Origin: a virus
DNA: 64,000 bases
IMG/VR virus record: IMGVR_UViG_3300045738_001392
Span: 1 to 64,000 of that record
Direction: 5' to 3' (one strand)
A program made the translations under genes and the position numbers. Of the stretch, positions 1-64,000 are shown piece by piece (the first letter of the stretch is position 1; each line of letters opens with the position of its first letter). The notes under the pieces are model-generated. The model did not search any database. It saw only the letters and a program-made list of their open reading frames with translations, and was not told the DNA's origin.

Positions 1-31
1 GGGCCCGCCCCGCGACCTCGAACTTGTCAAG
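1..31. repeat. GC palindrome with CTTGTCAAG arm (cut by window edge)
   Basis: A GC-rich palindromic core (GGGCCCGCCCCGCG) is followed at 23-31 by CTTGTCAAG. It matches the right half of the elements at 1394-1443 and 3265-3315; the left half would lie outside the window. It probably marks a cassette boundary or a terminator. Confidence 0.55.
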
Positions 32-62
32 AGAAAAAGTTTTACTTTATTTAAGAAAAAGC

Positions 63-98
63 TTTACAAGTAAGGCAAGACTGTGGTATTATTAGGTT
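63..98 (+). promoter_or_regulatory. Sigma-70-like promoter for structured RNA
   Basis: TTTACA at 63-68 and TATTAT at 87-92 are 18 bp apart, with an extended TGG before the -10. The spacer carries GGCAAGA, shared with the promoters before 427 and 3002. The predicted start, about 99, coincides with the first base of the closing stem of the RNA. Confidence 0.7.
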
Positions 99-232
99 GT
101 CGGTGGGGAATGGAAGCTGACCCGATCATAATGTCAGACGTCCCCTGCGGGAAAGCCGCACGTTGAGGTACAAGTAGGCGTGCGTGTGATACAGTACCGA
201 GGGGAATGAGGTTCGAGCCCTCTGCACCGATA
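99..232 (+). ncRNA. tRNA-like structured RNA, class unknown
   Basis: Bases 99-105 (GTCGGTG) can pair with 225-231 (CACCGAT) to form a 7-bp closing stem, and 99 is the predicted transcription start. Bases 211-221 match the tRNA B-box/T-arm consensus GGTTCGANNCC. Inside, CTGAC/GTCAG flank an 11-nt loop (about 119-139). CCCCT (about 144) can pair with AGGGG (about 200) and encloses two hairpins, GCGG/CCGC and GGTAC/GTACC. No ordinary 7-nt anticodon loop is visible and no CCA is encoded. It is too short for a usual tmRNA. It could be a tRNA mimic, a reduced tmRNA-like RNA or a new phage RNA. The stems are read by eye, without folding energies. Confidence 0.55.
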
Positions 233-250
233 ACATTTTAAGAACTTGTT

Positions 251-324
251 CTGTTCAGCCTCGGGGTAAAACCCGAGACAGCGAGGTCGCAACTCGCACA
301 AAGCTGGGTGCAGTCATGTGGCAC
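251..324 (+). ncRNA. Second structured RNA domain (three-way junction)
   Basis: CAGC (256-259) and GCTG (303-306) can close a junction holding two hairpins: CTCGGG/CCCGAG (260-265 with 272-277) and GCGAG/CTCGC (281-285 with 293-297, 7-nt loop). A further GTGC/GCAC hairpin follows (308-311 with 321-324). There is no coding frame. It may be the 3' domain of the upstream RNA or a separate leader or terminator structure. No known riboswitch class was recognised. Confidence 0.4.
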
Positions 325-345
325 AGGCAGGACATTAATTTAAGC

Positions 346-375
346 TTGACAGTTATGGCAAGAGTATGATAAGAT
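346..375 (+). promoter_or_regulatory. Promoter of the DUF932 gene
   Basis: TTGACA at 346-351 and TAAGAT at 370-375 are 18 bp apart, with the GGCAAGAG spacer element also seen at 72 and 2978. The mRNA would have an untranslated leader of about 45 nt, so this gene, unlike its neighbours, is not leaderless. Confidence 0.55.
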
Positions 376-426
376 TAGGGATAGTTAACCAACAGTAACA
401 GTAACAGAAAGAAGAAAGAACCTATT

Positions 427-1332
427 ATGGCAAGAGCATGTATCCAATCAAATGACTACGACTACAAGGTGGAAATCGTAGACCTAATGACCCCCGAAGG
501 CGCGAAGAGCGGCGTGAAGTGCGCCCGCCGTCTTGACAATGGCACTGTGCTAGGCACGATGTCGGAACACTATGGCAAGGTGGACAACGCCGAGCTAGTA
601 GACAAGGCGGAGAACGCCTTTGACCAAGCTGGCCTGAAGTACACAAAGCGTCAATGCGTTGTGACCAACGGCGTGATGAAAAATAGCCTTGGCGCACGCA
701 TGCGCATGATTTACGATTTCGAAAACGAAAATGTTCAGCTCCGGCGCGAAGACCGCCAGAAGGGTGACGTGTTGGGCATGCGCCTGATTCTTCAGAACTC
801 CTTTGACAGGTCGCTCCGTCTCTCCTTTGCATTGGGACTGGTTCGTCTCGTTTGCACCAATGGCATGCAGACGCTGGAGAAAGAGCTTGACCTCACCCGC
901 AAGCACTCAACGAAAATCGATGTCGATAGTCTGTTGACTACAGACGTAGTGTCGAGGGCGATAGAGAGCTTCAAGGCAAGCACTGACGTGTTCGGCCTTT
1001 TGTCTCGGACTAGCATCAAGCATGACCAAGGCCTGAACATCCTCGGCAACCTCGCAAAGAAAAATGTTTTCAGCGAAAAGCATCGCGCTGGCATCGCTCA
1101 AATCTGGAACAGCCCAACCCATGAGGAAGACAACGCTCGCAACCTGTACAACCTGTACAACGCGACGACCCAATTCCTTACGACTGATGTTGCTGACAGC
1201 CGTTTCGAGTTGTCGGACAAGGTTGGAACCGGCGTGCTGAAGAACCTTTCGCTCGCATCAAACAACCCCGCTCGGTTGACCAAGCTGATTGCTGCTCTTC
1301 CGGTCGAGGGAGTACAGGTGGAAAATAACTAG
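427..1332 (+). CDS. DUF932 family phage protein
   Basis: A 301-residue protein with the features of the phage/plasmid DUF932 family, whose biochemical role is not established. The conserved core is about residues 116-147 (LGMRLILQNSFDRSL, then SFALGLVRLVCTNGM), and the length is normal for the family. The start ATG follows a purine-rich leader (AGAAAGAAGAAAG) and a sigma-70 promoter at 346. A strong intrinsic terminator at 1364 ends the unit, so it is monocistronic. Such genes are usually found among early accessory genes of phages and plasmids, which fits the neighbours here. The family call rests on motif recognition only. Confidence 0.8.
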   Translation: MARACIQSNDYDYKVEIVDLMTPEGAKSGVKCARRLDNGTVLGTMSEHYGKVDNAELVDKAENAFDQAGLKYTKRQCVVTNGVMKNSLGARMRMIYDFENENVQLRREDRQKGDVLGMRLILQNSFDRSLRLSFALGLVRLVCTNGMQTLEKELDLTRKHSTKIDVDSLLTTDVVSRAIESFKASTDVFGLLSRTSIKHDQGLNILGNLAKKNVFSEKHRAGIAQIWNSPTHEEDNARNLYNLYNATTQFLTTDVADSRFELSDKVGTGVLKNLSLASNNPARLTKLIAALPVEGVQVENN

Positions 1333-1363
1333 CGCTGATTTATCCGGCGCTAGCGTTCAGGAT

Positions 1364-1391
1364 CCGGGTCCCTAAGGGGGCCCGGGTTTTT
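1364..1391 (+). terminator. Intrinsic terminator
   Basis: A 9-bp GC-rich stem (1364-1372 with 1377-1385, one G-U pair), loop TAAG, followed by TTTTT at 1387-1391. It lies 32 bases after the stop of the DUF932 gene. Confidence 0.85.
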
Positions 1392-1393
1392 CC

Positions 1394-1443
1394 CTTGACA
1401 ATTTCCCGGAGCGGGGCGGGCCCCAGCCGCCAAACTTGTCAAG
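1394..1443. repeat. Palindromic element CTTGACAA - GC core - CTTGTCAAG
   Basis: CTTGACAA at 1394-1401 and CTTGTCAAG at 1435-1443 are inverted around a GC-rich core, GCGGGGCGGGCCCC (1411-1424). The same layout occurs at 3265-3315 and, as halves, at 1-31 and 6453-6486. The arms contain a -35 like TTGACA on both strands. Confidence 0.6.
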
Positions 1444-1475
1444 ACATTTATTTACATTTATTTTCGCTCCAGCTA

Positions 1476-1510
1476 TTGACAAACGCCCATTTATGTGTTA
1501 TCTTATAGTA
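1476..1510 (+). promoter_or_regulatory. Leaderless-type promoter
   Basis: TTGACA 1476-1481, 17-bp spacer, TATCTT 1499-1504, then six bases to GTG at 1511. The predicted transcription start falls on the start codon. Confidence 0.8.
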
Positions 1511-1645
1511 GTGAAAGCCAAGAAGATTAAAGCACGCGTGAACAAAGACGGCCTTATGGGCAGCGCGCCCCGTGTGCATCAAGTCAAGAGAGGCAAGGGC
1601 AGCTTTCGCCGCCACGCCAAGCACAAGTCTAGGCTTGACAGGTAG
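1511..1645 (+). CDS. Small basic protein
   Basis: A 44-residue, strongly basic protein rich in Lys, Arg and His (for example RGKGSFRRHAKHKSR) and not recognised. The open frame extends upstream, but the -10 box lies inside that extension and the predicted transcript begins exactly at this GTG, so I set the start here. Its charge suggests nucleic acid binding, which is inference only. The last codons (Leu-Asp-Arg, stop) overlap the -35 box of the next gene's promoter at 1635, an arrangement repeated at other junctions in this region. Confidence 0.6.
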   Translation: MKAKKIKARVNKDGLMGSAPRVHQVKRGKGSFRRHAKHKSRLDR

Positions 1646-1672
1646 CTTCACTTATGGTAGAATATACGAACA
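1635..1672 (+). promoter_or_regulatory. Promoter embedded in preceding gene end
   Basis: TTGACA 1635-1640 lies in the last codons of the upstream gene. TAGAAT at 1658-1663 is 17 bp on, and ATG follows after 9 bases. Confidence 0.7.
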
Positions 1673-2182
1673 ATGATTAAGACCACTTACAAGAATTGCG
1701 GCTCAAGCTGGGTAGTTATGTTACAAGGCGACCTCGCATTGGGAGAGAATGAAGAAGGACACGACACAGAAGTTGAGCGCGAGTTCTGGTCGTTCTGGAA
1801 TCACGGAGCGACAAACGGAGAGTTCGATTGGATGACCAACACGCGAGGCTATTTCTGGACTACGCGAGAGAAGTTGTTGAAAGCATACGAGAACAAGGAA
1901 CTGTTTCGTATGTTAAACGATGCGGATGAATTCAAGAAGCACGACCCCGACGGATGGCAAAACGCTTGCAAGGGTATCAAGGGCGGGTTTCTTCCAACAG
2001 CTAAAGAGAGAGCAAAAGAGATATTCGATGGCCTAGAGCAAAAGTCTAATATCTTAAAATTCGGTGTGACCTACGCGCACATCTATGACGTGGGCGTGGT
2101 GTCGGCTGAAGTTGGAGAAAACGACTTGCCTTCCGCACACAACACAGTGGGCCAGAAGCTCAAAAAAATGCTTGACAGCTAG
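1673..2182 (+). CDS. Hypothetical phage protein, 169 aa
   Basis: An unrecognised 169-residue protein, rich in Trp, Glu and Lys, with no membrane segment or signal peptide. The N-terminus (about 1-60) looks beta-rich with several Trp-Phe pairs, and the C-terminal half is helical and charged. The start ATG lies 9 bases after the -10 box, so the leader would be at most 2-3 nt. The final codons (Leu-Asp-Ser, stop) contain the -35 of the promoter for the GP88-like gene. It is probably an early accessory protein. No function is proposed. Confidence 0.7.
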   Translation: MIKTTYKNCGSSWVVMLQGDLALGENEEGHDTEVEREFWSFWNHGATNGEFDWMTNTRGYFWTTREKLLKAYENKELFRMLNDADEFKKHDPDGWQNACKGIKGGFLPTAKERAKEIFDGLEQKSNILKFGVTYAHIYDVGVVSAEVGENDLPSAHNTVGQKLKKMLDS

Positions 2183-2207
2183 ACTAAAACGTGCTATATT
2201 ATATCTA
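2172..2207 (+). promoter_or_regulatory. Leaderless-type promoter embedded in gene end
   Basis: TTGACA 2172-2177 in the final codons of the upstream gene, 17 bp, TATATT 2195-2200, then seven bases to ATG 2208. Confidence 0.8.
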
Positions 2208-2978
2208 ATGAATACGACAAAACTACTAAAGTTCGGAGAGCCAAACGCAAAGTTGAAAGCTCTCACAAAGAAGTTAAAACTAAAGCTCAAGACATTCTCA
2301 TTGCCAAGCGGGTGGACTTGCCCCGGAGCAAAAGAATGTTTATCTAAAGCTGACAGAGCAACGGGAAAAATTAAAGATGGGCCTGACACGGAGTTTCGGT
2401 GCTTCCAAGCTAGTGCCGAAGCACTTTATCCATCGCTTCGCAGGATGGTGTGGCATAACTTTGATTTGATTAAAGTTGCCATGATGGACGCTTGGCGGTA
2501 TAAGAAAAACAAGGTGGAAGCTATTGCCGATTTGATTTGCGATTCACTTCCTAATAAGTTTGACATTCTTCGTGTCCACGTTGGCGGTGATTACTTCTCA
2601 AAAGATTATCTCAAAGCATGGGTTATTGTAGCAGATAGAAACCCTGATAAAATTTTCTATTCGTATAGCAAGAGCTTGCATTTCTTCACGGATGTTATTC
2701 GGCCAAACAATCTTGTGCTGACAGCATCGCGTGGTGGTAAATTCGACGAGCTGATTGACATTCACGGATGGAAAGAGGCGGTTGTTGTATTCAGCGAGCA
2801 AGAGGCGATTGACAAAGGATTGGAAATTGACCACGACGATGAACACGCAGCGTTTGGCAGCGAGTCTTTTGCTTTGTTGTTACACGGAACACAGCCGAAG
2901 GGGAGCGCGGCATCAGCAGCGTTATCGCTTCTGCGCAAAGCTGGTAAGGGCGGCTACGCCAAAGCCTCGACAAGCTAG
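2208..2978 (+). CDS. GP88 family protein
   Basis: A 256-residue protein resembling the phage 'gene product 88' family, whose function is not established. Recognisable features are the N-terminal segment FSLPSGWTCPGAKECLSKAD (about residues 31-50), the nearby DGP..EFRCFQASAEALYPS stretch and the VHVGGDYFSKDYLKAW block near residue 125. The frame is open further upstream, but promoter spacing and the ATGAATACG context support 2208 as the start. The gene follows the 169-aa gene within its own transcription unit and is trailed by a tiny membrane peptide and two tRNAs. The family call is by motif memory. Confidence 0.7.
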   Translation: MNTTKLLKFGEPNAKLKALTKKLKLKLKTFSLPSGWTCPGAKECLSKADRATGKIKDGPDTEFRCFQASAEALYPSLRRMVWHNFDLIKVAMMDAWRYKKNKVEAIADLICDSLPNKFDILRVHVGGDYFSKDYLKAWVIVADRNPDKIFYSYSKSLHFFTDVIRPNNLVLTASRGGKFDELIDIHGWKEAVVVFSEQEAIDKGLEIDHDDEHAAFGSESFALLLHGTQPKGSAASAALSLLRKAGKGGYAKASTS

Positions 2979-3001
2979 GCAAGAGCGTGCTATAATATAT
3001 T
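2967..3001 (+). promoter_or_regulatory. Promoter for micro-ORF and tRNAs
   Basis: TCGACA 2967-2972, 18 bp with the GGCAAGAG spacer element, TATAAT 2991-2996, then five bases to ATG 3002. It may also transcribe the two tRNA genes downstream. Confidence 0.6.
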
Positions 3002-3067
3002 ATGCTCATCATCAGTCTAGTCGTGCTATGTTTATTCGCATCGATTGTAATAGGGAGAACCAAATAG
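3002..3067 (+). CDS. Possible 21-aa membrane micropeptide
   Basis: A 21-residue frame, hydrophobic for most of its length (MLIISLVVLCLFASIVIG) and ending in Arg-Thr-Lys, consistent with one membrane segment. The ATG is placed five bases after a good TATAAT box, as in the leaderless genes nearby. It is too short for homology recognition. Alternatively this is simply the 5' end of the tRNA precursor transcript. Two similar membrane micropeptides follow at 6268 and 6363, and two more at 7247 and 7328. Confidence 0.4.
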   Translation: MLIISLVVLCLFASIVIGRTK

Positions 3068-3106
3068 GTTTGATACGAAATAGGTTCAAATAGATATTAT
3101 AATTAA

Positions 3107-3180
3107 CGCGAGATAACCAAGTGGAAAGGTGCGGCTCTGCAAAAGCTGATTCGCCGGTTCAATTCCGGCTCTCGCGTCCA
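3107..3180 (+). tRNA. tRNA-Cys (GCA)
   Basis: Perfect 7-bp acceptor stem (CGCGAGA with TCTCGCG), 5-bp T-stem with loop TTCAATT, and anticodon loop CTGCAAA giving GCA. The discriminator is U, as usual for tRNA-Cys, and CCA is encoded at 3178-3180. Confidence 0.93.
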
Positions 3181-3181
3181 A

Positions 3182-3258
3182 GGGGGTATAGCTCAATAGG
3201 TTAGAGCGCTGGCCTGTCACGTCAGAGGTTGCGGGTTCAAGTCCCGCTGCTCCCGCCA
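3182..3258 (+). tRNA. tRNA-Asp (GTC)
   Basis: Acceptor GGGGGTA pairs with TGCTCCC (two G-U pairs), D-stem GCTC/GAGC, anticodon loop CTGTCAC giving GTC, T-arm GCGGG/CCCGC. Discriminator G and encoded CCA (3256-3258). It lies one base after tRNA-Cys, so the two are co-transcribed. Confidence 0.93.
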
Positions 3259-3264
3259 TTTTCT

Positions 3265-3315
3265 CTTGACAAGTTCGCACGGGCGGGGCCCGCCCGCGCC
3301 GCTAGATTTGTCAAG
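3265..3315. repeat. Palindromic element CTTGACAAG - GC core - TTGTCAAG
   Basis: CTTGACAAG 3265-3273 and TTGTCAAG 3308-3315 flank a perfect 7-bp GC inverted repeat (GGGCGGG 3281-3287, CCCGCCC 3289-3295). It is the best copy of the element at 1394-1443 and lies just after the tRNAs, separating them from the repeat-rich region. Confidence 0.65.
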
Positions 3316-3590
3316 TCTTTTTTGTCGATCACTCGTGAGCGGCAAACTCATTTGCCGATCATTTTTCCGCTTTTTTGATCGTCAAACTTTTTTGTCGATC
3401 ATTCGTGATCGGCTAATTTGTTAGTCAAGCGTCAGTCAAGTTATCTGTCAATCATTTTCACGCTTTTTAATTACTCACACGTGAGACATTACCGGCTTAA
3501 CGTCTCATTAAAACGACATAATGAGACATTAGTCAAGCGTTAGTCAAGCGTTAGTCAAGTTGTCTGTCAATCAATTAGGCCATATAATGA
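3316..3590. repeat. Gene-free iteron and inverted-repeat region (possible origin or operator)
   Basis: This stretch has no convincing gene. It holds a 26-bp direct repeat (3318-3343 and 3388-3413, two mismatches) built on TGTCGATCA. It also has 11-bp TTAGTCAAGCG-type repeats in tandem (3421, 3432; 3529, 3540, 3551), each cluster followed by CTGTCAATCA. A perfect 9-bp inverted repeat (GTCTCATTA 3502-3510 with TAATGAGAC 3519-3527) lies between them, and GTGAGACATTA occurs just upstream. The 11-bp spacing puts the repeats on one face of the helix, as in iterons or multi-site operators. Confidence 0.6.
3560..3588 (+). promoter_or_regulatory. Promoter overlapping the last 11-bp repeat
   Basis: TTGTCT 3560-3565, 17 bp, TATAAT 3583-3588. 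The -35 abuts the third tandem repeat, so a protein bound to the repeats could control it. A strong ribosome site, AAAGGAGG, follows at 3596-3603. Confidence 0.5.
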
Positions 3591-3611
3591 CCGATAAAGG
3601 AGGCTATTGTT

Positions 3612-3701
3612 TTGGACGATATACCTGTTTTCGTGAGGTATGGCGGCAGAAATTTTCTTGTTTACCCCTGTTTTCTCCGGTGTGAAATTCGTCGATTTTA
3701 A
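3612..3701 (+). CDS. Possible 29-aa peptide with TTG start
   Basis: AAAGGAGG (3596-3603) is the strongest Shine-Dalgarno sequence in the first 10 kb. TTG at 3612 lies eight bases after it and opens a 29-codon frame (LDDIPVFVRYGGRNFLVYPC and more, then stop TAA). A GTG inside the frame is an alternative. Nothing is recognised. It may be a leader peptide or an autoregulated small protein. The case rests on promoter plus ribosome site only. Confidence 0.3.
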   Translation: MDDIPVFVRYGGRNFLVYPCFLRCEIRRF

Positions 3702-3707
3702 GAAACT

Positions 3708-3757
3708 GTGCCATATTGTCTCTTGACAAAGTGACGTTCTTGTGGTATATTATAGTA
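3708..3757 (+). promoter_or_regulatory. Class II promoter with GTGCCA box
   Basis: The upstream box GTGCCATATTGTC starts at 3708, exactly 15 bp before TTGACA (3723-3728). A 17-bp spacer leads to TATATT 3746-3751, with predicted start near 3758. The same box at the same distance occurs at 5739 and 8092. Confidence 0.75.
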
Positions 3758-3869
3758 GTTCGTGAGGGTTCTAGACCGCTCACGGACGCCACCTCTGCGG
3801 ACGGTGCGAGTAACAAGTCAATGCGACCCCTGTAGCTCAAGAGACGCTCCGTAAGTGGCATTACAATTT
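3758..3869 (+). promoter_or_regulatory. Structured 5' leader
   Basis: A leader of about 110 nt, exceptional in a region of leaderless genes. CGTGAG (3761-3766) can pair with CTCACG (3779-3784), and a CACC/GGTG pairing follows. It may be an RNA regulator of the next gene. No known riboswitch class was recognised. Confidence 0.35.
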
Positions 3870-4142
3870 ATGAAAACGATAATGATAAGCCCAACAAGCA
3901 AAGCAAGCCGACGCACAAAGAACCGCATTCGCGAAAAAGGGCCAGTGTTCCAAATCGAGCAAGGCGGACACTTTCCGCTGACCACTACCCACACAGAAAA
4001 CCGACTTCCTGTACAATGGCTTTTGAGAGCTGCGCCCCCGCACAAATTTGGTGCTGATATCTGGATGGGCTGGCTGCCTCGCAACGAATTCCACGTCGAA
4101 TGCGTGGGCAAAAAATTTATTGAAAAAGTGCTTGACAAGTGA
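3870..4142 (+). CDS. Hypothetical protein, 90 aa
   Basis: An unrecognised 90-residue protein with a basic N-terminus (SKASRRTKNRIREKG) and a C-terminal half rich in aromatic residues (about 50-80: PVQWLLRAAPPHKFGADIWM). I chose ATG 3870, in the ATGAAAAC context typical of this region. A GTG at 3855 in frame would add five residues. It is the only early gene here with a long structured leader. It ends in Val-Leu-Asp-Lys, where the Leu-Asp codons form part of the -35 box of the next promoter. Confidence 0.6.
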   Translation: MKTIMISPTSKASRRTKNRIREKGPVFQIEQGGHFPLTTTHTENRLPVQWLLRAAPPHKFGADIWMGWLPRNEFHVECVGKKFIEKVLDK

Positions 4143-4169
4143 CCCGAACTGTGGTATATTATTAGAACA
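4132..4169 (+). promoter_or_regulatory. Promoter embedded in preceding gene end
   Basis: TTGACA 4132-4137 in the last codons of the upstream gene, 17 bp, TATATT 4155-4160 with extended TGG, then nine bases to ATG 4170. Confidence 0.8.
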
Positions 4170-4427
4170 ATGAACGCATTAGATACATTCAAAGAGGAGA
4201 CGGCCTTCCGTCTATTCGGTCGCAGCCGCACACTTGCCATCGCTGGCAACGGGTGCGTAAAGTGCGGCGAGAGCGCGGTAGACTTCCGCGACGAAATCAG
4301 CCGCAAGGAGTTCGGCATTTCTGGTTTTTGCCAGTCGTGTCAGGACGACATCTTTGGCACAGACTCGGGCTGCGCGCAGGACAAAGAGGAGGTTCTTGGC
4401 GTGGTGCATCCAATTATGGGGGAATAG
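4170..4427 (+). CDS. Zinc-ribbon phage protein, 85 aa
   Basis: A small protein with two CxxC knuckles (C29/C32 and C54/C57), most likely a single zinc site. The stretch GESAVDFRDEISRKEFGISG between them, and CQSCQDDIFG after it, look like a motif I recall from hypothetical proteins of many unrelated phages; its function is not known. The start is set by the promoter, with a leader of 2-3 nt at most. It heads a likely operon with the five small genes up to 5356. A binding role (DNA, RNA or protein) is inference. Confidence 0.7.
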   Translation: MNALDTFKEETAFRLFGRSRTLAIAGNGCVKCGESAVDFRDEISRKEFGISGFCQSCQDDIFGTDSGCAQDKEEVLGVVHPIMGE

Positions 4428-4446
4428 GTCTGACACTTATACTTTT

Positions 4447-4596
4447 ATGAAAAACGAAAACAACATCTGTGAAACCTACGGGGAGTCCATCGAGAGACTC
4501 AAAGAAGCGTCAAAAACTCGTAGACACTGCGAAACCTATGAAGAGTCCGCAAAGAGACTAGAGAAAACGTCAAAGGTATATCTGAACCGACCATGA
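4447..4596 (+). CDS. 49-aa protein with an internal repeat
   Basis: A 49-residue charged protein made largely of two similar units: CETYGESIERLKEASKTR and CETYEESAKRLEKTSKVY (about residues 8-25 and 28-45), each beginning with Cys-Glu-Thr-Tyr. The repeat suggests two short helices forming a hairpin or a metal/disulphide pair. The stop overlaps the next start (ATGA), indicating translational coupling. No family was recognised. Confidence 0.55.
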   Translation: MKNENNICETYGESIERLKEASKTRRHCETYEESAKRLEKTSKVYLNRP

Positions 4597-4826
4597 GCCC
4601 CATTCCCACCCCAGCATACGCCTACGACTTCGACACGTTCAAACGGCAAGTTAACCACCGCGTAGAGGCGCGTTTAGGATTAGGTGTTTACGATTTGCCT
4701 GACACGATTATCTTCGCAGATTATTGGCACGATGATTGTAAGACTAATCAAGACGACTTCTGGAACGCAGTTGACGGAGCAGTGGAGGACTTGCTTCTAG
4801 ATAACGGATTTGAGTATGGATTATGA
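4593..4826 (+). CDS. Hypothetical acidic protein, 77 aa
   Basis: An unrecognised 77-residue acidic protein. The N-terminus is Pro-rich (MSPIPTPAYAYDF) and the C-terminus has a run of Asp, Trp and Leu (NQDDFWNAVDGAVEDLLLDN). It overlaps the previous gene by ATGA and the next by four bases, so it is the middle gene of a tightly coupled operon (4447-5356). Confidence 0.6.
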   Translation: MSPIPTPAYAYDFDTFKRQVNHRVEARLGLGVYDLPDTIIFADYWHDDCKTNQDDFWNAVDGAVEDLLLDNGFEYGL

Positions 4827-5011
4827 AAAGCGTACCAGAATTTGCTATCTTTCAGAATAGTCGCACCAAGAAGTCTGGCGTATGGAATGGTAAAAGGTGG
4901 GCCGAGCCACCGATTCAAGATTTTGATTATGTGCGTTTACTTGCGACATTAATTCGCACCGACCCCAATCCTGCAAAGATTGCGAGAGAGATTCTAAATT
5001 ATGAAAAGTAA
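4823..5011 (+). CDS. Hypothetical protein, 62 aa
   Basis: A 62-residue unrecognised protein. The start ATGA overlaps the stop of the previous gene, and its 3' end overlaps the next start by 11 bases. The sequence is mixed alpha/beta with a basic middle (RTKKSGVWNGKRW). Coupling to both neighbours suggests they are made in fixed ratio. Confidence 0.6.
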   Translation: MKSVPEFAIFQNSRTKKSGVWNGKRWAEPPIQDFDYVRLLATLIRTDPNPAKIAREILNYEK

Positions 5012-5213
5012 AGAGAAGAACGATCTAACGATGATTCTGTTCGCCCAGAATGTAGCTGGAGCCAGAAACGTAAAACCAGTGAAGCGTCTTGAGGCGCTTC
5101 ACAATGACATTGGCGCGTTGATTAACGGTGAGAAGCCAACAGCATCGTGGGAATTAACTAAAACAAAAGCTGAAAAAGCATATGAAACACGTTACCCAAA
5201 GGAGCTAATATGA
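5001..5213 (+). CDS. Hypothetical protein, 70 aa
   Basis: A 70-residue, helix-rich, basic protein (about 30-70: PVKRLEALHNDIGALINGEK and a Lys-rich tail) that was not recognised. It overlaps the upstream gene by 11 bases. Near its own stop lies AAAGGAG, the ribosome site for the next gene. Confidence 0.6.
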   Translation: MKSKEKNDLTMILFAQNVAGARNVKPVKRLEALHNDIGALINGEKPTASWELTKTKAEKAYETRYPKELI

Positions 5214-5356
5214 CCATTGCCGAATGTAAGGAACAACTACAACAAGATATAATTACGTATATGGATGGCTACATGCCTGTCAACTTAGGAGAAGATTTAT
5301 GCGCGATTGTAATCAAGAACTTCGACAAATTAGAAACAAAATCTGACGAAGCCTAA
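5210..5356 (+). CDS. Hypothetical acidic protein, 48 aa
   Basis: A 48-residue acidic protein starting MTIAECKEQLQQDIITYMDG, not recognised. It has a clear ribosome site (AAAGGAG) ending about six bases before the ATG, and the ATGA overlap with the previous stop makes it the last gene of this operon. After it, a GATAC-GCAA-GTATC hairpin (5378-5391) and the repeat unit at 5426 occupy the intergenic stretch. Confidence 0.55.
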   Translation: MTIAECKEQLQQDIITYMDGYMPVNLGEDLCAIVIKNFDKLETKSDEA

Positions 5357-5425
5357 TAAGGGGGGTTAGCCTGAGACGATACGCAAGTATCCGAACACGT
5401 TTATTCAGATGATGGGCTAGGGTAG

Positions 5426-5447
5426 TTGGCACGCGCCGTGCGGGCCC
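5426..5447. repeat. Intergenic hairpin repeat TTGGCACGC..GTGCGGGCCC, copy 1
   Basis: A GCACG/CGTGC hairpin followed by GGGCCC, lying between a gene end and a class I promoter. Copies at 7454 and 8504 occupy the same position. Confidence 0.65.
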
Positions 5448-5464
5448 CGCGCCCCAAAACCCCA

Positions 5465-5526
5465 TTGTGAATAACTTTCTCACATTCGCCCTTGACAAAC
5501 GCCCTGATATGGGTTATATTATAACA
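5465..5526 (+). promoter_or_regulatory. Class I leaderless promoter with DnaA-box-like site
   Basis: TTGTGAATAACTTT at 5465 starts exactly 27 bp before TTGACA (5492-5497). A 17-bp spacer leads to TATATT 5515-5520, then six bases to ATG 5527. Read on the other strand the box contains TTATTCACA, which fits the DnaA consensus TTATNCACA. Confidence 0.8.
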
Positions 5527-5736
5527 ATGAACAACGAACTGATGGACATGATTAGAGTATCCTGTGATGAGTGTGTGTGTGACGCTGCTGAGGCACAGAT
5601 AGAGCATGAGCGTGGTGAGCATGAGCGTGCGCGTGCTGAGATATGGGCTGCCCTAGAGGCGCAGCATGGGCCGCTGTGCTTTCGCAATGGCTGCTTCGAG
5701 TATGCTGAGTATGAGGGCATGGCATGGAAGGATTAA
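5527..5736 (+). CDS. Hypothetical protein, 69 aa
   Basis: A 69-residue protein with four Cys (DECVCDAAE near the N-terminus, CFRNGC near the C-terminus) around a Glu/His/Arg-rich helix (about 25-45: EHERGEHERARAEIWAAL). A zinc-stabilised helical hairpin is possible. It was not recognised. The open frame extends 20 codons upstream through the promoter, and the predicted transcript begins at this ATG, so the shorter start is chosen. Confidence 0.6.
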   Translation: MNNELMDMIRVSCDECVCDAAEAQIEHERGEHERARAEIWAALEAQHGPLCFRNGCFEYAEYEGMAWKD

Positions 5737-5738
5737 GT

Positions 5739-5793
5739 GTGCCACATTGTCTCTTGACAAGGGGCCGAAACTGTGGTATCTTATAGTAAGAAT
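5739..5793 (+). promoter_or_regulatory. Class II promoter with GTGCCA box
   Basis: GTGCCACATTGTC at 5739 begins 15 bp before TTGACA (5754-5759). A 17-bp spacer leads to TATCTT 5777-5782, and ATG 5794 follows after 11 bases, leaving a leader of about five bases. Confidence 0.75.
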
Positions 5794-6090
5794 ATGAAAG
5801 ACAAACGACCTACCTACACCCTCTGGAACGGCAGCCTCATGGTGGCCACCTACCCACACACCCGTGACGGCATGGATGCTGCTATGGAGCAGGCTCACGG
5901 CCTGACCATTGGTGGCTATGGCAAGCTCACCATCTACTCCAACCGTGATGACCTCGTGTGGTCGTCCACTTGGGATGATGGCCCCGAGTGTGGCATGACT
6001 GATGTGGAGGCTGATGCTGACACCCTTGCCTCTGCTGGCTATGGCACGGATGAGGATTATGGTTACTTCGGAGAGGACTCTTACTCATGA
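5794..6090 (+). CDS. Hypothetical acidic protein, 98 aa
   Basis: A 98-residue unrecognised protein. The first two thirds look like a compact alpha/beta fold (TYTLWNGSLMVATYPHTRDG and GGYGKLTIYSNRDDLVWSS). The tail is rich in Asp, Glu and Tyr (about 75-98). It overlaps the next gene by ATGA and heads a four-gene unit ending at 6449. Confidence 0.6.
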   Translation: MKDKRPTYTLWNGSLMVATYPHTRDGMDAAMEQAHGLTIGGYGKLTIYSNRDDLVWSSTWDDGPECGMTDVEADADTLASAGYGTDEDYGYFGEDSYS

Positions 6091-6263
6091 GCGACAACTA
6101 CTATGATGATGACATGTACTATGGTGACGAGTACGTCGGCCCTGACAAGTACGGCACAGAGGTTAAGAGATGTCGCATGTGTGAGTGCAAGGTTGAGATG
6201 AGCACTGATCACGGTGTATGCGACTCATGCGCATCTGCTATGGAGCGAGGTGTGGAGTATTAA
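6087..6263 (+). CDS. Small zinc-knuckle protein, 58 aa
   Basis: A 58-residue protein with an Asp/Tyr-rich N-terminus (MSDNYYDDDMYYGDEYVG) and a C-terminal zinc-knuckle pattern (C29, C32, C34, C45, C48: CRMC..., CDSC). It is translationally coupled to the previous gene through an ATGA overlap. The acidic N-terminus plus zinc knuckle suggests a protein-binding role such as a host-takeover factor, which is inference. Confidence 0.6.
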   Translation: MSDNYYDDDMYYGDEYVGPDKYGTEVKRCRMCECKVEMSTDHGVCDSCASAMERGVEY

Positions 6264-6267
6264 AATT

Positions 6268-6366
6268 ATGAAAGACGACTTTAGAGATATTTATTTTGTT
6301 CTTATCATCGGTATCGTATCATTCGTGGTGATACTGGCAACGGGAATTTATATTGAAACATTATGA
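6268..6366 (+). CDS. 32-aa membrane micropeptide
   Basis: A 32-residue peptide with a charged start (MKDDFRD) and one hydrophobic segment (about 9-27: YFVLIIGIVSFVVILATG). It starts five bases after the previous stop and overlaps the next ORF by ATGA. Probably a single-pass inner-membrane peptide. Function unknown. Confidence 0.55.
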   Translation: MKDDFRDIYFVLIIGIVSFVVILATGIYIETL

Positions 6367-6449
6367 AAAGATACCATTATCATATTATCACAGGCGTAGC
6401 CGTCGCGTGGATTGTGCTGCAGTACCTCGACCGCTTGCGCGTGTGGTAA
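6363..6449 (+). CDS. 28-aa membrane micropeptide
   Basis: A 28-residue peptide with a basic start (MKRYHYH) and hydrophobic middle (IITGVAVAWIVLQYL), coupled by ATGA to the peptide upstream. The pair may form a two-component membrane unit. No homology is claimed. Confidence 0.5.
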   Translation: MKRYHYHIITGVAVAWIVLQYLDRLRVW

Positions 6450-6452
6450 GAG

Positions 6453-6486
6453 CTTGACAAGTTTTAGGCTGCGGGGCCCGCCCCGC
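6453..6486. repeat. CTTGACAAG plus GC palindrome
   Basis: CTTGACAAG 6453-6461 is followed by the perfect inverted repeat GCGGGG-CCCG-CCCCGC (6471-6486). This is a half copy of the element at 1394 and 3265; the right arm is missing. Nothing else was seen between here and the promoter at 6607. Confidence 0.6.
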
Positions 6487-6606
6487 TGAGACCGATTCTC
6501 ATTAGAGGTAGGACAATGGCCGTCCCATGACTTAAACTACTTTTCGCACCCTCGTTTCACCCCACAAAAACAGGGTTATTTGGAGCGATTTATTTTCGCC
6601 TAGCCC

Positions 6607-6640
6607 TTGCTTTTCCGACAAAAGTGGAGTATATTGTAGT
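6607..6640 (+). promoter_or_regulatory. Leaderless-type promoter
   Basis: TTGCTT 6607-6612, 17 bp, TATATT 6630-6635, five bases to ATG 6641. It has a weaker -35 than its relatives. Confidence 0.7.
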
Positions 6641-6916
6641 ATGATAGAGATGAGATTGAACAAGAAAGAACAAGAATTTGTAGCCAAAGCCATCACCAAG
6701 TTTGACGTGGTAACAGGCATCACAGTGGATGAGATTGAAGTGCGTGTGCATGGTGAGCATTTCGGCGGTGTTGGTAGCTCTGCGATGTACCGCACCAACG
6801 ACATCAAAGCCATCTACTCACACGCTCACGCCAAGTGCGTGGAAGCCGACAAGAGAGTGCGAGAGTTCAACCCCTCTTGGAGAGGCAAAGCACCATTAAA
6901 GAAAGTTAATGGGTAG
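6641..6916 (+). CDS. Hypothetical protein, 91 aa
   Basis: A 91-residue unrecognised alpha/beta protein (MIEMRLNKKEQEFVAKAITK; later GEHFGGVGSSAMYRTNDIKA). Its last residues, Lys-Lys-Val-Asn-Gly, and the 40-odd bases after them are repeated at the end of the gene at 7560, so the two junctions share ancestry. Start set by the promoter. Confidence 0.6.
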   Translation: MIEMRLNKKEQEFVAKAITKFDVVTGITVDEIEVRVHGEHFGGVGSSAMYRTNDIKAIYSHAHAKCVEADKRVREFNPSWRGKAPLKKVNG

Positions 6917-6957
6917 GACTACGGATGTCTCACCCTGTATGCTATACTAGACGCATG
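6901..6957 (+). repeat. Duplicated gene-junction segment, copy 1
   Basis: The last codons of the upstream gene, the promoter with TATGCTATACTAGACGCA and the start region are nearly identical to 7672-7726. It reflects duplication or recombination at cassette junctions. Confidence 0.75.
6943..6954 (+). promoter_or_regulatory. Extended -10 leaderless promoter
   Basis: TGC-TATACT (-10 at 6943-6948) has no clear -35. Six bases lead to ATG 6955. Confidence 0.65.
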
Positions 6958-7242
6958 AAGAATATGAAAAACAAAATCGAAATCACAGAAGCGCAGCTTC
7001 TACTAAACAATGAAATCATGGTGACAGATAGCCGTAGCCAATTCCTTGGCCAAACAGGCATCGTTAACAGCATCATGGCTGATGGCCGCACTCTCGAAGT
7101 TGACTTTGGCAAATCCAAGGTTGCTTTCGTCGATGTGACAATGGTGACAGATACAGCCCTGCGGGAGTCTTACAACTGGCCCAAGCAAGAGCAATCTCTT
7201 GGCCCTGACGCCAACAGCGTGTTACCGCACAACAGGCTTTAA
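6955..7242 (+). CDS. Hypothetical protein, 95 aa
   Basis: A 95-residue protein. The central part (about 28-60: SQFLGQTGIVNSIMADGRTLEVDFGK) reads like a small SH3/KOW-type beta barrel with a Gly-x-Val turn, which would suit RNA or DNA binding; this is inference. It begins MKNMKNKIE, like the gene after the duplicated junction at 7745, and is followed by two tiny membrane ORFs in the same unit. Confidence 0.6.
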   Translation: MKNMKNKIEITEAQLLLNNEIMVTDSRSQFLGQTGIVNSIMADGRTLEVDFGKSKVAFVDVTMVTDTALRESYNWPKQEQSLGPDANSVLPHNRL

Positions 7243-7246
7243 GATT

Positions 7247-7324
7247 ATGGAAATAGTATTAACTATAAGTGTTATCGTATTCATGTTCGGCTCGTTCTAC
7301 TTGAGCGTGACTAGGCATCTCTAA
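7247..7324 (+). CDS. 25-aa membrane micropeptide
   Basis: A 25-residue hydrophobic peptide (MEIVLTISVIVFMFGSFYLS, then VTRHL), five bases after the previous stop and four before the next start. Predicted single membrane helix with basic C-terminus. Function unknown. Confidence 0.45.
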   Translation: MEIVLTISVIVFMFGSFYLSVTRHL

Positions 7325-7327
7325 ACT

Positions 7328-7396
7328 ATGGAATTGTTCCCTTTACTTATCGTTATGATATGCATGTTTTGCGTGTGTATCGGCATGGACTGGTAG
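7328..7396 (+). CDS. 22-aa membrane micropeptide
   Basis: A 22-residue, Cys-containing hydrophobic peptide (MELFPLLIVMICMFCVCIG, then MDW), immediately after the similar ORF at 7247. The two parallel the pair at 6268 and 6363. Confidence 0.4.
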   Translation: MELFPLLIVMICMFCVCIGMDW

Positions 7397-7453
7397 CCGC
7401 TAGCTGCCCGCTCTGATAAACCTACGCTTTAAACGCAGCGTGATGACTAGGAG

Positions 7454-7475
7454 TTGGCACGCTAGGTGCGGGCCC
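7454..7475. repeat. Intergenic hairpin repeat, copy 2
   Basis: TTGGCACGC..GTGCGGGCCC as at 5426. It is preceded by AAACCTACGCTT and GCGTGATGA, which are shared with copy 3 at 8504. Confidence 0.65.
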
Positions 7476-7477
7476 GC

Positions 7478-7559
7478 TGTGAATAAACCCCTGTTTTTTG
7501 TGAATAACTTTTTGAGAATATCGCTTGACTTTGGGGCGGTTCTGTGGTATATTATAACA
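7478..7559 (+). promoter_or_regulatory. Class I leaderless promoter with two DnaA-box-like sites
   Basis: TGTGAATAA at 7478-7486 and again within TTGTGAATAACTTT at 7498, which begins 27 bp before TTGACT (7525-7530). 17 bp, TATATT 7548-7553, six bases to ATG 7560. Confidence 0.8.
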
Positions 7560-7688
7560 ATGACAACGATGACTGAAGAACAAAGAAAAGAAGAACAGCG
7601 CAAGGTAGAGAACCGCGTGAAGCGTTGGAATGAGTCCGTGAAGAAGGTTCAAGACCTCCAAAAGAATTGGAAGAAAGTTAACGGGTAG
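7560..7688 (+). CDS. 42-aa charged helical peptide
   Basis: A 42-residue, highly charged, Gln/Glu/Lys/Arg-rich peptide (MTTMTEEQRKEEQRKVENRV and more), probably one long helix or coiled coil. The frame is open upstream through the promoter, but the predicted transcript starts here. Its end (Asn-Trp-Lys-Lys-Val-Asn-Gly) lies in the junction segment duplicated from 6901. Confidence 0.55.
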   Translation: MTTMTEEQRKEEQRKVENRVKRWNESVKKVQDLQKNWKKVNG

Positions 7689-7726
7689 CCCTACGAATGT
7701 CCCACCTCGTATGCTATACTAGACGC
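7672..7726 (+). repeat. Duplicated gene-junction segment, copy 2
   Basis: Near-identical to 6901-6957, with the same TATGCTATACTAGACGCA promoter core. Here the ATG lies 24 bases after the -10, so an insertion or deletion separates the copies. Confidence 0.75.
7715..7720 (+). promoter_or_regulatory. Extended -10 promoter
   Basis: TGC-TATACT as at 6943. The leader here is about 17 nt and contains the purine-rich AGAAGATAGAGA, so this copy is not leaderless. Confidence 0.6.
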
Positions 7727-7744
7727 AGTTAGAAGATAGAGAAT

Positions 7745-7912
7745 ATGAAAAACAAAAATGAAAACACAAACGAGCTAACCTTCAGAGGTTGGCACAGTGA
7801 CGAAAACGAAACCTTCACGGGTGTTCGCAATGACAGTTTCGGCAATGATTGCCGTGACCACGACCAAGATGCTTGGAATTACGAGATTGACGAAAGCGAT
7901 TGCTGGAAGTAA
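7745..7912 (+). CDS. Hypothetical acidic protein, 55 aa
   Basis: A 55-residue acidic protein rich in Asn, Asp and Trp (MKNKNENTNELTFRGWHSDE; ends DESDCWK), not recognised. Its first residues resemble those of the 95-aa protein at 6955, in line with the duplicated junction upstream. The next gene starts six bases after its stop. Confidence 0.55.
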   Translation: MKNKNENTNELTFRGWHSDENETFTGVRNDSFGNDCRDHDQDAWNYEIDESDCWK

Positions 7913-7917
7913 AGATT

Positions 7918-8088
7918 ATGAAAACGGAAAGCATATTCACAGTAACATTTACCAACCATAGCAGCGTATTCATCAAGGCGATGGATGAAGGCCACGCCCG
8001 CCGCATCGTTGAGAAGAACGGCAGCACGTGGACACGTGGCGAGCATAGCGTTGAAATGGTGATTGAAAAAATTGAAAGAAGTTGCTAG
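7918..8088 (+). CDS. Hypothetical protein, 56 aa
   Basis: A 56-residue small alpha/beta protein (MKTESIFTVTFTNHSSVFIK, then a helix around EGHARRIVEK). It was not recognised. It is the second gene of the 7745 unit; the ATGAAA start in an ATT-ATG-AAA context is the same as for other downstream genes here. Confidence 0.55.
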   Translation: MKTESIFTVTFTNHSSVFIKAMDEGHARRIVEKNGSTWTRGEHSVEMVIEKIERSC

Positions 8089-8091
8089 GTA

Positions 8092-8140
8092 GTGCCAAAT
8101 TGTCTCTTGACAAACCCCCGTTTGTGTGGTATATTGTAGT
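8092..8140 (+). promoter_or_regulatory. Class II leaderless promoter with GTGCCA box
   Basis: GTGCCAAATTGTC at 8092 begins 15 bp before TTGACA (8107-8112). 17 bp, TATATT 8130-8135, five bases to ATG 8141. Confidence 0.8.
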
Positions 8141-8431
8141 ATGATTATGAGAGAGAAAGCAACAAACCTAAAGCTCGGAGCCATCTACATTAACGCTGTC
8201 ACCCATCAGCCAGAACGTCTAGTTCACATCGTACCCTGTGAAGGTGCGTGGCTCGAAACCTATGACGGCATCGGCTACGGTGACACCGTAAACTTTGAAG
8301 ATGTGCATTATGCAGATTCTGATGAAGTCCAAGACTTCTTGGATGACCATAGCGCATACCATACCGTGGATGGCTACAAGCCAGAGCGTGACACGTTTAT
8401 GGATGGCGACCCGACTCTTGTGAAGGTATAG
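8141..8431 (+). CDS. Hypothetical acidic protein, 96 aa
   Basis: A 96-residue acidic protein (MIMREKATNLKLGAIYINAV; ends DTFMDGDPTLVKV), not recognised. ATG 8141 coincides with the predicted transcript start; a second ATG lies two codons on. It is a monocistronic unit ahead of the hairpin repeat at 8504. Confidence 0.6.
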   Translation: MIMREKATNLKLGAIYINAVTHQPERLVHIVPCEGAWLETYDGIGYGDTVNFEDVHYADSDEVQDFLDDHSAYHTVDGYKPERDTFMDGDPTLVKV

Positions 8432-8503
8432 TCACACAGCCTTCACAGTGTCAGCCCTTAAAACCTACGCTTGAGATTTATCGAAACAGCGTGATGAGTG
8501 GGG

Positions 8504-8525
8504 TTGGCACGCTGGGTGCGGGCCC
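8504..8525. repeat. Intergenic hairpin repeat, copy 3
   Basis: TTGGCACGC..GTGCGGGCCC as at 5426 and 7454, again just before a class I promoter. The flank from 8461 (AAACCTACGCTT) matches the flank of copy 2. Confidence 0.65.
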
Positions 8526-8526
8526 T

Positions 8527-8607
8527 TGTGAATAAACTCCTCATTTTGTGAATAACTTTCTCACATTGCCCCTTGACAAGTGGCCCGTTGTGTGGTATAT
8601 TATAACA
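8527..8607 (+). promoter_or_regulatory. Class I leaderless promoter with two DnaA-box-like sites
   Basis: TGTGAATAA at 8527-8535 and within TTGTGAATAACTTT at 8546, which begins 27 bp before TTGACA (8573-8578). 17 bp, TATATT 8596-8601, six bases to ATG 8608. Confidence 0.82.
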
Positions 8608-8799
8608 ATGAAAGACAACAAGAGCAACCTGCCAGTAATCGGACGCATTCAAGCCCTCAACAACGAAGCCAACAAGCTCTTCCGTGATGAAGTGATGATG
8701 CCAATGGTTAAGCTCGCGGTGACGCTTATGTTTATCGTCATCGTGCTAGACTACGGCTTCCAGATGATTGAAGCGATTGACATACTGACGCAGAGGTAA
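8608..8799 (+). CDS. Small membrane protein, 63 aa
   Basis: A 63-residue protein with a polar N-terminal half and one hydrophobic segment (about 33-48: MVKLAVTLMFIVIVLD). Likely a single-pass membrane protein; role unknown. Twenty upstream codons read through the promoter and are excluded because the predicted mRNA starts at this ATG. Confidence 0.6.
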   Translation: MKDNKSNLPVIGRIQALNNEANKLFRDEVMMPMVKLAVTLMFIVIVLDYGFQMIEAIDILTQR

Positions 8800-8820
8800 C
8801 AACAATCGCACCGCCAGCCC

Positions 8821-8855
8821 TTGACAAACGCCCGTTTGTGTGGTATATTATAACA
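8821..8855 (+). promoter_or_regulatory. Leaderless-type promoter
   Basis: TTGACA 8821-8826, 17 bp, TATATT 8844-8849 with TGTGG before it, six bases to ATG 8856. It has no class I or II upstream box. Confidence 0.8.
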
Positions 8856-9131
8856 ATGAAAACGAGAAACATCATCATCGAAGACGGCAAGACTTTCACC
8901 GTTCACCAGCACATCATCTTAAAGAACTTTTGGGAGTATTACCTCGGAGAGACAGACCAAGACGGCGTAGCTTTTGGCTATGTGATGGGTTTTGAGAATG
9001 AGTGGGGCAGCGTCTATCTGCCAGAGATTAAGCCGCACATTATGAGCTGCGTGATGGGCAAAGTGCTTGATGAGATTATGCCGCCCGCTGGTTACCGCTG
9101 GGAAGATGAGCGGCTAGCCCCTACCCATTAA
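8856..9131 (+). CDS. Hypothetical protein, 91 aa
   Basis: A 91-residue unrecognised protein, beta-rich N-terminus (MKTRNIIIEDGKTFTVHQHI) and a helical C-terminal half (PHIMSCVMGKVLDEIMPP). Start fixed by the promoter. After its stop come the GC palindrome at 9171 and a perfect AT-rich palindrome at 9202. Confidence 0.6.
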   Translation: MKTRNIIIEDGKTFTVHQHIILKNFWEYYLGETDQDGVAFGYVMGFENEWGSVYLPEIKPHIMSCVMGKVLDEIMPPAGYRWEDERLAPTH

Positions 9132-9170
9132 CCGAAGCGCGAAAGCAAAAACAAAGCTTGCCTAATACAC

Positions 9171-9217
9171 GCGCGGGGCGGGCCCCGCCCCCATTAATTG
9201 CAAGCAAAATTTTGCTT
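9171..9217. repeat. GC palindrome followed by a 16-bp AT palindrome
   Basis: GC-rich inverted repeat at 9171-9192 (core GGGGCGGGCCCCGCCCC) and the perfect palindrome AAGCAAAATTTTGCTT at 9202-9217. They lie between a gene end and a class I promoter, where other junctions carry the TTGGCACGC hairpin. Confidence 0.6.
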
Positions 9218-9221
9218 AGAA

Positions 9222-9283
9222 TTGTGAATAACTTTTTCAGATTTCCCCTTGACATTACCCCGATTGTGTGGTATATTATAACA
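9222..9283 (+). promoter_or_regulatory. Class I leaderless promoter with DnaA-box-like site
   Basis: TTGTGAATAACTTT at 9222 begins 27 bp before TTGACA (9249-9254). 17 bp, TATATT 9272-9277, six bases to ATG 9284. Confidence 0.82.
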
Positions 9284-9514
9284 ATGAAAGCGACAAAGAA
9301 AGACTTCGAGTTCACCGCAGCCCTTATCAACGCAGCCCGCAATGGCACGCCCGCCTCTGTGCTGGCTACCCTAGCCGCAGCCCAGTTCACCAAGGACAAC
9401 CCACGTTTTGACGCTGACCGTTTCAAGCGTGCCTGTGGCCTAACGTGGGGGGAAATTGAAAGCCCGATGGTGGCCTGCCTGTCGGAGACTGGGACAGCAG
9501 CGTGGAGCGAGTAA
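9284..9514 (+). CDS. Hypothetical protein, 76 aa
   Basis: A 76-residue helical protein beginning MKATKKDFEFTAALINAARN, a start style seen in small phage proteins of unknown role. The middle segment (FTKDNPRFDADRFKRACG) suggests a second and third helix. Start chosen from the promoter; 42 upstream codons cross the promoter and palindromes and are rejected. Confidence 0.6.
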   Translation: MKATKKDFEFTAALINAARNGTPASVLATLAAAQFTKDNPRFDADRFKRACGLTWGEIESPMVACLSETGTAAWSE

Positions 9515-9521
9515 AAATCGC

Positions 9522-9556
9522 TTGACAAACCGACGAAAGTATAGTATATTATGACA
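9522..9556 (+). promoter_or_regulatory. Leaderless-type promoter
   Basis: TTGACA 9522-9527, 17 bp, TATATT 9545-9550, six bases to ATG 9557. An in-frame ATG at 9551 lies too close to the -10 to be transcribed. Confidence 0.8.
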
Positions 9557-9835
9557 ATGAAAACGCTAGACCCCAGAAACGACAACGATTGGATTACACA
9601 CGCAGAGCATGAGCAGCGGCGTGAGAGACTTACCAAATGGACAAACCCAACTCTTTGGAATTTGATAACGCAACATGGTGCGCCCAAGCCACCGCCTAAT
9701 GCCGTATGGTGGAACGATTGGGCAGCGAACAACCCAACTCCCGCAGCTATCGCGCTGGGCAAGCTGGATATTGTGACGCCCTTGAAGGACACGATGAAAG
9801 CAATCGCCACAGGTGCTCGTCCGATAGAATTCTAA
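9557..9835 (+). CDS. Hypothetical protein, 92 aa
   Basis: A 92-residue Trp- and Pro-rich protein (about 28-58: WTNPTLWNLITQHGAPKPPP, then VWWNDWAANN), not recognised. It could be a compact helical domain with a Pro-rich exposed loop. It forms its own unit, followed by a short basic gene. Confidence 0.6.
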   Translation: MKTLDPRNDNDWITHAEHEQRRERLTKWTNPTLWNLITQHGAPKPPPNAVWWNDWAANNPTPAAIALGKLDIVTPLKDTMKAIATGARPIEF

Positions 9836-9841
9836 AAATGT

Positions 9842-9859
9842 TATATTATACCAGAATCT
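9842..9859 (+). promoter_or_regulatory. Weak promoter (-10 only)
   Basis: TATATT 9842-9847 has no convincing -35. ATG 9860 follows after 12 bases. Confidence 0.4.
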
Positions 9860-10015
9860 ATGAGAACAACATATAAGGGAATCAACAGGGCGCAAGCAAT
9901 GTATCGATACCGTCAAGTGCTTGAATATCAGAAGCGCAAGGTGGAGAAGAAGCAGAATAAACTCATGGCGTTGTTCGCTAGACCCTTCCTCTCGTTTCTG
10001 AAGCGCAAAGATTGA
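9860..10015 (+). CDS. Small basic protein, 51 aa
   Basis: A 51-residue, strongly basic protein (MRTTYKGINRAQAMYRYRQV; QKRKVEKKQNK), probably helical and nucleic-acid or membrane associated; not recognised. Last gene of the GC-richer accessory region. Confidence 0.5.
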   Translation: MRTTYKGINRAQAMYRYRQVLEYQKRKVEKKQNKLMALFARPFLSFLKRKD

Positions 10016-10025
10016 GCTAGAAGCA

Positions 10026-10070
10026 AAAAGGGGAACGACTTAATACCCCCCCCCATTTTTGATTTTTTTT
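10026..10070 (+). terminator. Probable terminator at module boundary
   Basis: AAAAAGGGG (from 10025) can pair with CCCC-A-TTTTT (10051-10060), followed by a long T tract to 10070. A C-run and long loop make the fold uncertain. Beyond it the sequence becomes clearly more AT-rich. Confidence 0.5.
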
Positions 10071-10191
10071 AAGCGTTGTGTGACACGTTTCTTGCGGGGG
10101 GTACCTAATTTCTCTCACCCCGAACCTTTTCAAATATCAAAACATATATATACTCGGCGCAATTAAAATGCTTGATATAAGAGCAATTGTG

Positions 10192-10206
10192 AGTGTAATG
10201 TATATT
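10192..10206 (+). promoter_or_regulatory. AGTGTAAT motif (putative phage late promoter)
   Basis: AGTGTAAT 10192-10199 lies 11 bases before the phoH-like start and is followed by TATATT. The same octamer precedes other genes at 18108, 49149 and 62579, with variants at 36555 and 36989. No matching -35 is seen. Confidence 0.5.
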
Positions 10207-10210
10207 AGAA

Positions 10211-11008
10211 ATGCCAGCGTCTAAAAAAAAGTCGGCCAAAAACCTTAAAATCAGAGGTGATAGAGAACTCGCCGACGAGCTTAATAAAGCAAAAGACAAA
10301 TTCGTCGTGGAAAATCCAATTAAAAGAAATATAAAATTAAATCAGCTGCCTTGGACAGATAAACAAAAAGAGTTTTTTAAGGTAGCTTTGAACTATGAAA
10401 CCAAAATAGTTTTTGTACGGGGCCCAGCAGGAACAGCCAAAACGCTTTTATCCACCTACTGCGCGCTACAATTATTGAATATGAAAGCTATTAATAGCAT
10501 CATGTACTTAAGGTCTGCCGTTGAAAGTTCAGACAGGAGCCTCGGCTTCTTACCCGGCGACGCAAATGAAAAATTAAGATTTTATAATTTACCGTTCTTG
10601 GACAAACTAGACGAATTGCTGATAGCAACTAAAGCGGAAAAACTAGAACAAGACCAAAGGATCTCTATGTTCCCTGTTAATTTTGCTAGAGGCATGAATT
10701 GGACGAGTAAATGCGTCATACTAGATGAAGCGCAGAATAGCACTAAGAAAGAAATTATAACAGTGTTGACAAGGCTAGGCGAAGGAAGTAGATGCTTTGT
10801 ACTTGCTGACCCCATGCAAACAGATTTGCGAAACGAGTCAGTTCAAGGCGGTTTTGAAAATTTATATAAAACATTCTCTGACAGCGCGAGCGTGGAAATG
10901 GGTATATATTCCTTTAACTTTAATGAAGACGATATCATGAGATCTGAATTGGTTAAATTTATTATTAAAAGATTAAAGGAACAAGATGAGAATAATAAAC
11001 TGTCATAA
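10211..11008 (+). CDS. phoH: PhoH-like ATPase
   Basis: A 265-residue PhoH-family P-loop ATPase. Walker A is GPAGTAKT (residues 71-78), Walker B VILDEAQN (169-176), and the ADPMQTDL stretch (199-206) matches the usual G/A-DPxQxDL of the family. The basic N-terminal 45 residues are variable. PhoH-like proteins are common in phages; roles in RNA metabolism or phosphate stress have been proposed and none is proven here. It is the first gene of the AT-rich, virion-related region, preceded by an AGTGTAAT motif, and it overlaps the next gene by 23 bases. Confidence 0.9.
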   Translation: MPASKKKSAKNLKIRGDRELADELNKAKDKFVVENPIKRNIKLNQLPWTDKQKEFFKVALNYETKIVFVRGPAGTAKTLLSTYCALQLLNMKAINSIMYLRSAVESSDRSLGFLPGDANEKLRFYNLPFLDKLDELLIATKAEKLEQDQRISMFPVNFARGMNWTSKCVILDEAQNSTKKEIITVLTRLGEGSRCFVLADPMQTDLRNESVQGGFENLYKTFSDSASVEMGIYSFNFNEDDIMRSELVKFIIKRLKEQDENNKLS

Positions 11009-11858
11009 TATTTTCATTGAAAACGCTAAATATCAACAAGACAAAACTGGATTTGAGCTAATAGAGCTACATACAGGTACTATATGGAACTTTGTAAAAG
11101 CTGAATTCGTTCGTGGCGAGAATTTAATTGTCTGGGGAGCTCATTGCCAACCCGAGTGGCTTTTAAATAAGCAAAAAATACATGATTTGAAATATACGAT
11201 CATGCAAAGTGAGAATGCTGATCAAATAACGTTCGACGCCGCTTATATAAAATTAGCGCAAAATAATAAAGTCCTAGATTGGAGCCCCAACAATGCAAAA
11301 GAATTAAAAAGCAAGCACGACATAGACGTCGATGGTTTTTTTATATTTGAATTTCCACCTTTTAAAGAAAAAACAGATAAATTGTACGATTTGTTTTTCA
11401 CAGGAGGAGAATCCCCGGACAGAAAAGAGCTATTAAACAAAATTAAAGAAGATAATCCTAATCTTAATTGTCATTTTGATCTGACGCAGGCGGGGGAGAC
11501 AGAGAACACAAATGACTTTAACGAAGCTATAAGAAATAGCAAATATGTATTAAATATTCCATATAAACAAAAACACGCGTTAGCGACGCATAGGATAAAC
11601 AAGGCACTTTCTATGGGGTGCCAAGTTATATCTCCGCACAGTTCTGATAAACGGCTTAATGAAATTTATAAAGACCATGTACATTTTGGCGACATACAAG
11701 AAGTGATAAAAAATATAGAGAATTTAATACCTAAAAAAACTTGGTCAGAACTTCTAGACAGTCAGGGCGCAAAGGATTTACTAGAAACGACTCTCGGCGC
11801 TAAAACAAATTGTGAAGAATGGTCAATTTGGAGAGAGGAGTATTACAAGAATCAATAA
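10986..11858 (+). CDS. Glycosyltransferase-like protein
   Basis: A 290-residue protein with the look of a GT-B glycosyltransferase C-terminal half. DLFFTGGESPDRKELLNKIK (about 135-154) is a typical first strand-helix of the nucleotide-sugar domain. YVLNIPY...THRINKALSMGCQVIS (about 187-216) resembles the region that selects the nucleotide sugar in CgeB/GT4-like enzymes. The N-terminal half is not recognised. It starts inside the end of phoH, so the two are co-transcribed, and meets a minus-strand gene at its 3' end with a short overlap. Substrate unknown. It may act together with the glycosyltransferase cluster at 53-60 kb. Confidence 0.55.
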   Translation: MRIINCHNIFIENAKYQQDKTGFELIELHTGTIWNFVKAEFVRGENLIVWGAHCQPEWLLNKQKIHDLKYTIMQSENADQITFDAAYIKLAQNNKVLDWSPNNAKELKSKHDIDVDGFFIFEFPPFKEKTDKLYDLFFTGGESPDRKELLNKIKEDNPNLNCHFDLTQAGETENTNDFNEAIRNSKYVLNIPYKQKHALATHRINKALSMGCQVISPHSSDKRLNEIYKDHVHFGDIQEVIKNIENLIPKKTWSELLDSQGAKDLLETTLGAKTNCEEWSIWREEYYKNQ

Positions 11859-12031
11859 TTTAATATTTTATAGATTTTTTCAGCTAAATGATTAATTTTA
11901 ACTGCTTGATCAAAAGTTTTAGCGCCGCTGGAGCGTCCTAATTTTTGGTGCTTTGCTTTTTCTATAATATTTAATGATAATTCTCCAATTTCTTTAAGAT
12001 CTTTCTTTATACTTTCATTTGGGCTTTTCAT
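11852..12031 (-). CDS. Hypothetical protein, 59 aa (minus strand)
   Basis: A 59-residue Lys-rich helical protein starting MKSPNESIKKDLKEIGELSL, not recognised. It has a good ribosome site (GGAGGA, complement of about 12041-12046) ten bases before ATG. It overlaps the end of the upstream metalloprotease-like gene by 17 bases and is convergent with the glycosyltransferase-like gene. Confidence 0.55.
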   Translation of the reverse strand: MKSPNESIKKDLKEIGELSLNIIEKAKHQKLGRSSGAKTFDQAVKINHLAEKIYKILNY

Positions 12032-12338
12032 TTTTTTGTTTCCTCCATTTGCAATGAGTAAATAAAAATTTTGTTAATGCGTTTGCGAAGGCGTACACTT
12101 CTTTCTCTGTCCTGTTCCAAAAGAACGCGTGAGTGAATTCATGGATCGCCGTGTTCAAAGTAGACTTCTGTCCTAGGTGGGGGTTTATGTAGATTCTAGG
12201 CGACTCTTCTTCTGGATTATAGCATAGGCCATCTACGGGGCCATAATGCCCGGAATTAGGTTTTCTAAAAATTACTTCATATTCATCCCCTTTACAGTTC
12301 GTAAACTTAAAGTTCTTCTTTTTCCTTTTCCTTGGCAT
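12015..12338 (-). CDS. HExxH zinc metallopeptidase-like protein (minus strand)
   Basis: A 107-residue protein with a basic N-terminus (MPRKRKKKNFKF) and the zinc-protease motif HEFTH at residues 66-70 inside a helix (TAIHEFTHAFFWNRTEKEVY). A downstream Glu in ..RTEKEVYAFANAL could be the third ligand, as in minigluzincin-like small proteases; this assignment is inference. It is one of only two minus-strand genes in the window. An AGTGTAAT motif sits on the same strand about 120 bases upstream (12464-12457). Confidence 0.65.
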   Translation of the reverse strand: MPRKRKKKNFKFTNCKGDEYEVIFRKPNSGHYGPVDGLCYNPEEESPRIYINPHLGQKSTLNTAIHEFTHAFFWNRTEKEVYAFANALTKFLFTHCKWRKQKNEKPK

Positions 12339-12456
12339 TTTTTAAAAAAGTTTCATAAATTTATTAAGCAGCAAGTTCTAAATTCCCGCATTTTTCCCAC
12401 TCGGGGGTGTCATAACCTGATTAGCTTCGGTTTTTGAACATCTGCATCTACAATAG

Positions 12457-12464
12457 ATTACACT
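12457..12464 (-). promoter_or_regulatory. AGTGTAAT motif on the minus strand
   Basis: ATTACACT on the + strand, that is AGTGTAAT reading toward the minus-strand genes, about 120 bases before their first ATG. The intervening stretch holds only very short frames. Confidence 0.35.
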
Positions 12465-12510
12465 TTTGTTTTAAAATGTACTTGTGGTAAATTTGACGAA
12501 ATTGATTTGT

Positions 12511-12546
12511 TTTGTTTTCGATGTTTTTTTGGATATAATTAAGTGT
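12511..12546 (+). promoter_or_regulatory. Sigma-70-like promoter, leaderless spacing
   Basis: TTTGTT 12511-12516, 17 bp, TATAAT 12534-12539, seven bases to ATG 12547. It is the leaderless layout of the early region placed before the zinc-ribbon and sigma-like genes. Confidence 0.55.
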
Positions 12547-12939
12547 ATGAAGATTTATTGTCAAAATTGCGGTAAGCCCACCGAGTATAGCGCTATGAAC
12601 AAGCCGAATTTTTGTTTCAATTGCGGGGGCGCTTTCAGTGAGGGAGGAGCGTCGAACGCCACCCAACTAGTTAAACAGGAAGCCCCGACACGCGTTAGCG
12701 ATGGTCTGGAGGACGAAGACGAAGTTACTAGCATACCTAATATCAGCAAGCTGGAAGTGGAGATCGACGTAGAAAAAGCCGCCTCGGCTACGATGCAAAG
12801 TCTTATAGGCACAGCTCAGGAAGGGGTTGTTGAACCTCCCAGAGGTAGTTCTGGACTATCTGATGAAGAACTTGTGCGGAGCGTTCTCAAAGAGGGGCGA
12901 GCTCTAAAGGGCAAACAGATACCAGATAAAGATGCCTAG
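12547..12939 (+). CDS. Zinc-ribbon protein, 130 aa
   Basis: A 130-residue protein with an N-terminal zinc ribbon (C5, C8, C23, C26: CQNCG...CFNCG) followed by an acidic, low-complexity body (about 35-110) and a short basic end. The start follows the TATAAT box by seven bases; the frame is open upstream only through the promoter. It overlaps the sigma-like gene by eight bases. The position suggests a transcription-associated role, for example a partner of that sigma-like factor, but this is inference. Confidence 0.65.
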   Translation: MKIYCQNCGKPTEYSAMNKPNFCFNCGGAFSEGGASNATQLVKQEAPTRVSDGLEDEDEVTSIPNISKLEVEIDVEKAASATMQSLIGTAQEGVVEPPRGSSGLSDEELVRSVLKEGRALKGKQIPDKDA

Positions 12940-13618
12940 AAAAAAGAAAGTCAAATTCGAAGACTGCATTGGGATAATTGACTCTGAGATCAGAAAAAGA
13001 CGAGGCAAGTGGAATCTCACTGCCGTGACTTGGATTGACTTCGACGATGTATCCCAAATTATTCGGATACATATCTTTAAGAAATGGGATTTATACGATT
13101 CTTGCAAGCCTTTGCTCCCATGGATTAATCGTATAATTTCCAATCAAATCAAAAATATTATTAGAAATAATTACGGTAATTATTCGCGCCCCTGTTTAAA
13201 ATGCGCAGCCGCCGAAGGAAGTGACTTATGTAATATATATGAAAAACAATGTAACGCATGCCCCCTATATGCCTATTGGGAAAAGAATAAGAAAAGAGCT
13301 CACGACACAAAATTGCCCTTGCCACTGGAGCATCACGCTAAGGAAGTTTTTAATAGATTTGATCAATCCGTAAATGTGGAGCGGGCCGCAGAGGCTCTAC
13401 ATTTGAAAATGAAAGAACAATTAAAGCCCGTGGAATGGAAGGTATACAATTATTTATATATAGAATACAAGGACGAAAGCGACGTGGCAGATTTAATGGG
13501 ATATTCTACCTCTGAAAAAAATAGGAGCCCGGGATATAAACAGATTAAGCAGATTAAAAAGAAAATTATAAACATCGCCAAAAAAATAGTTAATGGAGGT
13601 GAAATAGATATTTTATGA
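12932..13618 (+). CDS. Divergent sigma-like factor with Cys cluster
   Basis: A 228-residue protein resembling small phage or ECF-type sigma factors. Residues 36-80 (DFDDVSQIIRIHIFKKWDLY, then WINRIISNQIKNIIRN) look like sigma region 2, which binds the -10 element. Residues 165-215 look like a region-4 helix-turn-helix. Between them sits an insert with five Cys (C88, C91, C100, C107, C110), probably a zinc site and unusual in sigma factors. It would direct host RNA polymerase to phage late promoters; AGTGTAAT is a candidate target. Overlaps its neighbours on both sides. Confident of helical DNA-binding character, less so of the exact class. Confidence 0.6.
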   Translation: MPRKKKVKFEDCIGIIDSEIRKRRGKWNLTAVTWIDFDDVSQIIRIHIFKKWDLYDSCKPLLPWINRIISNQIKNIIRNNYGNYSRPCLKCAAAEGSDLCNIYEKQCNACPLYAYWEKNKKRAHDTKLPLPLEHHAKEVFNRFDQSVNVERAAEALHLKMKEQLKPVEWKVYNYLYIEYKDESDVADLMGYSTSEKNRSPGYKQIKQIKKKIINIAKKIVNGGEIDIL

Positions 13619-14262
13619 AAGAAACAATGCTATTATCGAAGAACAGCACAACTTATGGAAATTATGAAGAATACTTAGAGGCCCAAACAAGTATAGGCCT
13701 AAGTTATGAAAGTGAAAATTATATTTGGAGGGATGGTCAAGAAAGATATGTGAAAAAAATGTTCTCCGATTTGCCAAGAGATATCAAGATCGCAGATATA
13801 GCGTGTGGGGACGGGGTTGGCCTAGAGTGTTTTAAGAATTTAAATTTTACTAGCGTCGAAGGTTTTGAACTATCGCCCGACAAGGCTGAGAGGGCTAGAA
13901 AATATAAGTATCCGATTCACGAAGGAGATATCCACGATTTGTCTTTTATTGAAGATGAATATTATGATATTATTTATTCTAGTCATACGTTAGAACACCT
14001 TTTGGATCCGCTGTCTGTTTTATCTCAATTTAAAAGAATATTGAAAAAAAATGGAGACGTATATGTAGTTTTGCCTTACGGAAGTGAAACGGTCATTCAA
14101 CGAGAACACTGGGTACATTGTGGCGTAGAGAATCTAAGCTTAGATATCGAAGATGGTGGGGAAACTCTAAAAAATAAAATTCAAGATATTGGTTTTACTG
14201 TGGTGGATAAAAAATTTGATGAATATCGTGAATCTGAAATTTGGTTAAAATTAAAATTGTAA
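13615..14262 (+). CDS. SAM-dependent methyltransferase
   Basis: A 215-residue class I methyltransferase of the Methyltransf_11 type. Motif I is IADIACGDGVGLE (59-71), followed by an acidic strand end at GFELSPDKAERA and the post-motif stretch DEYYDIIYSSHTLEHLLDP. No DNA-methylase catalytic motif (DPPY or PC) is seen, so a small-molecule, sugar or protein substrate is more likely. ATGA overlap with the sigma-like gene and TAATG overlap with the next gene show tight coupling. Confidence 0.85.
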   Translation: MKETMLLSKNSTTYGNYEEYLEAQTSIGLSYESENYIWRDGQERYVKKMFSDLPRDIKIADIACGDGVGLECFKNLNFTSVEGFELSPDKAERARKYKYPIHEGDIHDLSFIEDEYYDIIYSSHTLEHLLDPLSVLSQFKRILKKNGDVYVVLPYGSETVIQREHWVHCGVENLSLDIEDGGETLKNKIQDIGFTVVDKKFDEYRESEIWLKLKL

Positions 14263-15323
14263 TGGACCTTACCGAAGAACAACAAAAAATAATTTTGGAT
14301 ACATGGAATAAAAACCCATCAGATCCGCCGTCTTTACTAGACCTAATAAAAATGGTTTTCCCAGATAAAAATATAGACGGTCGCAGTCGAGAGGGGAGGA
14401 TGGTTAAAGCTTTTTTAGCAACGCACGATTTAAAGGCTAGAGGAGCTCACGAATATCAGCATAAAGAAGCAATAGAGCTTTCTAGAGACCAAGTAGAATT
14501 TATACATAATCATTATCCAGATATGGCTCCACTTCAAATTGCCAAGGTACTTTTCGACGATGACAAATTAGGGCCCCTAAACCAAGAAACTAGAGTTGTC
14601 GCCGAGTATGTGAAAGATAATATTGACCGAGAAGCGGTTCACGAAGAGATTTCAATGGCATATAAGACCCCGACGACATTTAATTTAATGATGGGTAGAA
14701 TCAATAAATATATAGCCGAGCCTTATGATAAAGATAAATTAACGCATATACAAAAGAAAGAAATTACTTCAGCATTGGGATATGTAAGTACCTATAGATT
14801 TGGTCATCAAGTTAATCGTTATGGTATTCAAGGAGATAGAGATTTATTCGAATCAACCTTTATTAGATATATTCACGACAAAGCAGACTTGGCGCAAGAA
14901 GAGGTGGACCAATTTATACTCTTATCGACAGAAGTGGTAATTGCATCCAACATTCAAGATAGAGTAGAAAGACTTAATAGATTACTAGACAACGTATCCG
15001 ATGATACGGACGGTCGAAGAATTTCGATGGCCCTAGTCGAATCCATTAATACAGCACAGACGGAATATAATCAATCCGTAAATAGGCAGCAAAAGTTGTT
15101 GAGCGATCTAAAAGAAAAACGTAGCGACAAGCTCAAGAAACAAATAAGTGAAAATGCTAGTATATTAAATTTAGTAGAAATGTGGAGAGAAGAAGAATCT
15201 AGAAATAAGATGATAAAACTTGCCATGCTTAGAAAGGAGGTCGTGAAAAAAGAGCAACGAAGCCTGAGTTCAATAGACGAGGTCAAAGCTAGAATTCTCG
15301 GACTAACTGAGGAGGAATTATGA
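14262..15323 (+). CDS. Helical protein, candidate small terminase
   Basis: A 353-residue, almost wholly helical protein. The first 130 residues contain two segments that read like helix-turn-helix units (LLDLIKMVFPDKNIDGRSRE and LSRDQVEFIHNHYPDMAPLQ). The C-terminal third is a charged coiled coil (about 270-340). I take the ATG that overlaps the methyltransferase stop (TAATG). Its place two genes before TerL and its DNA-binding-like start make the small terminase subunit a fair guess; no diagnostic motif proves it. The next gene overlaps its end by four bases. Confidence 0.45.
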   Translation: MDLTEEQQKIILDTWNKNPSDPPSLLDLIKMVFPDKNIDGRSREGRMVKAFLATHDLKARGAHEYQHKEAIELSRDQVEFIHNHYPDMAPLQIAKVLFDDDKLGPLNQETRVVAEYVKDNIDREAVHEEISMAYKTPTTFNLMMGRINKYIAEPYDKDKLTHIQKKEITSALGYVSTYRFGHQVNRYGIQGDRDLFESTFIRYIHDKADLAQEEVDQFILLSTEVVIASNIQDRVERLNRLLDNVSDDTDGRRISMALVESINTAQTEYNQSVNRQQKLLSDLKEKRSDKLKKQISENASILNLVEMWREEESRNKMIKLAMLRKEVVKKEQRSLSSIDEVKARILGLTEEEL

Positions 15324-16273
15324 TCGCTTGTAAGGCGTGCGACAAAGAATTCGAATCCGACGGCTCTTTACATAAGCATCTGAGGGCTCACAAAATGAGA
15401 ATGGCAGAATACTATCAAAAGTATTTTCCCAGATATGATCTATATGATAAAAAAATTATAAAATTCAAATCTAAGCAATTTTATTTTGAATCTAATTTTA
15501 ATGGACGATTAAATCTGAAGAAGTGGCTAAAAGAGCAGCCAGAAGAAACCGCTAGAGAATATTGTATTAATTTTCTAAAGCACAGAAAAGAAACTAGAAA
15601 TTTGAAGTATACCCCTAGCCAAGTAGAGATGAGAACTTTAATGTTTCCTCCTATCCCGTATATAGATAAATTATTTGGCGATTATTATGAAACGTGCGAA
15701 AAACTAGGGCTCGAGAGCAAACACAAAAGATTTCCGCACAAACACTTTCTCGTTTCTGTCGACGAAGCGAAGCTAAAAGAATACACCATACTCATAGATA
15801 CCAGAGAACAAAAACCTCTAAAATTTGAATTCCCCGTGGAGGTAGCTACTTTAAGTTATGGAGATTATGCATTTCGCCATAGAGATGGAGTTGCTCCGCA
15901 CTACGGGTGTTTGACTTATGTAGAAAGAAAGTCAATTACGGATTTTATCGGGACTATGAGCGGCGGGTTAGAGAGATTTAAGAAAGAAATAGAACGAGCA
16001 GCAAGCGATGATGCTAATTTAATAGTTTTAGTGGAAGAAAGCTTAAATACGTGTCGATCGTTTAATTATCAGCCTCATGTCTCGAAAAAGATAAGGGCAA
16101 CGCCGGAGTTTGTATTCCATAACGTCAGGAGTCTTCTTCAGGAGTATTCAAATGTACAGTTCCTATTCGTAAAAAATAGGGCCGAAGCTTCTAGAGTTAT
16201 ACAAAAAATTTTTATTAACTCTGGATCAAGCACGTTTGATTTACAATTAATGTATGATACAAAAAAAATATAA
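15320..16273 (+). CDS. C2H2 zinc finger - ERCC4 nuclease
   Basis: A 317-residue protein with a classic C2H2 finger at the N-terminus (C4, C7, H20, H24) and an XPF/ERCC4-type nuclease domain from about 150. The catalytic pattern is clear: IDTREQ (159-164), GDY (181-183) and ERKSITD (202-208), matching the family's GDY...ERKxxxD. Such nucleases cut branched or flapped DNA. No helix-hairpin-helix tail is evident. Good ribosome site (GAGGAGGAATT-ATG) and four-base overlaps with both neighbours. Just before TerL, it may resolve branched concatemers before packaging; this is inference. Confidence 0.85.
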   Translation: MIACKACDKEFESDGSLHKHLRAHKMRMAEYYQKYFPRYDLYDKKIIKFKSKQFYFESNFNGRLNLKKWLKEQPEETAREYCINFLKHRKETRNLKYTPSQVEMRTLMFPPIPYIDKLFGDYYETCEKLGLESKHKRFPHKHFLVSVDEAKLKEYTILIDTREQKPLKFEFPVEVATLSYGDYAFRHRDGVAPHYGCLTYVERKSITDFIGTMSGGLERFKKEIERAASDDANLIVLVEESLNTCRSFNYQPHVSKKIRATPEFVFHNVRSLLQEYSNVQFLFVKNRAEASRVIQKIFINSGSSTFDLQLMYDTKKI

Positions 16274-18105
16274 TGTGGTATTCTCCAGAAAAATATAGGC
16301 CCAAGAACCCAAGGGATTTAAATCAAGAATTTTTAGATTCCTTAAAGGGAGAATTAAGCACTAAAGAAGCGAAGATCTCCCTTGCTAAATTTTTGCATCA
16401 TAATTTGGGTTTCACTACGGAGCTGATATCAGGAATTAAATTGGCCCCCTATCAGGAAATTACTCTCCGAGGAATGATGGAGCGCAATTTTAGCATGTGC
16501 GTGTGGGGCCGTGGTTGCGGTAAGACATTTATCGCCAGCATCTTTGCATTCTTGTATTGTATATTTAATCCCGGCTCTAAGATACTCATTGCTGGCCCGA
16601 CGTTTCGTACTGCGAGGTTTATTTTCAATAATATAGAGAAGATGGTAGATACCAAGGGCGCAGAGCTTCTAATGCAAGCTTTCGGGGCCAAATCAAAAAG
16701 GAATGATCAATATGAATGGAAAATTAATGGCGGAACAATTACCGCTATCCCATTAAGCGGCGAAAAGATTCGTGGTTTTCGCGCCAATGTTCTTCTGCTC
16801 GACGAGTATCTACTGCTACCAGAAGATACTATTAAAACGGTTTTGATGCCGTTCTTGGTCGCCCCGCAGAACATGAAAGAACGCATAGAAGTTAGAGAAA
16901 TAGAAGACAAGCTCATTGAGGCAGGAAAGATGAAGGAGGACGAAAGAATGGTGTTCGTAAACGATTCTAAAATGATCGCCCTTTCGTCTGCGAGTTATAC
17001 TTTCGAAAATTTATATAAGCAGTATAAAGAATGGTTAGATAAAATATACTCCAAAGAAAAAGGGGAGGCTTCTTATTTTATTTCTCAAATGGGTTACGAG
17101 GCTCTGCCAGCTCACATGATCGATACGACGATTATTGAAGAAGCTCAAAATGGAGGACAAAGTCATTCAAGTTTTCAACGCGAGTATTGTGCTCAATTTA
17201 CAGATGGTTCTGATTCTTATTACAGCGCAAAGAAAATGCACGAATGCACTGTTCCTGACGGGCAAAGCCCAACAACAATGATCAAGGGGCACAAGGATAA
17301 AAAATATATTTTGGGGATTGATCCTAGTTTCAGTAATAGTCCTTCGTCTGATTTTTTCGCCATGGCAGTAATAGAGATAGATGAAGAGGCTAATCAAGGC
17401 GCTCTAGTTCATAATTACGCGGTGGCTGGTGGTAATTTGAAAGATCATATCAGATATCTTTATTATTTACAAAACGCTTTTGACTTTGATTTGATATGTA
17501 TTGATAATGCTGGTTTTCAATTTATTGATAGCTGCAACGAAACCAAGTGGTTTCAAAACGATAGAATTAATTTAAAATTTATAGATTTTAATAGTGACAA
17601 AGAGGGGTTGGGCTATGAAACGGAAATTAAAGAATTAAAAAAACAATATAATAAGAGCGAGGGAAAAATAGTATTTAAACAAAATTTTAGTTCTGCATTT
17701 ATAAGAAAGGCTAATGAACATTTGCAGGCAGCCATAGATCATAAGAAAATTTGGTTCGCCTCGAAAACGACAGCTAATTCTGGAGAATTTGAGAGGACAG
17801 TAGATAAAAAAATTAAAACCACTTTCACAGGCCATGAAACCGTGCTCGATCTCATTGAGCATCAAGACAATTTAATTTTTCAAACGAAGCGGCAATGCGC
17901 CCTAATTGAAGTTAAGAGTACAGCAAAGGGCACGCAGACGTTTGACCTTCCCCAGCATTTAAAACGCTCCACAAGCGCAACTAGGGCCCGTAAAGACAAC
18001 TACACGACTCTTATGCTCGCCAACTGGGCGATGAAATGCTATTTCGACATGCAGAAAGCTGAAGAACCTCAGTATTTCACTTTTACTCCTAGGATGGTTG
18101 GATAA
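16273..18105 (+). CDS. terL: Terminase large subunit
   Basis: The 610-residue DNA-packaging motor. The ATPase domain has Walker A GRGCGKT (79-85) and Walker B VLLLDE (173-178). The RNase H-like nuclease domain begins at KKYILGIDPSFS, with metal-binding D350 and D360 candidates, and a further Asp pair is expected near ICIDNAG. Length is normal for a T4-type large terminase. It overlaps the nuclease gene by one base. A 34-base gap with an AGTGTAAT motif separates it from the first fibre gene. Confidence 0.95.
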   Translation: MWYSPEKYRPKNPRDLNQEFLDSLKGELSTKEAKISLAKFLHHNLGFTTELISGIKLAPYQEITLRGMMERNFSMCVWGRGCGKTFIASIFAFLYCIFNPGSKILIAGPTFRTARFIFNNIEKMVDTKGAELLMQAFGAKSKRNDQYEWKINGGTITAIPLSGEKIRGFRANVLLLDEYLLLPEDTIKTVLMPFLVAPQNMKERIEVREIEDKLIEAGKMKEDERMVFVNDSKMIALSSASYTFENLYKQYKEWLDKIYSKEKGEASYFISQMGYEALPAHMIDTTIIEEAQNGGQSHSSFQREYCAQFTDGSDSYYSAKKMHECTVPDGQSPTTMIKGHKDKKYILGIDPSFSNSPSSDFFAMAVIEIDEEANQGALVHNYAVAGGNLKDHIRYLYYLQNAFDFDLICIDNAGFQFIDSCNETKWFQNDRINLKFIDFNSDKEGLGYETEIKELKKQYNKSEGKIVFKQNFSSAFIRKANEHLQAAIDHKKIWFASKTTANSGEFERTVDKKIKTTFTGHETVLDLIEHQDNLIFQTKRQCALIEVKSTAKGTQTFDLPQHLKRSTSATRARKDNYTTLMLANWAMKCYFDMQKAEEPQYFTFTPRMVG

Positions 18106-18107
18106 TT

Positions 18108-18115
18108 AGTGTAAT
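18108..18115 (+). promoter_or_regulatory. AGTGTAAT motif before first fibre gene
   Basis: Lies 24 bases before ATG 18140, in the terL-fibre gap, followed by the ribosome-site-like GGAATAAGG. Confidence 0.5.
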
Positions 18116-18139
18116 AAATCATGATTACTAGGAATAAGG

Positions 18140-19396
18140 ATGCCACAAAATCTAATTAGACTAAAGCAATTAGACCAATCAGAGCTAGCAGATTATATTC
18201 TCGCCACAGCTCCGATAGGGCCGACGGGCGTAATTGGATCGCAAGGCATCACGGGGGCGACAGGAGACATCGGTCTTACTGGCCCTGCTGGTTTAGCTGG
18301 TCCAGCTGGTGGACTGGGAGAGGCGGGACCGAAGGGAGATACGGGGGCGCAGGGGGCAACACAATACGGCGGACCCACGGGCGAACTGGGACCTATCGGT
18401 CCTACTGGCCCCGGTGGACTAAGTCAATTCGGTGGTCCTACGGGACCGCAGGGCATAACGGGCCCCGATGGATTAATAGGGCCAACAGGTCCAGAGATTC
18501 CCGGTCCGACTGGAGATCAGGGAGCACAAGGTATACAGGGCAACCAAGGCGAGATTGGATTGACTGGTCCCACTGGTATAACTGGCTACCAAGGCGATCC
18601 GGGAGATAGATACCGATCAACTTCTTATAATACTTTAACGATTCCCTTAAACCCCACCTCAATACAGCTGACCGTAGAACTGTATTTGGCTTATAGTGCG
18701 GGGCAAGAAGTTATAATTGCCTACGATAGCGCCAGAAATTTTTCAGCAATAATAGATAGCTACGATAGATATACCGGCATCATGTTTGCCACTTCTGTTT
18801 ATTCTAATGGAACTGGCTCGTATAGTTTCTGGACCGTAAACTTGGCCAAAGCTCAAGGAAGACAGGGGATCCAAGGGGTAACGGGCCTCAAGGGCAATGT
18901 CGGAGGGGTTGTCTTTCAAATTGGTATAGATAATGCTCTCGGATATACTTTTGAAGGAATTGTCGGCACGAACCCCTCGATGACTCTTATTAGGGGGATG
19001 ACATACATATTTGAATTTATCGATTCTACCACCTCAATAACTCATCCACTATTTTTAAAAGACACAAGCGGTAATGACTTAACTTCTTCTCAGGGGGTTT
19101 ATCAAAATGGAACAGAAAGAATAACTTTCACTATTCCTTATGAGACCCCAAATGATCTGCAATATGTTTGCGGTTCTTTCCCTGCTTTTGCTGGATTAAT
19201 AACCATTTCTGACGCGGGAGGCGTAAGAGGTGCGACGGGAGAAGCTGGAGCCATTGGGGTCACGGGGCCAGCTTGGGGCTCGACTGGAGACGCGGGACCG
19301 ACGGGTGCAACAGGCTTACTTGGGCCCACTGGTCCGAGAAGTGTAATAAATACAGGAAAATTATTAGAATTAACAATGGTTTTCGCAACAGAATAG
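18140..19396 (+). CDS. Collagen-like fibre with cupredoxin-like domain
   Basis: A 418-residue virion surface protein. Residues about 27-157 are Gly-X-Y repeats of the GPTGPTG type, predicted to form a trimeric collagen-like rod. Residues about 160-237 are a LAYxxGQ domain ([17 protein letters not shown]; closes with [10 protein letters not shown]), a unit that recurs between collagen blocks in other proteins here. About 255-355 resembles a cupredoxin beta-barrel ([24 protein letters not shown]), although the copper ligands look incomplete. A second short collagen block precedes the C-terminus. Confidence 0.8.
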
Positions 19397-19407
19397 AATG
19401 GAATAAA

Positions 19408-19743
19408 ATGATTAGTGGAACGTACATAGGAACGGGAGATTATACCACGCTTTTGCAGGCGGAGGGTATTAAGCATATAATTATGGGGATTACGTTCTGT
19501 AATTCCAACGGACTCTCAGGAGAATTTATAGATTTACACGCAGTTACTAGTGGCGATACTGCTGGTGGTCATAATCTATTATTTAAAAATTTATATCTCC
19601 CACCAGAAGAAACATATAATATGCATCAGCGTATTGTATTGGGTAATGAAGAAAAAATTGTAGCCAAGACGGCTGGTTCAGTTCATAGCAATACTATTAT
19701 AAATGCAGTAACAACTTATACAAAATTAGATGGATTAGGATAA
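19408..19743 (+). CDS. Small virion protein, 111 aa
   Basis: A 111-residue beta-rich protein ([37 protein letters not shown]), similar in style to small decoration or fibre-tip proteins that begin with a Thr-Leu-Leu strand and mention induced 'KxxVxxITxCN' strands. Start chosen at the ATG after the previous stop. It sits between two collagen-like genes, so a fibre accessory role is likely. Confidence 0.6.
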
Positions 19744-19747
19744 AATT

Positions 19748-21223
19748 ATGGCACATTTCGTAAAACAAGGATTTATAGGACCAACGGGGCCAGCAGGATT
19801 AACAGGGCCAACAGGCCCAAGTCAAGGACCGACAGGACCGCAAGGAGTATTGGGGCCGACAGGAGCAGTGGGCCCTCAAGGCACGGGACCAACGGGGGCA
19901 GCCGGGGGACTTGGCGTAACAGGTTTAGCTGGACCTACTGGTCCCACAGGGTTGCAATCTACCGTGGGCGGACCCACGGGCCCACTTGGCCCAACGGGGG
20001 ACCATTATACAGTTAGCTATAGTAGTTCTATTACCGTTCCTGTTCCTAGTCAGGAACCGATCGTGCTTAATATCGGTACCGGCCTCGCTTATTCGAGGGA
20101 GCAAAAGATAATTGTCGCTAATACAAACACCTCGACGCTCAATCTCGTCGATTATTTTAAAGCTTATGTTAAATCTTATACGGGGGGCAACCTAACTGTA
20201 AGGGCGACCTCTTTGTCTAGCGAAATTGTAGGCGTTACGGGCGCCACTGGTTCTGATTGGTCTATTTCTCTTGATGGAGCGATTGGTTTGCCCGGAGCAA
20301 CTGGCGACGTAGGTCCAACTGGACTTATTGGAGTCGTCGGATCGATTGGCATCACCGGGCCTGCTGGACCAACGGGAATTACTGGAGCCGCTTCCACTGT
20401 GGCCGGACCCACTGGTGATCCGGGAGATCTTTACGAGGGAACCTCTGTTACTAGCACTAGTATACCTCAGGTCAATATATCCATTAGCATGGCTCTAGTT
20501 GAAACAAATCTAGCTTACACGGTGGGCCAAAAAGTTATGGTTACTGCCGACACAGATAATTTATTTAAAGCAGAAATTACTGCAATCGCTGGAACTAGCC
20601 TGACTCTAGAGTGCTCGTTCAGAAGAGTACTGGGCGTAGACGATTCCACACAAGTGGGAGGGACATTCTCCACTTGGAGCGTTAATTTAGATGGCGCTGT
20701 TGGTAAGCAGGGACCAACAGGATCTCAAGGTGTTGTGGGGCCCACGGGAATACCGGGAGATTTATATGGTACGCAAATTGATGCTAATGCCACGACGATA
20801 TTCCCAATTCCCCTGCCCGGAACAGGGGGCGCGACAGTAAACAAACAAATAACAGTTGAGCCCGGATTAGCCTATACGATTGGTCAGGAAGTCATAGTCG
20901 CGCATGACTCTTTAAACTGGTTCTCTGGTCCAGTTTTGATTTATAACCCAACCACGGGTCTAATGTCTATTGAAGTTCAAGCGTACGCGAGAACATTCCC
21001 CTATGATTCTTGGAATGATCACCACGTTAATTTAGAGGGGGCCGTGGGCAAACAGGGCCCGACGGGAGTAACGGGCATACAAGGATTATTTGGGCCTACT
21101 GGAGTTAGGGGACCAACGGGCGCGCCCTCTACGGTAATCGGACCCACGGGGATAACAGGTGCAACGGGCATAACCGGAGCACAAGGAACAGCGGACATTT
21201 TATATGTTCAAATATTTAGTTAA
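19748..21223 (+). CDS. Collagen-like fibre with three LAYxxGQ domains
   Basis: A 491-residue protein alternating Gly-X-Y blocks with three copies of the LAYxxGQ domain: [30 protein letters not shown] and [15 protein letters not shown]. Each ends in a W/H-x-VNLxGAxG segment before collagen resumes. The very short C-terminus after the last block ([11 protein letters not shown]) suggests that another chain caps the fibre. Five bases separate it from the upstream gene. Confidence 0.8.
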
Positions 21224-21235
21224 AGGAAACAAAAA

Positions 21236-21592
21236 ATGGCAAGTTATAGCAAACATAAATTAACCGGCTCTACATACGGAAAGGGTATTAAAATTAGCAG
21301 CACTTCTTCGGCTAGTCCTAACCTTCTGCATACTGCGACATCAAGCCCAACAGATTTTGATGAATTATGGCTATGGGCTTATAGCGATCATTCAGATTCT
21401 CAACCCGTTAACCTTACTGTCGAGTTCGGGTCGACGAATCCGACTAAGGTGACAATGGCTGTGGAATCAAAGAAAGGGCTATATCTAATATGTCCGGGTT
21501 TACCCGTTCAATTTGGATTAGATATCAATGCGTATGCAGAAATAGCTGATAAAATTATTTTATACGGCTACGTTAATAGAATCAGTACCTAA
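21236..21592 (+). CDS. Beta-sandwich virion protein, 118 aa
   Basis: A 118-residue beta protein. The core segment DFDELWLWAYSDHSDSQPVN, then LTVEFGS, and the final strand YGYVNRIS recur as a domain in the larger proteins at 43908 and 49179. Ribosome site AAGGAAA lies before ATG. Probably a fibre cap or capsid-decoration domain present here as a stand-alone copy. Confidence 0.65.
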   Translation: MASYSKHKLTGSTYGKGIKISSTSSASPNLLHTATSSPTDFDELWLWAYSDHSDSQPVNLTVEFGSTNPTKVTMAVESKKGLYLICPGLPVQFGLDINAYAEIADKIILYGYVNRIST

Positions 21593-21601
21593 TTTTACTA
21601 C

Positions 21602-24600
21602 ATGTCAAGGAATGTCAACACTAGCAGGATCGGAAAAGCTAGGGTAACGGGACCGATAAACAATAGTTCAAACAAATCGGACGTTACCACTGGTAGGTCT
21701 GTCTCGAGATCGCATAGAAGGACTGGCAAGGTAGACGAAGAATTAGATAAATTTCTTAAGGTGTCCGCTCCCATCTTCGAGCCGGGCTCTGGACCAACCG
21801 CTTTGCAATTTACTGTATCTTTGACCAACCAAGAAGCGGGAGCAACTTATAAATATACAATAGACGGAACTTCGCCCACGGGAGCGTCAGCCCTAACCCT
21901 GCAATCGACAAGTTTGAATTTATCTTTAACTGGCACAACCAATCCTTCTCTGATTTTTAAAGCTTATGGAATTAGAAATGATTATGCAAATTCAGATATC
22001 ATCACCTTAAACTATGCCCTGCAAAATGTAAGTGATGCAATATTCTCCCTAGCTTCAGGCAGTGTTCCAGAAAATCAAGTTATTGGTTTGGATTTAGAGG
22101 CTGGCGCAACAGGATATTATACTTTAAATGGTGTCGATCCCTCTGGAAATGCAGGGACAACTTCTTCTCAATATACTAATCCATTTGTGCTTAGTTTCGC
22201 AAATAGCTCCAGCGTAACAGGCAAAGCTATTGCGGTCAAAGGGGGCTCTTTAGATAGCCAAATAGTTTCGGGTATTTTTACTCACAATTCAAGTTTAGAC
22301 TATGGGGGGGCATATGACGGAGTGAGAGATGTCGAGGGCGCATTAGTTTCTTTTAAACCGGTTGTGGACAAAGTACCTTTCCCGAGTAAAGTATTTTTAT
22401 CGACTACAGAAGGGCAAGAAATACATAGGAAGATTTCTTTTTGGGGAACAGATTTTTATGTTGAAAACTACAGGCCCTCAACTAAAGATGATTTCATATC
22501 TTTAAGCGCGGGACAAAATCATGCTCTAGCCCTAACTCAGAGCGGAACCGTAGTAGCGTGGGGAGACAGCTCGTTTGGGCAAACTAATCTTACTAATTCT
22601 AAATTAATTACGAGCGGAGAGATAGAGCGCATAGACGCCGGGGACTCTCATTCTTTGGCTTTGACTTTTGACCAAGAGGTCATTGCTTGGGGAAGTAACG
22701 TGCAGGGGCAAACGGCTGTTCCTAATAATTTAAGCGCCATAAGGGTGGCCGCCGGAGGAGAACATAGTTTAGCACTCAAATCTGATAGAACTGTAGTGGG
22801 ATGGGGAGAAAACGCAGACGGACAAATAATCCTTCCAAACAATTTAAATGATGTCTTTGAAATTTCTGCCGGACAAAACCATAGCGCGGCCCTAGCTGGA
22901 TACGGTGTAAAAACTTGCAAACAATTACAGCACATAAATGGCCAATGGTCCGTTGTCAATAAGTCTATTCCCATAGGCGTAGCATCCGCATGGGGCGTGA
23001 ATGATTTAGCTCAGTCAACGGTGCCCTCTTCTTTAAGCGCTGGGACTCCAGATTTGATTGCAATTTCTTGTGGCGGAAATCACACTTTAGCACTTGATGC
23101 AAATGGAAAAGTTTTTGGTTGGGGGGATAACGGATATGGACAGATTACGCCGCTAACAGGGATGGATCTTGTAGAGCCAGATGGTTCGTCCGCTTTTGCA
23201 ATCGAAATTGATGCTGGATTTAGTCATAGTTTGGCGATATCAGAAAAGGGCACGGTTTTCGCTTGGGGTAGCAATCTGAACAACCAAACAAATGTAACAA
23301 ATCTTTTTAATAATTCTGTTCTTTTGGCTGCTGGAGATAATTATAGTTTAGCTTACGGCTTGGAGCCTGACGAACATATTTATTACAGCACAGGAGCTCT
23401 GGATCCATCCATTCTTTATACTGGATTTATAAACGTTAATTCTAACACGACAATTAATGCGATTTCTCAAAACAAGTCTACCCAAGCGGCTAGCAATTTA
23501 GTTTCTAAAAGCTATTCTCAGCAGCAATTGAGCGGCGTATCGGATTTTGGACTATTATCTAGTGAAGGAACTTATACGCCCATGGAAACGGGGACAATAA
23601 ATCCCGCCCGATTCACTGAGAGAAAAGATTTCGTTACAAAAATCCATGAAGATGACGTGCAGAAAGAACCCGAAGTCGAAATCACAGTTTCTCACCCGGG
23701 TTATTTGACCTATCAAATTGAGGATGTCCCCATCACTGACGCTGTACAAAAAAGATTTTCTAGCAGTCTAGTGGATGGAGATGTAGGTAAAGCTTTTGAT
23801 AATGACAAAAGTATTAATAATTATTTATCATTCAACCCCGGAGGATATGTAGGATATAAATTTGATAACCAACAAAAAGTAACGAGGGTCGACTTCGCTA
23901 CGAACGCAGATAATTTCCATAAAGTCGGGGATGGGCTTATCCAAGGTGCTAATAACGGAATTGATTGGGAAGACATAGCCTTTTTCTCTAAAAGATTTCC
24001 TGATAGTTATCCACCATTCCTTTCTTTAGATGGGAACGCATTAGATAGAATTGCTACAGTGGAGATGATTTCGGGCGGAGCTGGATATACAGAGGACCCC
24101 GTAATTCAATTCGCGGTGGCCTCAGGACAAGAGGGCGAAGGGGCCAAGGCCAAAGCTCTATTTTCCTCCTTTTCTCTAACGGGATTTTCTGTTTTATTGG
24201 GAGGAACAGGTTACGACTCTGCACCAGATGTAACTGTTACTTCGGTGGTCGGTGGCGCAGGCGCGTCTGGCACCGCCGTATTATCAACTACTTCTGTTGT
24301 CGATAGCGTTGCTTTAACTTTTCATGGTCTGGGATACACATCCTCGCCAACCGTCACGATTACTGGCGGAGGAGGAACAGGAGCAGCGGCAGTAGCTTTT
24401 CTTAGCGGAACTCAATTGACTGGTGTTGAAATTATTGAAAATAGAACCCCATATAGTACTCCACCCACTACCCATATTCAAGGAGGGGGAGGTCAAGGCG
24501 CTGGTGCTCTAGCTCATTTGACCGCTTTTGAAGTAGCTAAATTAGGCTCAGACGGTATACTCATCGGCGTAACCAATGAGAAACCTCCTCATGGATATCA

Positions 24601-27600
24601 TATTTATGATGGAGTACTTGTACCCGGGATAGGATACACTCCGGTGGGTGGACAGGGTGGTGGCTATTATGGTGGCACGACGCCTCCTCCCTCGTCCGAT
24701 CAACCAGTTTATGCCCTAGATCACTTTGATATAACTTCTGTAGGCGCTGGATATACTTTCGCTCCCGACGTCACTTTAAGCGGGGGATTAATTACGCAGG
24801 TAGGGGTGCCATATGCCGTCAAAGTCACCATAGGTGATAGAGGTCCCACTAGCGGCGAATACATTCCCAGCGCCATCCAGCAGGGCTTTACCGCGGTAGG
24901 CGTTGCTGACGAGAATAAAACTTTAGACTTAGATGAACTAGAAAATCATACTTATCATTCGGGATTAGCTCTTAAACCCGGAGCAGCAGCTAACGCCGGT
25001 TCTACTCCAAACTCTGAGAGTTCAAAGTATATCGATTCTAATTTTGAATCTTTCTTATTTTCGGGTTGGGAAGCTGTAGAGCCTCATAGGTTATTCTTCG
25101 ATTATCATAATTTTCGTGCTCATATGGCTGTTAGGGGGGACGACGGCTTTGCCAATCCTTCAACCTATCACGCCAACTTCGGACCGCCGCTGAGCGGGCT
25201 ATTGGAGCACGGCGTTCCGGCGTACGGAGCTAACGACTTCGAGGAGCTTGGTCCGGGAAATCTGTTCTATTCAGAAAATGTTAGCACTAACAGATTGTGG
25301 CGTTTGAAATTTCATAAAGATTCAGCGTTAGAGCAGAATATCCAAATCGATGGTGGTGGTGGACAAGATATGGTCGGCTATGTAGAATTAAAAAATCATA
25401 ATGAACTTCTAGGTTTTAATGATGATGATTCTCTTTTAGATAAATTATTCCAATTATATTCTCATCCAGATTTTCGTAGTAGTGCGGGTTCTGTTAATGC
25501 TCTTGATTTAAATGATATAAGTTATGAAGAATTATTGTGGAGCACCCCTGTTAACAAAGGGGGGAAGCTGCCCAATGAAGATGCGATTTTAATTCCTTAT
25601 AAATTACATATAACAGGCGCTGGATGGGGATATACTGAAGCACCCACTATTACAGAGGAATTTGATAGGACTTTCCCGGGGATGATGTATATGCTTGAGC
25701 CCACCGGTATTACTATAGTAAGCGGAGCGGCCGGGGCTCACACGGATCTTTGGGATTTCGGCCTAGAGGGCGCTCCTCTTACAGATTTAGAGAATCATGG
25801 TTGGGAGAGGCTTTGGGGCAGCGGTTATCTAGATGGTGGTTATAGTGCCCCACAAGGATCTTGTGCGTCCTCGGCAACTGGCGTAGCTTATTCATCATCC
25901 GAATATGATTATAATACGAATACATACACATATTCTAGCGGGTTCTATTTGGCAAATCAATATCTAAGCGATAGCAACAAACTTAAAATCCCACATCCTG
26001 ATCTGGGGCCAGCAAGCGCAGGGAATGGTGCCGGAGGTGTTGGCGAAGGTCACCCGGTTTGGAACAATACAAAAATTGTAGGCGGCGACATCCCCTTGAG
26101 CGTGAATGCTTACGCATCGGGCAGAAACTACGCACAGAATCAAATAATATGGTTTAGTGGAGTCAATGATGGTGGTGTCGGACCGACAGAGATAGCGTGG
26201 GGCACGCTTAATGTTGATCATGGTCACGATTTCTACGGGAACCACTCGAACGGTCATGCGGGAGTAACAAGCATTACTATACATAATGAAGGGGCTGGGT
26301 ATATTATACCTGATAATCTTCCAGCTTCTGGAGGATCTACCGCTGCTGACGGAAGCGCACTAACTGGGCCGGGAGGCGTGCCCGGTGGCGTGGTGGGCAT
26401 AATTACGGACGTTATAAGCGGAGGGGAGCAGGGCAACCAAGCCAACGGGGGCACTTCCTTCTACGCGCAAGGCAACGTTTGGCCGGGAATGGATCACGGG
26501 CCCATATGCGGTTATTTGGGTGCCGATTTTTGCTACGTTTCGACGTCACTTCCCGCGCAGGGCTGGGGGATGGGCAGTGGAAATCGGATTTGGGGGACAC
26601 ACGGCCTTTTTGGCTATCAACACCACCCCGACGAGGAATACAACACGTCAATGGCCTCCGGATGGGTGCAAGTATGGAATGGTGGGTTGCTGTCCAATGG
26701 AGCATCGGCCTTTGCTACCATACAGGGAAGATACGGTGGCTACACTGGCCAGCAGCACGCTCGAATGCATGAACAACTAGAATTTTATGCACCGGCCTTA
26801 GAATTAACGAAAAGTCATACGAATGATATGTATAGCGCAACTTCTGCTGACCGCATAAACTTTGAAAATCAATTAGCTAAATGGATAAATTTCGAAACGT
26901 TCTTGCCTGCGCAGTCTACGGTGGAAGCCTTTTTGGCTAGTGGATCTTTGGACAAAGTTGAAGTAACCGATATGGGATCTGGTTACACTTCTGTGCCGGG
27001 CGTAGTTTTCTCAGGGGGGACATCGGGTGTAGAGGCGACTGGTGCAGCTCATACTTCACGATATGTGGACAGTATAACTTTAATAGCTGGAGGCGCGGGA
27101 TATCAATCTTTTCCAGACGTAACTATTTCTGGTGGGAATGGGTTCGGAGCTTCTGCGGTTGGACAAAAGGCTGCTAGTGACATTACTGGTTTATCACTTA
27201 TTTCTGGAGGAAAAGATTATACAGAATCACCAACCATAAATGTTTTGGGGGGTGGGCTCGGAGTTACCAGTGCAGCAGCTATTAAGTGTAGATTGCCTGT
27301 AGCCTTAGGAACATTAGCTTTTACGAATAACAAAAATTATAAAGAATATAGGATGGTAGGCCAAGGAGATGACGCCCTTAAGACTTCTCAAGTGAACGAG
27401 CTTGAACTTTATTCTGGAGACTATAGAATCTCAAATTATTCCAATAGAAATAATCATACTTTAGTAATTAAAAGCGATAAAAGCTTATTGGGATGGGGGG
27501 AAAGTGTTAATGGTCAGCTGCCCTCTTCTGGAATTACAAATGCCATTAGCGTATCCGCTGGGTATAACCACAGTTTGATAGCTAAAGAAAATGGAACGGT

Positions 27601-29071
27601 TGTCGCTTTCGGAGATAACAGCTATGGACAAATAAATGTTCCGGATGATTTGAGTAACGTAATTAATGTTTCCGCTGGAGATAATCATAGTATGGCACTG
27701 CTTGCTGGGGGCATGGTTAGAGCTTGGGGCGACAATACGTACGGTCAATGTAGTGTGCCCGCGTCTTTACTAAGCGGGCTTAGCGGAGACCATGGGGCAA
27801 TAGCTGTTGAAGCAGGCAATAGGCATAGTCTGGCTCTTTTGGGCAATGGAACAGTATTGGGATGGGGAGCGACTGAACCGTCAACTGTTCCCAGCGCATT
27901 AGACAAAGTTGACAGTGTTGCAGCTGGAAATAATTTTAGCTTAGCCCTTAGAACTAACGGCGATGTCGTTTCGTGGGGAGGCACGGCTAATTCCTATGGG
28001 CAGCTAGTCCCTGAAGATTTGAAAGATGTAGTAGCGATTGACGCTTGCAATGATCACGTCTTGGCTTTGCAGGTAGACGGGTCAGTAACTGGGTGGGGAA
28101 GAATTTTTGATGGGGAAAATAATATAGATATAACTGGTGCTATTCCGCAAGGATTGAATTCTGGTATAAATATATTCGCAGGAAAAAATCATGGGTCTAT
28201 ATTGAGAAGCGATGGTTCAATGGTTACATTTGGGGTGATTTGCTCAGATGAACTATACAATAGCGGGATTATTCCCCCAAACGTTACCGAAAGAACTTGC
28301 TGCGAAACGACGGGCTCTGTTATATTCGATTTGGGCCAAACCAACTCAGACAAATTAAATACAAATGAAAAGATAGCTTATAGAAGTAAAAATATCACCA
28401 ACAGATTGACTAGTGACACCTACTTCCCACCGGATAGCGGCTATTTACAAAATAAGGTTAGAATAGTTATGGATACTTCCAAAGTCGGCTATGCTGATGC
28501 TGAGCCCATTACGGGAGAATACCCATTGATAGAATTGGCGCCCGAAGTCTCTCCGGAAACAAACACAAATTATGGGCCCTCCATAACCGTGTCTAATTGG
28601 GATCAGGATTCGGCTGATAGTTTGTATGTTAGATATACCTTGGACGGCTCTGATCCAGCTACAGGCGCGGGAACCATTAATGAAGTGATTTTGCCTCCAG
28701 AAAGCGGAGATTTCATACATATTTTAACAACGGGAGAATTTACGAATAGCACTACCTTGAAGGTATTCGCCTCCTCAGACGTCTATCTTAACTCGGATAT
28801 AGTGTCTTATGTAAGACAGCAGTTAGCTGCTCCTACGGCGACTATAACGGCTAATGGTAACATTCTTAATATAACGATGAGCGCTACAGTTCCAGCTGGC
28901 GAAACAAGAACGCCAACTATTTACTATACCTTGGATGGCTCGGCTCCCACGGAAAATTCATACTTATATGCCAATCCAATAAGTTTACAAGGATCCACGG
29001 CGACTGTTAAAGCCAAGGCCTTTTTAATAGGATACATCGACAGCAATATAACTATAGAAACTTATCCATAA
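21602..29071 (+). CDS. Giant fibre protein with two RCC1 propellers
   Basis: A 2489-residue protein, the largest in the window. From the N-terminus: a chitobiase-like beta domain (about 50-150, YKYTIDGTSPTGAS), a first RCC1 beta-propeller (about 300-585, repeats of SAGxNHSLAL...VxAWG), a discoidin-like segment (about 735-790), a first set of GSGY repeats (about 820-985), and a long unique middle (about 990-1780). A second GSGY set (1788-1900) and a second RCC1 propeller (1950-2215) follow, then two chitobiase_C-like domains (about 2313-2489, YTLDGSDPATG; YTLDGSAPTEN). All of these parts are typical of adhesive or sugar-binding surface proteins. It has no signal peptide. Most likely a large tail or head fibre for receptor binding. 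Confidence 0.8.
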   Translation: MSRNVNTSRIGKARVTGPINNSSNKSDVTTGRSVSRSHRRTGKVDEELDKFLKVSAPIFEPGSGPTALQFTVSLTNQEAGATYKYTIDGTSPTGASALTLQSTSLNLSLTGTTNPSLIFKAYGIRNDYANSDIITLNYALQNVSDAIFSLASGSVPENQVIGLDLEAGATGYYTLNGVDPSGNAGTTSSQYTNPFVLSFANSSSVTGKAIAVKGGSLDSQIVSGIFTHNSSLDYGGAYDGVRDVEGALVSFKPVVDKVPFPSKVFLSTTEGQEIHRKISFWGTDFYVENYRPSTKDDFISLSAGQNHALALTQSGTVVAWGDSSFGQTNLTNSKLITSGEIERIDAGDSHSLALTFDQEVIAWGSNVQGQTAVPNNLSAIRVAAGGEHSLALKSDRTVVGWGENADGQIILPNNLNDVFEISAGQNHSAALAGYGVKTCKQLQHINGQWSVVNKSIPIGVASAWGVNDLAQSTVPSSLSAGTPDLIAISCGGNHTLALDANGKVFGWGDNGYGQITPLTGMDLVEPDGSSAFAIEIDAGFSHSLAISEKGTVFAWGSNLNNQTNVTNLFNNSVLLAAGDNYSLAYGLEPDEHIYYSTGALDPSILYTGFINVNSNTTINAISQNKSTQAASNLVSKSYSQQQLSGVSDFGLLSSEGTYTPMETGTINPARFTERKDFVTKIHEDDVQKEPEVEITVSHPGYLTYQIEDVPITDAVQKRFSSSLVDGDVGKAFDNDKSINNYLSFNPGGYVGYKFDNQQKVTRVDFATNADNFHKVGDGLIQGANNGIDWEDIAFFSKRFPDSYPPFLSLDGNALDRIATVEMISGGAGYTEDPVIQFAVASGQEGEGAKAKALFSSFSLTGFSVLLGGTGYDSAPDVTVTSVVGGAGASGTAVLSTTSVVDSVALTFHGLGYTSSPTVTITGGGGTGAAAVAFLSGTQLTGVEIIENRTPYSTPPTTHIQGGGGQGAGALAHLTAFEVAKLGSDGILIGVTNEKPPHGYHIYDGVLVPGIGYTPVGGQGGGYYGGTTPPPSSDQPVYALDHFDITSVGAGYTFAPDVTLSGGLITQVGVPYAVKVTIGDRGPTSGEYIPSAIQQGFTAVGVADENKTLDLDELENHTYHSGLALKPGAAANAGSTPNSESSKYIDSNFESFLFSGWEAVEPHRLFFDYHNFRAHMAVRGDDGFANPSTYHANFGPPLSGLLEHGVPAYGANDFEELGPGNLFYSENVSTNRLWRLKFHKDSALEQNIQIDGGGGQDMVGYVELKNHNELLGFNDDDSLLDKLFQLYSHPDFRSSAGSVNALDLNDISYEELLWSTPVNKGGKLPNEDAILIPYKLHITGAGWGYTEAPTITEEFDRTFPGMMYMLEPTGITIVSGAAGAHTDLWDFGLEGAPLTDLENHGWERLWGSGYLDGGYSAPQGSCASSATGVAYSSSEYDYNTNTYTYSSGFYLANQYLSDSNKLKIPHPDLGPASAGNGAGGVGEGHPVWNNTKIVGGDIPLSVNAYASGRNYAQNQIIWFSGVNDGGVGPTEIAWGTLNVDHGHDFYGNHSNGHAGVTSITIHNEGAGYIIPDNLPASGGSTAADGSALTGPGGVPGGVVGIITDVISGGEQGNQANGGTSFYAQGNVWPGMDHGPICGYLGADFCYVSTSLPAQGWGMGSGNRIWGTHGLFGYQHHPDEEYNTSMASGWVQVWNGGLLSNGASAFATIQGRYGGYTGQQHARMHEQLEFYAPALELTKSHTNDMYSATSADRINFENQLAKWINFETFLPAQSTVEAFLASGSLDKVEVTDMGSGYTSVPGVVFSGGTSGVEATGAAHTSRYVDSITLIAGGAGYQSFPDVTISGGNGFGASAVGQKAASDITGLSLISGGKDYTESPTINVLGGGLGVTSAAAIKCRLPVALGTLAFTNNKNYKEYRMVGQGDDALKTSQVNELELYSGDYRISNYSNRNNHTLVIKSDKSLLGWGESVNGQLPSSGITNAISVSAGYNHSLIAKENGTVVAFGDNSYGQINVPDDLSNVINVSAGDNHSMALLAGGMVRAWGDNTYGQCSVPASLLSGLSGDHGAIAVEAGNRHSLALLGNGTVLGWGATEPSTVPSALDKVDSVAAGNNFSLALRTNGDVVSWGGTANSYGQLVPEDLKDVVAIDACNDHVLALQVDGSVTGWGRIFDGENNIDITGAIPQGLNSGINIFAGKNHGSILRSDGSMVTFGVICSDELYNSGIIPPNVTERTCCETTGSVIFDLGQTNSDKLNTNEKIAYRSKNITNRLTSDTYFPPDSGYLQNKVRIVMDTSKVGYADAEPITGEYPLIELAPEVSPETNTNYGPSITVSNWDQDSADSLYVRYTLDGSDPATGAGTINEVILPPESGDFIHILTTGEFTNSTTLKVFASSDVYLNSDIVSYVRQQLAAPTATITANGNILNITMSATVPAGETRTPTIYYTLDGSAPTENSYLYANPISLQGSTATVKAKAFLIGYIDSNITIETYP

Positions 29072-29073
29072 TA

Positions 29074-29229
29074 ATGAAAAAATATATTATGTTATTCACA
29101 CTTACAGCGCTCTTTGCAATTGGTTGTAACTGGGGAAATTCCGGATGTCCGGATTGCTCGTGTAGCGCGGAATGCTGTTCATCCGACAGTTGCTCGGTTG
29201 CCGATTGCGATTGCGTTTGTAAAAAGTAA
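29074..29229 (+). CDS. Cys-rich small lipoprotein, 51 aa
   Basis: A 51-residue protein with a signal peptide (MKKYIMLFTLTALFAIGC) ending in a lipobox-like AIGC, so C18 would be lipidated. The mature part of 34 residues has nine more Cys (C25, C28, C30, C34, C35, C40, C45, C47, C49) and many Ser/Asp, like a metal- or disulphide-rich knot. It starts three bases after the giant fibre gene and six bases before the portal gene. Small phage lipoproteins can block receptors or act in lysis, and either is possible here. Cys-rich stretches also open the protein at 32515. Confidence 0.7.
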   Translation: MKKYIMLFTLTALFAIGCNWGNSGCPDCSCSAECCSSDSCSVADCDCVCKK

Positions 29230-29235
29230 AATTAG

Positions 29236-31233
29236 ATGGCAGAAGAAAAACCAAAACAAAGAAGAAGAAGGCCAAAGCTGATCACTCCCCTGATGGTTGC
29301 AGAGGGGGCGGCTTATGGTACGACGGAGTCTACTCGCGTTAGAAGAAATATAACCTCTCAAATTGAGAGCGTTAACCGTTTTGCTAATATTGATAACGGC
29401 CTAATTCCCTTTAAAAATAGTAGCAGCATATCGAGCGGAAGCAGTATTAATGTGAGAGACGCAGTGGTCCTGTGTCAAAAGGCATATTATAACTTTTCGA
29501 CATTTAGAAATGTAGTCGATTTGATGACGGAGTTTTCCACTAGTGATATTTATTTTAAAGGTGGAAGCAAAAAATCAAGAGATTTCTTCAGGGCTTTTTT
29601 CAAAAAAATTAATTTAAGACTGTTTCAAGACAAGTTCTTTAGGGAATATTATCGTAGCGGAAATGTCTTTATTTATAGATTTGAAGCGAAACTGAGAGCC
29701 GGAGATGTCAAAAAAATTATTCAAGTATACGCAGACGATACAGCTATTCTAGAGTATGGGCTTACCGACACCCGCCCAGCTAAACCCACTAAGATAGGAG
29801 ACATACCGGGTGTTAAGAAAAATGTTATACCAACCAAATACATGATATTGAATCCGGCCGATGTACACATGGAGGGATCGGCATCTTTCTCTTCGGGTAA
29901 TTATGCAAAGGCTATAACAGATTACGAGCTAGAAAGAATAAAGCACCCCTATACAGAAGAAGATAAGCAAATATACGAGAGCTTAGACCCCGCGACTAAA
30001 AAGAAGATAAATCAAGGTAAAATGGGGCAGGTACTTTTACCCCTTAATCCAGACAAATTAATCGTTTCGTTTTATAGGAAACAAGATTACGAGCCGTTTG
30101 CTGTCCCGATGGGATTTCCTGTTTTAGATGATATAAATCTAAAAGCAGAGATGAAAAAAATGGACGCCGCCATCCTTCGTACTATGCAGCAGTGCATTTT
30201 GTTGGTTACCATGGGCGCTGAGCCAGACAAGGGGGGGATAAATCAAAAGAATTTGGGCGCCATGCAAAGGCTCTTCGAAAATGAGTCTGTGGGAAGAGTT
30301 CTTATCTCTGATTATACGACTAAGGCCGAATTTGTTACCCCGAAGGTCGCTGACCTCTTAGATCCTAAGAAGTATGACGTGGTAGAAAGGGATATTAATA
30401 CGGGGTTAAATAATATACTATTTTCTGGAGAAACATTCTCTAATCAAGCTAGTAAGGTAGATGTTTTTGTCGCGAGATTGGAGCATGGCAGAGAGATGTT
30501 CCTTCATGATTTTCTTATCCCCGAGATGAAAAGAATTTCTAGAGCTTTGGGGTTCAAATCGTATCCTGAACCGGTCTTTGATAAAATTACTCTTAAGGAT
30601 AGTTATAATACCGCGAGGGTGGTAAATAGACTTATCGAACTTAACGTCCTTACTCCCGAAGAAGGTCTGGAGGCTCATGAGTCGGGGCGCTGGCCAGACA
30701 TTGATTCTTCTATCAAATCTCAAAGAAAATTCAAAGCATTTAAAGACGAAGGTCTTTATGAGCCATTGGTGGGCGGTACTCCTTCAGTGGAAGAGGCGGG
30801 TCGGCCAGAAGATACGGGCACCCCGCAACAAACAAAAGAGATTTCTCCTCAGGGAGAGGGACCGCAATCTAAGAACGAATTGGGGGAAAAACAAGTAGCA
30901 ATGGCGGAATTTTTCGATTTGACCTCGGTCAAAAACAATTTTATATTGGCTCAAAATTTGGAAAAAGAGGTATTAAAACAATTGCGGTCAAAGCATAATA
31001 TTAAAAAACTTAGCAAAAAGCAGAAGGAAGTAGCTTCAGATATAGTAGATTTGATAGTGACAAATGAAGATTCAAAGCACTGGGTATCAAAAGTAGAGGA
31101 ATATTGTGAAAATCCAAGTGTAAAGACTAATAACAAAATACTTGGAGAAATCACTGAGATCTGTGATAGGCACCAAGTAGACAAGTATCTCGCAGGAATT
31201 TTGAGATCGAGCATACCAAACGATAAGGATTAA
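29236..31233 (+). CDS. Portal protein
   Basis: A 665-residue portal of the head vertex. Recognised from the central region (about 295-330: KAEMKKMDAAILRTMQQCIL and following), the segment DINTGLNNILFSGETFSNQA (about 385), the downstream HGREMFLHDFLIPEMKRIS helix, and the stretch RLIELNVLTPEEGLEAHESG (about 462) typical of phage portals. A Gly/Pro/Glu-rich linker (about 510-550) leads to a C-terminal helical tail. Gene order with the protease and capsid genes supports the call. The next gene begins three bases after the stop. Confidence 0.88.
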   Translation: MAEEKPKQRRRRPKLITPLMVAEGAAYGTTESTRVRRNITSQIESVNRFANIDNGLIPFKNSSSISSGSSINVRDAVVLCQKAYYNFSTFRNVVDLMTEFSTSDIYFKGGSKKSRDFFRAFFKKINLRLFQDKFFREYYRSGNVFIYRFEAKLRAGDVKKIIQVYADDTAILEYGLTDTRPAKPTKIGDIPGVKKNVIPTKYMILNPADVHMEGSASFSSGNYAKAITDYELERIKHPYTEEDKQIYESLDPATKKKINQGKMGQVLLPLNPDKLIVSFYRKQDYEPFAVPMGFPVLDDINLKAEMKKMDAAILRTMQQCILLVTMGAEPDKGGINQKNLGAMQRLFENESVGRVLISDYTTKAEFVTPKVADLLDPKKYDVVERDINTGLNNILFSGETFSNQASKVDVFVARLEHGREMFLHDFLIPEMKRISRALGFKSYPEPVFDKITLKDSYNTARVVNRLIELNVLTPEEGLEAHESGRWPDIDSSIKSQRKFKAFKDEGLYEPLVGGTPSVEEAGRPEDTGTPQQTKEISPQGEGPQSKNELGEKQVAMAEFFDLTSVKNNFILAQNLEKEVLKQLRSKHNIKKLSKKQKEVASDIVDLIVTNEDSKHWVSKVEEYCENPSVKTNNKILGEITEICDRHQVDKYLAGILRSSIPNDKD

Positions 31234-31235
31234 TT

Positions 31236-32390
31236 ATGGAAGAACAAGGAGAAGACAAAGTAAAAGCAATGTATGGAGAAGCGTCTTCAGTAGATGTTTC
31301 GCTACCTGATTTATTGATTCCGCCACCGCCGAAGCAACGAGAAGAGAAGAAGGAGATAAAAGACGAGGTAGATGTATCTTTTAATTTCGCCTTCATGGGC
31401 GCTGGACAAGGAGGGTCAAGAATTGCAGAAAGTTTTCATAAGTTAGGTTATAGAAAGCTTGCGGTTTTGAATACGGCCGAGCAAGATCTCAATACAATCA
31501 ATTTAGAAAATAAATTACTTATCGGCAATGGAGGAGCGGGGAAAGATCCGTCAGTTGGGCGAGAAGCATATAAAGCGCGCAAAGAAGACGTGCTAGATTT
31601 CATGAGATATTCTTTCGGAGATGAGGTCGATAAAGTTTTCATTTGCGCTGGCGCAGGTGGAGGAACAGGGGCGGGAACGCTTTGCCCTTTAGTCCAAACA
31701 GCTAAAGAATACCAAGAATCTATAGACGCAAGCTCGAATAGTGTTGGCGTTATCTTGGCGCTACCCAAGAAATCCGAAGGCAAGAGGGTAAATGAAAATG
31801 CCCTAAACACATTGTCTGAAGTTTGGGGCTTGGTCGAGTCTGGGGACGTATCCCCCTTAATTTTATTGGACAATGAAAAAATTGCTCAGCTTTATCCAAA
31901 TTTAGTAGTTTCTAATTTCTGGCAAACTGCGAACATGAGTATGGCTGGACTATTCCACTTGTTTAATTTGACGACCGCCAGAGATAGCAGCTTTAGCTCT
32001 TTCGATTCAGCCGATTATAGGGGGATTTTAAATAGCGGACTAGTCGTATTCGGAGCTTCCAACGTAGAGGATTGGAGGGATCCAGTAAGTATTTCTCGAG
32101 CAGTAAGGGAAAATTTACAAAATAATTTACTCTCCGGAGGTGTAGATATCAGCGGAGGCAGTTGCGCCGCTGGTGTTGTTATCGGAGGGAAGGAGCAACT
32201 AGAAAATATTCCGCAAGCTCATTTGGATGGAGCTTTCGAACAGCTAACGAGAATGCTTAGAGTGAACAGTACTGTTCATAGGGGCATTTATAGCGGCGAT
32301 AAGCCGGAGTTAACGATCTTTACGGCCGTAGGGGGGATTCCCAAGCCCGTAGAGAAACTCGAAGACCTCAAGAAGCTTGCGGGTTTATAA
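31236..32390 (+). CDS. FtsZ/tubulin-like GTPase
   Basis: A 384-residue tubulin-superfamily protein. The nucleotide-binding loop is GAGQGGSR (55-62), and the tubulin signature GAGGGTGAG lies at 139-147. The T7-loop region has SFDSADYRGIL with D257 and D260 in the positions of the catalytic NxDxxD aspartates, the Asn replaced by Ser. The N-terminal 45 residues are acidic and Pro-rich and lie outside the fold. It should bind GTP and may polymerise. It is unusual in sitting between portal and protease in the head operon, which points to a role in assembly or in positioning the maturing head, possibly like PhuZ of jumbo phages. Confidence 0.85.
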   Translation: MEEQGEDKVKAMYGEASSVDVSLPDLLIPPPPKQREEKKEIKDEVDVSFNFAFMGAGQGGSRIAESFHKLGYRKLAVLNTAEQDLNTINLENKLLIGNGGAGKDPSVGREAYKARKEDVLDFMRYSFGDEVDKVFICAGAGGGTGAGTLCPLVQTAKEYQESIDASSNSVGVILALPKKSEGKRVNENALNTLSEVWGLVESGDVSPLILLDNEKIAQLYPNLVVSNFWQTANMSMAGLFHLFNLTTARDSSFSSFDSADYRGILNSGLVVFGASNVEDWRDPVSISRAVRENLQNNLLSGGVDISGGSCAAGVVIGGKEQLENIPQAHLDGAFEQLTRMLRVNSTVHRGIYSGDKPELTIFTAVGGIPKPVEKLEDLKKLAGL

Positions 32391-32514
32391 GTTAGAAAAA
32401 GGGCAACGGTAGGAGGAATTGTAGTTCATGTATAATGCGCTACAATGACGGTTTTTTTTGTATTTTTACAAAATTTGTTTATAATATGTGTAAGTATATA
32501 GGGTTGCCCCTTTT

Positions 32515-33120
32515 ATGAAAAAAGATATAATTGAAATAGATTTTACTTCGCAAATAAATGCTCAGAATAAGAGCGACGATTGTTCTTGCGCGGGGAACTG
32601 TGATAGCGATTGCTCTTGCCCCTGTCATGGCGACCCCAAAGAATCCGAAGGTGACGAGATCATTGCATTTTCCGTTAGAATAGTCGAGGCGCTTACTTCC
32701 AAGGCGGAGGACCATAATAGGGATGAAAATAATAGCCCCGTTACTTTCGAAGAATTACTGGAAGCTTATCGAAGGGGCGCCAATATGCAAGATATTTTCG
32801 AAGGACGAACTCTCGGAGAACTAGCGATGGCGAGGGTTAATCTCCTTTTGAGAGTGAAGAGTAGACGATTTAAAGATATACTTACAGGAGTGGATGAAGA
32901 AAAAACGGCGCAACAACTTTCTGGTTTGATTTTTGATCAAGAAGATCATAGTATATCAATAAATAGCGAATTAGATATGTTCGATTCATGGGCTCCACAA
33001 GAGGGAGATTTTATTAAAGCTAGAAAAGATATTGAAAAATATAATTTAGATTATGACTTTAAAAATATTAACGAACTTTATTTGAACAAATATGAGCAGA
33101 TCCCTCTTGAATTTGATTAG
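32515..33120 (+). CDS. Head-operon protein with Cys-rich N-terminus
   Basis: A 201-residue protein. Residues 22-38 carry six Cys and one His (C23, C25, C29, C33, C35, C37, H38), a likely metal site. The rest is acidic and helical (about 50-200), with an Arg-rich helix near 110-120 (ARVNLLLRVKSRRFKDIL). It stands after a 124-base gap that holds only an AT-rich stretch with TATAAT and TGTGTAAG, and four bases before the protease gene. Not recognised; possibly a connector or scaffold-related protein. Confidence 0.6.
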   Translation: MKKDIIEIDFTSQINAQNKSDDCSCAGNCDSDCSCPCHGDPKESEGDEIIAFSVRIVEALTSKAEDHNRDENNSPVTFEELLEAYRRGANMQDIFEGRTLGELAMARVNLLLRVKSRRFKDILTGVDEEKTAQQLSGLIFDQEDHSISINSELDMFDSWAPQEGDFIKARKDIEKYNLDYDFKNINELYLNKYEQIPLEFD

Positions 33121-33123
33121 AAG

Positions 33124-34659
33124 ATGAAAGAACATAAATATAAGACAATTTTCAGTTCTGTATTGAGACCTCTGGTTTCAGAAGAAAAAGATCAATATTT
33201 GGCCATGGCCAGTAAAATAAATATTGGAGATTTCATACCAGACATTGATACAGAAAAAAATATAGATTTACTTCCAATAGCTTTCAATGCGGCTGTCGTT
33301 AATAGACCCAATAAAAATGGAGACGTAATTGATACAGAAACGGCCTTGGCCATGTATAAAGCCTTTATCAATAAGCCTATGAACATTGAGCATAGCAGAG
33401 ATAGGATTATTGGAACAATTTTAACAGCTGGATTTAGTGAGTTTGGCACGGACAAAGTTCTTAGTGAAGAAGAGGTGTCCGGATCGACAGGTCAATTCAA
33501 CATCACCCTAGGGGGAGTTGTTTGGCGTATCGTAAATAGCGAACTAGCAGATATCATTGAAGATTCAGCTGACCCCACAAGCGAAAACTATTTAAAAGTT
33601 TCTGCTAGCTGGGAATTAGGATTTACTGACTACAAATTAGCTGTTGTAGCCAGTGACGAGAAGAGCATAATCGAAGCCGAATTCATTACGGATGAGGCGA
33701 AAAACTTTGAAATCCTTAAAGATCATTTGAGATCTCTAGGGGGGTCAGGGCAACTTGATGATGGGCGGTATGTCTATCGTCAGGTTGTTGGCGACGTTGT
33801 TCCTTTGGGTATAGGTTTAACTGAAACTCCCGCAGCGGATGTTGTTGGCGTTGTTGTTAAAAATGATACAGAGGAAGACGAGGGCCAACCCGAGGAAAAC
33901 CTAAAGAATCAGAAACCTTCTGAAAATCGGGGAGAAAGTGAAGCTTCTCAAACTAAACAACTAACCAAAAGAGTAACTATGAAAATTACTAGTTTGAAAG
34001 ACATAAATGCTGAGAGCCTACAAGTATTGGAAGCCTCAGATATAGCCTCTTTTGTTGAAGAGGAGCTCCAAAAAGCTTCCGAACAGTACGCGGCGGAGAA
34101 ATCAGCTTTTGAGACCTCTCGTAAGGAGGCCCAAGATCAGATCGACGTTCTAAATACTGAGGCGGAAAAGCAAGGTGGAGACCTCGAGAAAGTACAAGCC
34201 GAGTTGGCTGGTCTGCTGGCCGAAAAAGCCGTTAAAGAAGCAGAAGAAAAATTCAATCAACGAATGACCTCGATGGATGAGGACTATGCGCTTAGTGATG
34301 AAGATCGCGAAGTCATTGCCTCAGATGTCAAAGAAATGACTGATGAAGATTTTGAAGCCTACGCCACTAAAATGGCTGTTCTACTTTCCAACAAAAACAA
34401 AAAGGCTATTAAAAAACAGACTGAAGAAGCTGAGGCGAAGAAGGCTGAAGAGGAGACTCTGAAAGTAGAAGCGCCAAAAAAAGAAGAGGAAGCAAAAGCT
34501 TCCAATGCTGATGAGGTTTCTTACGTTGTTGAAGAGGCGCTGGACGAAGCGGAAGAGGAAGGGGATGCTATTGCTAACTCTACTACTGCCGAAGATCCGA
34601 GCGTATACAATAAATATCGGTCTGCCTTTGGTTTAGACCAATTTAACATTACTGTTTAA
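33124..34659 (+). CDS. Prohead protease - scaffold fusion
   Basis: A 511-residue protein. The N-terminal 250 residues look like a phage prohead serine protease: VVNRPNKNGDVIDTETAL (58-75) and KPMNIEHSRDRIIGT (84-98) with H90 as probable catalytic His, and a Ser in the VSASWELGF strand near 160 as probable nucleophile. The C-terminal half (about 280-490) is an acidic, Lys/Glu/Ala-rich coiled coil typical of scaffold. An in-frame ATG at 33979 could give the scaffold part alone. It would shape the shell and then be cut during maturation. Confidence 0.75.
   Translation: MKEHKYKTIFSSVLRPLVSEEKDQYLAMASKINIGDFIPDIDTEKNIDLLPIAFNAAVVNRPNKNGDVIDTETALAMYKAFINKPMNIEHSRDRIIGTILTAGFSEFGTDKVLSEEEVSGSTGQFNITLGGVVWRIVNSELADIIEDSADPTSENYLKVSASWELGFTDYKLAVVASDEKSIIEAEFITDEAKNFEILKDHLRSLGGSGQLDDGRYVYRQVVGDVVPLGIGLTETPAADVVGVVVKNDTEEDEGQPEENLKNQKPSENRGESEASQTKQLTKRVTMKITSLKDINAESLQVLEASDIASFVEEELQKASEQYAAEKSAFETSRKEAQDQIDVLNTEAEKQGGDLEKVQAELAGLLAEKAVKEAEEKFNQRMTSMDEDYALSDEDREVIASDVKEMTDEDFEAYATKMAVLLSNKNKKAIKKQTEEAEAKKAEEETLKVEAPKKEEEAKASNADEVSYVVEEALDEAEEEGDAIANSTTAEDPSVYNKYRSAFGLDQFNITV
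33979..34659 (+). CDS. Possible nested scaffold protein
   Basis: In-frame internal start (MKITSLKDINAESLQVLEAS) exactly at the border between protease and coiled coil, preceded by GAGTAACT. It would give a 226-residue free scaffold, the arrangement known from nested protease/scaffold genes in other phages. The ribosome site is weak. Confidence 0.35.
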   Translation: MKITSLKDINAESLQVLEASDIASFVEEELQKASEQYAAEKSAFETSRKEAQDQIDVLNTEAEKQGGDLEKVQAELAGLLAEKAVKEAEEKFNQRMTSMDEDYALSDEDREVIASDVKEMTDEDFEAYATKMAVLLSNKNKKAIKKQTEEAEAKKAEEETLKVEAPKKEEEAKASNADEVSYVVEEALDEAEEEGDAIANSTTAEDPSVYNKYRSAFGLDQFNITV

Positions 34660-34687
34660 AAAATTGAAAATAAGGAATAAATAAGTT

Positions 34688-35290
34688 ATGGCTTATATTG
34701 ACAGAAACTTACGTCCGTTTAGACAATACAGCGAACACGATGTAGTCAACCTTTTCACTCTAGAAGCGCGCGCGGGGGAAACCCTGCCCGTGAATAAGGG
34801 GACACTGGTATCCATTATCAGTGGTGCTGGTTGGGAAGCCACAGATGAACTAACGCTTGAAACTATTCATGCAGAGGCGTCAACGTATAATAATACTTTG
34901 AGTCCGCGCTTTGCTGTTCAGTCCAAGATCCATGTTCACACTGGCGACGCTACTGAAACTGTTTATGGTTTGTTGCTGCATGATGTGCGCGACAAAGACG
35001 AAAACGGCGAACTTTTAGTTTATAATCCTCGCAAAGCTGCAGAGATGCAGGCTTCTGTGAGTGGACAGGTTGTCCCTCTCGTAAGAAAGGGTCTTTTCCT
35101 GTATGATGGTTTCGTAACGGGTGCTGGTTCACCAGCTGCCGCAGGAAATCCGGTTTATCTTGCCGCTGATGGTAAGATGGGCTCGGTCCCAGCAGTAGCA
35201 GGTCAAAGCGTTCAAGTAGGTATTGCCCTTGGAGGGATGGATACTGACGGAAACATTCTAATCGACTTTAACCCAGCAGCTTATGCTTAA
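34688..35290 (+). CDS. Head decoration-like protein
   Basis: A 200-residue, beta-rich protein with a capsid-decoration profile (LFTLEARAGETLPVNKGTLV; AAAGNPVYLAADGKMGSVPA; VGIALGGMDTDGNILIDF). Located between protease/scaffold and major capsid protein, the usual place for a decoration or cement protein. Ribosome site AAGGAATAAATAAG before the ATG. The family is not certain. Confidence 0.7.
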   Translation: MAYIDRNLRPFRQYSEHDVVNLFTLEARAGETLPVNKGTLVSIISGAGWEATDELTLETIHAEASTYNNTLSPRFAVQSKIHVHTGDATETVYGLLLHDVRDKDENGELLVYNPRKAAEMQASVSGQVVPLVRKGLFLYDGFVTGAGSPAAAGNPVYLAADGKMGSVPAVAGQSVQVGIALGGMDTDGNILIDFNPAAYA

Positions 35291-35310
35291 TCCGTAGGAG
35301 GATATAAAAA

Positions 35311-36480
35311 ATGAGATTAAAGTTAAAAGAAACTCCTGAACAGGTAGAACTTATTAAAGCTATGGGATCACGCAACGTTACTGTTGCGCGTGAAGCACAG
35401 GAAGCTTTCGCAGCTTTCTTGGGCCCCGTAGTTCAAGAGGTTCTTGGCGTTGCAGGAACAGCATCGAGAATCTATACTGATTCTCCGTTCGACGAAGATG
35501 ACTCGCCCTCCTATCCGCTTGATTTGTATTACAATGAGAGCGCTGGCTATGTGACCGTATGGTCTCAAAACATGGCTGGAGGTTTGCCGAGCTCACAGAT
35601 CGAAGGTGTAGCTGAGATGAAGATCGCGACTTATCGCATCGATTCTGCAGTTAGCTTTCTAAAGCGTTATGCGCGCAAGTCGCGTTTAGACGTGGTTAGC
35701 AAAGCTCTAGAGCGCATGTCCCAAGAAGTTCTCCTCAAGCAGGAGAGAAACGCTTGGGCCGTTATTTTGCGCGCTTTGGCTGAGGCAAAGACCAAGACCT
35801 CGATTCATAATGAAACGAAGCATATTATGCACTGTGCTAGCTCTGACGGAACCATTGATGGTTCTGGCTCTGGAGCTACTAAGCTCAGCGAACTGAAGCT
35901 TGCTGATTTCAGCAGACTTCTTACTCGTATGCGTAGACTCAATGAGTCTTTTGCACAAGGTACTCCGGACTCGGTTTACAGCAACGGTATCACCGATTTG
36001 TATGTAAGTCCCGAGATGAAGGAACATATCCGTGCGTTCGCGTTTAACCCGATGAATACAAAGGGATCTAACACTGACATTCCGCTGCCCGATGACATGC
36101 GTCAAGGCATTTACAATTCGGCAGGTATGCAAGAGATCTACGGCGTAAACATCCTTGAGCTCCTTGAGCTCGGGAAAGAGAAGAAGTACAATGCGTTGTT
36201 TGGTAGTTTTACTGCCAATCAGGGTAATGGTGGCGGATACAATGTATCCAACTTCTCAAACGCTGATGACGAAATCATGGTCGGTGTTGACAATAGTAAG
36301 GGCGCGTTTATTCGTGCTGTTGCTCGTCAAGCTGATAGTGGCGGATCATTTACCGCTCTACCGGACGATCAGTTTAATCTGAATCGTGCTGACAGAACTG
36401 GTTTCTATGGCTTCTTGGAAGAGGGCCGTGTTTGCATCGACGCTCGCGCGCTTGCAGGCATAGTGTTTAGACACGCTTAA
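35311..36480 (+). CDS. Major capsid protein
   Basis: A 389-residue major capsid protein of HK97-type fold, judged from position, size and pattern: an N-terminal helix (about 1-40), RNAWAVILRALAEAKT helical region (about 145), and a long C-terminal domain ending in GFYGFLEEGRVCIDARALAG. It has the strongest ribosome site of the block (TAGGAGGATATAAAAA-ATG), in line with high expression, and a perfect 10-bp terminator directly after the gene. Confidence 0.85.
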   Translation: MRLKLKETPEQVELIKAMGSRNVTVAREAQEAFAAFLGPVVQEVLGVAGTASRIYTDSPFDEDDSPSYPLDLYYNESAGYVTVWSQNMAGGLPSSQIEGVAEMKIATYRIDSAVSFLKRYARKSRLDVVSKALERMSQEVLLKQERNAWAVILRALAEAKTKTSIHNETKHIMHCASSDGTIDGSGSGATKLSELKLADFSRLLTRMRRLNESFAQGTPDSVYSNGITDLYVSPEMKEHIRAFAFNPMNTKGSNTDIPLPDDMRQGIYNSAGMQEIYGVNILELLELGKEKKYNALFGSFTANQGNGGGYNVSNFSNADDEIMVGVDNSKGAFIRAVARQADSGGSFTALPDDQFNLNRADRTGFYGFLEEGRVCIDARALAGIVFRHA

Positions 36481-36503
36481 GAATTAGTTCTTAAATTAAT
36501 CAC

Positions 36504-36534
36504 TTGCCCCGAAGAAATTCGGGGCAATTTTTTT
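36504..36534 (+). terminator. Strong intrinsic terminator after capsid gene
   Basis: Perfect 10-bp stem TTGCCCCGAA (36504-36513) with TTCGGGGCAA (36518-36527), GAAA loop, then seven T residues. It ends the head operon. Confidence 0.93.
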
Positions 36535-36554
36535 GTTCCCATTGCGTCTAAGAT

Positions 36555-36562
36555 AGTGTAAC
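36555..36562 (+). promoter_or_regulatory. AGTGTAAC motif after terminator
   Basis: A one-base variant of AGTGTAAT, 18 bases before ATG 36581 and directly behind the strong terminator, where a new promoter is needed. Confidence 0.5.
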
Positions 36563-36580
36563 ATCGATTAGGACAAAAAT

Positions 36581-36973
36581 ATGAAGAAAAAAGCAAAAAA
36601 AGAGACACCTAAAGAAGGGAAACTGCGACTGGCAAAAGCTAAAAAACTTACGGATATGACCCAAACCCATGGGAAAGAAGAGAAGTTCCAACCTACGACT
36701 CTCGACCAAATTTGGGGGGATGACGGCACTTCAAAGTATCCCACTCAAGATGCTCAAGTATATGTCGACTCTTTAAACACCATGACAAGGGTAGACATTC
36801 AAACGCATGCGACTCGAGTGGGTCTAATCCCGGTAGAAAACAGAGAAGTTCTCCAGTCAAGATTGCTTAGGGAATTTCGTAGGCACTGGGCCGGATACAA
36901 AAGGCCACACACTGAAGATAGTAGCGTAGAAATTTCTCAGGAAGTAAAAGGGATTCTTGAAGAAGGTCGGTAG
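36581..36973 (+). CDS. SAP-like domain protein, 130 aa
   Basis: A 130-residue protein with a Lys-rich N-terminus (about 1-25) and a C-terminal helix-extended-helix segment (about 66-104: MTRVDIQTHATRVGLIPVEN, then LQSRLLREFRRH), similar to SAP/HeH DNA-binding motifs. Possibly a DNA-binding head or tail completion protein. Not assigned to a named family. Confidence 0.55.
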   Translation: MKKKAKKETPKEGKLRLAKAKKLTDMTQTHGKEEKFQPTTLDQIWGDDGTSKYPTQDAQVYVDSLNTMTRVDIQTHATRVGLIPVENREVLQSRLLREFRRHWAGYKRPHTEDSSVEISQEVKGILEEGR

Positions 36974-36988
36974 TTTATGTAATTAATA

Positions 36989-36996
36989 GGTGTAAT
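36989..36996 (+). promoter_or_regulatory. GGTGTAAT motif
   Basis: A variant of AGTGTAAT, 13 bases before ATG 37010. Confidence 0.4.
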
Positions 36997-37009
36997 TCTT
37001 TATAGAATT

Positions 37010-37873
37010 ATGCCTGTAAACTACGATCTGAATATTATAAAAGGCTCTACCTTTTCTGCGAGAGTCATTGCCTCCAACGCGGACGGAACGCCTGTAGACC
37101 TTAGTAATTATCAAACCCGAGGTTATGTAAAGCAGAGATACTCTGACACCGGAGTTCTTCTAGATCTAAAACCTGAGCCCACCTTTGGATATGAAACGAG
37201 TGGGTATATAGATATTCTTGTTCCCGCTACCGGAACAGAAGTTTTACCTGTAACGCAGGCCGTATATGATATAGAAATGTATGGCCCGACAGGAAGTCAA
37301 GATTTTGTAATTAAGCTTCTAGATGGAAGAGTCAACATTCATCCCGAGGTAACAAACCCAGCAAGTGTCATTATTCAATATGGTGCAGCGGGCGCTGGAG
37401 AGGCGAGCTCTACCGGGGGCGGGACGACGCCCCCTCCGATGACGACCACGACATTGTATCCGCAAACTACTACTACCACGCCAACTCCCGGAGGCGGTGG
37501 CGGTGGCGGCGGCGGCGGTGGCGGCTCATCTGCCTCGATTACTATAACAACTCCTTCTGCTGGCACATTTGTGTCATTGCCCTTTACTCTTGCTGTTACT
37601 GGGTCTAATTTCGCTCACTGGCATTGGACAGATAGCGACACACACTCAAACGGATTCGACAGCTGGTCTGTAGGAGCCGACATCACTAATGTTGGAACAA
37701 TGGTGGCAGCTGGTAATCTGAGCACTACAGTAACCGAAAATAATTTGCTGGGCGGGCAGAACTGGGGTCCAGTTGGTTATGTCTATGTCGTGGCAGTAGA
37801 TGCTAATCATCAGATTTTAGCAGACTCGTATGGCGGCATAGCGTCAGACGCCATATTTATAACACTGCTATAA
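37010..37873 (+). CDS. Virion protein with Thr/Gly linker, 287 aa
   Basis: Three parts. Residues 1-115 form a beta domain common at the base of phage fibres (DLNIIKGSTFSARVIASNAD; dLSNYQTRGYVKQRY). Residues about 135-170 are a low-complexity linker of Thr runs then 12 Gly. Residues 171-287 are an Ig-like domain (SITITTPSAGTFVSLPFTLA; GPVGYVYVVAVDANHQIL). Probably links the baseplate or capsid to a fibre. Similar Thr-then-Gly linkers occur at 45608 and 49179. Confidence 0.65.
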   Translation: MPVNYDLNIIKGSTFSARVIASNADGTPVDLSNYQTRGYVKQRYSDTGVLLDLKPEPTFGYETSGYIDILVPATGTEVLPVTQAVYDIEMYGPTGSQDFVIKLLDGRVNIHPEVTNPASVIIQYGAAGAGEASSTGGGTTPPPMTTTTLYPQTTTTTPTPGGGGGGGGGGGGSSASITITTPSAGTFVSLPFTLAVTGSNFAHWHWTDSDTHSNGFDSWSVGADITNVGTMVAAGNLSTTVTENNLLGGQNWGPVGYVYVVAVDANHQILADSYGGIASDAIFITLL

Positions 37874-37886
37874 TGCGTATAGATGA

Positions 37887-40790
37887 ATGACAGGAATAAA
37901 CCAAAACATAGTTGTAGATGTTACCCTTGGCGATCCGAATGCAGACCCGAAGGTAACTCAAGTTTACTTCCCTAGTTTGCAGGGGGCGGGGTTGATGGGC
38001 CCCACGGGGCATACAGGCCTTCGTGGACCGCAGGGAAATAGGGGGCCCACAGGACCGATTGGATTAACAGGGCCATATGGATTGACGGGCCCCGAAGGCT
38101 TCAGGGGAGATGTTTATGGATCCGAATTCGCTGTTTCAGGCGGAATGCAGGTTCCATATTTACAAGCAACGATCAATCTCACCATAGATCAAAATTTGGC
38201 CTATACCCCGGGCCAACAAGCCGTAGTCATCGCCGCTAGCACATCTGGGGGAGGTTTAACATACGATCCAAACAATAAATTTTTTGCGACAGTTATTTCT
38301 TATGATTCAACCACGGGCGAAATTTCTCTATACTGTTTAGAAAGATTTGTAGATGGGGTAAAAAATCCAACTTATGGCGGGACCATCTTCACAAATTGGC
38401 TCGCGAACTTGAGAGCTGCTTCAGCATCGCAGGGAGATACGGGCCCAACGGGCCCCGACGGAATAATTGGGTCCACTGGACCCATTGGAATACGGGGTTT
38501 AACAGGTGTAACTGGGTCCATAGGAGATACGGGTCCCACCGGCCCGGGTGGAGGAGCCAAGGGAGATGACGGGCCTATAGGTCCCACTGGGTCTATTGGG
38601 CCGATTGGAATTACTGGCGATATAGGAGTTACGGGTCCCATTGGGGGCGTGGGACCCACTGGGCCAACTGGTAATCTAGGGCCTATAGGGCCCCCTTGGG
38701 GGCCGACAGGGCCTACTGGTGCTCAGGGTGTTCAAGGTGCGGCTGGGGCCACTGGGGCTACTGGGCCGCAAGGAATTACTGGGCCGCAAGGACCGCAGGG
38801 TTTGGTTGGAGAACCCGGTTCTACAGGAGCGCAAGGACCATTGGGGCCGCAAGGATTAGTGGGGCCAATCGGAGCAATAGGAGAAACTGGACCGACTGGG
38901 CCCACTGGATTGCACGGACCAACGGGAATTATTGGACCTACCGGAGTACAAGGAGAAATAGGGTCAACTGGGCCTACCGGCATAATTGGCGTAACTGGAC
39001 CTACTGGCGACGTGGGGCCTTCTGGCGGGGTGGGAGAAAAATATAGCGGAATATCTACTTCAAGTTTTACGATTCCTTCGGCCGCCCAAACGAGGACAAT
39101 TAGAATAAGTAGCACTCCGGCTGGCGTCGCGCTCACTGATTTGGCTTATTCGATAGGGCAGAGAATAAAAGTAGTTTATGATATTAGTAATTCTTTCTTG
39201 GCAGATATCACTAACACCGCTTATACTCTTAGCGGGTCCCCACAATATATAGACTTAGATGTAGTTTGTGTCTCTAATAGCTTCGTAAATGCAAATGCCC
39301 TAAATCTATGGAGCATTTATTTGGACGGCGTCATCGGTCATGAGGGGCCGACTGGACCGATAGGAATCATTGGCCCCACAGGACTTATCGGACCGCAGGG
39401 TAACATCGGTTTTACTGGATTAATGGGGCCATCTGGGGCCACGGGTGGCATTGGCGCTACTGGATCTATTGGCCCCACTGGACCAGTTGGATTACTAGGT
39501 CCAACCGGGCCCACGGGGCCAATTCCGCAAGAAACACTTATCGTTAATTCTGCTTATCCTGCCATAGCTACTACGCACTTTTCTCCCGCAGATAAATTAA
39601 ACGGGGCGTTAACGGCGTCGAATTATATACAACTAACGAGCGCTCAACCAACAATACAAACCATGAGACGTGGACTAGCGCACTTGGGGAAATATTTTGA
39701 AGTAGGAACGAATAATACATTCTCAAATATAGTATACGATTCAAGGTTAAAAGACACAATTGATGGTAATTTTATAGGAAAAGATTTAACTTTAGGAAGT
39801 ACCTATTATATCAGAGTGAATGGAAGAAGCGTGCCCAATCACGCTTTTAGATTTAATCAGGTTTCGAGGCCCCCCTCTGTGATCGCGACGGTGAACACTA
39901 ATGCTAATCCTTACGACTTAGCATACGTTCCTACTTTAAATAAGATGTATATTACCACCAAGGGCGGCGTGCCGAAAATAGAGGTACTAGATTTAAGCAA
40001 TAATACTTTTGGCACAGCGATTTCCACCAACGTGCCCGGCCAAATTCAGGGCATAATTTATTGTCCATCTACAGACAGGTTGTTCGTTGCAAGCGTCTCC
40101 ACCAGTACAATTTCTGTTATAGATCCGTCAACGAATAATATCGTCGCCACCATTAACGTGGGGAACTCTCCCGTAAGGCTTGTTTATTGTCCTTCTAATG
40201 ATCGGATATATGTTACGAATACAGCTTCTAATAAAGTAAGCGTCATAGATCCCTCTGTAAACGAGGTAGTCTCTGAAATACAAGTGGGCGTCGGACCGAG
40301 GGGGATAGAATATTGTCCTTCTAATAATAGAATTTATGTTGTAAATTATAACGAGGGATCTGTAAACATAATAAATCCAATTTCAAATAAAGTTATTAAG
40401 ACTTTGAGCATAGGAAATTTGCCTGTCGACATCAAGTATTGCCCATCGAACGATATAATTTATGTTACTAATTTTTCACCCACATCAGTTTACATAATAG
40501 AAGCTCAGACAGATAATTATACCTATTTTTCAGGAGGCCTCGGTTCGAATCCTTTAAATTTGGGCTACAATCCAAATCTAGATAGAGTTTACGTTTCCAA
40601 TTTTGGCTCCAATACAGTTAGCTTAATTGATCCGAGAGCAGCTTGGCATAGTAATCCTTCTACGTCATCAACTCCGGTAACTTCATCTTTAGCGGTCGGT
40701 ACTAATCCAAGAAATATGGCTTTCTCACCAATAAATGATAAAATATATTTAGTAAACCAAAGCACAAACAATATATCGATTATAGAATAA
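37887..40790 (+). CDS. Collagen-like fibre with YVTN propeller
   Basis: A 967-residue fibre. It has a short N-terminal beta strand set, a collagen block, a LAYxxGQ domain (about 85-175), then a long collagen block (about 180-385). A second LAYxxGQ domain (about 390-480) and a third collagen block (to about 545) follow. The C-terminal 280 residues form a YVTN/YncE-type beta-propeller with repeats of xPSNDRIYVTNxxSNxVSVIDP. Such propellers bind surface partners, so this tip may be the receptor-binding end. Its stop overlaps the next ATG (TAATG). Confidence 0.82.
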   Translation: MTGINQNIVVDVTLGDPNADPKVTQVYFPSLQGAGLMGPTGHTGLRGPQGNRGPTGPIGLTGPYGLTGPEGFRGDVYGSEFAVSGGMQVPYLQATINLTIDQNLAYTPGQQAVVIAASTSGGGLTYDPNNKFFATVISYDSTTGEISLYCLERFVDGVKNPTYGGTIFTNWLANLRAASASQGDTGPTGPDGIIGSTGPIGIRGLTGVTGSIGDTGPTGPGGGAKGDDGPIGPTGSIGPIGITGDIGVTGPIGGVGPTGPTGNLGPIGPPWGPTGPTGAQGVQGAAGATGATGPQGITGPQGPQGLVGEPGSTGAQGPLGPQGLVGPIGAIGETGPTGPTGLHGPTGIIGPTGVQGEIGSTGPTGIIGVTGPTGDVGPSGGVGEKYSGISTSSFTIPSAAQTRTIRISSTPAGVALTDLAYSIGQRIKVVYDISNSFLADITNTAYTLSGSPQYIDLDVVCVSNSFVNANALNLWSIYLDGVIGHEGPTGPIGIIGPTGLIGPQGNIGFTGLMGPSGATGGIGATGSIGPTGPVGLLGPTGPTGPIPQETLIVNSAYPAIATTHFSPADKLNGALTASNYIQLTSAQPTIQTMRRGLAHLGKYFEVGTNNTFSNIVYDSRLKDTIDGNFIGKDLTLGSTYYIRVNGRSVPNHAFRFNQVSRPPSVIATVNTNANPYDLAYVPTLNKMYITTKGGVPKIEVLDLSNNTFGTAISTNVPGQIQGIIYCPSTDRLFVASVSTSTISVIDPSTNNIVATINVGNSPVRLVYCPSNDRIYVTNTASNKVSVIDPSVNEVVSEIQVGVGPRGIEYCPSNNRIYVVNYNEGSVNIINPISNKVIKTLSIGNLPVDIKYCPSNDIIYVTNFSPTSVYIIEAQTDNYTYFSGGLGSNPLNLGYNPNLDRVYVSNFGSNTVSLIDPRAAWHSNPSTSSTPVTSSLAVGTNPRNMAFSPINDKIYLVNQSTNNISIIE

Positions 40791-40984
40791 TGTACGTTAA
40801 ATTAGATAAAGATAATTATATTATAATGATGACCACTGAATCCTTCAGTGAGGCTCTTGTTGCTTCAGAACCATCTCATGACGTGGTGACTTGGTTCGCT
40901 ACGGGTAAATATAAATTTATAGACGGAGAATACGTATTACAAAATGGTTGGATTGAACCGGACGTAAAAGAAGATGAGTTATAA
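40790..40984 (+). CDS. Small fibre-associated protein, 64 aa
   Basis: A 64-residue protein ([20 protein letters not shown]), TAATG-coupled to the upstream fibre and overlapping the next gene by 11 bases. The style (a short strand-rich chain between fibres, with a '[12 protein letters not shown]' segment) resembles tail-fibre assembly or linker proteins. Function inferred from position only. Confidence 0.5.
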
Positions 40985-43895
40985 TATAAATAAACATAGC
41001 CATGTGCATGTTAATACCGGGGACACCACTAGTGATACCGTGGTCCAGTCTGATTTTATACAACCCAACTACAGGTATGGCCCCACTGGCCCTGCCGGTG
41101 GCCCGGGTTTAGCTCAAGATGCAATCGGCTGGACAGGTCATACAGGGCCATCGGGAACGACTGGGCCAATAGGGCCCACGGGTGCAGATGGAAGTAAATT
41201 CTCTACTACATCAATAACAGATTTAAATTTTCCCATGATAGGGGCGGGTCTCGAAGTAACTTATTATGTAGACACGGGGCTTAGCTATAGTATTGGGCAG
41301 GAAGTAATAGCTAATTTTAATTTCGCAGAATATTTCATTGCAGAAGTATTGGGATATAATACTTACACGGGGGAACTCAATTTAAAATCTTTGTCTTCTC
41401 AAGGCGATGGCGTATGGCAAAAGGTTTATATAAATCTCTATGGAGCAATAGGAAAAAAGGGCCCGACTGGGCCCATAGGAATTGCGCCCGCTGGACCCAT
41501 CGGCGGCATAGGAGTAACGGGACCAGTAGGTTCGATGGGAAATACGGGAGTCGATGGGAACATGGGCCCCCCAACGGGCCCGACGGGAGAAATAGGGCCT
41601 GTTGGTCCCACGGGTAGCATAGGCCCCTACGGACTTCAAGGGCCCATTGGACCTACGGGAAGTGGAATAACGGGGTCCACTGGTCGTACAGGCAGCACTG
41701 GAGATCAAACAACGGGGCCCTTTAATAATATGGGGCACACAGGAGATGTTGGCGCAACGGGCGCCATTGGTATAATGGGTGCGATAGGCGCGACAGGCAT
41801 GGCCAGTTTTTCTATGGGAGTGATTGGGATAACGGGCCCCACTGGAGTATCGCCAATTGGACCCATCGGCAATACGGGCTCGATTGGTCCCACGGGGTCC
41901 ACTGGAATTTACCCTACTGGGCCTACCGGGCCAACGGGCTACGAAACGGGAGAGATGGGTGAGCGCGGTCCCACTGGACCGACTGGGCCTGACGGTTATG
42001 AGGGCGCTCCTTCCGATGAAGAGGGGACCACTGGCGCCACCGGCCCAACGGGTGTTCATGAAGCCTCATTTCTAGATGAATTTACAACGAATTATATCTC
42101 TCTTCCCGCCGTGGGGGGGCAAGCCTCTTATCAAGTGGCCTCTCACAAAGATTATACCGTTGGGCAAAAAATTGTTGTCCACAATAATGCTAGGGATACT
42201 AATGGTGTTCTCTCTGGATACGCCCACAGATTCTATGGAGATGTAGAATCTTATAACCGAAGTAACGGTGATATAGTTTTGAATTGTCAATCTACCGTGC
42301 CCAGCGCAAATTATCAATCAGTTCTATTTAAAGATTGGGTAATTAATAATAATAACCTTTTAGAAGGGGAGCTCGTCGGAGACCTTGGACCGACCGGGCC
42401 GATAGGGCCCACGGGCCCGATAGGAACAATCGGAATTATAGGTATCACTGGGTCGATAGGCGTCACTGGACCATTGGGCGCTACGGGGCCAATCGGTCAA
42501 TCAGATTTAGAAATTGGTCCGACTGGAATAGTTGGGCCCATAGGTCCCACGGGTCTCATGGGAATAAATGATAACCCCTATTCAAAAACGAAATATTCTC
42601 ACAATATCTATTCCAACTATTCCAATCTGCACGTGACAAGCGGAGCGCTCCATGCTGGCGATTACATTCTAATAGATGAAAATAATCAACCAACAACTCA
42701 GTCTTTCAGGAGGGGGCTCTTTCATAACGGGTCGTATTATCAAATAGCTAGTGATTCTAATTTCAATAATATAGTAATTGACTCAAGGAAGCGAATATGT
42801 CAAAATGAAAATTTCTTTTCTGAAAAGCTTTTATTTAATCAAATTTATTATACAAGATTTGATGCTGGCCCTATGGGGTATTCATTTGACAATGCTTTTA
42901 AATTCGTATATGAGGCGGGAAAAATACCCGTAGTTATTGCGGGCTCCGTTCATCCCGCTACGTATCCATTTAATATAATTTCTTCTCCCGATGACGACAA
43001 GCTTTACGCTAGCGCAAATGGATATTTCGATCCCGGTAAAAATTCCGCAACAAACTATTTACTTTCTTTGGAGCCGGAATATGACAGTCAAGGTGTTCCA
43101 AACGAGGCCTCAAAGATTATTCTAAATGGCTCGGGAGCCATGGGGCTAGAATACTGCCCATCAAATAAAGATATTTATGTCGCCAATTTCGCATCACATA
43201 CAGTTAGCATCGCCAGCTATTCTAATTCATCGACAATGGCTCAGCGCAAAGTCATAGACGTTGGTCAAAATCCGGTCGATGTTATCTATTCTCCTTCAGT
43301 TGATAAGCTGTACGTTTCTCATAGCGGAGAGGCGATAATTAAAATGATTGACCCAAGTAATTTCGATCAGACTAAGGACATTCTGCATACGAATATACTG
43401 TTGGGGGCAAATTATGGAATTTATTGCCCATCAAATGAAAAGATTTATATAACTAATTCTGTGAACGACAACCTCATGTGTCTCGACACTTTAACGGAAG
43501 AGGTGGAGCTCGTCAACTTGGACTCTTATAGCAATAAGGGCGTTTATTGCCCATATAACGACAGAATCTATATAACTCATTCTATAGATAATATAATAAG
43601 TGTAATTAACCCACAAGAGAACGTTGTTGAGGAAAGGATCGTCGACGGGATAAGAGCTGGAGTTCATGGGATAACGTATTCTCCTATTATTAATAAAGTT
43701 TTTGTGACAAATCACGATAACAATTTGAACTCCCAAGGGACCGCTTCCTATCTAGATCCAGAGACAAACACGTTCGAGGGGCATATGGATTTAGGTATCT
43801 ATCCAAACGACATAATTTGCGACATAAAAAGAAGTGGGATGATGTGGACGACTAATTATGGGTCAGATAATCTATATTTCATAAGAAATATTTAA
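40974..43895 (+). CDS. Collagen-like fibre with YVTN propeller
   Basis: A 973-residue paralogue of the protein at 37887, with the same architecture. A His-rich start ([17 protein letters not shown]), collagen blocks and two LAYxxGQ-type domains ([30 protein letters not shown]) are followed by a connecting beta domain and a C-terminal YVTN propeller (about 650-973: [20 protein letters not shown]). The two propellers differ enough to suggest different receptors or sequential binding. Confidence 0.82.
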
Positions 43896-43907
43896 TATAA
43901 TAAGGAA

Positions 43908-45599
43908 ATGGCAATTGTAAGTACAAAATTAGGAGCTTCGATTTTAGCCAAGGGCTACGTGTTACCCACGACAGGAGTAGTCACAGGACCACTCGGCTTT
44001 AATGTGAATGACAAAATAGTCATTGATAAAAATTTATCCACCAAGGAAGAAAATTATGTAAAGAATATTTACCATGATAAAATCCTGTTGAATACCCCAC
44101 TTTCTTATCCTCATGATTACCATGCTAATATAGAAAATAGATTTCAAGGACTTAAGGAAATTAGCGATTTCGTTAACCCAAATGCTCCGTCTGTCAGTCC
44201 TCCTAGGGTGCGCAAATTTAATCTCTCCGCTGTAGATCCTAATAATGGATCGATTCTCATAGTGGGAGAAAATATGTCCAATAGAACAATCGTTCATCAG
44301 ACGGCTAACGGGAGCTCTAGCTATGAAGAAATACATTTGTGGGCTTACAATGATGACGAAGGGGACGTCGAACTTACTGTCGAATTTGGTGGTCTTAGTA
44401 ATAATGTCAATGGTAATGCAATAGTTTTTCAACAGCACAGAAGTTTAAAAATTAAAATCCCCAGCAGACAGGGTTTATTTAATATTTTCAACGGGCTCCT
44501 CCTACGAAATTCTTCAAGAATTACGGCTTTCGCAAACGAGGCGAACAAAGTTACTTTAAGGGGGTATGTTAATAAAATCAATCAGGCGTCAGTGACGTCT
44601 CCAACGGGACAAAGCCCGATGGTCGTGGACTCTAGCTGCATCGGTTGGGGAGAGAATTTTTTTGGTCAAGCCAGCGTGCCGTCTGATATTTCTTCGACGA
44701 AAAGGAACACAATTAAAAGTCTAGCTGCAGGATATAATAATTCTTTTGCCGTATTAGAAGATGATTATTTAAGGGGGTGGGGCTCGAATTCTTATGGACA
44801 GCTAAATGTTCCTAATATTTTCACTCCTTCTGGTACAGCCACAAATCTAATTAATAGTATTGAAAAAATTTCAGTAGGAGAGGGCCACGTCTTGGCCCTG
44901 TACAAAGACAATAATTTAAATACATATGTTAAAAGCTGGGGGTCTTTCGCAGAGAATACGGTACCAATTAATTTGGGAGTCGTCAAGGATATATCTGCTG
45001 GAGCGAACCACAGCTTGGCCCTATTGGACGATGGCACAGTTGTGGGGTGGGGAGATAATTCTCATGGTCAAGCGAAGGGAGTAGAAAGTTCTGGTCTTGC
45101 CACCGGGCAATTTGGGGGAAACGTTAGCGGCGCGAGCGGAGAATTGCTAGATGACGTTGTAGCCGTTTCTGCTGGGGGCAACCATAGCCTAGCTTTGAGA
45201 ACTGATTCTGGGGTAGTCGCGTTTGGTAGTAATTATGTAAATCAATGTTCTACTCCCCCTTCTGCAACTGGAGTTATACAAATAGCAGCAGGCCTAAATC
45301 ATAGTTTGATTTTAAAGACAGATGGAAGCATTGAAGCTTGGGGAGATGATCAATTCGGTCAATCGACTGTTCCCTCTGGTTTGGCTATAGCAAATACAGA
45401 AATGTCAGGAGTAGCCGCGGCGGGGAATGCCAGTTTAGCTTGGACAAATTCTGGTCAAATTTTCGCATGGGGAGGGACAGAAGATTCCAAATTAAACACT
45501 CCGCCGATTTATGATGTCACCAATATATATTGTGGTCTAGAGCATGCGATATCAACAAATATATCGGGAGCAAGAACTAATGGAGCGCCCGTGATATAG
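43908..45599 (+). CDS. RCC1-propeller fibre protein, 563 aa
   Basis: Residues 1-90 carry a beta unit with NDKIVIDKNLSTKEENYV and TPLSYPHDYH, related to the C-terminal domains of the proteins at 45608 and 49179. Residues about 100-225 contain the LWAYN beta-sandwich (EIHLWAYNDDEGDVELTVEF; ends VTLRGYVNKI). The C-terminal 330 residues are an RCC1 propeller of about six blades (AGxNHSLALLDDGTVVGWGDN). A surface-adhesin role is likely. Confidence 0.78.
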   Translation: MAIVSTKLGASILAKGYVLPTTGVVTGPLGFNVNDKIVIDKNLSTKEENYVKNIYHDKILLNTPLSYPHDYHANIENRFQGLKEISDFVNPNAPSVSPPRVRKFNLSAVDPNNGSILIVGENMSNRTIVHQTANGSSSYEEIHLWAYNDDEGDVELTVEFGGLSNNVNGNAIVFQQHRSLKIKIPSRQGLFNIFNGLLLRNSSRITAFANEANKVTLRGYVNKINQASVTSPTGQSPMVVDSSCIGWGENFFGQASVPSDISSTKRNTIKSLAAGYNNSFAVLEDDYLRGWGSNSYGQLNVPNIFTPSGTATNLINSIEKISVGEGHVLALYKDNNLNTYVKSWGSFAENTVPINLGVVKDISAGANHSLALLDDGTVVGWGDNSHGQAKGVESSGLATGQFGGNVSGASGELLDDVVAVSAGGNHSLALRTDSGVVAFGSNYVNQCSTPPSATGVIQIAAGLNHSLILKTDGSIEAWGDDQFGQSTVPSGLAIANTEMSGVAAAGNASLAWTNSGQIFAWGGTEDSKLNTPPIYDVTNIYCGLEHAISTNISGARTNGAPVI

Positions 45600-45607
45600 G
45601 AGACAAA

Positions 45608-47380
45608 ATGGCTGAACCAATACAATTTAATTATTCTTTAAAGGGCGATTATAGCAACATAAATATCATCACCTATAGTTTAAATGGGTGGATAGCAACT
45701 CATTATCCTCACTCTATGAAAACGGGGAACGCGATAAGAATAGCCGGTAGCGATACAATTTATTATGTATGCACATATTTCTCCAGCACTTTCTTGTCTC
45801 TTCATGAAAGTCCAGAAAATGCAGCGACTGGACAACCGAGAATTGAAAATATAGGAAATGTGGGAGATTCTATTTATTCCCTAGTCAAAACTTATCGATC
45901 AGTAAATGTAGAGCAAGTAGAAAATGGCTTAGTTTATTCAGTGGGTGGAGCCCTCACTGATTTTACATATTTTGGAACAGGAGACAAAATTAGATTTGCA
46001 GTCAATACCCTCGGGGGAGGAAGCGCTTTCAGCAAATTAAAAAATGCTTCTGTTAAAATAATAAATGGAGGAGATAATTTTATGCGTGCCCCAAGCGTAA
46101 GTATTTCTAATCCTCCCGGGTCTGGAGGAACCAGAGCTACCGCTAAGATTCTTATAGATTCTTCTGGCGCCATAAAAAAGGTAATTATGACCAATCCCGG
46201 AACGAAATATACATCTGCGCCATCCGTCACGCTTAGTGCTACGTTTTTTACAGTAAAGAGCCTTGTCGTTACAAATAGCGGAAGTGGATATATAACTACT
46301 CCAATTATAGAATTTATTGGGGGTGGCGGTTCTGGGGCCGCAGCAGTTCCCGTGTTAGACGGAATGAGTGGGTCTTGGTCTATCGAGTCTGTCACTCTTA
46401 CGGACCCCGGAGGAGAATATTCTTCTGCGCCTACAGTAAAAGTTACGGGCGGAGGAGTAGACAAGGTGGGCTCTCTTACTTTAACGAGCGTAGGCAACAA
46501 CTATGCAGAAGCTCCGACAGTAACGTTAGTTGGGGGAGGAGGGCAAGGAGCAACTGCTCAAGCCTCTATTACGGAAACGACACAAACAGGAACAGACTGG
46601 GAAGGGAATCCTACTTATTCGACAGTGACTAGAGATTATATTACGTCTTTAACAATTACAAACGCAGGCAGTGGATATAGCCAGCCGCCCACGGTCGTAT
46701 TTAGCGGGGGAGAGGCGGGCACTTCTTCTGGCCCAACGACGACGTCGACCACGTGGTATCCCGGCGGAGGCGGCGGAGGCGGTGGTGGTAGTGCCCCCCT
46801 CGGACCGCTCGAGCCCGCAACTGCAACGGCATCTTTACAGGGAGTTAATCCCAATGGGACTGTCGCTTCTATAACTGCGGTAATTGGAAGTTCCACGGCT
46901 AATTTGCAAGGATCGACAGAGGGAACCTTGGGGACTCTACAAAACGAATTAGTAGACGAAATTGAAACTAATGTCGCATATTTTATTAGAAAAATTTCTA
47001 ATTCTATAATCTCAATTCATAGAACGAAGCAAGACGCTATGAATAACATAAACTCATTAGATTTTGGAACAGATAATATTTTTGCTGGACTGGCTGTGAC
47101 AAAAACTATGAATGATCCCGATTTTACTCAGACAACCGCACAAGCAGCGGTAAGTCAAACCATTTTGACTCACAATGTCATGAAAAATTCGGTTACTCTG
47201 CCGGTAAAAAACGCCAATGGCTTTGCGTCTGGAAAAGCTATCCTTATTGATGAGAACGATTGCGAAGAAGAGAGCAACACAATTTTAAGAGCTACATCTA
47301 CCTACTTGGTGCTTACTAACCCTTTAACTTATTCTCACGAAAAGGGTAAGGCGGTTAGATTAGTTTTACCGAACGAATAG
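45608..47380 (+). CDS. GSGY-repeat fibre protein, 590 aa
   Basis: About residues 140-380 consist of GSGY repeats (SLVVTNSGSGYITTPIIEFI; repeat form V.xGSGYxxxPxVxxxGGGGSGAxA), known from large phage and bacterial adhesins. A linker of Thr/Ser-Thr-Trp-Tyr-Pro followed by nine Gly (about 377-398) leads to a C-terminal module with LPVKNANGFASGKAILIDEN. That module recurs at the N-terminus of the 43908 protein and near the end of the 49179 protein. Ribosome site AGGAGAC before the ATG. Confidence 0.7.
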   Translation: MAEPIQFNYSLKGDYSNINIITYSLNGWIATHYPHSMKTGNAIRIAGSDTIYYVCTYFSSTFLSLHESPENAATGQPRIENIGNVGDSIYSLVKTYRSVNVEQVENGLVYSVGGALTDFTYFGTGDKIRFAVNTLGGGSAFSKLKNASVKIINGGDNFMRAPSVSISNPPGSGGTRATAKILIDSSGAIKKVIMTNPGTKYTSAPSVTLSATFFTVKSLVVTNSGSGYITTPIIEFIGGGGSGAAAVPVLDGMSGSWSIESVTLTDPGGEYSSAPTVKVTGGGVDKVGSLTLTSVGNNYAEAPTVTLVGGGGQGATAQASITETTQTGTDWEGNPTYSTVTRDYITSLTITNAGSGYSQPPTVVFSGGEAGTSSGPTTTSTTWYPGGGGGGGGGSAPLGPLEPATATASLQGVNPNGTVASITAVIGSSTANLQGSTEGTLGTLQNELVDEIETNVAYFIRKISNSIISIHRTKQDAMNNINSLDFGTDNIFAGLAVTKTMNDPDFTQTTAQAAVSQTILTHNVMKNSVTLPVKNANGFASGKAILIDENDCEEESNTILRATSTYLVLTNPLTYSHEKGKAVRLVLPNE

Positions 47381-47384
47381 CATA

Positions 47385-49118
47385 ATGCCAAATGATTCTG
47401 CCAAGACGATAACTAGAAGTAACTCATCTTCTAATTGGTTCGCCCTCAACGAGATATTATCTTTGGGGGAAATAGTTCATGAATTAGATACGGGCAGAAT
47501 CAAGATCGGAAATGGTGTTTCGAGCTGGCAAAATTTGCCTTATGTAGATCAAACTGGGCCGACGGGAGCAAGGGGCACGACAGGAATAAGGGGAGATATA
47601 TATTCTACCAACGCCATTGGATTAGAAATGAGCGTGCCTTACATGGGTGATTCCGTTATAATTCAAATACCCCGAGGCTTTTCTTATTCGAGGTCTCAGA
47701 GGATTATCGTGGCGAATAGCGTTTCTAATTATTTTATTGCAGACATTAATAACGTCGTTCGCTACCCTACGATTACCTCCTTATATGTTACCGTCTACAG
47801 AAGAACGGTGGAAAATTTAGAGCATTCCCCATACGTTAGTGGCACTTTCAATAATTGGAGCGTAAATCTCTATTCCGTAAATGCTATAGGGATAACTGGG
47901 CCTACTGGCGTCGTAGGACCCATTGGCGTTGCGGGACCGACGGGCCTCCTTGGTCCCACTGGCGTTATTGGCGTTCAAGGCGTGCCCGGACCAGTAGGAA
48001 TACAGGGAACAAAGGGAGATACTGGAGCTATTGGGCCTCAGGGAATTATAGGCCTTACAGGGATTACTGGGGCTACGGGCGCAACAGGCGCAGATTCTAC
48101 TGTTGCTGGGCCTACTGGCCCACAAGGCGTGCAAGGTAATATAGGACCAACTGGCGCAGATTCTACCGTTGTCGGGCCTACTGGCCTTCAAGGCGCGCAA
48201 GGCAACGTGGGGCCAACTGGCGCAGATTCTACCGTTGTCGGGCCTACTGGCCTTCAAGGTGCGCAAGGCAACGTGGGGCCAACTGGCGCAGATTCTACTG
48301 TTGTTGGGCCTACTGGCCCTCAAGGCGCGCAAGGCAATATAGGAGTAACGGGGCCGCAGGGAATTCAAGGAATAACTGGTGAGACTGGCCCTTCTGGAGG
48401 ACCATCTGGCGCGACAGGACCGACTGGAGCGACCGGAGCTGAGCCTGCTGGTAGTGGTGGTGGAGTGCTTTCGTTTAAATTTAAGTTCGCCACATCAACA
48501 TCTGAACCAACAGCGTCTTTTAACGGAGAGATAAGGAAAAGTACTGCATACGATTATGATTCAAGTACTTATACTTGTGCGGGGTCTTTTTATCAGCTAG
48601 GCACAGCGGGTTTCCCTCTCGATGAAGAGTTTATATATCTTAGCGCAACAGATGAAGATGGTGGTGGAATCGAGAATTTTTTAGATTCGCTTGCTTCTGC
48701 AGAAGCGTATACATTTTATCTAAGATTAACTCGGACTAACGGGGCTTCATTGATTTATCAAGTTGTTCCCGTAGCTAACGCTGCTGGCGACGGAGGAGTA
48801 GAGAGAATAGAAGACGGTGGTAATAACTTGTTAGGATACAAGATCACATTGGGCGGGCGAGATGGAAACTCAAATGATATAATTTCTTTAAAATATGATC
48901 AAGGATTTGATGAAGCAAATACCAATTGCGGTCTTGCTCCCGTTGCGGCCGACGAAGAAATAATGGTTTCATTTGATATAAGATTGGGTCTACATTTACC
49001 ATTAGCGGTCCCACCCTGCGGTAGCGATGTATATCTCTTAAAATGGAACAACGGCGGCTCATGCAGCATGGGCACTCCTCAAGATTCTCTTATGTGGGTA
49101 AACGAAAGCGGTCCTTAA
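47385..49118 (+). CDS. Collagen-like fibre with near-identical tandem repeats
   Basis: A 577-residue protein. It opens with a short virion-attachment-like segment (LNEILSLGEIVHELDTGRIK, familiar from phage fibre proteins that describe 'time/space' hyaluronidase-like heads). One LAYxxGQ-type domain (RGFSYSRSQRIIVAN) and a collagen rod (about 165-360) follow. The rod contains four almost identical 22-residue units beginning GADSTV. The C-terminal 210 residues are a unique beta domain (FKFKFATSTSEPTASFNGEI; ends PQDSLMWVNESGP), a good candidate for receptor binding. Confidence 0.78.
   Translation: MPNDSAKTITRSNSSSNWFALNEILSLGEIVHELDTGRIKIGNGVSSWQNLPYVDQTGPTGARGTTGIRGDIYSTNAIGLEMSVPYMGDSVIIQIPRGFSYSRSQRIIVANSVSNYFIADINNVVRYPTITSLYVTVYRRTVENLEHSPYVSGTFNNWSVNLYSVNAIGITGPTGVVGPIGVAGPTGLLGPTGVIGVQGVPGPVGIQGTKGDTGAIGPQGIIGLTGITGATGATGADSTVAGPTGPQGVQGNIGPTGADSTVVGPTGLQGAQGNVGPTGADSTVVGPTGLQGAQGNVGPTGADSTVVGPTGPQGAQGNIGVTGPQGIQGITGETGPSGGPSGATGPTGATGAEPAGSGGGVLSFKFKFATSTSEPTASFNGEIRKSTAYDYDSSTYTCAGSFYQLGTAGFPLDEEFIYLSATDEDGGGIENFLDSLASAEAYTFYLRLTRTNGASLIYQVVPVANAAGDGGVERIEDGGNNLLGYKITLGGRDGNSNDIISLKYDQGFDEANTNCGLAPVAADEEIMVSFDIRLGLHLPLAVPPCGSDVYLLKWNNGGSCSMGTPQDSLMWVNESGP
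48087..48350 (+). repeat. Tandem repeat, 4 x 66 bp
   Basis: Four units starting at 48087, 48153, 48219 and 48285, each coding for GADSTVxGPTGxQGxQGNxG plus two residues. The second and third are nearly identical at DNA level, so copy number probably changes by slippage or recombination. Confidence 0.85.
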
Positions 49119-49148
49119 CCGAAAATTAAGATTAGGAAACAAACATAA

Positions 49149-49156
49149 AGTGTAAT
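49149..49156 (+). promoter_or_regulatory. AGTGTAAT motif
   Basis: 22 bases before ATG 49179, in a 60-base gap between fibre genes, followed by AATAAGAGG and AAGGAAAA. Confidence 0.5.
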
Positions 49157-49178
49157 ATAATAAGAGGTATAAGGAAAA

Positions 49179-52100
49179 ATGGCTTATTTAAAGAAATTAG
49201 AGCTAACTGAATCTGCGTTTGGGGAGGGCGTAAAAATTTGGTCTGTATCTAAGGATTTTTGCACCCCACTGCATACTGTAGATTGTAGAGAAAAAGATGT
49301 TCAAGAAGTATGGCTCTGGGCGCATAATGAGTCTGAATATCAACAAGTTTTATATTTAGAGATCGCTTCTAATTCGGGCGCTATATCCAAATTTTGTGTG
49401 CAATTACCTCCGGGGTTAGATCATGGCCCAACTCTCATTTGGCCCGGTATAGTTTTAAAAAATGCTTGTGTTATTAAGGGCTATGCAACATCCTCCGACA
49501 AAATTACTGTTTATGGATATGCAAATTCGTTAGATCAAACTAACATATTTGCTGAGCTAGAGGGCTTTGGTGAAAATGCTTACGGTCAAGCTAATCACCC
49601 CACGCTGGGGGGCGTAAATCATGAAATCAAATTTGATCCAGATGGAAAATCGGTTGCATGCGGGGATGGATTTTCTTTAGCCTTAAGACCTAACGGCTCC
49701 ATTTTTGGCTGGGGCGGGGGAAATTTAGTTACGGAATTATTGGCGACTGGAGACAATACTCCTTGGAAAAATAATGTAGATATTTATTCAGCAACGGATT
49801 CTATTATTATCGCGAGCGACGGTGTTCCCACACATAATACGCCATATAAAGACGTGAACGCTCCCAATCCCGGAGGAAACCCCAACAAGGCTTCAAAGCA
49901 AGATCATTATTTTCTTATTCCCAAGAACGCGTCAATAACCGGTCAGTATGGGCCACATATTCCGAGGGGTAATATCGGAGTTGCAGTCGACGGCATTCCG
50001 TTTGACACAAGAACTAATGAGCTATGGAGCGGAATGGTTCAGTGGGAGGAAGTCGGGGGGCCCGGCGACCTCGGAGTAGATAGTTGCGGGGGGCATGTTC
50101 AACCAAATGGAAAATATCATTATCATATTAATCCAAACTGTCTTTACACTATAAATACGGGCGCGCACTCACCAATCATAGGTTATGCGTTTGACGGTTT
50201 ACCCATTTATGGTCCCATCGGTTATACTGATACGGGGTATGGTGTCGGTGCGGTTTCTGTAATGACCAGTAGCCACAGGATCAAACAGGGAAATAGACCC
50301 TATGGCCCCGGTGTCGGCCCCGGAGGGCCTTATGACGGAACGTACACGATAGATTACGAATTTGTATCTGGACTGGGAACTTTAGACAAATCAAATGCAA
50401 GGTTCGCCATTACGCCTGATGCGCCCACTGGATCTTGGCACTATCATGCGACCGTGACAGGGATTACGGCGAACAATCCAAATGGGGTTTCTGTTTATCC
50501 TTATATTGTCGGACCAATATTTAAGGGCGAGCCTGTTCAATGTAATTGGACGGGGGGCTGCGAGCGGCCTATCGCTTTTCCCCCTAGAAATTTAAAAAAT
50601 TTAGAAAAAATTGAGGTAGGATATAATCACGCAGTTGCTCTAGATTCCCTAGGAAAAACTATTGCTTGGGGAGACAACTCATATGGACAATGTAATGTCC
50701 ATCCAAATTTAAATAATGGGGTTGCCGACGTTTCGGCTGGGGGAAATCACAGTTTGGCGTTGCAGGCAGGGCAAGTTATTGCTTGGGGGGATAATGAAGT
50801 AGGACAAGTAACCTCTATTCCCGCGTTAAGATATGTGGGAGAAATTCAAACGCTAAGCTCTGGTTCCGATTATGTATCGCCGCCAATTGTCACGATTGCG
50901 GGGGGGGGCGATACGGCAAGTGGAGCTCAAGCGGAATCTGTTTTAGCGGGGAGAGGCATCTTAAGTGTCTCTCTAGATTTTGCCGGTGCAGATTTTACAC
51001 AGGCCCCCGAAATTGTATTCGCTGGAGGAGGAGGTTCCGGGGCCGCGGCAACTGCGACATTAACTAGCGATTCCGCTAATCCGGCCTTTGGTTATGTTTC
51101 GTCGATAACAATTACAAATAGCGGGAGTGGGTACGTCAGCGAACCAACGGCAATCTTTGCGGACAATAGCAACGCGTGTACTGGTTATGGAATTTGTGGA
51201 ACAGGGGCCGCGGCAACAGTATATTTACAAAATGCTCCAGTATCTGGTTTCATAGTTACTGACCCCGGCACTGGATATTATCTTGAGCCCTCAGTCTTGG
51301 TTAGTAATCAACCGGGCGATCAGAACGGCGTAGGGGCTGCGGCCGCAGCTAGCTTGGGCGGGCCTCAGAGCGGATTCGCTTATCCCCTCTCAATAGGCGA
51401 TGAGATCGTTAGCGATATTTTAAGCGTCTCCGCGGGCATAGCTCATAACGTAGTCCTGATAGAATCAGGGAAAGTGGGGGCGTGGGGAGATAATTCACGT
51501 GGACAACTTTCTATATCACAAATAAATCCAATTAATGAGAAATGGACAAAAGTTGTAGCCGGAGGTAATCATAGCGTAGGCACAGTAAGTAGCAGTTTAG
51601 AAAATCTAAATTATGTAACCTCTTGGGGAGATAATACCTACGGGCAAACACTGGTGCCATCGTGGGCGGGAATTTCAAATTCTGTATTTGGAAATAGAAC
51701 GTTAGATATCGCCGCTGGATTAAATCATAGCTTGATACTGAATCCCAACGCGACAATAACTGGATTTGGAGCCGTTGCCGAAAATCAATTGCAGACGACT
51801 CATATACAAAAAGCAAATTCCGTTTCTGCAGGGATAACGTCAAATCATTCTTTCGTAACTATTAATGATATATTTGCTAAGGATAAGCTGTCTAGTTCTT
51901 CCGGCGGTTGCGGAATAAGTATTATTGACACTAGTCACGCAGGAACTACGTGCGCGAGTAAAACTCATATCCATAGGGCGAAAGATCTTTCTGACGGTTT
52001 GGAGGAAATATACTTATGGGCCTACAATGGCGGCGTTGCTGACGATGTAACATTAGATATTTATTTAGAACCCAAAGAGACCTCTTCTCTTACTGGTATA

Positions 52101-53066
52101 GAGATTATAGTTGGCGGGTCAGGGTACACCCAAACGCCCGCTATTATAATAAGTGGTGGGGGAGGCGATGGCGCTACGGCAGGAGCCGAGATCGGCACTG
52201 AAGGCCCAGACTCGATAACTGGATTTATAGGCTCTATTTCAGTGATTGCTCCGGGCTCTGGCTATTCTTATCCCCCGGCCGTCTTAATTACGGGCGGCTA
52301 TGATCTCGAATCAGAACTGAAGGAAGCTCAATTTCAAAGCTTCATCGAAACAGGGCAGAAAATAACTTACACATTGCCACCAAAAACGTCTGGACTATAT
52401 ATGCTTGCTGAGGGTTTAAAGTTAGAGCAGTCATGCAACGTTAGGGCTGCAGCAAGGGATATCGGGGGCAATGTTCCCACGGGAGATTCTACCGTACAGG
52501 TTTACGGATACGTGCTTAGACAAGAAAGAGGCGCGGACAGCGCAAGCATTTTCTATGATAACCCCTATCAGATTGGCGACACTTTAACCTGTCCTCCGAT
52601 AGCGCAGTTGTCTAGCGCAGTCGTGTCGGGGGCGACGACTCTTCCTGTAAGCAATACCTTGGGCTTTTATCAGAATGAAGAGATCGTAATTGATCCCTAT
52701 CTAGCTGGCGAAGAGACGACTGTCGTTCAGGGAATTTCATCTCTATTAGTTTCTGGGATCACTGGAAGCCATATTGAGGGAGCTTGGATTGTAGACAGAG
52801 CGTTTTATGATGCGCAAGTAGCCATCGTAACGGGCAGCTCGACTACCGGTGATGGTTCCAGTGCGGCTACTACGACGACGCTGGAACCCGGTGGCGATCC
52901 CGGTGGCGATCCCGGTGGCGATCCCGGTGGCGGTACAACGACAAGCACGACTCCATATATGGGGGGCGGCGGCGGTGATCCCGGCGGTGATCCCGGTGGT
53001 GACGGCACGACGACTACTACGACAACGTCTACGACAACGTCTACGACTCCATACGTGGGCGCGTAG
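49179..53066 (+). CDS. RCC1-YHYH composite fibre protein, 1295 aa
   Basis: Order of parts: a LWAHN beta-sandwich (1-125), a first RCC1 blade (about 130-190), and a YHYH domain (about 200-450; KYHYHINPNCLYT and GSWHYHATVTGITAN, with GYAFDGLPIYGP). The RCC1 propeller then continues (about 475-560), followed by GSGY repeats (about 560-740), further RCC1 blades, and a second LWAYN domain with embedded GSGY units (about 905-1090). A GFYQNEEIVIDPY module precedes a low-complexity end of Thr runs and GDPGG repeats. The YHYH domain appears inserted into the propeller. Likely a large adhesin. Confidence 0.78.
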   Translation: MAYLKKLELTESAFGEGVKIWSVSKDFCTPLHTVDCREKDVQEVWLWAHNESEYQQVLYLEIASNSGAISKFCVQLPPGLDHGPTLIWPGIVLKNACVIKGYATSSDKITVYGYANSLDQTNIFAELEGFGENAYGQANHPTLGGVNHEIKFDPDGKSVACGDGFSLALRPNGSIFGWGGGNLVTELLATGDNTPWKNNVDIYSATDSIIIASDGVPTHNTPYKDVNAPNPGGNPNKASKQDHYFLIPKNASITGQYGPHIPRGNIGVAVDGIPFDTRTNELWSGMVQWEEVGGPGDLGVDSCGGHVQPNGKYHYHINPNCLYTINTGAHSPIIGYAFDGLPIYGPIGYTDTGYGVGAVSVMTSSHRIKQGNRPYGPGVGPGGPYDGTYTIDYEFVSGLGTLDKSNARFAITPDAPTGSWHYHATVTGITANNPNGVSVYPYIVGPIFKGEPVQCNWTGGCERPIAFPPRNLKNLEKIEVGYNHAVALDSLGKTIAWGDNSYGQCNVHPNLNNGVADVSAGGNHSLALQAGQVIAWGDNEVGQVTSIPALRYVGEIQTLSSGSDYVSPPIVTIAGGGDTASGAQAESVLAGRGILSVSLDFAGADFTQAPEIVFAGGGGSGAAATATLTSDSANPAFGYVSSITITNSGSGYVSEPTAIFADNSNACTGYGICGTGAAATVYLQNAPVSGFIVTDPGTGYYLEPSVLVSNQPGDQNGVGAAAAASLGGPQSGFAYPLSIGDEIVSDILSVSAGIAHNVVLIESGKVGAWGDNSRGQLSISQINPINEKWTKVVAGGNHSVGTVSSSLENLNYVTSWGDNTYGQTLVPSWAGISNSVFGNRTLDIAAGLNHSLILNPNATITGFGAVAENQLQTTHIQKANSVSAGITSNHSFVTINDIFAKDKLSSSSGGCGISIIDTSHAGTTCASKTHIHRAKDLSDGLEEIYLWAYNGGVADDVTLDIYLEPKETSSLTGIEIIVGGSGYTQTPAIIISGGGGDGATAGAEIGTEGPDSITGFIGSISVIAPGSGYSYPPAVLITGGYDLESELKEAQFQSFIETGQKITYTLPPKTSGLYMLAEGLKLEQSCNVRAAARDIGGNVPTGDSTVQVYGYVLRQERGADSASIFYDNPYQIGDTLTCPPIAQLSSAVVSGATTLPVSNTLGFYQNEEIVIDPYLAGEETTVVQGISSLLVSGITGSHIEGAWIVDRAFYDAQVAIVTGSSTTGDGSSAATTTTLEPGGDPGGDPGGDPGGGTTTSTTPYMGGGGGDPGGDPGGDGTTTTTTTSTTTSTTPYVGA
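52887..53063 (+). repeat. Low-complexity Gly-Asp-Pro-Gly and Thr repeats
   Basis: Twelve-base GGTGGCGATCCC units in tandem (from 52890) and ACGACGACT-type Thr codon runs code for the flexible C-terminus of the preceding protein. Confidence 0.75.
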
Positions 53067-53085
53067 ATAATCTGTCCATAAAATT

Positions 53086-53119
53086 TTGTCAATTTCATAA
53101 TATTTTCATATTATAAAGT
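53086..53119 (+). promoter_or_regulatory. Sigma-70-like promoter, leaderless spacing
   Basis: TTGTCA 53086-53091, 17 bp, TATTAT 53109-53114, five bases to ATG 53120. It would let the glycosyltransferase cluster be expressed separately from the fibres. Confidence 0.6.
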
Positions 53120-54394
53120 ATGAAGATTTTTGTACAAATCGCATCATATCGCGATCCTGAGCTTATACCCACAATAGAAGATTGCCTACATAAAGCAAAA
53201 CATCCCGAAAATCTTACATTTGGGATTTGTTGGCAAAGGGATGAAACAGAAGATCTTTCTCAATATGAAAACGATCCGAGATTTCGTATTTTAGAATATA
53301 ATTGGAAAGAGAGTAGGGGGCTATGCTGGGCTAGGTCTTTGATTCAAAAGGAATGGCGGGGTGAGGAGTATACTCTTCAGTTAGATTCTCATCATAGATT
53401 CGCTCAAGACTGGGACGATAAGCTTATTAATATGATGAAGTTGACGGGCAGCGACAAGCCTCTTATAACATCCTATGCCGGAATATATAATCCAGAAGCG
53501 GAAGGAGAAATAAATCCCGAGTGTTCCCCTTTCCAAATGATCCCGGAAAGATTTACCGAGCAAGGAACTATTTTATTTAGGCCATGGCATATATCTAATC
53601 ATAAAAAATTAGAAAAACCTATACCCGCTAGATTCGTTTCCGGTCATTTTTATTTTACTTTAGGTGAACATTGCGAAGAGTACAGATATGACCCTGATCT
53701 TTATTTCGCTGGAGACGAAATTAGCCTATCCATTAGGTCTTATACCCTTGGTTATGATTTGTTTCATCCTCACGAAACGGTCGTTTGGCATGAGTACACA
53801 AGAAAGGGCAGGACAAAGCATTGGACAGACCACAACGAAGAAGAGAAAGAGAAAGGGGAAATAAAACTAACTTGGTCAGAAAGAGATCTAATTAGTAAAA
53901 AAAGATTAAGACAACTTTTAAGAGAAGAAGAAAACGGTTCTGATCTAGGAGAATATGGATTAGGTAGCGTTAGATCTCATCATGATTACGAACGATATAC
54001 GGGCATAGATTTTAGAAATAGAATTTTACATAAAAGAGCTACGGAAGGAAAAGAGCCCGCGATCGTTTCAGAAGCACAATGGCTCCAAGATACGCTAGAA
54101 ATTATGGAAGTATACTCTGCTACGAAAGAGTGGACTATTCACGCAAAATGGAACGTAGATGATATTCCTGATGATGATTATAAATTTTGGTATTTCGGGA
54201 TAGAAGACAAAGAACAAAATATATTATTTAGAAAAGATTTTACCCCAGAAGATGACCCGCTCATACTCAGGAAAAAATTAAATTCTTTTACTACGATAAT
54301 ATCAAGTAAAGAAAAACCGGTTAAGTGGGTCCTTTGGGTTTATAGTAATACTAAAGAAGAAGGCTGGGCAAATCGAATTGAACAATTTATTTAA
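53120..54394 (+). CDS. GlcNAc-type glycosyltransferase
   Basis: A 424-residue protein matching the GlcNAc-transferase family (PF11397). Diagnostic features are QIASYRDPELIPTIEDCLHK (6-25), GICWQR (35-40), and QLDSHHRF (87-94), where the D-S-H triad binds metal and sugar nucleotide. FYFTLGEHCEE and DLYFAGDEISLSIR come near 180-205. The C-terminal 100 residues are a separate beta domain. In eukaryotes the family adds GlcNAc to Skp1 hydroxyproline. Here the target may be Thr/Ser or hydroxylated residues of the fibres, or host glycans. One base overlap with the next gene. Confidence 0.8.
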   Translation: MKIFVQIASYRDPELIPTIEDCLHKAKHPENLTFGICWQRDETEDLSQYENDPRFRILEYNWKESRGLCWARSLIQKEWRGEEYTLQLDSHHRFAQDWDDKLINMMKLTGSDKPLITSYAGIYNPEAEGEINPECSPFQMIPERFTEQGTILFRPWHISNHKKLEKPIPARFVSGHFYFTLGEHCEEYRYDPDLYFAGDEISLSIRSYTLGYDLFHPHETVVWHEYTRKGRTKHWTDHNEEEKEKGEIKLTWSERDLISKKRLRQLLREEENGSDLGEYGLGSVRSHHDYERYTGIDFRNRILHKRATEGKEPAIVSEAQWLQDTLEIMEVYSATKEWTIHAKWNVDDIPDDDYKFWYFGIEDKEQNILFRKDFTPEDDPLILRKKLNSFTTIISSKEKPVKWVLWVYSNTKEEGWANRIEQFI

Positions 54395-56565
54395 TGAAGA
54401 GTCCTCAAAATATTGCAATCCTTTTTATAGGATTGGATAAATACTCTTTGTATTATGACAGATTTTATAAGTCTGTAGAAAAAAATTTTTTACCTGATGC
54501 AAGTAAGCATTTCTTTATATTTAGTGATGAAGAATTTCTTATAGAAAATGATAATGAAACTTTTATAAAAACAGAGAGTTATGATACGCCCCGCGACATT
54601 AAGTTGCACAAATTTCATTTTATAAAATCTGCTTGGAATAAAATCAAAAAATATGATTATGTATTTTACTTCGATGCAGATAATGTCGTAAGGGGAAAGA
54701 TCAATTACGAAGATTTATTCGATCATGACAAATCTCTAATTGGAGTCGTTCATCCTTGGGCATGGACTACGAAAGATAAATTTGAATCGGATCCAAATTC
54801 AGGTGCGTACATCGAAAAAGAAAAGGTTAGCATTCCGTATCATCAAAGCTGTTTTTGGGGCGGCGACATCAAAAAAATAGAAGATATGGTGGAAAAATGC
54901 CACGAAACCCTAGAAAAAGACATAAAAAGCGGCCACGAAAACGAAAACAATATATGTGACGAAGTTCATGTAAATAAGTATTTTGCGCTCAATTCAGAAG
55001 ACCTATATTCTCTAGGTAAGGACTACGCTAATCCAGCTGAAGCATACCAGACAGAGAGAAGGCTGCATAGAAAAGCCTTTGGTAACAATATCATGATAGC
55101 TCATGACAATGCGCATCAGACCTATCGACATTCCTTGGGGCTTATAGAAAAGCAAAAAAATCTTAAAAATAATTTTTTATTTGCGGGCTGGGCGCAAGTT
55201 AAAGACAACACTAAGGCCACGTTTGAGATGTTAAAGGTGTTCAAATCTGTCAATCCAAACGCACACGTCCATATAACAAATGGTGGAGAAGAAGATTACT
55301 CTGATATATGTGAAGCGTTTGATTGCACCATAAATCAAGACGAATCGATGAAGGACCGGAGCGCGGGGAATAGAATGGTAGAGTATGATATTTGGTCATG
55401 GTTTCAAAATTTAAAAACAGTATGTTCTTCATGGCTAAATAAATATGAATGGATTATTATATTGGAAGACGACGTTGAATCTTTCAATGCGCCTATTGAC
55501 CAACCTGAGTTTTCATTGGCTGGGCCCGATGGTCCTTGTTTTTCTGAAGATTTATTTAAGCTTATACAGAAGAAGTTTCCGAAAAGAAAAATCCCTAAAA
55601 GATATATTGGTTGTGGGATATCGCTATTAAATGTCCAAGCTTTTCTTGCGGCCATAAATCAAATGACAGAGGAGTCTTGGCTTAAATTTTGCGAAGCGGA
55701 TGAAAGACTTATTAAATATGCAGATATATCATTATCTTTTTTGCTTGCTTATGCTGGCTATCCGATAGGAGGGTGGTCAGAATTTTGCAGTTGGACAGAT
55801 CCCCTCAAGGAGAATAAAGCTTTTGCCCATGGCAATAAAGAATACTATGAGAAAAAAATAAATGATGATGATTTAGACTATTTAGATTATGTAAAATATA
55901 GTAAAATTTTTATTAATCTTTACGCACACTCAAAAGAAGAAGATGTAGAATTCAGAGCAAAGGAAGAACTTACCTCTGTCGAGCATCATTCTTTTTTTAA
56001 ATACCTTATAAACCCCGACGGCACATGTATAGATGTGGGCTGCGGAGATTTCGCTTTCACAAATGAAATTAAGGATTTATGTTCTAAAGTTATAGCTATC
56101 GATCCCGGAGAAAACATTAATCCTCCTGAAAATAATAAGGTAATATTTCTAAATCAATCCTTAACAACTTCTGATTCCTCCAGCGCTTACTTAGTAAAAG
56201 ACGGCAGACTATCGGCGCATTATACGAGCTTAGAAAGAGTCGGAGAACATTGTTCCCGAGTTCCGAATCTAAGTCTAGATAATTTAGTCAATATATTTAA
56301 ATTAAGAGACGTAGATTTAATTAAACTAGGTTGCGAGGGCTCGGAGTATTCTATATTATATTGGTTATCAAAGAACCCTATCGCTAAGCAAATCTCCGTT
56401 TCGTTCCATGATCATCTCGGTAGAAATCCATACAAAAATACAATGACATATTACGAAGGGCTCTTCTTCGAGCTTAAAAAAAATTATTATATTGTCAAAC
56501 ATACGCTGAGCAGCAAAGGGGAAAAATTAACAAATTATGATGATTCACTTTTTGTTAGAAAATAA
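54394..56565 (+). CDS. Fusion: GT6-like, second glycosyltransferase and FkbM methyltransferase
   Basis: A 723-residue three-part enzyme. About 1-260 resembles family GT6 (ILFIGLDKYSLYYDRFYKSV; FYFDADNVV near 92 is the DxD site). About 265-480 is a second GT-A domain (WIIILEDDVESF near 365; later SWLKFCEADERL). About 525-723 is an FkbM-type methyltransferase (CIDVGCGDFAFTNEIKDL; VDLIKLGCEGSEYSILYWL). Together these suggest building and methyl-capping of a short glycan. Such fusions are seen in large phages and giant viruses. Substrates are unknown. Confidence 0.72.
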   Translation: MKSPQNIAILFIGLDKYSLYYDRFYKSVEKNFLPDASKHFFIFSDEEFLIENDNETFIKTESYDTPRDIKLHKFHFIKSAWNKIKKYDYVFYFDADNVVRGKINYEDLFDHDKSLIGVVHPWAWTTKDKFESDPNSGAYIEKEKVSIPYHQSCFWGGDIKKIEDMVEKCHETLEKDIKSGHENENNICDEVHVNKYFALNSEDLYSLGKDYANPAEAYQTERRLHRKAFGNNIMIAHDNAHQTYRHSLGLIEKQKNLKNNFLFAGWAQVKDNTKATFEMLKVFKSVNPNAHVHITNGGEEDYSDICEAFDCTINQDESMKDRSAGNRMVEYDIWSWFQNLKTVCSSWLNKYEWIIILEDDVESFNAPIDQPEFSLAGPDGPCFSEDLFKLIQKKFPKRKIPKRYIGCGISLLNVQAFLAAINQMTEESWLKFCEADERLIKYADISLSFLLAYAGYPIGGWSEFCSWTDPLKENKAFAHGNKEYYEKKINDDDLDYLDYVKYSKIFINLYAHSKEEDVEFRAKEELTSVEHHSFFKYLINPDGTCIDVGCGDFAFTNEIKDLCSKVIAIDPGENINPPENNKVIFLNQSLTTSDSSSAYLVKDGRLSAHYTSLERVGEHCSRVPNLSLDNLVNIFKLRDVDLIKLGCEGSEYSILYWLSKNPIAKQISVSFHDHLGRNPYKNTMTYYEGLFFELKKNYYIVKHTLSSKGEKLTNYDDSLFVRK

Positions 56566-56592
56566 AAAAATTATAATATCGTCTAAGAGAGA

Positions 56593-58500
56593 ATGAAGGT
56601 TTACGATTGTTTTACATTTAATAATGAATTAGATCTCTTAGAAATGAGGTTAAGATATTATTGGGACGATGTAGATTATTTTGTACTTGTGGAGTCAGGT
56701 ACTTCATTTTCTAAAAAATCGAAAAGACTTCACTATGAGGAGAACAAGGGCAGATTCAAATGGGCCGAATCCAAGATAAGGCATATCATCCATAAGCCGA
56801 ATCTACAATTGGCAGGGGATGTGGAGGACGATCAGGCTTCACTTGAACATAAAACTTACCGATGGAACTTGGAAGACCAACAGAGGGAGTCTATTTTTCG
56901 TGGGCTTGAAGATGCGGGCGAAGAAGACTTGGTTGCTATCGGAGATATAGATGAATTCTATAGGCTCGACGCTTTAAAAAGATACGAAGAGGAGCCATTC
57001 TGCGCTTATCTTGTCGACCATTACTACTATTTAAATGGGCAACGCATTGGCAATGATTTCATGCCATGCTCGGTGCTATTAAAGAAGAAATATATAGGAA
57101 AGTCAATTTCTGATATCAGGAATTCGTTTCGTTGGACGTGCGACGCGATGCCTAATGCGGGGTGGCACTTTAGTTACGTCGGCGGGATTGAAAAAATTAT
57201 TAAAAAAATAGAAAATTTTTCTCATTCAGAGTTCGATAAGCCGCAGTACAAAGATCCGCAAAATATAGAAGATATCGTAACAAAGGGCGAAGATTTGTTC
57301 GGCAGAAGCAGTCATACTTTTAGGTATGTAAATGTACAAGATAATAATTTGTATGATGATAAAATTAAGTCTATAATACTAGAGTATCCCCAATTGATGA
57401 AAGAACAAAAGAATAAAATCTGTTTAAATATGATAGTTAAAGACGAAACGGCTATCATTCAAAACTGTCTAAAATCAGTTATCCCCTATATCGATTATTA
57501 TGTTATTTGCGATACTGGGTCCACCGACGACACTAAAGAAAAAATTAAATCTCTTATGGATTCATGTGGGATCGATGGCGAGATCCATGATATAGAATTT
57601 AGAAATTTCGAATATGCAAGAAATACCGCTTTGAAACTGGCCCATGGTTCAGATGGAGATTTCAACTATATTTTACTTGATGATGCAGATATGATATTGG
57701 AAGCAAATGAAGAAAACTGGAAAGACAGTCTACAGCTCGACTACTATCTGGTTTCTCAATATAATGAACTTTCTTATCACAACGTAAGGATTATAAAGAA
57801 AAATGCGTCTTCGAAATATATTGGGGTCACCCATGAGTATATAGATTGCGCAGGGGAAAAGGGCATGCTCAATAGCATCAAATATAAGGATTTAGCTTGT
57901 GGCTCTAGTAGAAAAGAAAAATTTGAAAGAGACGCCAAGTTACTTCTGGAGGGCGTAGAGAAAGAGGAAAATCAAAGCTTGGTTACGAGATATTATTTCT
58001 ATCTTGGACAAACTTATTTTGATATGGGCGAATATAAAAAAGCCATTAAGCATTACGAAGAAAGAATAAAAAGAGGCGGCTGGGTAGAAGAGGTTTATTT
58101 CTCAATGTATAGGATGGGCTTGTCTTATAAAGCGCTAGGAAAAGAAGAGACCATGCTGCATGCATTTCTTGAAGCTTATAGTTATCACCCGGGAAGAATT
58201 GAAACTATATACGAGCTGTCGTCCTATTATAGGCAGAAAAGTAAATTTTTCCCCGGATATATGTTCGCCAAAACCGCCTGCTCTATGGATCTTCCCGAGG
58301 AAGACCTTCTGTTTGTGGGCAAGGACATTTATGAATTTAGACGATGGGACGAGTTATCTATTTGCGCTTATTGGGTGGGTATGTACGAAGAGTCTAAAAA
58401 TATATGTGAGCAACTTCTAAACAATGACGTTATACCCGCAGATCAAATACAAAGAGTAAAAGATAATTTAAAATTTGCCGAAGAAAAATGCAAGACATAA
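56593..58500 (+). CDS. Fusion: GT17-like and GT2 glycosyltransferase with TPR tail
   Basis: A 635-residue protein. Residues 1-270 match family GT17 (MKVYDCFTFNNELDLLEMRL; AIGDIDEFYR near 116). Residues 280-465 are a GT2 enzyme (KICLNMIVKDETAIIQNCLK; CDTGSTDDTKEK near 306; LDDADM near 362). The remaining 165 residues are TPR-like helical repeats (YYFYLGQTYFDMGEYKKAIK). The GT2-TPR combination is common among protein glycosyltransferases. The 3' end overlaps the next gene by 13 bases. Confidence 0.8.
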   Translation: MKVYDCFTFNNELDLLEMRLRYYWDDVDYFVLVESGTSFSKKSKRLHYEENKGRFKWAESKIRHIIHKPNLQLAGDVEDDQASLEHKTYRWNLEDQQRESIFRGLEDAGEEDLVAIGDIDEFYRLDALKRYEEEPFCAYLVDHYYYLNGQRIGNDFMPCSVLLKKKYIGKSISDIRNSFRWTCDAMPNAGWHFSYVGGIEKIIKKIENFSHSEFDKPQYKDPQNIEDIVTKGEDLFGRSSHTFRYVNVQDNNLYDDKIKSIILEYPQLMKEQKNKICLNMIVKDETAIIQNCLKSVIPYIDYYVICDTGSTDDTKEKIKSLMDSCGIDGEIHDIEFRNFEYARNTALKLAHGSDGDFNYILLDDADMILEANEENWKDSLQLDYYLVSQYNELSYHNVRIIKKNASSKYIGVTHEYIDCAGEKGMLNSIKYKDLACGSSRKEKFERDAKLLLEGVEKEENQSLVTRYYFYLGQTYFDMGEYKKAIKHYEERIKRGGWVEEVYFSMYRMGLSYKALGKEETMLHAFLEAYSYHPGRIETIYELSSYYRQKSKFFPGYMFAKTACSMDLPEEDLLFVGKDIYEFRRWDELSICAYWVGMYEESKNICEQLLNNDVIPADQIQRVKDNLKFAEEKCKT

Positions 58501-60395
58501 TATCATTATTGAAAAAAGAATCTGCTCTGAGCAGGCATAACGGATTTAAAGTTAGTCAGCTAGAAGTCGACAATTGTGCGGTAATTATTGAGCCAAGGGA
58601 ACACGCCCTGCTAGAGCCCGTTATAAGAAACGTTATGACCAACTTAGCGGACGGCTGGAACTTGCACGTCTTCTGCGGCAACAAAAATTATGAATACGTT
58701 AAAAATTTATTTCCTGATTGGGAATTCAAAATAACAAATTTAGAAATAAATGATCTAAGTGAAGAACAATATAATGCGTTGTTAAAAAGTGAGCACTTCT
58801 GGGATCAAATCAATGAAGAAAATGTATTGATTTTTCAAACGGACGCATTTATTCTAAATGAATTTGACATAAATAAGTTTACTGATTTTAGTTTCATCGG
58901 ATCCCCTTATAATTGGGATCCGCATCGTCAAGAAGCGGGCCCCGTGACAGAGAGATTGGCTCCCCCGGGGCATGCAACGAATATGAATGGGGGGTTTAGT
59001 TTTAGAAAGAGATCTTCTATGCTGAGATGTATAAAAGAAGTTTCCGAGGACAAATTGCTCATGTGGAGGGAGCGAAATAATTGTCAAACAACTTATTTCC
59101 TCGAACCTTGGACGAAAGAATTGGCCGAGGACGTTTTCTTTCATAACGCCTTAGCTATGCTTGAAGAATCTTTACCTAGTCATGAGGTCTGTGCCAATTT
59201 TTGTCATCAGCATCTTTATGAAGAAGAAACTCGTGATTGCCAAGCAATACATGGTTATGATAAATATAGCACCGCAGAACAAATCGTGCCCTTTTGTAGG
59301 AAACATCAATCTACGAAGCCCGTCGTATTAATTTATGCTGGTTATGCGCACGAACCCTTTAATGGCGCAGATTATTCTGGTAAGCGTGGCGTACGCGGAA
59401 GTGAAATAGGACTGATTAATTTGGCGGAAAATTTGACCTCATTCTGCGATGTCTATGTCGGCGGCGCAGCGATCAAAGAGGGGGCGTTCAATAATGTTAC
59501 CTACTTCGGCGCGGAAAAAATTGATTTATTTCTACAACATGCTAATATAGAATATCTGATAATAAATAGATATGTCCATTATTTTTTAGATTACAAAAAC
59601 AAGGCTACGAAAACTTTTGTATGGATTCAGGATGTAGGATTCATGAGCCACTGGCAAGGGCTTGGATTGGCAAATTCAGGTAAACCATTTATACAAAATA
59701 TTCAAGATCAAATCGATGGCTTCGTATGCCTTAGTGATCCTCATATAAAAGAATTTAATAAATTTTATGAATTACCAGAAGATAAAATATATAAAATTGG
59801 AAACGGACTTGTCAATGCGGATTATTTTAATAAGGATATACAAAAAATACCTAATAGATTCATTTATTCTTCCTTGCCCGAAAGGGGATTAAATATATTA
59901 TTAGACTGGTTTCCTGCGATAAAAAAAGAGCTACCTGATGCCGAGCTACATGTTTTCACCGATCTTGGCGTGACGCCAAACAACGAATCCCCAGAAGACT
60001 TAAAAAAGAAAATGCAAGACATAGAGGGAGTAATTTTTAGGGGCAAAGTTTCAAATGAAGTCATGCTCGATGAATTTATGAAGGCGGATGTATTCTTGTA
60101 CCCTAACATATTTTTTGAAACATTTTGCACCAGCGCTCTAGAAGCTCAAGCTGCGGGGTGCATCGTTGTCACAAGAAAATTTGGAGCATTAGAGGAAGTG
60201 GTAGCGGATAGAGGCATATTAATAGATGGAGAACCGCATACTGAGCAGTTTAAAAACGAAGCAATCCGGCAGATGTTAGATGTTTTGAAAAATAAAGAAA
60301 AGAAAGAAAAGCTCCAAAAATACGCTAAAGAGTGGGCGCTTCAAAAAACTTGGGAAAATAGATCCTTAGAATGGATTGAATTACTTCAGAAATAA
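58488..60395 (+). CDS. Fusion: DUF5672 and GT4-like glycosyltransferase
   Basis: A 635-residue protein. Residues 20-260 match DUF5672 (NCAVIIEPREHALLEPVIRN; IFQTDAFIL near 114; GGFSFRKRS), a family usually found with glycosyltransferases. Residues 280-635 are a GT-B enzyme of the GT4 type (RFIYSSLPERGLNILLDWFP; FLYPNIFFETFCTSALEAQA near 536, where a Glu contacts the nucleotide). It closes the glycosyltransferase cluster. The next gene is again a collagen-like fibre. Confidence 0.82.
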   Translation: MQDIISLLKKESALSRHNGFKVSQLEVDNCAVIIEPREHALLEPVIRNVMTNLADGWNLHVFCGNKNYEYVKNLFPDWEFKITNLEINDLSEEQYNALLKSEHFWDQINEENVLIFQTDAFILNEFDINKFTDFSFIGSPYNWDPHRQEAGPVTERLAPPGHATNMNGGFSFRKRSSMLRCIKEVSEDKLLMWRERNNCQTTYFLEPWTKELAEDVFFHNALAMLEESLPSHEVCANFCHQHLYEEETRDCQAIHGYDKYSTAEQIVPFCRKHQSTKPVVLIYAGYAHEPFNGADYSGKRGVRGSEIGLINLAENLTSFCDVYVGGAAIKEGAFNNVTYFGAEKIDLFLQHANIEYLIINRYVHYFLDYKNKATKTFVWIQDVGFMSHWQGLGLANSGKPFIQNIQDQIDGFVCLSDPHIKEFNKFYELPEDKIYKIGNGLVNADYFNKDIQKIPNRFIYSSLPERGLNILLDWFPAIKKELPDAELHVFTDLGVTPNNESPEDLKKKMQDIEGVIFRGKVSNEVMLDEFMKADVFLYPNIFFETFCTSALEAQAAGCIVVTRKFGALEEVVADRGILIDGEPHTEQFKNEAIRQMLDVLKNKEKKEKLQKYAKEWALQKTWENRSLEWIELLQK

Positions 60396-60451
60396 TTCTC
60401 TTTGATTCTTTTTTGCTGTAATATAAAGAGTATATTGCACGAAATTGAGCC

Positions 60452-62575
60452 ATGAAAATTGTTGACATAGCCGACGAGATCTATAGGGATTACAGCTATC
60501 CAAAAGAAGTAGATATACCATATATAGCTTTTTGGATACGCTCCAATCTTGGTTCCCTCAACAACCACCTTCAAACAAATTTCATTTATGACGAGATTAC
60601 CCTAGAAGTCTTTGAGGCCGATACTCAAGCAGAACTAGGTCAGTCGGAAAAAACAATACTCAAGCAATTATTTTTAATATATTTCTGCGAAAAGAAAACT
60701 CGAGACACGCTGGAATCTATGGAAACAGATAGCATACTTTCCGTATCTGATGAACGTTCGAGTTTAACTAGGATAGATAAAAATCAAGTAGCCAAAAATT
60801 GGATCAATACCAAAGAACAGGCTTCGGAAGAAATCATTAGGCTTGTTTCTTCTTACAAATCTAGGGGGACGACGGTCTTATCTCCTAAAACTATTAGTTT
60901 AAACGCGTCACAAATAATAGATTATGGTCCTTCTGGGGTCACTGGTTCAACTGGCCCTGCTGGCCCCATAGGTCTAAGGGGATATACGGGACCACAGGGA
61001 GATACTTTTTATGGTGGGCCCGCAGGAGAAAAGGGCGATAGAGGTTGGCCGGGAGTAACTGGCCATAGAGGTTTCACTGGCCCAGCTGGCGTTACTGGCA
61101 TGGGCCACACGGGAGCGGTTGGCCCCGAGGGAGACAAAGGAGACAAAGGAGATAAAGGTGATGTAGGATTGATGGGGCCAGACGGTGCCGACTCTACCGT
61201 TATTGGTCCCACGGGCACTGCTGGAACTACTGGCAGAATAGGGCCAAGGGGATTTCAGGGTAGAACTGGAGCCACTGGATCTGGCGGTATTGATGGCGTA
61301 ACCGGACCGATCGGATTAATTGGTCCAACGGGCGAATTTGGTGGACCGACTGGCCCCATTGGCGCTGCGGGCGTTGATGGAGTAACTGGATCTATTGGCA
61401 TTACTGGCCCTACTGGGCTAAGAGGTATCTTAGGAGAGCAGGGTTTACAGGGTCACCCCGGGTCTCGAGGTCCTGAGGGGTATACCGGTGCCACTGGCGC
61501 CGTTTCTACCGTTGCTGGGCCTACTGGGTCTACTGGGGCCGCTGGGCCCGTCTCAATAACTAAAGAATTTATTGTTACAATCAACAATAATAAATTTTAT
61601 TTTGATGGAGCTTTGACTCCGAACATAGTTTTATACAAAGGATTTACTTATAAGTTTGATCAGTCTCATATTAGCAATAAGTATATTAGTTATACCTCTG
61701 GATCCCCTGTTGAGGTTGGCCATCCTTTAAAACTTTCTACCATTGAAGGCGGAACTCATAGCGGTGGCAATGAATATATAAATGGTTATGTTCCTTATGG
61801 TTTGCCGGGAAATGCTGGAGCATATTCTCTATTTACTGTCCCTGACGATGGTACAGATATTCTTTATTATTTTGGGCTCTGGCATTCTGGACACGGTCTT
61901 GGTGGAAGTATAGCATTAAAGATCATAGAGAGTGGCGATACTGGCGCCACGGGGGCAACTGGTTCTATTGGGCTAACTGGGCCAATTGGTCCGCTTGGAT
62001 CAACTGGCGCAGATTCTATAGTTGCTGGGCCTACTGGTCCTCAAGGAAATACAGTTGTGGGTCCTTCTGGGGCTACCGGCGCTACTGGCGCCGATTCTAC
62101 CGTTGTTGGACCTATTGGAGCAACAGGAGGAATAGGCCAAATGGGTCCAACGGGTGTAATCGGACCTACTGGTGCTGACTCTACTGTTGTCGGCCCTACT
62201 GGCATAACAGGCTCCACAGGCGTAGGAGTAACTGGGCCTACTGGTGCCGACTCTACTGTTGTTGGCCCCACTGGTATAACGGGTCCCACAGGCGCAGGAG
62301 TAACTGGGCCTACTGGTGCCGACTCTACTGTCATTGGTCCCACTGGCATAACGGGTCCCGCAGGTGCAGGAGTAACTGGCCCTGCTGGCGCCGCTGGTAC
62401 CGCTGGAGTAACTGGGCCCACTGGGTCTGCCGGTGCCGCTGGTGCCGCTGGTGCCGCTGGCGCTGATGGATCGGATGGCAGCGATGGAGTAACTGGGCCT
62501 ACGGGTCCCGCTGGTTCAGGAGAAGGAGGAGCCGTAGGAAGTATAGATATTAGACAGGTTTGGCTGTATAATTAA
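60452..62575 (+). CDS. Collagen-like fibre with helical attachment domain, 707 aa
   Basis: An N-terminal helical domain of about 160 residues (MKIVDIADEIYRDYSYPKEV; ILKQLFLIYFCEKKTRD) resembles virion attachment proteins more than fibre tips. Then come a collagen rod (about 165-365), a cupredoxin-like domain (about 370-490: YKGFTYKFDQSHISNKYISY; ILYYFGLWHSGHGLGG) and a second rod (about 492-690) with 24-residue tandem repeats. It ends in a short tail (SIDIRQVWLYN). The cupredoxin-like part matches the one at 18140 in style. A virion-anchored whisker-like fibre is likely. Confidence 0.78.
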   Translation: MKIVDIADEIYRDYSYPKEVDIPYIAFWIRSNLGSLNNHLQTNFIYDEITLEVFEADTQAELGQSEKTILKQLFLIYFCEKKTRDTLESMETDSILSVSDERSSLTRIDKNQVAKNWINTKEQASEEIIRLVSSYKSRGTTVLSPKTISLNASQIIDYGPSGVTGSTGPAGPIGLRGYTGPQGDTFYGGPAGEKGDRGWPGVTGHRGFTGPAGVTGMGHTGAVGPEGDKGDKGDKGDVGLMGPDGADSTVIGPTGTAGTTGRIGPRGFQGRTGATGSGGIDGVTGPIGLIGPTGEFGGPTGPIGAAGVDGVTGSIGITGPTGLRGILGEQGLQGHPGSRGPEGYTGATGAVSTVAGPTGSTGAAGPVSITKEFIVTINNNKFYFDGALTPNIVLYKGFTYKFDQSHISNKYISYTSGSPVEVGHPLKLSTIEGGTHSGGNEYINGYVPYGLPGNAGAYSLFTVPDDGTDILYYFGLWHSGHGLGGSIALKIIESGDTGATGATGSIGLTGPIGPLGSTGADSIVAGPTGPQGNTVVGPSGATGATGADSTVVGPIGATGGIGQMGPTGVIGPTGADSTVVGPTGITGSTGVGVTGPTGADSTVVGPTGITGPTGAGVTGPTGADSTVIGPTGITGPAGAGVTGPAGAAGTAGVTGPTGSAGAAGAAGAAGADGSDGSDGVTGPTGPAGSGEGGAVGSIDIRQVWLYN
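62171..62386 (+). repeat. Tandem repeat, 3 x 72 bp
   Basis: Units begin at 62171, 62243 and 62315 and code for GADSTVxGPTGITGxxGxGV plus four residues. The same GADSTV opening is used by the 66-bp repeats at 48087. Confidence 0.85.
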
Positions 62576-62578
62576 GTA

Positions 62579-62586
62579 AGTGTAAT
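62579..62586 (+). promoter_or_regulatory. AGTGTAAT motif
   Basis: 14 bases before ATG 62601, in the 25-base gap between two fibre genes, next to AAAAGGGAA. Confidence 0.5.
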
Positions 62587-62600
62587 TAGGTAAAAGGGAA

Positions 62601-63026
62601 ATGGCGAATCAAATACAATTAAATCATAAAAGACTTGCTTCGGGACTATTTTATGATGATACGGTGAATGGAGATGCTACTTGGGTTGACCCCGGTTGGA
62701 CGGGTGTACCCCTGTATACTTCAATTGCGCCAAGTGGATCAGACCTTAAATATCTCTTATTCCATAATGCTGATTCAAGCAATTGGATTGATACACGAAT
62801 ATATTTTTACGGTACAGGCATAGATAATAGGGTATTATATCTTAGCATTCCTCCCGACGAAACCGCAGAGTGGGATTTGGATTATGTTATTCATTTAGAC
62901 AGCGGGCAATCTATATATGGGAATGTCCCAACCGATTATGGAATTGGCGGCAGTACTGTTAGTCAGCCTTTGAATTATTATATTTATGGAGCAGAAATTG
63001 TTACGGGTGATTTACAAGGTTCATAG
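62601..63026 (+). CDS. Beta-rich virion protein, 141 aa
   Basis: A 141-residue beta-rich protein ([40 protein letters not shown]), similar in style to small decoration or fibre-cap proteins with a jelly-roll profile. Ribosome site AAAAGGGAA. It sits between two collagen-like genes and parallels the small proteins at 19408 and 21236. Confidence 0.6.
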
Positions 63027-63028
63027 CT

Positions 63029-64000
63029 ATGGGAATTAAATTTTCACGTACAGGTGCGCAAGGAGGCCCAACGGGCCCGACTGGTCCCGGTGGCGCTGCT
63101 GGTGGTCCTACTGGTCCCACCGGTCTGGATGGTCCAGTTGGCGCTGTCGGCGCAACTGGCGTAACTGGATCTATTGGCGCAGGCGTTACTGGGCCCACTG
63201 GCGTTACCGGCATAGCGGGACCTACTGGGCCGAGCCAAGGTCCTACTGGTTCCGCAGGTGCTACTGGTGCCATTGGCGCAACTGGCGTTACCGGCTTAGG
63301 ACTGCAGGGAGAATTTGGTGGCGATTCTCAATCATTTATATTTAATTCTGGAATTCTTGATGAAGATCCCGCCATGGGAAAAGCGTCATTTCGTGAATAT
63401 AATGGGGGCGCAACTAACTTAGACACAAGGGACGTAAAAAGAATATTTGTAAATTCTAAAAACTCGCACGGTGTTGAAGTCTCTGATTGGAATGAATCTG
63501 TAGATCCCCATGGAAGAATAAGGATATTTAAAGAAGATGATTCTAATAAATTTGCCGTATTTGAATTAGTTCCAAATACTTCTATGGCCTTGGGTTCGCC
63601 TTGGCCAGAATTAGTAGCCGTAGCTTCTGATCAAAACAAAACTTCGACAACAATTACTATTAAATATAGTTTTATGATAGCAGGAGTTTCTACGGAAAAT
63701 GTAAATACCACAGACGATTTTCTAGACAATGTAGACTTCTCTGTTACTCATTCTCAATTTACAGGAGAAGTTGGGGCCGCCCTAGACGAATGGAAGGACG
63801 CGTTTGAATATGTTTATCCTTGGTTGACTTTAAATTTTCAAAATTTAGGAGACGAGCCAAATAATTCTACCGCCAGTGATCCAAATGCGTCTACTTACGC
63901 ACTTCCTGCTGGCGTGGGAGATTTCCGTTTTGGAATGCATAATATTGATGGCAGCCTCAATACTCTTGCTCATGCTTGGTCTCCCGGAGGAGTGCTCGGT
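63029..64000 (+). CDS. Collagen-like protein with matrixin-like domain (cut by window end)
   Basis: The open frame runs to the window edge (324 codons visible). Residues about 8-95 are Gly-X-Y repeats. About 100-240 is a beta domain ([35 protein letters not shown]). The last 60 visible residues ([20 protein letters not shown], then [20 protein letters not shown]) resemble the start of an M10/matrixin metalloprotease, where a DIRIG..HxxDG..LAHA segment precedes the zinc motif. The HExxH itself would lie beyond position 64000, so the protease call is unproven. Confidence 0.65.

Follow-up and report, generated by a model that had tools for sequence, protein, structure and literature searches.

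In bacteria infected by nucleus-forming jumbo phages, viral capsids have been documented to travel along tubulin filaments. The locus considered here raises the question of what a tubulin-like gene does when it lies among the genes for the phage head. The window, the whole 64,000-nt stretch of DNA that was analysed, is part of a 67.7-kb IMG/VR contig. A sequence-only reading of this window placed a GTPase bearing the marks of a polymerising protein between portal and protease, and took that placement as suggesting that the protein either has a direct part in assembly or belongs to the virion.

The gene (31236..32390, + strand), hereafter TUB, encodes 384 aa and is assigned to the tubulin/FtsZ superfamily by Pfam, structure matches, and alignment. 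The protein scores 54.1 bits against the Pfam Tubulin family PF00091 (cut-off 33, E 3e-14), and its match to Tubulin_2 barely exceeds the cut-off. An alignment of 121 unique relatives and the window copy locates an N-terminal nucleotide loop GAGQGG at residues 55-60 (31398..31415, +), a T4 signature GAGGGTGAG at residues 139-147 (31650..31676, +), and a T7 loop FDSAD with two invariant aspartates at residues 256-260 (32001..32015, +). All 122 unique sequences are identical at G55, G57, Q58, G60, G139, G141-143, G145, and G147, and equally at D212, N213, F256, D257, and D260; position 144 is T or S, and overall the GTPase-site residues are invariant or show conservative replacement at few positions. 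The T4 signature and the DxxD of the T7 loop, on which the claim of a polymerising GTPase had been based, are thus borne out. The AlphaFold2 model (26 relatives) has a pLDDT of 87 and a pTM of 0.85, with approximately the first 40 residues poorly ordered, and Foldseek matched it to TubZ (TM 0.77), CetZ2 (0.71), FtsZ (0.60-0.66), and, more weakly, PhuZ (0.53). These data support the prediction that TUB is a polymer-type tubulin GTPase.

Directly upstream lies the portal gene (29236..31233, +), the stop of which precedes the TUB start by 2 nt in the window. A PHROG portal family is matched by 10 of 20 members of this upstream-neighbour family (best E 6.7e-9), and the portal also matches YonE of SPbeta (9pha, E 0.007). 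Downstream, a conserved protein with an ALARVNxFL motif and no assigned function (32515..33120, +), present with or without TUB, is followed by a probable prohead protease with a coiled-coil scaffold part (33124..34659, +). The placement between portal and protease stands on the portal side; on the other side the protease is recognised from an invariant H90, the motif SASWELGF, and position, library searches gave no match supporting its identity, and the intervening gene had not been mentioned. Further downstream are a small conserved head protein (34688..35290, +), possibly a decoration protein given its conserved position and a weak Phage_cement_2 match (E 0.02), and the probable major capsid protein (35311..36480, +), assigned from position, a strong ribosome-binding site in relatives, and Foldseek. 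The 20 best Foldseek matches of the capsid model are all phage head structures, with the model being weak and too poor for a firm fold match. The protease, decoration, and capsid identities are probable and come mainly from position and weak matches. An intrinsic terminator-like hairpin with a 10-bp stem and a T run (36504..36527, +) closes the head unit. The terminase large subunit gene (16273..18105, +) adjoins or is near the portal gene in relatives and is split from it in the window by inserted fibre-like genes.

Other reading frames around this block, all on the + strand, are recorded here as observations in their own right. A 2489-aa ORF with RCC1-resembling repeats (VAWGDNxxGQ; 21602-29071) lies between terminase and portal, and a short Cys-rich lipoprotein-like ORF (MKKYIMLFTLTALFAIGC...; 29075-29230) stands just ahead of the portal gene. 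Collagen-like GPTG repeats mark several long ORFs at 18140-21223 and 37887-43895 that possibly encode fibres, and four consecutive large ORFs judged by eye to be glycosyltransferase-like occupy 53120-60395. The ORF at 12932-13618 has a weak sigma-70-like match (E 1e-5, below the cut-off) and is a possible late sigma factor. In many relatives, holin-like, lipoprotein, and conserved 'SCGP' genes precede the 32515-type gene (for example, L023:11140-13528 and L280:4470-7157), which suggests a lysis cassette within the head unit of these phages. A 116-kb relative carries a tmRNA gene with the tag EADEILAKFGYVEEEALLLAV (L152:10829-11256).

A survey of gene order in relatives, proposed with the original reading, showed that portal adjacency is strongly conserved where TUB is present. 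The portal gene was found upstream on the same strand in 131 of 135 loci selected by their tubulin, and 110 of these 131 have a portal-TUB gap of -17 to +11 nt; the other 21 have genes inserted between the two, such as one for a tail-tube-like protein. When terminator-like hairpins were counted within 160 nt past each stop, 109 of 130 loci had one 3' of the capsid gene and 3 of 142 had one 3' of the preceding gene, and in the surveyed loci none followed the terminase, portal, tubulin, 32515-type, or protease genes. Because the hairpin occurs almost only after the capsid gene and the portal gap is tight, TUB is very probably transcribed as part of the head unit, as judged from these sequence features. 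A sigma-70-type promoter just 5' of TUB was considered and rejected, as matches in the region (18 against 13.6 expected) are near chance. Shine-Dalgarno sequences are common in relatives before the capsid gene (96%) and the 34688-type gene (88%) and much rarer before the terminase, portal, and tubulin genes, a pattern that may set capsid dosage. The near abutment with portal in most relatives and the probable co-transcription with head genes would both be expected if TUB bound portal or capsid during prohead assembly, or were packaged in the virion and ejected. This explanation has to be weighed against what is found where TUB is missing.

As the first set of loci had been picked by tubulin, the survey was redone with the portal and capsid genes as separate anchors. 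Counting only TUB carriers and loci with enough downstream sequence to show TUB, 7 of 55 portal-anchored and 42 of 66 capsid-anchored loci carry the gene, fractions that vary with the sub-clades favoured by the scan patterns. Under strict labels, 179 of all loci have TUB and 40 do not, and in 17 of these 40 the portal gene lies 57 nt or less from the next conserved gene. TUB is often absent from loci that have the full set of terL, portal, protease, and capsid genes; in four such loci (L254, L266, L184, and L310), every other head gene is intact and nothing has taken the place of TUB at the junction. No tubulin remnants were found in the TUB-less loci, and a PF00091 search of 16 TUB-less contigs of 36-134 kb, possibly incomplete, gave no match anywhere in them. 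Across the portal tree, TUB presence needs 11 changes, at least 5 of them forced by well-supported branches, and the sister pairs L119/L266 and L267/L280 differ in TUB presence. In the interval from terL to capsid, no fixed partner gene tracks TUB beyond lineage-specific genes. TUB is thus optional yet position-locked in this phage group. Close relatives that differ in carrying the gene are natural pairs, the comparison of which makes the benefit of a phage cytoskeleton testable.

The same subfamily also occurs away from head genes. Four tubulin carriers (L077, L078, L327, and L328) have a T4-type terminase, and L077 additionally has a T4-type single-strand binding protein, tail tube, and head-closure protein; in these contigs, the tubulin gene lies apart from any window-type portal or capsid gene. 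A second outside set comprises contigs of 211 kb and 120 kb (L335 and L336) and shorter ones. In the 211-kb contig, tubulin is located at about 87.6 kb; the head maturation protease lies approximately 40 kb away and the portal, which is of another family, 90 kb away, and the window-type portal was not found. The tubulins of both sets group as a single clade (100/98) inside the head-operon tubulins (98/96), an arrangement suggesting that the gene was transferred from the head operon. On the L329 and L334 branch of the outside set, ASAAGGTGSG replaces the usual loop as a relaxed T4 signature. Since heads exist that lack TUB and TUB exists in phages with other heads, the head does not need TUB and TUB does not need such a head. 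The inference from placement to an assembly or virion role is accordingly not supported, and we consider that explanation unlikely.

A variable part of the protein offers a further clue. Residues 1-45 (31236..31370, +) form a tail predicted to be disordered, with a mean pLDDT below 60 for residues 1-40 and a mean column identity of 0.41-0.64 against 0.75 in the core (122 sequences). Conserved within this tail is the motif DVSLPDLLIP at residues 20-29 (31293..31322, +), which takes the form DISxPDIPxP in most members, with D20 at 98%, P24 at 97%, and P29 at 100% in the same alignment. Of 53 representatives spanning head-operon, T4-type, and large-phage copies, 51 have a loose version, against 0 of 5 TubZ; among shuffled tails it occurs in 2%. 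The motif is kept where the portal is of another type, and the window-type portal is therefore probably not its partner. It is possible that the motif serves as a cargo or tether contact, a role that the C-terminal tail plays in TubZ; membrane, a host protein, and the filament itself are other candidate partners.

The carriers of TUB are a large uncultured group of aquatic phages. Two scans of IMG/VR yielded 100 and 359 contig stretches encoding TUB relatives, and the top 80 of each scan were retained. Among cultured phages there is one relative only, the distant gp138 of Bacillus phage G (26%). The capsid protein has no match among 50,697 phage records, so the group has no close member there, and no paper describing it was found in the literature searched. 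A tubulin search of GTDB genomes for a prophage or host copy gave no match; a terminase search recovered one Flavobacteriales MAG contig that is tubulin-less after its portal, and one short contig from another MAG, a weak hint at Flavobacteriales as host. Mean p-distances are 0.34 for the TUB core, 0.43 for portal, 0.45 for protease, 0.32 for terminase, and 0.38 for capsid; the core is thus less diverged than portal and protease and similar in this respect to terminase and capsid. The distances of TUB correlate with those of portal (rho 0.42; permutation maximum 0.11), which indicates that TUB is at least partly inherited with the phage. The phylogeny suggested by the sequence-only reading could be completed for all but CetZ, which was compared by structure: the TUB family forms its own clade, PhuZ is separate (100/100), and the FtsZ clade excludes TUB. 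The deep placement relative to TubZ and FtsZ is tentative, with a support of 90/57 in a tree without CetZ, and the PhuZ branches are long, leaving the exact position of PhuZ unsure. What emerges is a separate tubulin lineage tied to the portal gene in many contigs of an uncultured phage group.

We propose that TUB is an accessory, late-made cytomotive tubulin, GTP-driven filaments of which would move or position procapsids or the DNA that they pack. TUB would be produced late, on the transcript that also encodes portal, protease, and capsid protein, would assemble into filaments driven by GTP, and through these would shift or place procapsids, or replicated phage DNA for packing, inside the infected cell; it would act like PhuZ or TubZ while belonging to neither. 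Judged by its full GTPase site, slow divergence, and repeated gain or loss, TUB would form a filament that is active yet accessory; that phages with other heads retain it agrees with a filament for transport in general, and late co-expression with capsid genes would suit the transport of capsids. Against this reading, PhuZ is described as early, unlike a late-operon gene, and no dedicated adaptor gene accompanies TUB in the head block. We put its probability at roughly 0.55. More tentatively, TUB could represent a phage tubulin of a third kind, neither PhuZ nor plasmid TubZ: in very common aquatic phages with no phage nucleus so far in evidence, a portal-linked late filament would move capsids, and its tail motif would act as a portable signal for cargo or tether. 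This fuller version we consider possible rather than probable.

Among known systems, the TubZ of type III plasmid partition comes closest. TubZ (RepX, PDB 4ei7, from Bacillus-type plasmids) has the same fold and full GTPase site as TUB; the Bacillus cereus protein is the closest solved structure by sequence, and TubZ and phage G gp138 are the best matches, by sequence (E 3e-19) and by profile (E 1e-37). This kinship is what would be expected if TUB partitioned the DNA of a plasmid-like prophage. However, a small TubR-like gene immediately precedes gp138 and the plasmid tubulins examined, in the place that portal takes in the TUB loci. A TubR profile, which found 7 of 8 TubR candidates withheld from its construction, matched none of the 5238 ORFs of 135 TUB-family loci, and no iteron or direct-repeat (tubC) array was found at 28900-33200 of the window. 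The second acid of the T7 loop is Asp in the TUB family and Glu in TubZ of 4ei7 and Lysinibacillus. TubZ also has a long, flexible C-terminal tail that binds its partners TubR and TubY (PMC5322520), whereas TUB ends at the core and carries its extra tail N-terminally. The lack of a TubR gene and of an iteron array makes partition of this type very improbable, and the profile and repeat searches largely refute it. In phage G itself, gp137-gp138 (L082:7683-9110) resembles a TubR-TubZ pair, and gp137 is matched by the profile from other TubR candidates (E 5.5e-7).

FtsZ and CetZ share the superfamily, GTPase motifs, and fold with TUB; CetZ was compared by structure only (TM 0.71). The FtsZ-like fold raises the question of whether TUB co-assembles or competes with host FtsZ, or takes its partners, and so blocks division, and the dispensability of TUB and its passage between unrelated phages fit an accessory gene directed at the host. 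Identity to FtsZ is only about 25-31%, and the score against the NCBIfam equivalog TIGR00065 (73.4 bits, cut-off 295.2), together with the position outside the FtsZ clade, rejects an FtsZ ortholog. The head-operon position would also be late for host takeover, and an inhibitor would not need a full GTPase site, so that interference with division appears rather improbable. The best predicted viral structure match is A0A6J5RW92 of an uncultured Caudovirales phage (TM 0.83, 28% identity), annotated 'FtsZ Cell division GTPase'; tubulins of the TUB type have therefore already been deposited, and no description of its context or function was found in the literature searched.

PhuZ, from phiKZ-like nucleus-forming phages, offers a parallel in function to the filament proposed here. 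Membership of TUB in PhuZ was rejected, as PhuZ forms a separate clade and the TUB family profile matched 0 of 5 PhuZ; in phiKZ, PhuZ adjoins a phosphatase-family gene and not a portal. PhuZ has been described as expressed early (PMC4244570). Both tubulins are phage-encoded and optional in their own phage families: PhuZ is non-essential and missing in 24% of nucleus-forming phages (PMC11724907), a parallel to the accessory nature of TUB. PhuZ is a tubulin of the lytic cycle, along the treadmilling filaments of which capsids migrate (PMC9067925), and TUB is proposed to act alike on capsids. If TUB does move capsids, phages would have turned to cytoskeletal transport repeatedly, and not in phage-nucleus systems alone.
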